Assembly (NCBI GenBank): GCA_014859215.1
Contig: JACUUS010000004.1
Coordinates: forward strand, 1-33,668
DNA from: Dehalococcoidia bacterium
GTDB taxonomy: Bacteria > Chloroflexota > Dehalococcoidia > SZUA-161
Reading direction: 5' to 3'
DNA length: 33,668 nucleotides
Shown here: positions 1 to 33,668 of the stretch, one piece after another
How the letters are laid out: each line of letters starts with the position of its first letter
How positions within the stretch are numbered: position 1 is the stretch's first letter
Translations under genes and position numbers: made by a program
Notes under the pieces: generated by a model
The model's input: only the letters and a program-made list of their open reading frames with translations
Told to the model about the DNA's origin: nothing
Database searches by the model: none

Positions 1-34
1 TTAATCCACAGTTCCCCCACCAGGGGAACGGAAG

Positions 35-466
35 TCAGGGTCTCTCTTCCTCTTGCAGGGCCTGCCGCAAAGTAGCCAGCGAAAGCTTCGACTTGGGTAT
101 GAATGCGAGCGCGCCCTCGACCTTCGCCATCCTGCTGTAAACACGCTCCTCGTAGGCGCTTGTCACAATGGCCCTTATCTGCGGATAATTATGCTGAACA
201 TAGCGCGCAAGCTCGAGCCCATCCTGTTCAGGCATGTACATGTCGGCGATAATCAGATCGGGTAGAAGTGACTGGATAAGCAAGACGGCTTCCATCCCGC
301 TGCCGGCTTCTCCTACTACCGCGAATTCCTCGCTATGATCCAGCAGGGACCGGAGCCACTTGCGAAATTCGATTTCGTCATCCGCCACCAGAACTCGATA
401 CAACTTGATCCATTCCTGTCTGCAGAGATAGCCATAGAGTATCGCGTTTGCGGAGAAGGGTAACAT
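35..466 (-). CDS. Receiver-only (CheY-like) response regulator
   Basis: Receiver motifs: VLVADDE acidic pair, phospho-acceptor Asp in PDLIIADMYMP, conserved Lys in FIPKSK; no output domain. Start uncertain: an in-frame TTG start (LYRVLVADDE) is possible about 20 codons inside the ORF. Confidence 0.85.
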   Translation of the reverse strand: MLPFSANAILYGYLCRQEWIKLYRVLVADDEIEFRKWLRSLLDHSEEFAVVGEAGSGMEAVLLIQSLLPDLIIADMYMPEQDGLELARYVQHNYPQIRAIVTSAYEERVYSRMAKVEGALAFIPKSKLSLATLRQALQEEERP

Positions 467-493
467 GGTGCTGGCCTGACGAATCCGCCCGGT

Positions 494-1156
494 CTATCTT
501 TGACCGCTTCTTGAGCTTTCCAGATAAAGGAGGGTGGCCTTGACTCTTGCGTGTATGTCCTGCTCGTGGGAAAGATGCAGCTCCTGGTAAATAGCGTTTA
601 TGTAGGTTTCCACCGACTTGCGGGACAGCCTCAACCGTTCCGCGATCGCAGCATTGCTGTAACCCTGCGCGAGCAGTTCCAGTACTTCCTGATGCCTGGG
701 GTTCAACTTGGCCACGGCCGAGCCCTGCCTGGGCCGCAGGCTGGCCACCACCGCCGGATCAAGCACCACCATCCCTGCTCTGCTTCCCTGGATAGCCCTT
801 ACTATAGCGGCAAGGTCCGGCACGGTTTGTTTAAGAAGGTAAGCCCAGCCCTGAATCTGCTCCAGCGGCAGGCTAGTTATGTAGCGCCTTTCCCTGTGCG
901 CCGACAGGATAACAATCCCGGTCTGAGGCCTCTCCTGCTTGATCACCAGCGCGGCAGCGATTCCGTCGAGCTCGCCGGGGAGTTCGATGTCCATGATAAC
1001 AACGTCCGGTTTCTGCTCCCTCGCAAGCTCTATCGCGGTCCTTCCATCCTGGGCCATCCCCACCACATCAAGTCCAGGCTCGATGTCCAGTGTCCTGCCC
1101 AGCAGCTCCCTGAACAGCGCCTCGTCATCCACTATGATGAGCCTTGTCTTGTCCAT
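494..1156 (-). CDS. NarL/FixJ-type response regulator with LuxR C-terminal HTH
   Basis: Receiver LIIVDDEALFRELL, PDVVIMDIELPGELDG, YLLKQ; C-terminal LNPRHQEVLELLAQGYSNAAIAERLRLSRKSVETYINAIYQELHL is a LuxR-type HTH. Confidence 0.93.
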   Translation of the reverse strand: MDKTRLIIVDDEALFRELLGRTLDIEPGLDVVGMAQDGRTAIELAREQKPDVVIMDIELPGELDGIAAALVIKQERPQTGIVILSAHRERRYITSLPLEQIQGWAYLLKQTVPDLAAIVRAIQGSRAGMVVLDPAVVASLRPRQGSAVAKLNPRHQEVLELLAQGYSNAAIAERLRLSRKSVETYINAIYQELHLSHEQDIHARVKATLLYLESSRSGQR

Positions 1157-1196
1157 CCTTGCTCCATTTAAAACCCCAGGGCAGTTCGGCCTATTA

Positions 1197-1231
1197 TGTC
1201 AGGTGCTGACACTTCTGTCCACATAGTGTCA
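1197..1231. promoter_or_regulatory. Overlapping inverted repeats in divergent intergenic region (candidate regulator binding site)
   Basis: TGTCAG-GTG-CTGACA (1197-1211) is a perfect 6-3-6 dyad. TGACACT-N11-AGTGTCA (1207-1213/1225-1231) is a perfect 7-bp-arm dyad sharing the middle half-site. Located between the divergent LuxR-type regulator and the operon. Confidence 0.45.
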
Positions 1232-1431
1232 TCCCTATCCCGCATGGTGTACGCCCCTCTACTTACTCAGGAGACAGCAGCAAAGCAAAACAGGGAGCGG
1301 CACTATATCCAGTCATCCGTTCACGCCTTATCCTCAATAGCGGCACGGTCGACCGCACATCGGTGCGAGCAGTCTAGCAGAATTCTACGCCATTTGCCAG
1401 CAAATCTTTTGGCAATAGAGGTGCTGTTGAT

Positions 1432-2880
1432 ATGATAGGCATAACCTCTTTCGGTGCCTACATCCCCTGGCACCGCATGGACAGGCAACTCTGCGCAAAA
1501 GCCTGGGGCGGGTTCGCCATACCCGGTGAACGGGCCGTGGCCGGTTATGACGAGGATAGCGTCACCATGGCAGTCGAAGCCGCAATTGACTGCCTGGGCC
1601 ACCTGGAACCCGACAAGCTGGACGGCCTCTACTTTGCTACGACCACCTCGCCGTACAAGGAAAAACAGTGTTCAGCGCTCATGGCCCTGGCCCTCAGCCT
1701 GCGCCCCGATGTACGCACCGCGGACATAACTACCTCCCTGCGTTCCGGCACCAGCGCCCTGGCGATGGCTCTTGATTCGGTAAGAGCAGGGAGCCTGAAT
1801 AGCGTACTCGTCGCCGCGGCGGACAGCCGGGTAGCGGCCCCCGCCGGCATGCTCGAGCAGTCTCTTGGCGACGCCGCCGGTGCGGTGCTCATCGGCAATC
1901 ATGATGTGATAGCCGAAATCCAGAGTTCGTACACAATTTCGGATGAACTGGCCGGCAACTGGCGGTCAGAGAACGACACCTTCGTCCGGGCATGGGAAGA
2001 CCGGATGATTATGGATGAAAGCTATTCGCGAGTCATGCCCCAGGCAATCAATGGCCTGTTAGGCAAGTGCGGCCTTTCCGTCAAAGACGTCACAAGAGCC
2101 GTCTTTGATCCGCCGGGAGACATCCGGCGCCACGGCCGAGTAGCTTCTGACTTGGGTTTCGAACCATCACAGGTAACCGATCCCTCTTCGATCTTCATGA
2201 ACGTCGGCCTTCCCGGCTGCGCCATGTCACTCTTGATGCTTGCAGGCGCCCTCGAAAATGCGAGCCCCGGCGACACCATTCTTTTCGCAGGCTATGGCAA
2301 CGGCGCAGATGCGTTCTTGCTCCGGGTAACAGACGACACCCGGGGCCCGGAACAACGGCGCGGGTTCCGGAAACACCTCGCATCAAAGCACATGCTCGAT
2401 AACTACAACAGCTACCTCAGGTGGCGCGACATTGTCCCGGTTGAAGCCGCGCGCCGGTCGGAAAAAGGGCATATCTCCGTCTCCGCAAACTGGCGCGAGC
2501 GCAGGACCCTGCTCGGGCTCTGGGGAATCAAGTGCAGGCGCTGCGGCACCCCGCAGTACGACAGCGGCGCAATTACGACGACTCCTATCCGCGTCTGCGC
2601 CATATGCCAGGCACAGGATGACTTCGATGATTACAGTTTCGCCAGGAAGAAGGCGAAGGTATTCAGCTACACCCAGGACAACCTCGCACCGGCGATAGAT
2701 CCCCCCTCGTCCGTGGTCATGGTGGAGTACGAAGGCGGCGGAAGATCGCTCTTCGACCTTACTGACCGAGTCCCGGAAGAGGTCAAAGTGGGCATGGATG
2801 TAGAGATGGCCTTCAGAAAAGTGTACTTCGACCGGGGTATCAGCAACTACTTCTGGAAAGCCCGACCCATAAGGTGCTAG
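1432..2880 (+). CDS. HMG-CoA-synthase-like (thiolase-fold) protein fused to C-terminal DUF35 Zn-ribbon/OB-fold domain
   Basis: N-terminal two thirds match archaeal-type HMGS layout (ITSFGAYIPWHRM, FATTTSPY, ILFAGYGNGADAFLL). C-terminus has CRRC...CAIC Zn ribbon and the DUF35 OB-fold tail (VMVEYEGGGRSLFDLTDRVPEEVKVGMDVEMAFRKV). Confidence 0.88.
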   Translation: MIGITSFGAYIPWHRMDRQLCAKAWGGFAIPGERAVAGYDEDSVTMAVEAAIDCLGHLEPDKLDGLYFATTTSPYKEKQCSALMALALSLRPDVRTADITTSLRSGTSALAMALDSVRAGSLNSVLVAAADSRVAAPAGMLEQSLGDAAGAVLIGNHDVIAEIQSSYTISDELAGNWRSENDTFVRAWEDRMIMDESYSRVMPQAINGLLGKCGLSVKDVTRAVFDPPGDIRRHGRVASDLGFEPSQVTDPSSIFMNVGLPGCAMSLLMLAGALENASPGDTILFAGYGNGADAFLLRVTDDTRGPEQRRGFRKHLASKHMLDNYNSYLRWRDIVPVEAARRSEKGHISVSANWRERRTLLGLWGIKCRRCGTPQYDSGAITTTPIRVCAICQAQDDFDDYSFARKKAKVFSYTQDNLAPAIDPPSSVVMVEYEGGGRSLFDLTDRVPEEVKVGMDVEMAFRKVYFDRGISNYFWKARPIRC

Positions 2881-2890
2881 GAGGCAAGTC

Positions 2891-4063
2891 ATGCCAGGAA
2901 GCATAAGGGACCGGGTAGCGATTGTAGGCATGGGCTGCACCCGGTTCGGTGAACTCTGGGACAAAGGGCCAAGCGATTTGATCGTCGAGGCGGTGGATGA
3001 AGCCTGCAAAGATGCCGGGCTTGAGATAAAGGATATCCAGGCCGCATGGGGCGGCACCCTTTTCAGCGGCTCCGGAGGCCGCTCCGTAAGCGAACCTCTG
3101 CGGCTGCAATATATCCCTATAACGAGAGTGGAAAACGCGTGTGGTTCGGGGCACGACGCCGTCCGAAACGCCTCATATGCAGTCGCCGCCGGAATCTATG
3201 ACGTCGCGCTTGCCGTGGGTTTTGAGAAGCTCAAGGATGAGGGTACGAGCGGACTGCCGGGCATGGACAACCGCACCCACACTCACGCTGTTGCAACCAT
3301 GCCCGGCATGTTCGCGATGATGGCTACCAGGTATTTCGATCGCTATGGGCTCACTCCGCAGGAGGGAAAGACCATGCTGGCCAAAATATCGGTCAAGAGC
3401 CATCGCAACGGCTCCCTGAACCCGAAGGCCCATTTGAAGAACGTCCTGACCCTGGAAAGGGTGCTGAATGCTCCGATCATCGCCTGGCCGCTGGGCCTTT
3501 TTGACTGCTGCGGCGTTTCGGACGGCGCCGCTGCGGCAATCATAACGCGTGCGGACATGGCCGGTAATTTCCGCTCCGACCCGGTCTATATCAAGGCCCT
3601 TCAAATATGTACCAGCCCCACCTCCGGACGCATCACTTCGGAATATGATTACACGCACGTCGAGGAGGCATACCGGGCTGGAATCGCCGCCTATGCTGAG
3701 GCCGGTGTGAGGGAACCCCGCAAGGAAATCAGCATGGCCGAAGTCCATGACTGCTTCTCCATTACCGAAGCCGTCACTATGGAGGACCTCCAGTTCAGCG
3801 ATAGAGGACGCGTCAAAGAAGACATAGACGCCGGGATGTTCAATCTTGAAGGAGAACTTCCTGTCCAGCCCGACGGGGGTCTAAAATGCTTCGGCCATCC
3901 TATCGGAGCCTCTGGCATACGCATGCTCTACGAACTTTATCTCCAACTCCAGGGCCGAGCTGGCCCGCGCCAGATTGAAGACCCCAAACTGGGCCTCGCC
4001 CATAACATGGGCCACGAACCTTATGCACCTACCGTAAGCGTATGTATTCTCGGCCTCAAGTGA
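2891..4063 (+). CDS. Thiolase family protein (SCP-x-like) with canonical Cys/His/His residues
   Basis: RVENACGSGHDAV (Cys), AEVHDCF (His), GGLKCFGHPIGASG (GHP). Confidence 0.93.
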   Translation: MPGSIRDRVAIVGMGCTRFGELWDKGPSDLIVEAVDEACKDAGLEIKDIQAAWGGTLFSGSGGRSVSEPLRLQYIPITRVENACGSGHDAVRNASYAVAAGIYDVALAVGFEKLKDEGTSGLPGMDNRTHTHAVATMPGMFAMMATRYFDRYGLTPQEGKTMLAKISVKSHRNGSLNPKAHLKNVLTLERVLNAPIIAWPLGLFDCCGVSDGAAAAIITRADMAGNFRSDPVYIKALQICTSPTSGRITSEYDYTHVEEAYRAGIAAYAEAGVREPRKEISMAEVHDCFSITEAVTMEDLQFSDRGRVKEDIDAGMFNLEGELPVQPDGGLKCFGHPIGASGIRMLYELYLQLQGRAGPRQIEDPKLGLAHNMGHEPYAPTVSVCILGLK

Positions 4064-4098
4064 GGGGCTCGACCCGCTGGTAAAAGGAGGTGGTCATT

Positions 4099-5313
4099 TT
4101 GAACTTCACGCTCACTCCCCGTCAGCAGGCGGTGCGGAAAGAGTTTGAAGACTTCTTCCGTGAGGAGATGACGAAAGCGCCTCCGGTAGCAGGAGGCGAA
4201 AACATCTATGACAACGACGACGCATGGGCCTTCCATTGCGATATAGCGAGGAAACTTGGCCAAAGAGGCTGGCTCTCACTTCCCTGGCCCAAACAGTACG
4301 GCGGCCAGGAAGCTCCGATAATAGAACAGCTCCTGTTCAATGAAGTCCGTTCTTACTACAGGGCTCCCGGCGTAGACGTGCAGGGGATAGGCATGCTGGC
4401 TCCCACGTTGCTTGTCTCGGGCAATGAGAATCAGAAGCAGCAACACCTGCCTCCGCTGGCACGCGGGGAGACTACCTGGTGTCAGGGATGGAGCGAGCCA
4501 AATGCCGGCTCCGACCTGGCTTCCCTGACAACCAAAGCCGTGCGGCGCGGCGAAGACTACATCATAAACGGCCAGAAGACCTGGACCAGCGGAGCTCACA
4601 GGGCGCACTGGTGCTTCATGCTCGCCCGGACCGATCCCAACCAGCCGCGCCACCGCGGTCTCTCCTTCTTCCTGTTGGACATGAAAACCCCCGGTATTTC
4701 CCTGCGCCCGTTGAAAGGCATGGACGGCTCACACATGTTCAACGAGATGTTCTTCGACGATGTCCGTGTGCCCGCATCCAACCTCGTCGGCGAAGAAAAC
4801 CGAGGCTGGTACGTGAGCCTGATGACGATGAATTTCGAACGCTCCAGCGTCGGCGCCATGTCAGAGGCAAGACGTGTCGTGGAAGAGCTGGTCCAGTTCT
4901 GCAAAGAGAGCATGTTCGATGGCCGGCCTTTGTCTGAGGACCGCCTGGTGCGCAACCTCCTGGGGCAGATCACAATCGAAATTGACGTAGGGAAGGCTCT
5001 TTCATACCGTGTTGCCGCATTGCAGGAAAAGGGACAGGAGAACGCCCTGGAAGCTGCCATCGCCGCATCAGCAGCGAAGCTGTATGGCAGTGAGCTCGGG
5101 CAGCGCCTTGCCTATACGGGCTGCCGCGTGATGGGCCTTTACGGACAGGTCAAGGGCGGCTCCAGGTGGGCCCCGCTGAGAGGTTACTTCGAAAGCGCTT
5201 ACCAGCAGTGCCTGGGGATGAACATCGCCGCGGGAACGTCGGAGATACAGCGCAATGTCATCGCCGTCCGCGGACTCGACCTTCCCCGCGAGCCGGCACC
5301 GGCGAAGAACTGA
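4099..5313 (+). CDS. Acyl-CoA dehydrogenase family protein
   Basis: LTPRQQAVRKEFEDFFREEM, WCQGWSEPNAGSDLASLTT, GTSEIQRNVIAVRG. ORF track begins at GTG 4090, but SD AAAGGAGG (4083-4090) overlaps that codon and favours TTG 4099. Confidence 0.93.
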   Translation: MNFTLTPRQQAVRKEFEDFFREEMTKAPPVAGGENIYDNDDAWAFHCDIARKLGQRGWLSLPWPKQYGGQEAPIIEQLLFNEVRSYYRAPGVDVQGIGMLAPTLLVSGNENQKQQHLPPLARGETTWCQGWSEPNAGSDLASLTTKAVRRGEDYIINGQKTWTSGAHRAHWCFMLARTDPNQPRHRGLSFFLLDMKTPGISLRPLKGMDGSHMFNEMFFDDVRVPASNLVGEENRGWYVSLMTMNFERSSVGAMSEARRVVEELVQFCKESMFDGRPLSEDRLVRNLLGQITIEIDVGKALSYRVAALQEKGQENALEAAIAASAAKLYGSELGQRLAYTGCRVMGLYGQVKGGSRWAPLRGYFESAYQQCLGMNIAAGTSEIQRNVIAVRGLDLPREPAPAKN

Positions 5314-5349
5314 AGTCCAGAGCAGAATAAATCCTGTAGAGGTGAACCT

Positions 5350-5766
5350 ATGACACAACCCGCTCCCGCATCGCCGCTCTTCTGGCGGTTTAAACCGGAA
5401 GTATTCAGACTCATTGGCATCAAGTGCAAGGACTGCGGTCATATCAGCTATCCCAGGACGAAGATATGTCATGAATGCGGAAGCCTGGAACTCGACGAAT
5501 ATCAACTCGCCAGAGGCGGCACGGTCCACACATACTGCGTAAACTGGGCTCCCCCACCCACCTTCGAAGCGCCCATCATGCCCGTCATAGTCGACCTCGA
5601 TGGAGGCGGCAGGTATCAGGGTCTGATGACTGAGACCGCCGACCCGGAGGAGGTGAAAATTGGGGCCAGGGTCGAAATGGTGTTCAGGAAGCTAACGACC
5701 GACCGGGGTCTCAACGTTTACGGATACAAGTTCCGCCTTAGCGAGGAGGCCGCCGATGAGAGGTAA
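5350..5766 (+). CDS. DUF35 Zn-ribbon/OB-fold acyl-CoA-associated protein
   Basis: CKDC...CHEC ribbon followed by OB-fold; overlaps the next thiolase gene by 11 nt. Confidence 0.92.
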   Translation: MTQPAPASPLFWRFKPEVFRLIGIKCKDCGHISYPRTKICHECGSLELDEYQLARGGTVHTYCVNWAPPPTFEAPIMPVIVDLDGGGRYQGLMTETADPEEVKIGARVEMVFRKLTTDRGLNVYGYKFRLSEEAADER

Positions 5767-6946
5767 AGTCGCTGTAGTCGGCGTCGGGATGATCAAGTTC
5801 GGCGAGCTCTTCGAAAAGAGTCTCGAGACCATGATTCAGGAAGCTTACCTGAACTGCCTGAAGAACGTGGATAAAGGGATCGATCCGGGTGAGATCAAAG
5901 CGGCCTGGTTCGGACAGTGGAGCGGCGGCTTCATCGGGCAGGGAACCCAGAGCGGCCATTCCCTGACGAGTATGATCGGCAATCGCAATATACCCTGCAC
6001 CAGGCTCGAAAATGCCTGCCCCACCGGGGGTGATACTTTCAGACACGCTTGCCTGGGGGTCGCTTCAGGTCTGTATGATGTCGTGCTGGCGCTCGGCGCC
6101 GAGAAGATGAGGGACAAGCCTTCGGCGGAATCGCTGGGCGGAGCGGGAGGAGGCGGGGGCGCAGAGACCGGTTCGCACCCGGCCTGGATGATCGGGCAGG
6201 GCGGACCGGCGATTCAGGCCATGCACGCAACCCGTCAGATGTACCAGCTTGGCTACACCATGGAAGACTTCGCCAGGGTGGCAGTGAAGAACCATCATAA
6301 CGGCAGCTTCTGCCCTTTCGCCCATTACCAGTTCGACATCACGCTTGAACGTGTACTGAACAGTCCCATTATATGCTGGCCGCTTCACCTTTTTGACTGC
6401 TGTCCGCAGACCGATGGGGCGGCAGCGGCAATCGTATGCCGGGCGGACCTTGCCAGCAAATACAGCAACAAGCCCGTATACGTGCTGGGCAGTCATGTCG
6501 GCAACGACCACAACCAGCTCTGGGATCGGAGCAGCTTTGTCGAGCAGCTCTCGACAGTCAAAGCTGCAAAAGGAGCCTTCGAGATGGCCGGCGTCAAGCC
6601 GCGCGATGTTGATTTTGCCGAGCTGCACGACTGTTTTACCAACACCGAACTGATGAATATCGAAGACGTAGGCTTCGTACCTAAGGGCGAGGCCGCCGCC
6701 CGGCTCAAAAACGGCGAGTTCGACATGCAAGGACCGCTCCCCATAAACCCGAGCGGCGGATTGAAGGCGCATGGTCACCCCATCGCAGCCACAGGCCTCG
6801 GTCAGATATACGAGGTCGTTACCCAGCTCCGCGAGGAAGCAGACAAGCGCCAGGTGAAGCTCAAGAATGGAATTGGCCTTCAACACAACGTAGGCGGACC
6901 CGCGTTCGGAGTCGCCGTCGTAAATATCCTGTCTCGCTCCCTATGA
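5756..6946 (+). CDS. Thiolase family protein (SCP-x-like) with canonical Cys/His/His residues
   Basis: RLENACPTGGDTF, AELHDCFTNTELM, GGLKAHGHPIAATG. Confidence 0.93.
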   Translation: MRGKVAVVGVGMIKFGELFEKSLETMIQEAYLNCLKNVDKGIDPGEIKAAWFGQWSGGFIGQGTQSGHSLTSMIGNRNIPCTRLENACPTGGDTFRHACLGVASGLYDVVLALGAEKMRDKPSAESLGGAGGGGGAETGSHPAWMIGQGGPAIQAMHATRQMYQLGYTMEDFARVAVKNHHNGSFCPFAHYQFDITLERVLNSPIICWPLHLFDCCPQTDGAAAAIVCRADLASKYSNKPVYVLGSHVGNDHNQLWDRSSFVEQLSTVKAAKGAFEMAGVKPRDVDFAELHDCFTNTELMNIEDVGFVPKGEAAARLKNGEFDMQGPLPINPSGGLKAHGHPIAATGLGQIYEVVTQLREEADKRQVKLKNGIGLQHNVGGPAFGVAVVNILSRSL

Positions 6947-6966
6947 CCGTGTTAAGGAGGATAACC

Positions 6967-7989
6967 TTGGCTGGAATAATCGGCTACGGGGTATATGTAC
7001 CGAAGTTCAGGCTTGAGCAAAAAGACGCTGCGATGCCGTGGGGAAGCTGGGCGAGCGGTGAAAAGGCGGTTTGCGGGGCGGACGAAGATGTCATAACCAT
7101 GGCCGCCGAGGCTGCGCAGAATGCTGTGAAACATGCAGGAATCGACCCTGCCCGGATCGGTGCCATCCACATCGGTACGGCGTCTTCACCCTATATCGAG
7201 CAGTATATCGCGCCCATACTGGCTGAGACCCTTGGGCTCGGGCCCGCGACCACCATGATTGACTACTCGGGCTCCGTCAATTCCCTGTCAAACGCGGTTC
7301 TCGGTTGCCTCGACGCGATTGCCGCCAAACGGATTGACTGCGGCATTGTTATCGGTGCTGAAGACCGCGCCACAGCACCGGGCACGGAGGGCGATGCGGC
7401 TTTCGGCGCGGGCGCGGTCGCTCTCGTGATCGGCAAGGCCGGCACTATAGCCGACTTTGAAGGCGTTCAGACCTATTCCACGCTGTTTCTCGACAGATGG
7501 CGGGCAGTCAAAGATTCCTGGGTCTCCAACATGAATGATTATCGGTTTGATCGGGAATTTGGCTACCAGAAGCACATTTTCGAAGCCTGCAAAAGCCTGC
7601 TTGCCGAACTGGGGAAGAATGCGGGTGATTACACCCATGTGATTTTCCAGCAGCCTGACGACCGAATAGCGGCCCTACCTGCGAAAGACCTCGGCATTGG
7701 GAAGGGACAGCTTGCGCCCGCTACAGCTTCCATCATAGGGGACCTCGGCTCATGCTCCGCCTTTGTCGGCCTGGCCGGCGTTCTGGACAGGGCCCAGCCG
7801 GGCGAGTCGATTCTCCTGGCTTCCTATGGCGCGGGCGCAAGCAATGCGATGAGCATCAAGGTGACAAATGAAATCACCGCCAAGGCAAATCGAATTGTTC
7901 CTCTGGTAAGGTACATGACGCGGAAGAGGCCCATTACATATACATCTTACCTGAGACTCAAAGAACAGGTCCGGCGGGCTCCTTATTAG
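6967..7989 (+). CDS. HMG-CoA-synthase-like (thiolase-fold) protein, no DUF35 domain
   Basis: GIIGYGVYVPKFRL, IHIGTASSPYIEQ, ILLASYGAGASNAMSI. ORF starts at ATG 6943, but SD AAGGAGG (6954-6960) points to TTG 6967. Confidence 0.87.
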   Translation: MAGIIGYGVYVPKFRLEQKDAAMPWGSWASGEKAVCGADEDVITMAAEAAQNAVKHAGIDPARIGAIHIGTASSPYIEQYIAPILAETLGLGPATTMIDYSGSVNSLSNAVLGCLDAIAAKRIDCGIVIGAEDRATAPGTEGDAAFGAGAVALVIGKAGTIADFEGVQTYSTLFLDRWRAVKDSWVSNMNDYRFDREFGYQKHIFEACKSLLAELGKNAGDYTHVIFQQPDDRIAALPAKDLGIGKGQLAPATASIIGDLGSCSAFVGLAGVLDRAQPGESILLASYGAGASNAMSIKVTNEITAKANRIVPLVRYMTRKRPITYTSYLRLKEQVRRAPY

Positions 7990-8036
7990 CAGGCTCACCT
8001 AGCGGCAGCCCGGTCCAGCAAGGAAAGGGGGCAGTT

Positions 8037-10016
8037 ATGGGGTCCAATAGAGGAAGAATACTGGACATAGACCTTGCCAAAAGAAGTTCAAAGACAACTC
8101 ACATCAAGGATGATCTGCTTAGAAAATTCGTGGGTGGGAGCGGGCTGGCGGCGAGGCTCTTTCTTGACCGGGTCCCGCCGAACGCTGATCCGCTTTCCGG
8201 CAAGAACATATTGTTCTTGATGGCTGGACCGCTGTCAGGTACCAGGTTCCCCACATCATCCCGCCTCGTTGCAGCATTCAAATCGCCGCTTACAGGCATA
8301 TGGGGACAGGGTTCTTGCGGAGGGGATTCGGCTGCACAGTTAAAAGCGGCCGGCTATGACGGCGTGGCGATCAGCGGCTCTTCGAAGAAACCTGTCTACA
8401 TACTGGTTGAAGACGACAGGGTCGAAATCAAGGACGCCTCGGACATCTGGGGCAAGGATACCTACGAGACCACCCAGATTCTCAAGAAGAGGCACGGAGC
8501 GAAGGCGGACATCCTGGAAATCGGGCCGGCCGGCGAAAACCTGGTCAAGTTCGCGTCCATCATGAACGGCGAATGGGGTTCTATCAGCCGCTGCGGAGGA
8601 GGAGCGGTGATGGGATCCAAGAAATTAAAAGCCTTAGTCCTGCGCGGGACGGGCAAAGTTGAACCTGCCTTGCCCGAAGAGTTCGAAAAAGTGCGCAAGG
8701 CTGTTCTTGAAAAGATCAAGCAGAGCGTCGTAACCCAGGCGCTGACTGCCGCAGGCACAGCCATGGGCGTGGAGGTAAACGCAATTACAGGTGTCCTGCC
8801 GGTGAAGAATTACACGGTGGGCGATGGCAGTTACCTGGCCCCCAAGCTCAGCGGCAACACAATTAGCGCGCAGTATCTCACCAGGCCGCATGCCTGTTTT
8901 ACCTGCCCGATTGCCTGCAAGCGGACCGTCAAGGTCGCCGAGGGTCCATACAGGGTGGGGGAAGGCCCGGGTCCCCAGTATGAGACTGTCTGCGCCTTCG
9001 GGTCCCTGATGCTTATCGATCACCTTGCCGCGGTCATAAGGTTAGGTGAGATGGCGAACCGTTACGGTATGGATACTATAAGCTGCGGCGCCACCATCGC
9101 CTTTGCCATGGAATGCTTCGAGAAGGGTCTTATCACGACCAGGGATTTAAGAGGAGACCACCTCAGATGGGGAAATCCGGAGGATGTTCTCGCCATCATG
9201 GCGAAGATTGCATACAGGCAGGGCTTCGGCGACATACTGGCTGAAGGCAGCCGTTCCGCTGCGAGAAGAATCGGCAATGGGGCCGAGCGGTTCACCGTCG
9301 AGGTAAAGGGTCTCGAGTTTGCCCTGTACGACGTCAGGGGTTCGCATGGGCACGGCCTTGGCTTTGTCATGTCCAATCGCGGAGCGTGTCACGTCGCGTC
9401 GGAGATCGGCAAGATCGAATCAAGCTGGACTGTCTGGCCTGAAATCGGTGTAACCGGGGGGTATGATCCCAAGGCCGATGCGGGCAAAGGCGAGCTAAAC
9501 GTCATATGTGAAAACGTGGCCATGCTCTCCAACGCAACAACGATGTGCCAGTTCGCCCTGATGTCCATGGCGATCACGGAACTGGCCGAGGCGCTCAAGG
9601 CGGCCACCGGCTTCGATTACACCCTAGATGAGATCATGCAGTGCGGCGCGCGCATCTGGATGCTCCAGAGAGGTCTGAACAACCTTATGGGCATCACTTC
9701 CGCCGACGACCGGATGCCTGAGCGCATTCTAACTCCCCACACAGAGGGCGGCGCCGCGGGGTCCGTACCAGATATCAAGCTGATGCTGAAAGACTATTAC
9801 AGATACAGGGGACTGAGACCTGACGGGCGTCCTTCCCAGGCCAGGCTGCGCAGTCTCGGGCTCTCGCCCCTTGCTGCAAAACTCCAGTCATGTAACCTGG
9901 CCGCGGGAGTGCAGACACCGCCCGGCATACAGTGTGATCCCTATCCGGATAGGGTTCCCCCTCAGAAGCCGGTCAAGAAATCAGAGAATCACAAGAAAAG
10001 ACCTGCACCATACTAA
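8037..10016 (+). CDS. Aldehyde:ferredoxin oxidoreductase (AOR) family tungsten/molybdenum enzyme
   Basis: AOR N-terminal domain (GRILDIDLAK, FVGGSGLAARLFLDRV, GPLSGTRFPTSSR, GQGSCGGDSAAQLKAAGYDG). [4Fe-4S] motif CFTCPIAC plus late Cys in TTMCQF; GPQYET. Confidence 0.95.
   Translation: MGSNRGRILDIDLAKRSSKTTHIKDDLLRKFVGGSGLAARLFLDRVPPNADPLSGKNILFLMAGPLSGTRFPTSSRLVAAFKSPLTGIWGQGSCGGDSAAQLKAAGYDGVAISGSSKKPVYILVEDDRVEIKDASDIWGKDTYETTQILKKRHGAKADILEIGPAGENLVKFASIMNGEWGSISRCGGGAVMGSKKLKALVLRGTGKVEPALPEEFEKVRKAVLEKIKQSVVTQALTAAGTAMGVEVNAITGVLPVKNYTVGDGSYLAPKLSGNTISAQYLTRPHACFTCPIACKRTVKVAEGPYRVGEGPGPQYETVCAFGSLMLIDHLAAVIRLGEMANRYGMDTISCGATIAFAMECFEKGLITTRDLRGDHLRWGNPEDVLAIMAKIAYRQGFGDILAEGSRSAARRIGNGAERFTVEVKGLEFALYDVRGSHGHGLGFVMSNRGACHVASEIGKIESSWTVWPEIGVTGGYDPKADAGKGELNVICENVAMLSNATTMCQFALMSMAITELAEALKAATGFDYTLDEIMQCGARIWMLQRGLNNLMGITSADDRMPERILTPHTEGGAAGSVPDIKLMLKDYYRYRGLRPDGRPSQARLRSLGLSPLAAKLQSCNLAAGVQTPPGIQCDPYPDRVPPQKPVKKSENHKKRPAPY
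9939..9954. repeat. Perfect 16-bp palindrome CCCTATCCGGATAGGG within AOR 3' end
   Basis: CCCTATCC is followed directly by its reverse complement GGATAGGG. Confidence 0.6.
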
Positions 10017-10093
10017 GCTCAGTCAATAGACTTTATGCTTCTCTGAAACCTTTACTCTGCTGAAATGCGAAAGGCCTTGGGGAAGGAGACTGC

Positions 10094-11839
10094 GTGAGCA
10101 AGGATGAACGTTACGACGTCGTGGTCATAGGCGGCGGACCGAACGGAATGACCACGGCTGCGTACCTGGCCAAGTCCAGGCTGAATGTATGTGTGCTCGA
10201 GGAACGGGTTGAGTGCGGGGGAGCTTGCGAGACCGTCGAACCCATACCTGGCGTCCGTATCTACCCGCACGCCATGCTCATGTACGCGGCTCCGGCTCCC
10301 GGCTTCCAACAGCTTGAGCTCCACAAGTATGGCTTTCGAATGATCTGGAATCCCATCGATATGATGGCGTCACTGGCTGCCGGAAGCACGACAACTCAGG
10401 GAGTGGTACCTATAACGCAAAAGGACATGATGGGATTCGCTAAGCTCGGCGGCCTGCTCGGTCAGCCTCCGTTCACGCGGGATCTTATGCGGGCAACTTT
10501 CTGGTGCCCCCCGCACCCGCCTGAAGTCGAGGTTACAGACGACAATGTCCCCTACATGCAGGTATATAAGCAGTACCAACCCGATGTCGTTACCCCGGAA
10601 CTCCGCGAGTGGACCATGTTCGATCTCATGGATGAGTACCTGGAGAGCGAGCCATTCAAGGTCACCATGGCATTCGCAGCCTGGGCTTCAGGAGCAGCCG
10701 GCCACTGGGAAGGCGTGGCTATTCCGGCTCTTCTATGCGTGCAACTTCTCATACTTCCGAACACCGGCAAGCTGAGCATTCCTCGCGGCGGGCTGCATGG
10801 CTACTTCCATGCCATACACCGATGCGCTGTCGCCAATGGCGCCACAGTCCGCACTTCATGTCCCGTCGAGGAAATAATCGTCAATGACGGCCGAGCCGTC
10901 GGTGTTCGTCTTCGCGAAACCTCAGCCCTCGGCGGAAGGAAGATCTGGGCAGATAAAGCGGTGATAGCGGCGGTCGACTACCGCCAGACTTTCTTCGATA
11001 TGGTCGGGAAGCAGCACCTCGATCCGGGGTTCCTGCAGAAAGTCAAGGATATCAGCCTGAAGAACGGCACCCTGTATGTATCTACACTGCATACAAAAAG
11101 GCCGCTCCAATGGAAACCAAGATTCAAAGCGATGGTCGACTCCGGAACAGGCGTGTCCGGCCCCTTCAGTGTTCCCTCCGGCGGGGTCTATCCGTCAGAT
11201 TCGCGCGAGCTCTACTACGAAAACGTTGCCGACTGCGACGCACGCAAGACCAACCCGACACTGCCTCCCGAGAAGCTGATGTGGTTCCTTACTCCATCAC
11301 AGGCTTTCAATCCCTCCGACTGCCAGAGTAAGTACGCGAACGGCCATATCTCAGCAGCTTTCGAAGTCAACGTGCCGGTCCCCGAGTACCACGTACAAGG
11401 GCCCGACGCTATGTGCAGGTCGAAGCCGGAAATCGACGCCTATATGAGGAAAGCATTTGGCCAGGCCTTCGACGGCACTGATGACGACAACATCATCCAC
11501 CACTGGTCGGCGACCGGCTACGAGGTGGAGTTCCGTAATTCAGGGCTCATAGGAGGCACCTGGTGTGGTTCGCGCCATTGCAGCGACCAATCCTGGACGC
11601 AGCGCCCTATTCCTGAACTTGCCCGCTACCGCACTCCGATAGACGGACTTTATACCTGCCATCAGACTACCGGGCATCCTGGTGGGCTGTGCCTCATGGC
11701 GATTCCCTATAACCTTATGCACATTCTGATCGAGGACAGGATCGCCGAACCAGGCAACTGGTGGTACCCCTCTCCCTGGTACATACCCCAGCAAGGCAAG
11801 ACATCCGCCGTACCTTACGGGGCCGGTGGGGGCAAGTGA
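10094..11839 (+). CDS. CrtI/phytoene-desaturase-like NAD(P)/FAD-dependent oxidoreductase
   Basis: Dinucleotide fold YDVVVIGGGPNGMTTAAYLAKSRLNVCVLEE; C-terminal IDGLYTCHQTTGHPGGLC. GTG start after GGAAGGAG. Confidence 0.9.
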   Translation: MSKDERYDVVVIGGGPNGMTTAAYLAKSRLNVCVLEERVECGGACETVEPIPGVRIYPHAMLMYAAPAPGFQQLELHKYGFRMIWNPIDMMASLAAGSTTTQGVVPITQKDMMGFAKLGGLLGQPPFTRDLMRATFWCPPHPPEVEVTDDNVPYMQVYKQYQPDVVTPELREWTMFDLMDEYLESEPFKVTMAFAAWASGAAGHWEGVAIPALLCVQLLILPNTGKLSIPRGGLHGYFHAIHRCAVANGATVRTSCPVEEIIVNDGRAVGVRLRETSALGGRKIWADKAVIAAVDYRQTFFDMVGKQHLDPGFLQKVKDISLKNGTLYVSTLHTKRPLQWKPRFKAMVDSGTGVSGPFSVPSGGVYPSDSRELYYENVADCDARKTNPTLPPEKLMWFLTPSQAFNPSDCQSKYANGHISAAFEVNVPVPEYHVQGPDAMCRSKPEIDAYMRKAFGQAFDGTDDDNIIHHWSATGYEVEFRNSGLIGGTWCGSRHCSDQSWTQRPIPELARYRTPIDGLYTCHQTTGHPGGLCLMAIPYNLMHILIEDRIAEPGNWWYPSPWYIPQQGKTSAVPYGAGGGK

Positions 11840-13485
11840 TGACTATGCAAGACTACTTCGGGCACATGTTCGAGGAGTTCCCCGAGGAGAGTACCTGGGA
11901 CGCCGTCATTATTGGGGGCGGTCCAAACGGCCTGATAGCAGCGGCTTACCTTGCCAGAGCCGGGTTAAAGGTGGCCCTGGCGGAGGCCCGATACGAGATC
12001 GGAGGCGGACTCGCCACTGAAGAGATACTCTATCCCTGTTACTCTACGAACCCCCACGTCATTTATCACATGATGGTCGACTACATGCCCGTCCTCAAGG
12101 ACTTCAACCTGGACGGCCCATCCCTGGTCTGGATCAAGCCTAACGCTCAGACGGGCATCGTATTCGAGGACGGGAAGTCTCTGCTTCTCGCCCGCATGAT
12201 CGAGGACACCAAGGATTCGATGAGCAAGTTCTCTTTCAAGGATGCCGTGCGGTTTGGCAAGCTTATGAGAAGCTGGCGTCGGATTGTTGATGAGATCCTT
12301 GCGCCGGCGACCTACGTACCAGTCATGACCCCTCTGGAAATGACGATGGCCTTGCAGAAGACCAGAGTCGGGACTGAAATGCTGGAACTCATCGAGCAAA
12401 GCCCCCTTGAAATAATTACGGCAAACTTTGAAAGTGACCATATCAGGACTCTTCTCCTTTACACGAGTTGCATGTGGGGCCTCGATCCACGAGAGACAGG
12501 CATCGGCATGTTCGTTGCCCTGATGCTCTGTCGCGGGATGAACAAGTGCTATTGCTACGGCGGTTCACACAAGTTCGCGGGCGCACTGGCGCGAGAGATA
12601 TACAGGGCCGGCGGGTTGATACTCGAACACGCCCCCGTGACCAGAATTGTCTTTGAGGGCGGCCGCGCCGCCGGTGTCGAGCTCGCTGAGGGTCGCACTT
12701 TGCACAGTAAGGCTGTCTTGTCGACCCTCGACCCGCAAACTACCTTCTTCGACCTCCTGGGTGCTGACAACCTGCCGGCCGATCTTAAAGACTACGTGGC
12801 AAACTGGAAATCCGACAAATGGAGCTACTACACGCTGCATGTAGCCACACATGAACCACCCCGGTACAAGTGCGATGACCCCTGGATTAGCGATGCCTTC
12901 ATGACCATTTTCGGCCTGGAGGGTACCGGTCAACTGCTTGCACACTGGGACAGGGTCATGGCGGGAGACATCGGCGACATTTTCGGCGGTCACGCAACCT
13001 GCCAGACCATATTCGACCCCATGTTATCCGACAAGGCAGGCAAGCATGTTTCCTTTTTCCAGATGCACGCACCTTACGATATCACGGGAGGCTGGGACCA
13101 GAGAGGGAAAGAGCTGGAAGAGGCGATACTGGCGAAGTGGCAGGAAGCTGCCCCCAATATGACCAGGGAAACCAGGATTATGACCACCTTCGAGACGCCG
13201 CGCGATATCCAGATAAGATTCCCGAATATGCGCCGTGGCGGGATAAAGCACGGCGACTACCGGCCCATCCAGCTCGGCTCATTCCGTCCAAACCAGGACT
13301 GCTCCGGTACGAACACGCCGATACAGGGTCTCTATGTGTGCGGAGCCTCCACTTATCCAGGGGGAATGGTCCTTGGAGGTCCTGGTTATCTTGGAGCCAA
13401 TAAGGTGGCTGAAGATTTGGGAGTCCAGAAATGGTGGAAGCCGACACCCGAGATGCAGCGTTACCTGAAGACATACATCGAATAA
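11839..13485 (+). CDS. CrtI/phytoene-desaturase-like NAD(P)/FAD-dependent oxidoreductase
   Basis: WDAVIIGGGPNGLIAAAYLARAGLKVALAEARYEIGGGLATEE; C-terminal GLYVCGASTYPGGMVLGGPGYLGAN. ORF track starts at 11761; ATG 11839 overlaps the upstream stop (TGATG), likely translational coupling. Confidence 0.9.
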   Translation: MTMQDYFGHMFEEFPEESTWDAVIIGGGPNGLIAAAYLARAGLKVALAEARYEIGGGLATEEILYPCYSTNPHVIYHMMVDYMPVLKDFNLDGPSLVWIKPNAQTGIVFEDGKSLLLARMIEDTKDSMSKFSFKDAVRFGKLMRSWRRIVDEILAPATYVPVMTPLEMTMALQKTRVGTEMLELIEQSPLEIITANFESDHIRTLLLYTSCMWGLDPRETGIGMFVALMLCRGMNKCYCYGGSHKFAGALAREIYRAGGLILEHAPVTRIVFEGGRAAGVELAEGRTLHSKAVLSTLDPQTTFFDLLGADNLPADLKDYVANWKSDKWSYYTLHVATHEPPRYKCDDPWISDAFMTIFGLEGTGQLLAHWDRVMAGDIGDIFGGHATCQTIFDPMLSDKAGKHVSFFQMHAPYDITGGWDQRGKELEEAILAKWQEAAPNMTRETRIMTTFETPRDIQIRFPNMRRGGIKHGDYRPIQLGSFRPNQDCSGTNTPIQGLYVCGASTYPGGMVLGGPGYLGANKVAEDLGVQKWWKPTPEMQRYLKTYIE

Positions 13486-13516
13486 TCCAAACCCGCTGGC
13501 AAGCTGGGGGTGAATA

Positions 13517-14734
13517 GTGGCTAAGAATAGAGACGGCGCGCTGGGAGTCTACCGGGTCCTTGACCTGACAGACAGCAATGGAGCTTATTGCGCAAGGTTG
13601 CTGGGAGACCTCGGCGCAGATGTAATCAAGGTCGAGCCGCCAACTGGAGACCCCGGCCGCTCGCTGCCGCCATTTGCCGGAGACGTGCCTCACTCAGAGA
13701 AGAGTCTGTATTTCCTTCATCGCAACGCCAATAAACGCGGAGTTACCCTGAACCTTACGACGAGCGACGGAAGGCGCATACTCAAGCAGCTGATCGGCAC
13801 ATCAGATGTCCTGATTGAGAACTTCCCCCCTGATTACCTCAAAAGCCTGGACCTCGATTATCCGAAGCTTCATCGGCTAAACGCCCGGCTTATTGTTGCC
13901 AGCATAACAGAGTTCGGTCACGCCGGTCCGTACAAAGACCGAAAGGGCTCCAACCTGGTCAACTTTGCCATGAGCGGCGTCATGATTACAAGCGGTTTTC
14001 CGGGCAAAGCACCCTGTCTCTGCCCGGGATCGCCCGCCTATGACGCCGCCGCGCTGCATGCCGCCATAGCGATAGTGACAGCGCTCTTGACTCGCGGGTC
14101 AAGCGGAAAGGGCCAGTACATCGATACCTCGGTCCACGAAACATCACGCCTCGGCCTGTACCCGTGGATAATCCCCAATTACTCGTACGCACTTAATCCC
14201 GACGGGCCCCCACCCAGCCCCGAATCAAGGATGGGAGCAGCCATTTACCCTGTATACCCCTGCAAGGACGGTCTCATTCGGGTTATCGCGCTCACCCCTC
14301 GCCAGTGGGATGCCCTTGTCCGTGTGCTGGGCAGTCCCGAAGTCTTGCTCATAGACGAATGGCGGAGCTTCATGTACAGGATCGGAAATTCGGCAGACCT
14401 CTATGCGCTCGTGACTGAGTATACCGAGAAGTACACAATGCTGGAACTCTTCGAAGCAGGGAAAAGAGAGGGAGTGCCGATCGCGCCCATTTTCAGCATC
14501 GAGAATTTCATCGAGAGTCCTCACACCAGAGCAAGAAAGTCCTTCGTCGAGGTTAATCATCCCGTGGCCGGTCGCGCTCCTTATCCGGTTCCACCCTACA
14601 AGTGGTCCGTGACTCCCGCCTATCTACGCCGCCCCGCTCCGTGCCTTGGCCAGCATAATGAGGAAGTCTATTGCAGCGAACTGGGCCTGTCGCTAGCCGA
14701 GCTGACCGCCCTCAGAGGCGCAGGAGCACTGTGA
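13517..14734 (+). CDS. CaiB/BaiF family III CoA-transferase
   Basis: VYRVLDLTDSNGAYCARLLGDLGADVIKVEPPTGDPGR, DVLIENFPPDYL, GKGQYIDTSVHE. GTG start. Confidence 0.94.
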   Translation: MAKNRDGALGVYRVLDLTDSNGAYCARLLGDLGADVIKVEPPTGDPGRSLPPFAGDVPHSEKSLYFLHRNANKRGVTLNLTTSDGRRILKQLIGTSDVLIENFPPDYLKSLDLDYPKLHRLNARLIVASITEFGHAGPYKDRKGSNLVNFAMSGVMITSGFPGKAPCLCPGSPAYDAAALHAAIAIVTALLTRGSSGKGQYIDTSVHETSRLGLYPWIIPNYSYALNPDGPPPSPESRMGAAIYPVYPCKDGLIRVIALTPRQWDALVRVLGSPEVLLIDEWRSFMYRIGNSADLYALVTEYTEKYTMLELFEAGKREGVPIAPIFSIENFIESPHTRARKSFVEVNHPVAGRAPYPVPPYKWSVTPAYLRRPAPCLGQHNEEVYCSELGLSLAELTALRGAGAL

Positions 14735-14744
14735 AGGAGGACAT

Positions 14745-15980
14745 ATGCGACCTCTAGACGACGTCAGGGTACTCAGTTTCGGAACAGGCGGAGTCGTGCC
14801 CGATGCGTGCAAAATCCTCGGAGAACTTGGAGCCGATGTCATCAAGATAGAATCCAAGGATAACCTCGATTTCATGCGAACTATCGGCCCCGATATCAAC
14901 AACATAGCCGGGTTTAATGAAGCGAACCGCAGTAAGAGGAGCTTCGGAGTCAACCTGAAGAGCGAGCGAGGCCGGGAGATCATACGACGCCTGCTGAAAA
15001 AAGCCGATATTCTGGCTGAGAATTTCCGCGGCGGTGTAATGCAAAGCCTGGGGTTCGATTACAGGAGTGTGCGCAAGCTAAACAAGTCAATAATCTACAT
15101 CAGCAGTCAGGGTTTCGGGGGCGGAGGCCCTTACAGCGATTTCCAGGCTTACGGTCCTATGCTCTCCTCAGCTTCCGGAATGCTGTCTATCTGGTCACAG
15201 CCGGATGATCCCTATCCTGTAGGGTCGAACTCTCCCCTGCCGGACCACATGGCAAGCAAACACGTGGTCATAGCGGTCCTGGCAGCTCTCGACTACCGCC
15301 GAAGGACAGGGAAGGGACAGTTCATTGATATGGCCCAGACCGAGGTGGCGGTCAATCTCATCGGGGAGCATTACCTGGACTATACGTATAATGGGCGCGT
15401 AGCCAGGCCGTCGGGAAACCGCAGTACCCACGCAGCCCCGCATGGATGTTATCCATGCCACGGCCCCGATGAATGGTGTGCAATTACGGTCCACACAGAT
15501 CAGGAGTGGGAGGATTTCCGTGAAGCCCTGGGTGATCCGGCCTGGGCAAGAGACTCGAAATTCATCGACATATTATCCCGTCTCAAGAACGTCGATGAAC
15601 TGGATGAGCACGTGAAGCAATGGACAGTTCAGCGAAATGCACATGAAATTATGGAGACAATGCAAAAGGCCGGCATCGCCGCCGGCGTAGTGCAGCGCGC
15701 CCCGGATTGCATTGCCGATCCTCAACTCACCTGGCAGGGCGCAGTAATTGAACTGGACCACCCTGTCGCCGGGAAGAGACTCTACCCGAATGTTCCCTTC
15801 AAGCTTTCGGCGTATCCCTCGTTATGGAGCACAAGGGCTCCTCTTCTCGGCGAACATACAGATGAAATTTGCCGCGATATCCTGGGGATGACCGATAAGG
15901 AAATAGCGGGCCTCCTGGCCGCGGAGATTCTTCATAACCCATCCAATACCTCCGGAACCGGCAAGAGCATGTTCGGCTAA
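14745..15980 (+). CDS. CaiB/BaiF family III CoA-transferase
   Basis: LGELGADVIKIESKDNLD, ADILAENFRGGVMQSLGFDY, TGKGQFIDMAQTE. SD AAGGAGG. Confidence 0.94.
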   Translation: MRPLDDVRVLSFGTGGVVPDACKILGELGADVIKIESKDNLDFMRTIGPDINNIAGFNEANRSKRSFGVNLKSERGREIIRRLLKKADILAENFRGGVMQSLGFDYRSVRKLNKSIIYISSQGFGGGGPYSDFQAYGPMLSSASGMLSIWSQPDDPYPVGSNSPLPDHMASKHVVIAVLAALDYRRRTGKGQFIDMAQTEVAVNLIGEHYLDYTYNGRVARPSGNRSTHAAPHGCYPCHGPDEWCAITVHTDQEWEDFREALGDPAWARDSKFIDILSRLKNVDELDEHVKQWTVQRNAHEIMETMQKAGIAAGVVQRAPDCIADPQLTWQGAVIELDHPVAGKRLYPNVPFKLSAYPSLWSTRAPLLGEHTDEICRDILGMTDKEIAGLLAAEILHNPSNTSGTGKSMFG

Positions 15981-16006
15981 ACAGAGTATTCCTGAGGAGG
16001 TCTTAA

Positions 16007-17119
16007 ATGAAGGCCGCTGTATGCTACGAGCCCAATACGCCACTTCGCATAGAGGAAGTGGAGCTTGATAGTCCGCAGGCAAACGAAATCCTGGTCAGGA
16101 TTGCAGCCACCGGTATCTGCCACAGCGATCTGCATTTTCTGAAGGGTGAAATGCCGGCTGCCATGCCCATAGTGATGGGCCATGAGGGAGCCGGGATCGT
16201 TGAGGAGGTCGGGCCCGGCGTGACCTCCCTCAAGCCAGGTGACCACGTCGTTATGGCGGTGGCCTTTTCCTGCGGCAACTGCTCGTACTGTAGAGAAGGA
16301 CGTCCAACCATGTGCGTGGAGAATCTACCTGTTATGTCCGGCGCGGTCCTGCCCGTCGGGGGAGGCACGCGTTTGCATAAGGACGGCAAGCCGTTACACC
16401 ATCTGTTCGGCCTGGCTTCATTTGCGGAGTACACCGTTATCCATGAGAGATCAGCTATAAAGGTCCGGAATGACGCCCCATTCGAAGTGGTCTGCCTGCT
16501 GGGGTGCGGCGTCAGCACGGGCCTGGGCGCCGCCATGAACACGGCTGCAGTGAAACCTGGCGAGAGTATAGCAATCTTCGGCTGCGGCGGTGTTGGATTG
16601 AGCGCGGTGATGGGCGCCAAACTCGCCGGAGCAGGCAAAATCATTGCCGTTGACATGCTTGACCGGAAGCTCAGCATGGCCAAAGAGCTCGGGGCAGATT
16701 ATACGGTGAATGCTTCACAAGAAGAGCCGGTGGGCAAAGTAATGGAGATTACGGGCTCGGGCGTCGACTACGCAATTGAATGCATCGGTAACGTCAATGT
16801 CATGTCGCAGGCATTCTCTTCCATTCGGTACGGAGGCAAGTGCATTGTGGCTGGAATGGCGCCTCTCGGGGCCATGTTTAGCGTCGCCCCATTCGAGTTT
16901 CTCCTGGGCAAGACTATTACCGGCACCGTCCAGGGCGACATCAGGGGCGCAATCGATATCCCCAGGTACATCGACCTTTACATGGACGGCAAACTGCCGC
17001 TGGACAAGCTTATCTCAAGCTACTACACGCTGGAAGAGGTCAATCAGGCTTTCGAGGCTCTCGGGAAGGGAGAGATAATACGCAGCATTATACGCTTCCC
17101 GAAAGCTGGTTCCAAGTAG
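16007..17119 (+). CDS. Zn-dependent medium-chain alcohol dehydrogenase
   Basis: GICHSDLHFLKGE, GHEGAGIVEEVGPGV, four-Cys structural Zn site CGNCSYCREGRPTMC, Rossmann GCGGVGLSAVMGAK. Confidence 0.95.
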   Translation: MKAAVCYEPNTPLRIEEVELDSPQANEILVRIAATGICHSDLHFLKGEMPAAMPIVMGHEGAGIVEEVGPGVTSLKPGDHVVMAVAFSCGNCSYCREGRPTMCVENLPVMSGAVLPVGGGTRLHKDGKPLHHLFGLASFAEYTVIHERSAIKVRNDAPFEVVCLLGCGVSTGLGAAMNTAAVKPGESIAIFGCGGVGLSAVMGAKLAGAGKIIAVDMLDRKLSMAKELGADYTVNASQEEPVGKVMEITGSGVDYAIECIGNVNVMSQAFSSIRYGGKCIVAGMAPLGAMFSVAPFEFLLGKTITGTVQGDIRGAIDIPRYIDLYMDGKLPLDKLISSYYTLEEVNQAFEALGKGEIIRSIIRFPKAGSK

Positions 17120-17134
17120 GTAAAGGGGGGAAAC

Positions 17135-18862
17135 ATGGCAGACGCAACATTCGATGCGGTCATTGTCGGCGGGGGAAACAAGGGGCTCCTCCTTGCCATG
17201 TATTTGATCAAGTACGGCGGCCTGAGCGTCGGCATCTTCGAACGCAGGCACGAAATCGGCGGCTGCCTCTCAACGGAAGAGATTTCAGCGCCCGGCTTCC
17301 GTGGCAACGATCATGCAAACATCATTCTGCCCTGGTACTATGCTCCGGTTTGGCGCGACTTCCCTGAGTTCTGGGATTATGGCGCCCAGTGGGACCAGCA
17401 TCTCTGCGCCGACGGTTTCGTATTCGGCAATAACGAGAGTGCGATCGCAATTTATAGCGATAAGTGGGACCCGACCGGGGAGCGCACGGCAAAAGAGATT
17501 GCACGCTTCTCAAAGAAGGATGCCGACACGTGGCTCAGGCTCATGGCCCTGGAGAAAAGTGACGAGTATCAGAGGGTCCAGATGGACACGCTTTTCCTGC
17601 CGGCTGAAATGCGGCTCGCTCCCGGAGTTATGGAAAGGCAAATGGCTGTCTATCCCAAGCTGGTGGAAGCCGGCTTTGTTCCCGATTCGGCGATACTGGC
17701 GGCCAGCACGATGCGCTCTGCCAGGGAGTGGTTTGTAAGCCCCGAACTCCAGTCGTGCATCCTCCGTTTTGCGGTCTCTTCAGTTAATGACGTAAGCGAA
17801 CCGGGACAGGGCATGAATGCGATGGGTTTTGCGGCAACCCTCCCCACTATAGGCTTCGCCAGGGGAGGTACTCATCAAGTCGCCCATGCCGCACATCAGG
17901 TGCTGGTCCAGAACGGGTGCAAGTTCTTCACCCACGCTGAGGTTAAGAACGTAATCATCGAGAACGGTTCTGCAACGGGCATCCGCCTTAGCGACGGGTC
18001 CGAGATCGGCGCACGAAAACTGGTCGTATGCGCCGGTTTGAGTCCCGAGCAGCTCTGCTTCGATATGATAGGCCGGCAATACATTGATGAGGTACTGGCA
18101 AGACGTGTCGAGCTTATCGAGAACACCTTCGGCTGTCTCATGTGGTATACATTCGCTATCCACGAGGCCCCGAAATACAAGGCGGAAGCATTCAATCCGG
18201 ATATACATGATTGCCAGTGGCTTGGCCTGCAGCCCGACCCTGACCCCGAACATATCGCACGGGAATGCAGGTGGGTGAAACTGGGACTCTGGCCGCCGTT
18301 CGAGGACTACGCTCCTACCGTTGGCGTCCATAGTCTCGTGGACCCTTCTTATGCCCCACCAGGCAAGCATGTCGCGCAGAACGAGCAACTGGGTCCGCCC
18401 GCGGGACGCCATACCCCAAAGGAGTGGATCGAAATCAAGAAGCGTTACGCCGATGAACTCATCCAGATCTGGGAGCAGTACGCGCCCAACATGACCTGGG
18501 ATAATGTTATCGGCGTGGACACCAACAGTCCGTACGATAACCTCCGCATGAAGAACCTGGCCCCGCACGGCACCATGGCCGGCATAGACCGCACAACATT
18601 CCAGATTGAAAACAACCGCCCTACACCTGAGCTGGCAAACCATCGCACTCCCATAAAGAATCTCTACGCGACCGGTGGCTGCTGGCATGTAGGATCGAAC
18701 GCCGGCTCCAGCGAGTCATACAACTGCTACAAGATCATCGCGACGGATATGGGCCTGGGCAAGCCCTGGGAGGAACCCGGCAAGGAAGAGCCCGATTCAT
18801 TGATCCAGCAACTGTGGGAAGTGAGAAAGCGCGTACGGGCCTCGGCAACCCGCAAGCCTTGA
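17135..18862 (+). CDS. CrtI/phytoene-desaturase-like FAD-dependent oxidoreductase (divergent)
   Basis: FDAVIVGGGNKGLLLAMYLIKYGGLSVGIFERRHEIGGCLSTEE; C-terminal NLYATGGCWHVGSNAGSSESYN. Confidence 0.87.
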   Translation: MADATFDAVIVGGGNKGLLLAMYLIKYGGLSVGIFERRHEIGGCLSTEEISAPGFRGNDHANIILPWYYAPVWRDFPEFWDYGAQWDQHLCADGFVFGNNESAIAIYSDKWDPTGERTAKEIARFSKKDADTWLRLMALEKSDEYQRVQMDTLFLPAEMRLAPGVMERQMAVYPKLVEAGFVPDSAILAASTMRSAREWFVSPELQSCILRFAVSSVNDVSEPGQGMNAMGFAATLPTIGFARGGTHQVAHAAHQVLVQNGCKFFTHAEVKNVIIENGSATGIRLSDGSEIGARKLVVCAGLSPEQLCFDMIGRQYIDEVLARRVELIENTFGCLMWYTFAIHEAPKYKAEAFNPDIHDCQWLGLQPDPDPEHIARECRWVKLGLWPPFEDYAPTVGVHSLVDPSYAPPGKHVAQNEQLGPPAGRHTPKEWIEIKKRYADELIQIWEQYAPNMTWDNVIGVDTNSPYDNLRMKNLAPHGTMAGIDRTTFQIENNRPTPELANHRTPIKNLYATGGCWHVGSNAGSSESYNCYKIIATDMGLGKPWEEPGKEEPDSLIQQLWEVRKRVRASATRKP

Positions 18863-18899
18863 GGATCCGCTTTCACACACCTCATATGGAGGTCTGCCA

Positions 18900-19622
18900 A
18901 TGCCGGTAAACAAGATAGTAACCAGTTTCGACGAAGCGGTTTCCGATGTGCAGGATGGGGCCACCATCATGGTCGGCGGATTCGGCACCGTTGTAAGCAT
19001 GCCTAGCTGCCTGCTCGAGGCAATCTACCGAAGAGGAGTGAAGAACCTCGTAACCGTTTCAAACAGCAGCGGTTTCGGGGCCGATGTCTGGCGTATGCAG
19101 GGCGCACCTTTCCCGGAGGACATGGACATCCTCGTCAGAAACGAGCGCATTAAAAAGGCAATAGTATCCGCGCCGGTGAGCGCTCTGTACGTGAACAATT
19201 TCGAGAAGCTACTAAGAGCGGGCAAGGTGCAGGTGGAGATGGTGCCTCAGGGGACACTGGCAGAGCGCATCAGGGCAGCCAAGGCCGGCATCGGCGCCTT
19301 CTATGTCCCGGTGGGAGTCGGCACAGTGATCGAGGAGGGTAAAGAAAAGAGAGTATTCGACGGAAAGGAATACCTGCTTGAGCGCCCCATCAAGGCGGAC
19401 TTCGCTCTCATACACGCTCGCATGGGCGACCGTTGGGGAAACCTGGTCTACCGGGGAACCTCCAGGACTTTCAATCCGACGATGGCCGGAGCTGCCAGGG
19501 TAACAATCGCCGAGGTTGACGAGATAGTCGAGCTTGGCGAACTCGACCCGGAAACGATTGTCACCCCGGGCATTTACGTTGATAGAGTCGTGGCGCGGCC
19601 GAAACAGGCTTCCGCCAGTTAG
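18900..19622 (+). CDS. Family I CoA-transferase, subunit A
   Basis: SDVQDGATIMVGGFGTVVSMPSCLLEAI, GTLAERIRAAKAGIGAFYVPVGVGT. Confidence 0.93.
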   Translation: MPVNKIVTSFDEAVSDVQDGATIMVGGFGTVVSMPSCLLEAIYRRGVKNLVTVSNSSGFGADVWRMQGAPFPEDMDILVRNERIKKAIVSAPVSALYVNNFEKLLRAGKVQVEMVPQGTLAERIRAAKAGIGAFYVPVGVGTVIEEGKEKRVFDGKEYLLERPIKADFALIHARMGDRWGNLVYRGTSRTFNPTMAGAARVTIAEVDEIVELGELDPETIVTPGIYVDRVVARPKQASAS

Positions 19623-19657
19623 AGGAAAGTGGAGCCAGAAGACGGGGGTTACATGGT

Positions 19658-20338
19658 ATGGGCAATCTAGCTGAAAAGGAAAGACTTGACAGACAGGTGA
19701 TGGCATTGCGCGTCGCCACGGAATTCCAGGATGGCAACGTTGTAAACCTGGGTATAGGCATACCGACCCTCGCCTCCAACTTCGTCCCGGCGGGTCGTGA
19801 AATTATCTTCCATACCGAGAACGGGGCTCTCGGATTTGGCGAGATTAATCTCCCGGGTGAAGGGGACCTCGACCTGGTGAATGCGGGAGGCCAGACTGTC
19901 AAACCCCAGCCAGGAATGTGCTTCTTCAGCCACGATGAGTCCTTTGCTATGATTCGCGGAGGCCACGTCGACATCAGCGTGATGGGGGCCTACCAGGTCT
20001 CCGAAAAAGGCGATCTGGCCAATTACATGATACCGGAAAGGCAAGTCGGCACGATCGGCGGGGCAATGGACCTTGCCTGCGGGGCAAAGAGACTCATAGT
20101 TACCATGAACCACACTACGAAGACAGGGGAAGCGCGCATAGTCAAGGAGTGCGCCTATCGCCTGACGGCGCGAGCCTGTGTAGACCTCATAGTAACCGAC
20201 CTCGCCGTCATCGAAGTCACCGCCAACGGACTGCTTCTCAAAGAGGTGGCTCCCGGATGGTCCCCTGACGAGGTTCAGAGTCTGACCGAGCCTGATCTCA
20301 TCGTAGCTGCTGATTGCCATGAAATCGCCCTGATGTAA
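19658..20338 (+). CDS. Family I CoA-transferase, subunit B
   Basis: NVVNLGIGIPTLASNF, catalytic Glu motif HTENGALGFG, GGHVDISVMGAYQVSEKGDLANYMIP. Confidence 0.94.
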   Translation: MGNLAEKERLDRQVMALRVATEFQDGNVVNLGIGIPTLASNFVPAGREIIFHTENGALGFGEINLPGEGDLDLVNAGGQTVKPQPGMCFFSHDESFAMIRGGHVDISVMGAYQVSEKGDLANYMIPERQVGTIGGAMDLACGAKRLIVTMNHTTKTGEARIVKECAYRLTARACVDLIVTDLAVIEVTANGLLLKEVAPGWSPDEVQSLTEPDLIVAADCHEIALM

Positions 20339-20402
20339 ACTGCTGTGCACTCTTGGCGCGTGAAATTGGAATCCAGCCAATGCCGTGATAAGGAGGCAAC
20401 AA

Positions 20403-22034
20403 ATGCCGGGACAATATGATGTGATTGTGATCGGTACCGGCCCCAACGGGCTCGAAATCGGCGCCTACTTGAGCAAAGCCGGGCTAAAGGTGCTCATGCT
20501 CGAGAAGAGGTACGAGGCAGGAGGAGGCCTGGCCACCGAGCAGGTAACTCTGCCCGATTTCTTCCATAACACGCATGCCGTCTACCACATGATGGTGGAC
20601 TACGCACCCGTGTACAGCGATTTCAAACTCGAGGAGCAATACGGCGTCAGGCACATTCATCCCGAGCTGCAGTGGGCCATGCCTCTCGACAACGGCAAGT
20701 GCATTTGCATATACCGGGACGTGGACAAGACCTGCGCCTCGATCGCGCAGTTCTCCCAAAAAGACGCTGACAGCTATCGAAAAATGTATCACCAGTTCCA
20801 CGAGCTCGTGGATTCCTTCGTTGCTCCGGCGACGTTCTGTCCCCCTGTTCCTGCCCCGCTCCAGGCGGCCAAGCTCGACCTCACCGAGGTGGGCCGGCAG
20901 ATTACGGCTTTTTCGGAACAGACTCCAGAGGAAGTGGTGAACAGTCTCTTCGAGAATGATCACGTTCGTACCCTGATGCTGTATATCTGCTGTCATTGGG
21001 GGCTCGACTATAACCAGTCCGGGGTCGGTTACCTGATACCCCTATACCTGAACCGCGCTACGAGTTATCGTCTCACAGCGGGAGGCTCACACAGAGTATC
21101 CAATGCGCTGCTCAAATCTATTTTTGAGCATAAGGGGCAGATTAGGACAAGCGCTCAGGTCACCCGAATACTGACTGAGAATGGAGCAGCAAAAGGCGTT
21201 GAACTGGAGGACGGTACCCAGATCATGGCCGGCAAGGCGGTAGTAAGTACGATAGACACCCATCAGACTTTCTTGAAATATGTGGGCGAGGACAAGCTGG
21301 ACAGAGATTTCGTCGATATGATCAAGATCTGGCACTGGGAGAAGTGGAGTCTCTGTGACTTGCATCTCGCACTGAATGAGCCACCCAGGTTTAGAGCTGC
21401 TGAAACGAATCCTGACGTCAATAGGGCGTTCGTCTACCTGCTGGGATACGAGAGGCTGTCCGACCTCCTCGATCACTGGGAGTCGATGCGCACAGGCGGG
21501 CTCCCGGCCGGCGCGGGCTTCAACTGCTGTTTCCCGAGCATTCACGACCCATACCAGGCGCCTCCGGGGAAAGCTTCAGGCCTCCTGTCACAAATGGCGC
21601 CGTTCACACTGGATGGTAGCGGGCCGAACAAGTGGCTCAAGAACAGCTTCAGGCAAGAATGCGCTGAGCGCATGGCGGCAATCCTCGAGCGTTACGCTCC
21701 CAACATGACAAAGGACAACATCCTCTGGACTTACCTTACCACGCCGGCGGATATCGAAAACAAATTCGCTAACATGGTCCAGGGATCCTACAAACAGGGG
21801 GCCTATCATCCTTTGCAGATGGGGTACTTGAGGCCCAACCAGGACTGTTCTCTGAACCGGACCCCGGTAAAGAACCTCTATCTGGGCGGATGCAGCGTCT
21901 ATCCAGGCGGGTGCGTGATCTGGGGACCTGGCTATAACTGCGCCAACAGCATTGCCGAGGATCTGGGCATAGAGAAGTGGTGGTCAGAGCCGTCGATAGT
22001 AACGGCTGCGCGCGAGAAGGGGCTTATCGACTAG
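20403..22034 (+). CDS. CrtI/phytoene-desaturase-like NAD(P)/FAD-dependent oxidoreductase
   Basis: YDVIVIGTGPNGLEIGAYLSKAGLKVLMLEKRYEAGGGLATEQ; C-terminal NLYLGGCSVYPGGCVIWGPGYNCAN. SD AAGGAGG places the start at ATG 20403, not 20385. Confidence 0.91.
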   Translation: MPGQYDVIVIGTGPNGLEIGAYLSKAGLKVLMLEKRYEAGGGLATEQVTLPDFFHNTHAVYHMMVDYAPVYSDFKLEEQYGVRHIHPELQWAMPLDNGKCICIYRDVDKTCASIAQFSQKDADSYRKMYHQFHELVDSFVAPATFCPPVPAPLQAAKLDLTEVGRQITAFSEQTPEEVVNSLFENDHVRTLMLYICCHWGLDYNQSGVGYLIPLYLNRATSYRLTAGGSHRVSNALLKSIFEHKGQIRTSAQVTRILTENGAAKGVELEDGTQIMAGKAVVSTIDTHQTFLKYVGEDKLDRDFVDMIKIWHWEKWSLCDLHLALNEPPRFRAAETNPDVNRAFVYLLGYERLSDLLDHWESMRTGGLPAGAGFNCCFPSIHDPYQAPPGKASGLLSQMAPFTLDGSGPNKWLKNSFRQECAERMAAILERYAPNMTKDNILWTYLTTPADIENKFANMVQGSYKQGAYHPLQMGYLRPNQDCSLNRTPVKNLYLGGCSVYPGGCVIWGPGYNCANSIAEDLGIEKWWSEPSIVTAAREKGLID

Positions 22035-22054
22035 GACCTGAAAGGAGCTTGCTA

Positions 22055-22306
22055 ATGCTATTCAGATCGACAGGCCTGGGAAAGACAGAGCTGGTGGGCA
22101 AAGTTGATACGATGAAGAGGCAGGGAGATTACCTGATCATGTACGTGGATGTGATTGAGCCTGTGAAGTGGCGGATTCGGGCATCGATGAGTTTCAAGGA
22201 CCTGGCAAGGGTAATGGGTTGCTGCGTCAAGGGCTCAATTATGCGTTTCATATTGTCTCCGAGGCAATGGCGAAATAGGTCGCCCGAGCATCCAGGAGAC
22301 TTCTAG
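22055..22306 (+). CDS. Small uncharacterised protein (about 83 aa)
   Basis: SD AAAGGAG (22041-22047), then ATG 22055: MLFRSTGLGKTELVGKVDTMKRQGDYLIMYVDVIEPVKWRIRASMSFKDLARVM... Occupies an otherwise empty gap in the operon. Confidence 0.6.
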   Translation: MLFRSTGLGKTELVGKVDTMKRQGDYLIMYVDVIEPVKWRIRASMSFKDLARVMGCCVKGSIMRFILSPRQWRNRSPEHPGDF

Positions 22307-22386
22307 GATTGTTCGCTCCGGTGTCCTCCCCCGGTTTGTGAAGGAAATGAGCTGCTCCAGGCCTGAAATAAGAGAGGGGGCCAATC

Positions 22387-23904
22387 ATGGCTAAGGCAAA
22401 TTATGACGCAATTGTCGTTGGGGCCGGGTTCGGCGGCAGCAGCTGCGCGGCCATACTCGCCAGGCGCGGGCTAAACGTATTGCTGCTGGAGAAGAATTCC
22501 CGCGCGGGCGGCAAGGCGATGAGTCTCTCCAAGAGCGGGTTCACCTATACAGCCTGGGTGGTAATCGCCGCGCCCGTAATAGGCAACCTCATTGAAAACC
22601 TTCTGCAGGAACTGGGTTTGCAGGACAGGGTCAAGGTGGTAGCGCCGCCTAACCCTGACAGCATATATCTGAACTCAAGCGGCAATTATGTTTCCATGCC
22701 CCAGATGGCGCCGGGCGAAATGGACCCCAACAAGGTTTTCGACTGGCTTGAAGTCGAGGAGGATGAGCGCGCCGAGGCCCTGCGCCTTTTCGTGGACCTG
22801 ACAACGATGACTCCCCAGGACATCGACAGGCTGCACGATGTCAGTCTTAACGAATGGTTCAGCCGTTATACAGTGCCGAAGGGGCTCTACGGCTTCCTGG
22901 TCAGCTTATGCTGCGACGGCATGTTCATGGTCCCCGTCGATGCCCTAGCTGCTTCGGAAGGAATCCGTACTCTCCAGGACGTTCTGCTGCGAAGCGGCGG
23001 ACTCTTCTGTCAGGGTGGCTGGGGTCGGGTTCCCGAGGTATTCGCACAATCGGTCGAAGAAGACGGTAGCAGGGTGTTAATGCGCACAAGGGTCGAGCGA
23101 ATCAACGCCTCGCACGGCAGAGTGACAGGCGTTGTAACAAACAAAGGCGTCTTTGAAGCCCCTATCGTTATCAGCAATGCGGGAATACAACCTACCGTAC
23201 TCAAACTGGTAGGCGAAGAGCATTTCGATCCCAGTTATGTCAACTATGTTAAGGACCTCGTCCCTTCCTGGGGCATGATGGGTATGCGTTATTTCCTTAA
23301 CGGTAAGGTCACAGACGCGCCGTACGGGGTCATATTCTCACCTGACACCCCCTGGAGCCTTGAACGCTACATCAAGGCCCGGGCGGGACTCGGACCCAAG
23401 GAAGGGGTCGTTTACTTCGAGGCCCCTTCAAATTACGATCCGTCTGCTGCGCCCACTGGTAAGCACGTGCTTCTCACCGGCTTCTGGTGTCCCCCCGATC
23501 CGCAGCTCACCGAGAAGGAGAAGAAGGAGTGGTCGCAGCGCGGTGAAGACATCGTATTCAAGGCTTTTCCCGATCTCCCCGGGCGGATCGAGTCGAAGGA
23601 AGGCTACTCCACGCGTGATGTGTGCGTATTGACGCGAGACCAGGTCCTGCCTGGTCAGGGCGGCGAATGCATAGGCCTCGGCCAGATCGTGGGCCAGTGT
23701 GCCAGGTACAAGCCGGCAGCCAAAGCGCCCCTGCAAGGGCTGTTCTACGTTGGTTGCGACGCCGGCGGTTACGGCGTGGGAATCCATCAGGCGACCGACT
23801 CAGGCATCAATGTCGCGAACATGGCGCTCAGGTACCACCGCCTCCACACCGGCATGCGTGTATCCCCGCTCCAGGGTGTGCCCTCGGCGAAGGGAGCCAG
23901 ATAG
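22387..23904 (+). CDS. CrtI/phytoene-desaturase-like NAD(P)/FAD-dependent oxidoreductase
   Basis: YDAIVVGAGFGGSSCAAILARRGLNVLLLEKNSRAGGKAMS; C-terminal GLFYVGCDAGGYGVGIHQATDSGINVANMAL. Confidence 0.91.
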   Translation: MAKANYDAIVVGAGFGGSSCAAILARRGLNVLLLEKNSRAGGKAMSLSKSGFTYTAWVVIAAPVIGNLIENLLQELGLQDRVKVVAPPNPDSIYLNSSGNYVSMPQMAPGEMDPNKVFDWLEVEEDERAEALRLFVDLTTMTPQDIDRLHDVSLNEWFSRYTVPKGLYGFLVSLCCDGMFMVPVDALAASEGIRTLQDVLLRSGGLFCQGGWGRVPEVFAQSVEEDGSRVLMRTRVERINASHGRVTGVVTNKGVFEAPIVISNAGIQPTVLKLVGEEHFDPSYVNYVKDLVPSWGMMGMRYFLNGKVTDAPYGVIFSPDTPWSLERYIKARAGLGPKEGVVYFEAPSNYDPSAAPTGKHVLLTGFWCPPDPQLTEKEKKEWSQRGEDIVFKAFPDLPGRIESKEGYSTRDVCVLTRDQVLPGQGGECIGLGQIVGQCARYKPAAKAPLQGLFYVGCDAGGYGVGIHQATDSGINVANMALRYHRLHTGMRVSPLQGVPSAKGAR

Positions 23905-23932
23905 AGCAGGCAGAACTTCTGAGGAGGTCCAT

Positions 23933-24697
23933 ATGGCCATAGATTACGAGAAGAAGGGTCATATTCGAATTATGACCTTCAATAATCCCGAACGCAGAAA
24001 TGCTCTGACCACGGCTGACTTCCTGGAAATGGACAGGATAGATGAGGAGTTTCAGGCTGATCCAGACGCGTGGGTGCTCATAATGACAGGCGCGGGCGAC
24101 AGGTCCTTTTCCGCCGGCGCGGATCTGGAGGAAGCGATCGGCAAAGCCACCAGCGCGGGAATCAAGCTCGAACCGAGGGCCAAACGCTGGTTCAGTCACT
24201 GTTACAAACCCCTGATCTCCGCAATAAACGGCTACGCGGTAGCTGGCGGCACCGAGTTCATCCTGCTGACAGACATCCGCATCGCCGCCGAGCATGCCAT
24301 GCTGGGAATCCAGGAAGTACGCTGGGGCCTCGTGCCCCTGGGCGGCTCCTGCGTGAACCTTCCACGCCAGGTCTCATGGTGCAAGGCAATGGAGATTCTT
24401 CTCATCGGGGACCGGCTCACCGCGCAGCAAGCCCTGGACATCGGCCTGATAAACATGGTGGTCCCCAAGGAAGAACTGATGCCAACCGCCATGAAAGTCG
24501 CGGAGCGCATCTGCGAAAACGGCCCCCTGGCCGTGAGACTGGTTAAAGAGATCGTACTCAAGTCCATCAGCCAGCCCAGGGAACTTGGATTCGTTACGGA
24601 GATGGAGCTTGGGGCAGCCGCGTTTAAGAGCGAGGATGCGAAGGAAGGCCCCCTGGCTTTCTTCGAGAAGAGGAAACCCAAATTCAAAGGTTGCTGA
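23933..24697 (+). CDS. Enoyl-CoA hydratase/isomerase (crotonase) family protein
   Basis: Starts MAIDYEKKGHIRIMTFNNPERRNAL after SD GAGGAGG; crotonase motifs AGGTEFILLTDIRIAAEHAMLGIQEVRWGLVPLGG keep both expected Glu. ORF track begins upstream at 23699, inside the preceding gene. Confidence 0.94.
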   Translation: MAIDYEKKGHIRIMTFNNPERRNALTTADFLEMDRIDEEFQADPDAWVLIMTGAGDRSFSAGADLEEAIGKATSAGIKLEPRAKRWFSHCYKPLISAINGYAVAGGTEFILLTDIRIAAEHAMLGIQEVRWGLVPLGGSCVNLPRQVSWCKAMEILLIGDRLTAQQALDIGLINMVVPKEELMPTAMKVAERICENGPLAVRLVKEIVLKSISQPRELGFVTEMELGAAAFKSEDAKEGPLAFFEKRKPKFKGC

Positions 24698-24741
24698 GGA
24701 TTAGCCGATAGCGCCGGGGAAGATGCCAGAAGGAGGCAGAT

Positions 24742-25899
24742 ATGGCTGAACGTGTAGCCATAGTGTCGGTAGCCCAGACCAGGTACAGCCCCGACAGATC
24801 AGATGTGAATGAAGGCGAACTGGCTTACGAAGCCATCAAGCAGGTCCTTGACGAGACCGGACTCGGTTTCGAACGGGATGGTACGGGGATAGACTCCGCG
24901 GTCACATGTTCCCAGGACTTCTGGGACGGCCGCACAATCTCGAATATGAATGTGCAGCCCTTCGTCGGGGCCCACCTTTCGCATGAAGACAAAGTCGCCG
25001 AGGACGGCCTTACGGCTGTTTATACGGCCCTCTCCCAGATTCTGTCAGGCCACCAGGACATAGTATTGGTGGTCGCACACTGCAAGGAATCGCAGACGGA
25101 CAGGAGCCTGGTAGAGAACGCTGCCTTTGATCCCGCCTTCCTGCGTGTACTGGGTCTCGATTTCCTTATCGGCGCGGCCATGCAGGCCAAACGCTATATG
25201 TTCAGGTACGGGATCACGCCCGAGCAATGCGCCAAAGTCGCAGTCAAGAACCGCGGCAACGCCCGGAATAACCCTTATGCACAGGAACCTATGGATATCA
25301 GCGTCGAAGATGTACTCGGGTCCCGCATGCTGGTTTCACCCATCAGGCTTCTGGATACCAGACCCGTATCTGACGGCGCTTGCGCCATGATCCTGGCCAA
25401 AGAGTCCAAGGCCAGAAAATTGACCTCGAAACCTGTCTGGATCCTTGGTGTGTCAAACTGCTATGAAACGCACTACCTAGGCGATAGAGATTTGGCCGAG
25501 TGTGATGCTCTGACGACAGCCGCCAGGAAGGCTTATTCCATGGCCGGCATCAAGAACCCCATCAGGCAAATCGACGTGGCCGAAATCTCCGAGGAGTATT
25601 CGTACCAGGAGCTTCTATGGCTGGAGGGGCTCGGCTTTTGTGGCCGCGGAGAGGCAGGTAAGCTCATAGATTCAGGAGCCACCAGGATGACGGGTAAGCT
25701 TCCGGTGAACCCGTCAGGCGGCATGCTGCCCGGTAATCCTGTATGTGTGGCCGGAACGGCCAGGGTCGCCGAAGCAGTGCTGCAACTCCGCGGCGAAGCC
25801 CAAGGCAGGCAGGTTGACGGAGCCATGGTGGCTCTTGCACACGGTGTGACAGGAGCGTGCGGGCAGCATCAGGGCGTCATGATCCTGGGCAACAGGTAG
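24742..25899 (+). CDS. Thiolase-superfamily protein, non-canonical active site
   Basis: SCP-x-like start MAERVAIVSVAQTRYSPD; thiolase C-terminus VNPSGGMLPGNPVCVAGTARVAEAVLQLRGEA; Cys, His and GHP positions substituted. Confidence 0.87.
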   Translation: MAERVAIVSVAQTRYSPDRSDVNEGELAYEAIKQVLDETGLGFERDGTGIDSAVTCSQDFWDGRTISNMNVQPFVGAHLSHEDKVAEDGLTAVYTALSQILSGHQDIVLVVAHCKESQTDRSLVENAAFDPAFLRVLGLDFLIGAAMQAKRYMFRYGITPEQCAKVAVKNRGNARNNPYAQEPMDISVEDVLGSRMLVSPIRLLDTRPVSDGACAMILAKESKARKLTSKPVWILGVSNCYETHYLGDRDLAECDALTTAARKAYSMAGIKNPIRQIDVAEISEEYSYQELLWLEGLGFCGRGEAGKLIDSGATRMTGKLPVNPSGGMLPGNPVCVAGTARVAEAVLQLRGEAQGRQVDGAMVALAHGVTGACGQHQGVMILGNR

Positions 25900-25912
25900 T
25901 TGGAGGTACGAA

Positions 25913-27082
25913 ATGCCGAACAGGGTAGCGATAGTCGGAATCGGTCAAACCTATCACACGAGCAAGCGTCCGGACGTCAACCAGGCGGAAATGGTCAACG
26001 AGGCAGTACGCGCCACCCTCGCCGACGCCCAGCTGCGAATAAAGGACATTGAGGCTGTTTTCTGGAGCAATATGGAGACCTTCGAAGGCATCTACCTTCC
26101 CGATCACTGGATGGCCGATGAAGGCGGGGCATTCATGAAACCCGGACTCAAGGTGTGTACCGGGGGCACGAGCGGTGCTTCCGTAGTTTGTGAAGGCTTC
26201 TACTTTGTGGCATCAGGGCTCTACGACATCGCCATGATAATCGGCTTCGAAAAGCAGGACTCCGGCGATACCACCGCGGCGATTTCCGCTGCTGCCACTC
26301 CCATGTGGGGTAAGGGCGCGACCACCGGCGCCATAGGCGAATTCGCCAAGCAGGCGCTCACTTATATGCAGGAATCCGGGGCTACGGAGGAGCACGCCGC
26401 CCAAGTCCGGTTAAAGGCAGACCGGAACGCGTGCCGGAACCAGTACGCACACCTTAAGCTCGGTCTGAAAAGCATTGACGAAGTCCTCAAATCGCCATAC
26501 CTGGTCTGGCCGCTGCGAATCCTGGATTTCTGTCCGCAGTCATGCGGCGCCTGCGCTCTCATTTTTGCCTCGGAGAAGGCGGCGAAGAGAATTCACAAGC
26601 GGCCTGTCTGGATTGCGGACGTCGAGACTGTGCACCAGGAACCGTTCCGGGCAGGCTCCTTCGGCGATCCTACCGGAAAAGAGACATACACCCAGCATGT
26701 AGCGTGTGAGCGGCTGTATAAGAGAAACGGGATCACGAATCCTCGCACGGACATCGATATGGCGGAGATTTACGAGCCTTCAAACTGGGAGGAGATGAAT
26801 CTCTATGAACATTTCCACTTCTGCGGTAAGAATGAAGCCTGGAAGCTGATCGAGAAAGGCGTCACCGAAATAGAGGGCGAATTCCCCGTAAACCCTTCGG
26901 GCGGCGTTATTGCCACGAATCCTATTGGCGCCACTCCCACAATCCGCGTCGCTGAAGCTGCCCTCCAGATAAGGGGGGACGCCGGTGAGCACCAGGTAAC
27001 AAGAGACGTTAAGACAGCTATTGCTACGGCTCTCGGCGGGCCGAACTGGACCGTAATGACGCTGCTGAAAAGGTCATTGTAG
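25913..27082 (+). CDS. Thiolase-superfamily protein, non-canonical active site
   Basis: MPNRVAIVGIGQTYHTSKRPDVN, VCTGGTSGASVVCEGFYFVASGLYD, AEIYEPSNW, NPSGGVIATNPIGATP. Confidence 0.87.
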   Translation: MPNRVAIVGIGQTYHTSKRPDVNQAEMVNEAVRATLADAQLRIKDIEAVFWSNMETFEGIYLPDHWMADEGGAFMKPGLKVCTGGTSGASVVCEGFYFVASGLYDIAMIIGFEKQDSGDTTAAISAAATPMWGKGATTGAIGEFAKQALTYMQESGATEEHAAQVRLKADRNACRNQYAHLKLGLKSIDEVLKSPYLVWPLRILDFCPQSCGACALIFASEKAAKRIHKRPVWIADVETVHQEPFRAGSFGDPTGKETYTQHVACERLYKRNGITNPRTDIDMAEIYEPSNWEEMNLYEHFHFCGKNEAWKLIEKGVTEIEGEFPVNPSGGVIATNPIGATPTIRVAEAALQIRGDAGEHQVTRDVKTAIATALGGPNWTVMTLLKRSL

Positions 27083-27091
27083 GAGGTGATG

Positions 27092-27610
27092 ATGCCTGCA
27101 CAACCCTCCAGGAGAAAAGCGGACACCTCGCCGGAGTACATCCAGGTGAAGTTCGACAGGCCGCGTCCTTATCGATGGTCAACTGGCAAATACCTCGGCA
27201 AGGTCTATAAAGAGGCCAAAGAGAACAGGAAAATGGTCGGCAACAGATGCCCAAAGTGCAAACAGATACTCTGGCCGCCCCTTCCCGTGTGCGGGAGATG
27301 CAAGGTCGAAGCCGGCGAAGACTGGGTGGAGTTGCCGCAAACCGGCACCGTCATCCAGTACACCTATCTGGTCTTTCCCATGTGGGACCCGCATCGCGGG
27401 GAAAGATGGGCTAATCCGTACCCCTCCGCCATTATCGAGCTTGACGGCTGCGGGGTCTACCACCGCTACTGGCTGGAGGAAACCGACAAGGAGAAACTCA
27501 AGGTAGGCATGAGGGTCCAGGCAGTGTGGAAAGAAAACGAGGAAGAGCTGGGTGAAGGCATGGGAGACATCCTGTACTTCAGGACTATCGAAGAACAGGG
27601 GGCACGCTGA
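27092..27610 (+). CDS. DUF35 Zn-ribbon/OB-fold protein
   Basis: CPKC...CGRC ribbon; OB-fold tail (SAIIELDGCGVYHRYW...KVGMRVQAVW). ORF track starts at GTG 27086; SD AGGAGG at 27081 favours ATG 27092. Confidence 0.9.
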   Translation: MPAQPSRRKADTSPEYIQVKFDRPRPYRWSTGKYLGKVYKEAKENRKMVGNRCPKCKQILWPPLPVCGRCKVEAGEDWVELPQTGTVIQYTYLVFPMWDPHRGERWANPYPSAIIELDGCGVYHRYWLEETDKEKLKVGMRVQAVWKENEEELGEGMGDILYFRTIEEQGAR

Positions 27611-28077
27611 TGACCATAACCAGAAAGCTCGAGGGTCTGGATGTCTGGATATACAACGGGCAAATCAATATTCCCAATACGTACTCGGCTGGCGCTACGG
27701 GGAGCAAGTTTCTTACCGAGCTTCGAGACCGCAAGAAGATCACAGGAACAAGATGCCGGAGCTGTAACTACGTGTATGTGCCTCCCAGATTAACCTGCAA
27801 GTACTGCTTTCAGAAGATGAGCGAATGGACTGAGGTCAGCGACCGCGGTTCATTGCTCACTTACGCTATTGCGCACCAACCAACGCCGGTCCTGCCTCAG
27901 GCGCCGCCCATAGTATACGGGATAGTCCAGCTCGACGGCGCAAGCACCGGCCTCGTCCACTTCCTGGGCGAGGTAGCTCTCGAGGACCTGAAAATCGGCA
28001 TGAGGCTGCAGGCGGTCTTCAAGCAGGACCGTACGGCAAGCCTGCTTGACATTAAGTATTTCAGACCGCTGGATTGA
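27610..28077 (+). CDS. DUF35 Zn-ribbon/OB-fold protein
   Basis: CRSC...CKYC ribbon; YGIVQLDGASTGLVHFLGEV...KIGMRLQAVF. Start overlaps upstream stop by one nt (TGATG). Confidence 0.9.
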   Translation: MTITRKLEGLDVWIYNGQINIPNTYSAGATGSKFLTELRDRKKITGTRCRSCNYVYVPPRLTCKYCFQKMSEWTEVSDRGSLLTYAIAHQPTPVLPQAPPIVYGIVQLDGASTGLVHFLGEVALEDLKIGMRLQAVFKQDRTASLLDIKYFRPLD

Positions 28078-28120
28078 TACATCAGGCATTCTGCCCTTCT
28101 AATATACAGAGGAGCGTTAA

Positions 28121-29299
28121 ATGGAGTTCGCGCTAACCCCTGAGCAGGAGCAGTTCGCTGAGGAATTCCGCAGCTACCTCAAGGCGCATCTGACTCCCGC
28201 CTTGAGAGCGGAGATGGAGCATAAGGGTGAAATGGGCAAGTCTCCTCTTCACAAAGAGTTCATCCGTCAGATGGGGCGCGATGGGTGGCTTGGAATAGGC
28301 TGGCCGAGAGAGTACGGCGGCCAGGGGCGCGCCCCCATGGAGCAGCACATCTTCTATGAAATCGTTGCCTACGAGAGAATCATGCTGCCCCTGATGGCCC
28401 TGAACGCTGTCGGACCGGCGCTCATGCGCTACGGCTCGGATGAGATGAAAGCCGAAATACTTCCGCGAATCCTCCGTGGAGAACTCGAGGTCGCTATAGG
28501 ATACACGGAACCCGAAGCAGGCACCGATCTCGCTTCCCTCAAGACGACTGCCGTGAGAGACGGCGGCCACTATGTCATTAACGGGCAGAAGGTCTTTACG
28601 AGTTGCGCGGAGTATGCGGACTATCTATGGATAGCGGCCCGAACAGACCCTCATGCCGCCAAGAAGCACCACGGCATTTCAGTATTCTTCTTCCCAATGA
28701 ATACTGCGGGGATAACAATTGAACCAATGTGGCTGCTCGGCGGGGAGAGAAACAATTCCACCTTCTATGACAATGTCAGGGTGCCGACAAGTTGCCTTGT
28801 GGGCGAAGAAAACAAGGGCTGGAAGTACATAACTACCCAGCTCGACTTTGAACGAATAGCGCTCAATCCTTCCTCACCCATGAGGCGGAATATCGACGAT
28901 ACGATCGGATGGGCCAGGGAGACCAGCGTGGACGGTTCGCCCGTCCTTAACCGTCCATGGGTCAGGACAAGGTTAGCGGAACTCATAATGAATGTCGAAG
29001 TCCTGAAAATGCTCAATTACTACGTGGCATGGCTGATAACCGCAGGCATCGTGCCCTATGCCGAGGCATCCATGGTAAAGGTTTTCGGCGCTGAACTCTA
29101 CCAGCGAGTCAATCATTCCTTGATCGAGATCATGGGTGAATTCGGGCAGCTTCAGTCGGGTTCGAAGTGGGCGCCCCTGAAAGGCCGGATAGAGCAGGAT
29201 CTGAGAAGCGATGTCATCCTGACTTTCGGCGGCGGAGCAAGCGAAATCCAGCGAAATATTATCGCCATGGCGGGGCTGGGGATGCCGCGTTCCACGTAG
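28121..29299 (+). CDS. Acyl-CoA dehydrogenase family protein
   Basis: FALTPEQEQFAEEFRSYLKAHL, GWLGIGWPREYGGQG, IGYTEPEAGTDLASLKTTAVRDG, GGGASEIQRNIIAMAGLGMPR. Confidence 0.94.
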   Translation: MEFALTPEQEQFAEEFRSYLKAHLTPALRAEMEHKGEMGKSPLHKEFIRQMGRDGWLGIGWPREYGGQGRAPMEQHIFYEIVAYERIMLPLMALNAVGPALMRYGSDEMKAEILPRILRGELEVAIGYTEPEAGTDLASLKTTAVRDGGHYVINGQKVFTSCAEYADYLWIAARTDPHAAKKHHGISVFFFPMNTAGITIEPMWLLGGERNNSTFYDNVRVPTSCLVGEENKGWKYITTQLDFERIALNPSSPMRRNIDDTIGWARETSVDGSPVLNRPWVRTRLAELIMNVEVLKMLNYYVAWLITAGIVPYAEASMVKVFGAELYQRVNHSLIEIMGEFGQLQSGSKWAPLKGRIEQDLRSDVILTFGGGASEIQRNIIAMAGLGMPRST

Positions 29300-29339
29300 A
29301 GCCCTTCAGAAAGAAGCTGTCTCCCGGGAGGTGAAATCC

Positions 29340-29849
29340 GTGACCCGGAACATCTACGAAGAGCTCCAGGCAATGGTAGGACAGGAAGCCGGACCATTTC
29401 TGGCCCCGAACGCTGTCAATGAAGCCATGATCCGGCACTGGTGCGAGGCCATGGAAGACGGCAATCCGCTTTATTCTGATGAAGAATATGCGGCGGGAAG
29501 CAAGTACGGCGGCATCATAGCTCCTCCACAGATGGTGCAAGCCTACTGCATGCCTCCGCTGTGGCCAAAAAGAGCTATCTCGGACCCACAGGCAAAGGCA
29601 GTCCAGATGATGGACGACGCAGGATACAAGGGCGTCGTGGCAACGACAACCTCACAGGAGTATTTCCAGCCCATGCGGCTGGGTGACAGGCTGAGCTACA
29701 CGATAAAACTGGTCAACGTTTCGCCGGAGAAGACTACGAGGCTGGGCCGCGGGCACTTTCTGACCTCGGAATATACTTACAGGAACCAGAAAGGAGAAGT
29801 GGTCTGCGTACAGCCCTTCACGGTCCTGAAATTCGTTCCCGCGATTTAG
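29340..29849 (+). CDS. MaoC-like / FAS1-like dehydratase-domain protein
   Basis: Hot-dog fold motifs WCEAMEDGNPLYSDEEYAAGSKYGGIIAPPQMVQAY, YFQPMRLGDRLSYTIKLVNV. SD GGGAGG with GTG 29340 preferred over GTG 29331. Confidence 0.85.
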   Translation: MTRNIYEELQAMVGQEAGPFLAPNAVNEAMIRHWCEAMEDGNPLYSDEEYAAGSKYGGIIAPPQMVQAYCMPPLWPKRAISDPQAKAVQMMDDAGYKGVVATTTSQEYFQPMRLGDRLSYTIKLVNVSPEKTTRLGRGHFLTSEYTYRNQKGEVVCVQPFTVLKFVPAI

Positions 29850-29860
29850 AAAGGGATTAT

Positions 29861-30292
29861 ATGAAAACGAACTCCATCTACTGGGATGAGGTGAAGGAAG
29901 GTGACGAGCTTCCCTCCGAATCACGGAACATTACGCGCACAACAATCGTCGCTACGGCCATTGCCACACGTGATTTCACCCCCGTTCACCACGACCATGA
30001 GGCCGCGCAAAGAGAAGGCGCCAGGGATATTTTCCTCAATATTCTGAGCACAGGCGGCCTTATCGGCAGATACCTGACTAACTGGAGCGGGGCCGAGGGA
30101 GAGCTGAAGAAGATTACCATCCGCCTGGGGGCCACCGTCTTTCCGGGTGATACCCTTACGTCTTCGGGCAAGATAACCAGGAAATATTCCGAGAACAATG
30201 CCCACCTGATAGACGTTGACTTCAACCTAGTCGTAGCGATGGGCCCCCATGCCTGGGGGACCGCCACGATGGCGCTGCCGGTTAAGGTCTAA
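29861..30292 (+). CDS. MaoC-like enoyl-CoA hydratase
   Basis: Hydratase-2 type motif ATRDFTPVHHDHEAA; LGATVFPGDTLTSSGKITRKY. Confidence 0.9.
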   Translation: MKTNSIYWDEVKEGDELPSESRNITRTTIVATAIATRDFTPVHHDHEAAQREGARDIFLNILSTGGLIGRYLTNWSGAEGELKKITIRLGATVFPGDTLTSSGKITRKYSENNAHLIDVDFNLVVAMGPHAWGTATMALPVKV

Positions 30293-30305
30293 GGAGGCTT
30301 ACCTC

Positions 30306-31532
30306 ATGTTCGATGAGTATCTGGCCAGAAGGTACCGGACCACCGTCCGGCCCAGGAAAGAAGACTACCTGGTCAAGGATAATGTTGCAATAGTCGGGAT
30401 CGGAGCTACAGAATTCTCGAAGGACTCTGGACGAAGCGAGATTCAGATGGTGTGCGAGGCCATCAAAGAAGCCGTCGACGACGCAGGTCTCCGGATGGAA
30501 GACATTGACGGGTTGGTCAGGTTCGTAATGGATTACACTGATGAAATGCACCTGGTCAGTTCGCTTGGTATTCCGGAACTCGCGTATTTCGGCGAATGCG
30601 GTTGGGGCGGCGGCGCGAGTTGCGCCACCGTCGCTCACGCCGCTGCTGCTGTAGCAGCCGGAGTGGCAAACTGCGTGGTATGTTACCGCGGCATGAACGA
30701 GCGTTCGGGCAGGAGGTACGGCCGCGTACCGGGCGCCGAACAGGTGATGATATCCCCGAATGACCACTTTGGCTCCCTCATGCCTTTCGGTTTTGCCACC
30801 CCGCCATCCTGGGTCGCCATGTTCGCCACCAGGTATATCCACGAGTTCGGCGCCACCGCCGAGCAATTCGGCTGGGTGTCCATTGTCTGCCGTGAGCATG
30901 CCTGCATGAATCCGAAGGCCATGTTCTATGGCCGGCCGATTACAATGCAGGACTACCTTCAAGCTCGCATGATCGTCGAGCCCTTGAGACTCTATGACTG
31001 CTGCGTCGATTCAGACGGGGCAGTGGCTGTAGTTGTGACCAGCGCGGAGAAGGCCAGAGACCTGAAACAGAAGCCCGCCTACATCCTCGGCGCCACGCAG
31101 GGCATCGCCACACAGGGCGAGATGATGACCAGTTACTATCGACCCAGAATTTCCGGACTGCCCGAATCATGGTATGCCGGGCAGGAGCTATGGCGGATAA
31201 CAGGCTGCAGCCCCGGGGATGTCGACGTTGCACAGTTCTACGATGCCTTCACACCGCTTATTCCGTTACAACTGGAAGAATACGGTTTCTGCGGGGTGGG
31301 CGAGGGGGCCGCCTTCTGTGAAGGAGGTAACCGCATAAGGCTCGACGGTGAAATCCCGTGCAATACATCAGGCGGCCATCTCTCAGAAGCCTATATACAC
31401 GGAATGAACTTGATAGCCGAAGCGGTGCGCCAGATAAGAGGCACATCAACCGCACAGGTGAAGAAAGTAGAGCTGAGCCTTGTCACAGGCGGACTCGGGG
31501 TCCCTACAAGCGCGATTCTTCTCAGGAGGTAA
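30306..31532 (+). CDS. Thiolase-superfamily protein resembling the Ltp2-type aldolase class
   Basis: NVAIVGIGATEFSKDSGRSE; GGGASCATVAHA in place of the Cys loop; QFYDAFTP; NTSGGHLSEAYIHGMNLIAEAVRQIRG. ATG 30306 chosen over the ORF-track start at 30249. Confidence 0.87.
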   Translation: MFDEYLARRYRTTVRPRKEDYLVKDNVAIVGIGATEFSKDSGRSEIQMVCEAIKEAVDDAGLRMEDIDGLVRFVMDYTDEMHLVSSLGIPELAYFGECGWGGGASCATVAHAAAAVAAGVANCVVCYRGMNERSGRRYGRVPGAEQVMISPNDHFGSLMPFGFATPPSWVAMFATRYIHEFGATAEQFGWVSIVCREHACMNPKAMFYGRPITMQDYLQARMIVEPLRLYDCCVDSDGAVAVVVTSAEKARDLKQKPAYILGATQGIATQGEMMTSYYRPRISGLPESWYAGQELWRITGCSPGDVDVAQFYDAFTPLIPLQLEEYGFCGVGEGAAFCEGGNRIRLDGEIPCNTSGGHLSEAYIHGMNLIAEAVRQIRGTSTAQVKKVELSLVTGGLGVPTSAILLRR

Positions 31533-31538
31533 CAGCAG

Positions 31539-31967
31539 ATGGTCATGGAGTATGCTCCCGGTGTCCCACTGCTGCGTCCATACATAAACCAGGACAACGA
31601 AGGCTTCTGGCAGGGTGTGAACAGGCAGGAGCTGGTTTTCCAGAGATGCACCGAATGCGGCCTCCTCGTTCACCGTCCGCGACCTATGTGCCCCAGGTGC
31701 CTGTCAACGGACAGGGAATGGGTGCGCTCGGAGGGCAAAGGCGTCATATATAGCTGGGTAAACTTCGTCTATGCCAACGCGGCCTATCCCGGGATCAAGG
31801 TCCCTTATTCCGTCGTAGTCGTAGAAATGGTCGAGGGCGTACGCATCATCGGAAACCTGTACGACGTGACACCGGACGAGGTGAAGGTCGGGATGCCGGT
31901 GGAGGTGGTTTTCGAACGTATCGCCGATGACCTGACCCTTCCCAAGTTTAAGAGAAGGATAGCATAG
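31539..31967 (+). CDS. DUF35 Zn-ribbon/OB-fold protein
   Basis: CTEC...CPRC ribbon; VPYSVVVVEMVEGVRIIGNL...EVKVGMPVEVVFE. Confidence 0.92.
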   Translation: MVMEYAPGVPLLRPYINQDNEGFWQGVNRQELVFQRCTECGLLVHRPRPMCPRCLSTDREWVRSEGKGVIYSWVNFVYANAAYPGIKVPYSVVVVEMVEGVRIIGNLYDVTPDEVKVGMPVEVVFERIADDLTLPKFKRRIA

Positions 31968-31987
31968 CTCAGGCGAGGGTATGAGCA

Positions 31988-33163
31988 ATGAAAAACTTAA
32001 GCGGTAAAGCGGCCATCGTCGGTATCGGAACGACCGGCTTCTCCAGAGACTCCGGCATGACGGAACTCCGCATGACGTGTGAATGCATAAGGGCCGCCCT
32101 GGATGAAGCAGGCCTGGTGCCGCCGGATATCGACGGCATAGTCAAGCATACCGATGACGCCACAGACGAGCACAGCGTGACCAGCGCCATGGGAATGGGA
32201 AATCTAACCTATTTCGGCGAAAGCCGTTGGGATGGCGCGCCTTGTTCGATGTTGCTTCGCGCTGCCATCGGCGTTGCCGCCGGCGCGGCCAACTATGTCG
32301 TCGTCTATCGGGCTGTGAACAGCTCGTCACAGAGGCGAATGAGAACGAGCTCTCGGAACATGGCGCAAATGGCAACCGGGGACCTCATTCAGTGGACCTT
32401 CCACGCTCCCTTTGGTCTCCTCACCGAAAGCGGCCGCGTCGCCATGATTGTCCGCCGGTATATGCATGAGTTCGGTATAGACCGGGATGATTTCGGATGG
32501 ATACCCGTAGTCTGCAGGGAAAATGGTTCCAGGAATCCAAAGGGAATGTATTTTAACAGCCCGCTGACCTACCAGGACTACCTGTCGTCCCGCAGTATTG
32601 TCGAACCGCTTCGCGTCCTGGACTGCTATGAACCTGCGGATGCGGCCGCAGCCTTGATAGTGACGACGGCGGAAAGGGCCGGAGACCTCAGACAAAAACC
32701 GGTGTATGTTCTCGGGGCCGCACAGAGTACCGTTCCTGAGACAGAAGAAAAGAACAGCTTTTACGGTCAGAGTATCGCCGGCCTTCCCGAAGTCCGCTCG
32801 GTGGGAAAGCGTTTGTTCGCGACAGCAGGTCTCCAGCCCGGAGACATCAGGGTTGCGGAGCTTGACGATGCCTATTCCCCCCTTGTGCCAATGCAGCTAG
32901 AAGAGCTGTGCCTGTGCGATCCGGGAGGGGGTGTGGCCTTCTGCAAAGGCGGGGACCGTATCAGGAGCAGCGGGTCGTTGCCACTGAATACATCGGGAGG
33001 GTCTCTGGGCGAAGGCCACCTTTACGGAATGAACCATGTAATCGAGGCGGTCAGGCAGGTAAGAGGCACCGCTGCGACTCAGGTGAATAATACCGGACCG
33101 GTCCTGGTCGCCACAGGAGCGGGTGGACCGGCGAGCGGCCTTATTCTAGGAGGTGCGAGATGA
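31988..33163 (+). CDS. Thiolase-superfamily protein, paralogue of 30306-31532
   Basis: AAIVGIGTTGFSRDSGMTELRM; ELDDAYSPLVPMQLEEL; NTSGGSLGEGHLYGMNHVIEAVRQVRG. Confidence 0.87.
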   Translation: MKNLSGKAAIVGIGTTGFSRDSGMTELRMTCECIRAALDEAGLVPPDIDGIVKHTDDATDEHSVTSAMGMGNLTYFGESRWDGAPCSMLLRAAIGVAAGAANYVVVYRAVNSSSQRRMRTSSRNMAQMATGDLIQWTFHAPFGLLTESGRVAMIVRRYMHEFGIDRDDFGWIPVVCRENGSRNPKGMYFNSPLTYQDYLSSRSIVEPLRVLDCYEPADAAAALIVTTAERAGDLRQKPVYVLGAAQSTVPETEEKNSFYGQSIAGLPEVRSVGKRLFATAGLQPGDIRVAELDDAYSPLVPMQLEELCLCDPGGGVAFCKGGDRIRSSGSLPLNTSGGSLGEGHLYGMNHVIEAVRQVRGTAATQVNNTGPVLVATGAGGPASGLILGGAR

Positions 33164-33579
33164 CCATGGAATCGAGTCCTGCGCCTTCCGTTCCGGCTCC
33201 CCCCTTGATCTGGGAAAACACGGGTTTCTGGGAGGCCGTTAAGCTGCATCAATTAGTCTTTCAAAGATGCAAGAACTGCGGCAAATGGCTCCACCCGCCG
33301 CGCCCGTCCTGCCCATCCTGCCGGTCTCTTGAAAAGGAATGGGCCCTTTCAGCGGGCAGGGGCAAAGTGCACAGTTGGGTAACATATCGTGAATCCCCTC
33401 ATCCGGCATTCAGAGCCCCCTACTCCGTAGTGCTGGTTGACCTTGAAGAGGGCGTCAGGCTCGTCAGCAATATTGTCGACGCGCACCCGGATGAAATTTC
33501 AATCGGAATGCCGGTGGAGATAACGTTTGAAGATATTGCCGGAGACCTTACTCTCCCCAGGTTCAGAAAGGTGGCATGA
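33160..33579 (+). CDS. DUF35 Zn-ribbon/OB-fold protein
   Basis: CKNC...CPSC ribbon; APYSVVLVDLEEGVRLVSNI...EISIGMPVEITFE. ATGA overlap with upstream gene. Confidence 0.92.
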   Translation: MTMESSPAPSVPAPPLIWENTGFWEAVKLHQLVFQRCKNCGKWLHPPRPSCPSCRSLEKEWALSAGRGKVHSWVTYRESPHPAFRAPYSVVLVDLEEGVRLVSNIVDAHPDEISIGMPVEITFEDIAGDLTLPRFRKVA

Positions 33580-33580
33580 C

Positions 33581-33668
33581 ATGGATTTCGCCCTCAGCGA
33601 AGAGCAGGAAATGCTGCGCAAATCGGCCCGCGATTTCCTTACTGCTCACTGTCCCAAGTCCGTCGTCA
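33581..33668 (+). CDS. Acyl-CoA dehydrogenase, N-terminal fragment truncated by window edge
   Basis: ATG 33581: MDFALSEEQEMLRKSARDFLTAHCPKSVV, a typical ACAD N-terminus; open to the edge. Confidence 0.8.
   Translation, partial: MDFALSEEQEMLRKSARDFLTAHCPKSVV

Follow-up and report, generated by a model that had tools for sequence, protein, structure and literature searches.

Introduction

Among described systems, those closest to the locus reported here are the igr operon of Mycobacterium (ChsE1-ChsE2, ChsH1-ChsH2 and Ltp2), the Ltp2-ChsH2(DUF35) aldolase of T. curvata, the C5 side-chain aldolase-hydratase CtSal-CtShy of Comamonas and the oxygenase-independent cholesterol side-chain pathway of Sterolibacterium denitrificans. 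Steroids and isoprenoids are persistent in anoxic sediments. The titles and abstracts of the literature found describe neither a pair of working and broken Ltp2 proteins nor steroid catabolism genes in Dehalococcoidia. In T. curvata Ltp2, catalytic roles have been established for Tyr294 and Tyr344, and His296 is auxiliary and non-essential, its replacement costing just 14-fold (PMC12329534).

The window analysed here, a whole contig of 33,668 nucleotides, belongs to a Dehalococcoidia (Chloroflexota) MAG. Its last eight genes probably encode an oxygenase-free ChsE-ChsH-Ltp2 unit for retro-aldol cleavage of a side chain, with a heteromeric aldolase made of a catalytic and a pseudoenzyme subunit.

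An eight-gene module at the end of the contig

The module (28121-33668) lies on the + strand, in the order given by the initial annotation: ACAD1, MaoC1, MaoC2, Ltp2A, DUF35a, Ltp2B, DUF35b and the 5' end of ACAD2. Directly upstream stand two further DUF35 genes and two thiolase-fold genes (24742-28077). The features are as follows.

23927..24697, + strand: enoyl-CoA hydratase, EchA19-like (best solved relative EchA19, 174.7 bits)
24742..27082, + strand: ThlA and ThlB, adjoining thiolase-fold pair (PF22691)
27086..28077, + strand: DUF35c and DUF35d, which presumably partner ThlA and ThlB (PF01796; kept in relatives)
28121..29299, + strand: ACAD1, acyl-CoA dehydrogenase, ChsE/FadE-type partner 1 (Pfam ACAD N/M/C)
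29331..29849, + strand: MaoC1, predicted ChsH2-N-type substrate-binding, catalytically inert MaoC (PF13452; 96 bits to 4W78_A)
29861..30292, + strand: MaoC2, predicted ChsH1-type catalytic MaoC (81 bits to 4WNB_B/4W78_B)
30306..31532, + strand: Ltp2A, predicted catalytic retro-aldolase (442.8 bits to 6OK1_A)
31539..31967, + strand: DUF35a, Zn-ribbon/OB-fold aldolase partner (PF12172+PF01796; 100 bits to 6OK1_B)
31988..33163, + strand: Ltp2B, conserved Ltp2 paralogue without the catalytic tyrosines, predicted pseudoenzyme subunit
33160..33579, + strand: DUF35b, second Zn-ribbon/OB-fold partner (PF12172+PF01796, 70.8 bits)
33581..33668, + strand: ACAD2, ChsE/FadE-type partner 2, first 29 codons, the rest on contig C194

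The genes of the module are spaced by -4 to 31 bases, the start of DUF35b overlapping the stop of Ltp2B by 4 bases, and most are preceded by a Shine-Dalgarno-like sequence. ACAD2 breaks off after 29 codons because the window, contig C228, ends there; its final 86 bases match the start of contig C194 with one mismatch. The Pfam content (ACAD; PF13452 and PF01575 for MaoC; PF22691, Thiolase_C_1, twice; PF01796 with PF12172 for DUF35, twice) and the matches to solved relatives are far beyond chance, and the gene order is kept in several relatives. ThlA and ThlB, which also precede the module in relatives G002 and G007, both lack the usual thiolase Cys/His residues in a motif alignment. The EchA19-like hydratase scores 258 bits against NF051848, under the cutoff of 400.

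Ltp2A groups with the actinobacterial Ltp2 aldolases

Ltp2A, whose start at 30306 agrees with the initial annotation, is 54-55% identical to the crystallised T. curvata Ltp2. Its best solved relative is 6OK1_A, at 442.8 bits against 191 for the next, and it scores 552 with NF005892, above the cutoff of 469. The predicted model (pLDDT 76.6) likewise finds 6OK1 as its top fold match (TM 0.85/0.91). The equivalents of Tyr294 and Tyr344 are kept in 13 of 13 aligned Ltp2A rows. The motif reads YDAF where T. curvata Ltp2 has YDHF, so the equivalent of His296 is absent. We regard YDAF as a motif variant that does not define the family, because loss of this histidine has so modest an effect in T. curvata and because 3 of the 75 Ltp2 proteins of genome_contigs also carry it.

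Two trees were computed. Both place Ltp2A within the Ltp2 clade and apart from Sal and the thiolases; Ltp2A and Ltp2B each form their own clade, and together they are sister to the actinobacterial Ltp2 of igr and T. curvata (support 94/84 and 93/80), itself a clade with support 100/100. The initial annotation had called 30306-31532 Ltp2-like, and this reading withstood phylogeny, because Ltp2A falls beside the actinobacterial igr Ltp2. These results bear on whether the module encodes ordinary thiolase or lipid-transfer proteins of fatty acid oxidation that are Ltp2-like in looks only. The host genome holds 29 matches to the thiolase-fold protein, and the superfamily is therefore expanded there, as such a reading would have it; the aldolase tyrosines of Ltp2A, its identity to Ltp2 and its grouping with Ltp2 speak against it, and we regard it as very improbable and, by tree and residues, largely refuted.

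Partner proteins and the absence of P450

The best solved relative of MaoC1 and MaoC2 is the ChsH1/ChsH2 hydratase (4W78/4WNB; 96 and 81 bits). The assignment of the two MaoC frames, given as starting at 29340 and 29861 in the initial annotation, holds down to the active site: in MaoC1 the catalytic His is replaced by Tyr (NPLYSDEE versus NPIYVDDA), while MaoC2 keeps the D/H dyad (DFxxVHHD). ACAD1 is 48.6% identical to the ACAD that heads an igr-like cluster of Mycobacterium colombiense, and the ACAD2 orthologue in G007 shares 38% identity with that cluster's second ACAD. The DUF35a clade has support 95/91. Among solved structures, Ltp2A, DUF35a, MaoC1 and MaoC2 all match Ltp2/ChsH complexes best, which supports the proposed parallel with the cholesterol side-chain system.

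The DUF35 proteins are indeed separate from MaoC, as had been noted; however, this is not a distinctive trait, since DUF35 is also unfused at 21 of 73 loci, mostly of aerobic actinobacteria. In Comamonas, MaoC and DUF35 still function when expressed separately (PMC12502768).

The noted lack of a P450 in the module extends to whole genomes: P450 (PF00067), the oxygenase searched for genome-wide, is absent from all 15 genomes (the host and 14 relatives). We therefore call the module igr-like and not igr, CYP125 being expected beside the igr operon. COX1, the haem-copper oxidase, is absent from the host genome, and the host and its lineage are apparently anaerobic.

Ltp2B, a conserved paralogue of Ltp2A

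The initial annotation overlooked that the second thiolase-fold gene represents a conserved sister family (clade support 100/100). Ltp2B is 44% identical to T. curvata Ltp2, and by its residues it is a homologue and not an active Ltp2: position 294 is Asp or Glu instead of Tyr in 14 of 14 members, position 344 varies among them (His, Tyr, Arg, Asn, Phe), and 13 of the 14 have a shorter Gly-rich loop. A predicted model (pLDDT 56.8) is of low confidence and too weak for active-site geometry. Values of dN/dS, mostly < 0.1 where unsaturated, point to purifying selection and rule out a decaying pseudogene.

Ltp2B adjoins Ltp2A at all 12 loci inspected, including one in a Desulfobacteraceae MAG; the order Ltp2A-DUF35a-Ltp2B is intact at each, and DUF35b follows Ltp2B at 9. 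Within the same lineages, single-Ltp2 modules have one DUF35 and twin modules two. From this synteny and stoichiometry we infer a heteromer of Ltp2A and Ltp2B. The two subtrees also split alike, a congruence that co-inheritance alone produces as well.

Ltp2B might instead be an enzyme in its own right, with novel chemistry on another substrate and working as a homodimer with DUF35b. The invariably acidic residue at 294 could serve as a base, and Ltp2B is under purifying selection and has its own DUF35; but it never occurs without Ltp2A at the loci inspected, position 344 is unconserved and the Gly-rich loop is mostly shortened. We consider a second enzyme unlikely, and read Ltp2B as a putative degenerate partner rather than a second aldolase.

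Substrate and genome context

A steroid substrate is slightly favoured, on the basis of an AcmB/KstD-like protein that is encoded elsewhere in the host genome (G000), on contig C137 of the MAG, with its key tyrosines, and is not universal. There is an appreciable, if less than even, chance that the same retro-aldol chemistry acts not on a steroid but on a beta-methyl-branched isoprenoid or alicyclic acid, bypassing blocked beta-oxidation. Upstream of the module lie five CrtI/CrtO-like flavoproteins, two family III CoA-transferases and SCOT, most of them syntenic in G007, and downstream an HGD-D pair with its activase; the flavoproteins, the CoA-transferases and the radical HGD-D enzyme would belong to such a pathway. 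A strong KstD-like match is found within the host's own family only in G000 and G001, and G000 has no MoCoBD_1, which AtcABC-type A-ring hydration would be expected to involve. Against this stand the KstD-like protein itself, a MaoC1 of the ChsH2 type, which is shaped for steroid rings, and the closest characterised Ltp2 proteins, which act on steroids.

Other candidate markers were considered. The PF01144 pair of the window is SCOT-type and not the steroid marker IpdAB; an IpdC-like protein on C5 scores highest as FabK, below cutoff; a GctA/IpdA-like protein on C101 is about equally near to glutaconate CoA-transferase (126.9 bits) and IpdA (125.3 bits). Molybdopterin proteins, considered with steroid C25 dehydrogenase in mind, are present in the genome. 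No curated model scores above cutoff for the HGD-D proteins, so that benzoyl-CoA reductase and 2-hydroxyacyl-CoA dehydratase are indistinguishable here.

Proposed mechanism and comparison with known systems

In the cleavage unit that we propose, (i) an ACAD1/ACAD2 hetero-oligomer would desaturate an acyl-CoA with a branched beta-carbon, (ii) MaoC2 would hydrate the product to a tertiary 3-hydroxyacyl-CoA, with the bulky group held by MaoC1, (iii) the Tyr294 equivalent of Ltp2A would take the proton from the tertiary hydroxyl, splitting the alpha-beta bond, and (iv) the Tyr344 equivalent would protonate the enolate, yielding propionyl- or acetyl-CoA and a ketone. The tyrosine roles are carried over by analogy from T. 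curvata Ltp2, with YDHF there and YDAF here. Ltp2B, without a base, would take the place of one of the two Ltp2 subunits in the known DUF35-Ltp2-Ltp2-DUF35 tetramer; the resulting DUF35a-Ltp2A-Ltp2B-DUF35b complex would have one active site, with the partner retained to bind substrate or to assist assembly, on the pattern of ChsH1/ChsH2. More tentatively, and just short of an even chance, Ltp2A, the pseudoenzyme Ltp2B and two DUF35 proteins may form an oxygen-free heteromeric retro-aldolase in Dehalococcoidia and in a Desulfobacteraceae lineage, whose substrates would be steroids or branched isoprenoids and which may be linked to the radical HGD-D enzyme of the same operon.

A complete Ltp2-type unit in P450-free genomes offers a testable oxygen-free route for cleavage at a fully substituted carbon, and the paired working and broken aldolase, if true, would be a new asymmetric pseudoenzyme complex beside ChsH1/ChsH2.

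Like the module, CtSal-CtShy combines a thiolase-fold aldolase with DUF35, but it has a YDCY/Gln active site and a homomeric MaoC, and lies distant from Ltp2A in the tree. The pathway of S. denitrificans shares an ACAD, a hydratase and an aldolase without oxygenase; this organism, however, is a denitrifying betaproteobacterium, and the MoCoBD_1 proteins of an AtcABC system were not found in the module's host. The Sterolibacterium scheme of oxygenase-free sterol side-chain degradation already includes aldolase steps. With the igr operon the module shares two ACADs, an inert and a catalytic MaoC, DUF35 and an Ltp2 with both tyrosines; it differs in having no P450, an unfused DUF35, a second, degenerate Ltp2 with a second DUF35, another gene order, YDAF for YDHF and an apparently anaerobic host. 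The T. curvata aldolase 6OK1 resembles Ltp2A in sequence, fold, DUF35 partner and both tyrosines; whereas the characterised complex is a symmetric tetramer containing a single kind of Ltp2, the module, judged by its genes, encodes two.

Module organization and gene content

The initial annotation had proposed an igr-like module for retro-aldol side-chain cleavage without oxygenases. Its eight genes were found where it had placed them, in a tight operon on the + strand:

28121-29299 (+), ACAD1
29331-29849 (+), MaoC1
29861-30292 (+), MaoC2
30306-31532 (+), Ltp2A, predicted catalytic retro-aldolase
31539-31967 (+), DUF35a
31988-33163 (+), Ltp2B, paralogue and predicted pseudoenzyme
33160-33579 (+), DUF35b
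33581-33668 (+), first 29 codons of ACAD2

The best solved relatives of MaoC1 and MaoC2 are ChsH2-N and ChsH1 (4W78, 4WNB); that of Ltp2A is T. curvata Ltp2 (6OK1_A, 442.8 bits; next best 191), and that of DUF35a the DUF35 partner of the same aldolase.

The window spans the whole of contig C228, and its final 86 bases overlap the beginning of contig C194, differing at a single position. This join is well supported, because ACAD2 is followed on a single contig by HGD-D and activase genes in relatives G002 and G007, and by HGD-D1 in G004. After the overlap C194 encodes:

remainder of ACAD2
two HGD-D proteins
BadF-type activase
CdhC-like protein
ParA-like protein

The HGD-D and activase genes, directly 3' of ACAD2 (locus L150, 4035-7305), are a predicted ATP-dependent radical dehydratase or aryl-CoA reductase. 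Upstream of the module, within the window, five CrtI/CrtO-like FAD oxidoreductases (10094-13485, 17135-18862, 20385-23904) lie among CoA-transferase, ADH and SCOT genes, a stretch mostly syntenic in G007.

The lack of P450 noted in the initial annotation extends genome-wide, PF00067, the oxygenase family searched, being absent from this genome and 14 relatives. Neither this genome nor 13 of those relatives has COX1; G006 gives a short hit interrupted by a stop codon. The window also encodes an aldehyde ferredoxin oxidoreductase which, together with the HGD-D/activase genes and the CdhC-like protein, fits an anaerobe, as predicted from gene content.

Catalytic residues and the paralogue Ltp2B

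In T. curvata Ltp2, the base is Tyr294 of YDHF and the acid Tyr344, with His296 contributing only to the oxyanion hole (PMC12329534). Both tyrosines are present in all 13 aligned Ltp2A rows; the window's motif is YDAF. The DFxxVHHD dyad is retained in MaoC2, and in MaoC1 a Tyr occupies the position of the catalytic His, the pattern of the ChsH1/ChsH2 division of labour. Judged from sequence, these residues support a predicted series of dehydrogenation, hydration and retro-aldol cleavage. An N-terminal extension of Ltp2A (30306-30380, MFDEYLARRYRTTVRP) is present in close relatives and absent from Ltp2B and the aligned T. curvata sequence.

Trees bear out the proposed Ltp2-clade placement: Ltp2A, Ltp2B and a single-copy clade form one group, this whole group being sister to actinobacterial Ltp2 (M. 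colombiense igr copy included) and Ltp2B a clade of its own (support 100/100). Of 14 Ltp2B sequences, 13 have Asp and one has Glu at position 294; position 344 varies (His in 7, Arg in 3, Tyr in 2, Asn in 1, Phe in 1), and the Gly-rich loop is shorter in 13. Where synonymous changes are unsaturated, Ltp2B dN/dS lies between about 0.04 and 0.17, with most values close to 0.1 or lower; the gene is therefore kept by selection.

The twin cassette and its distribution

The order Ltp2A-DUF35a-Ltp2B is kept at 12/12 inspected loci, which take in both Desulfobacteraceae contigs and a G012 array (L058) of three such units in tandem. DUF35b follows Ltp2B at nine of the 12; it lies upstream of Ltp2A at L070, inspection of L059 found no close DUF35b 3' of Ltp2B, and at L058 it comes after units one and two, unit three being truncated where the contig stops. 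For L070, tblastn labels the second Ltp2-like gene A, but the tree places it in Ltp2B. Single-Ltp2 modules carry one DUF35. From stoichiometry and synteny, the simplest reading is a heterotetramer, DUF35a-Ltp2A-Ltp2B-DUF35b, that would replace the symmetric tetramer.

A sister igr-like module with one Ltp2, one DUF35 and two ChsH2-type MaoC genes occurs in the same lineages (L151, L152, L153, L158). Contigs C186 and C5 of this genome hold more Ltp2-like genes with DUF35 and MaoC or ACAD genes (L046, 5444-7995, 51%; L047, 1311-7069, 40-42%). A second thiolase-fold pair, ThlA and ThlB, stands with two DUF35 genes at 24742-28077; neither protein has the Cys/His motifs of thiolases (HDCF is replaced by EEYS and YEPS), which suggests another heteromeric non-thiolase.

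Among named relatives, the closest are MAGs of Dehalococcoidia/Chloroflexi, together with two contigs from the Desulfobacteraceae MAG CSMAG_2842. Most members of the family, and also G012, have Ltp2A orthologues (78-88%); at a strict threshold, the Ltp2B profile matches 10 of the class's 295 genomes, confined to this family and one other of the order. The two cassette copies in CSMAG_2842 (L068, L070) suggest transfer across phyla or misbinning.

Candidate substrates

We put a steroid substrate at just below an even chance. In its favour, MaoC1 is ChsH2-type, an EchA19-like hydratase is encoded upstream of the module, and contig C137 encodes one further candidate:

L216, 3987-5663 (C137), predicted AcmB/KstD-like 3-oxosteroid 1-dehydrogenase, alone among unrelated genes

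Its best solved relatives are 3-oxosteroid 1-dehydrogenases (7P18, the AcmB of Sterolibacterium, 393.7 bits; 4C3X, 286; about 40% identity), against about 133 bits for fumarate reductases. The PDYY, NES-Y and PFY segments, which hold the key tyrosines, are present, and G001 has an 87% identical copy. However, the gene is separate from the operon, contamination of this MAG stands at 7.7%, family members beyond G000 and G001 lack a comparably strong KstD, MoCoBD_1 proteins are absent from G000, and IpdAB is not established. A branched isoprenoid or alicyclic substrate is a serious possibility, somewhat further below even.

Comparison with known systems

The separate DUF35, presented as a difference from the actinobacterial system, is indeed unfused here, but the same holds for 21 of the 73 MaoC-DUF35 neighbours at genome_contigs loci, most of them in actinobacteria. 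Comamonas aldolase activity requires a DUF35 that works even when expressed separately from MaoC (PMC12502768), so the unfused arrangement is no obstacle. At 1432-2880, adjoining a thiolase, a ketoacyl-synthase-III-like protein carries a fused C-terminal DUF35 OB domain, and several long DUF35 frames elsewhere in the genome suggest further such fusions.

Cholesterol breakdown in Sterolibacterium needs no oxygenases, and its scheme contains steps by ACAD, ECH and an aldolase (PMC6208644); retro-aldol cleavage of a side chain under anaerobic conditions is thus not new. Searches of open-licence literature found no description of a paired Ltp2A/Ltp2B cassette or of its occurrence in Dehalococcoidia and, as far as they show, these two features are what is new.
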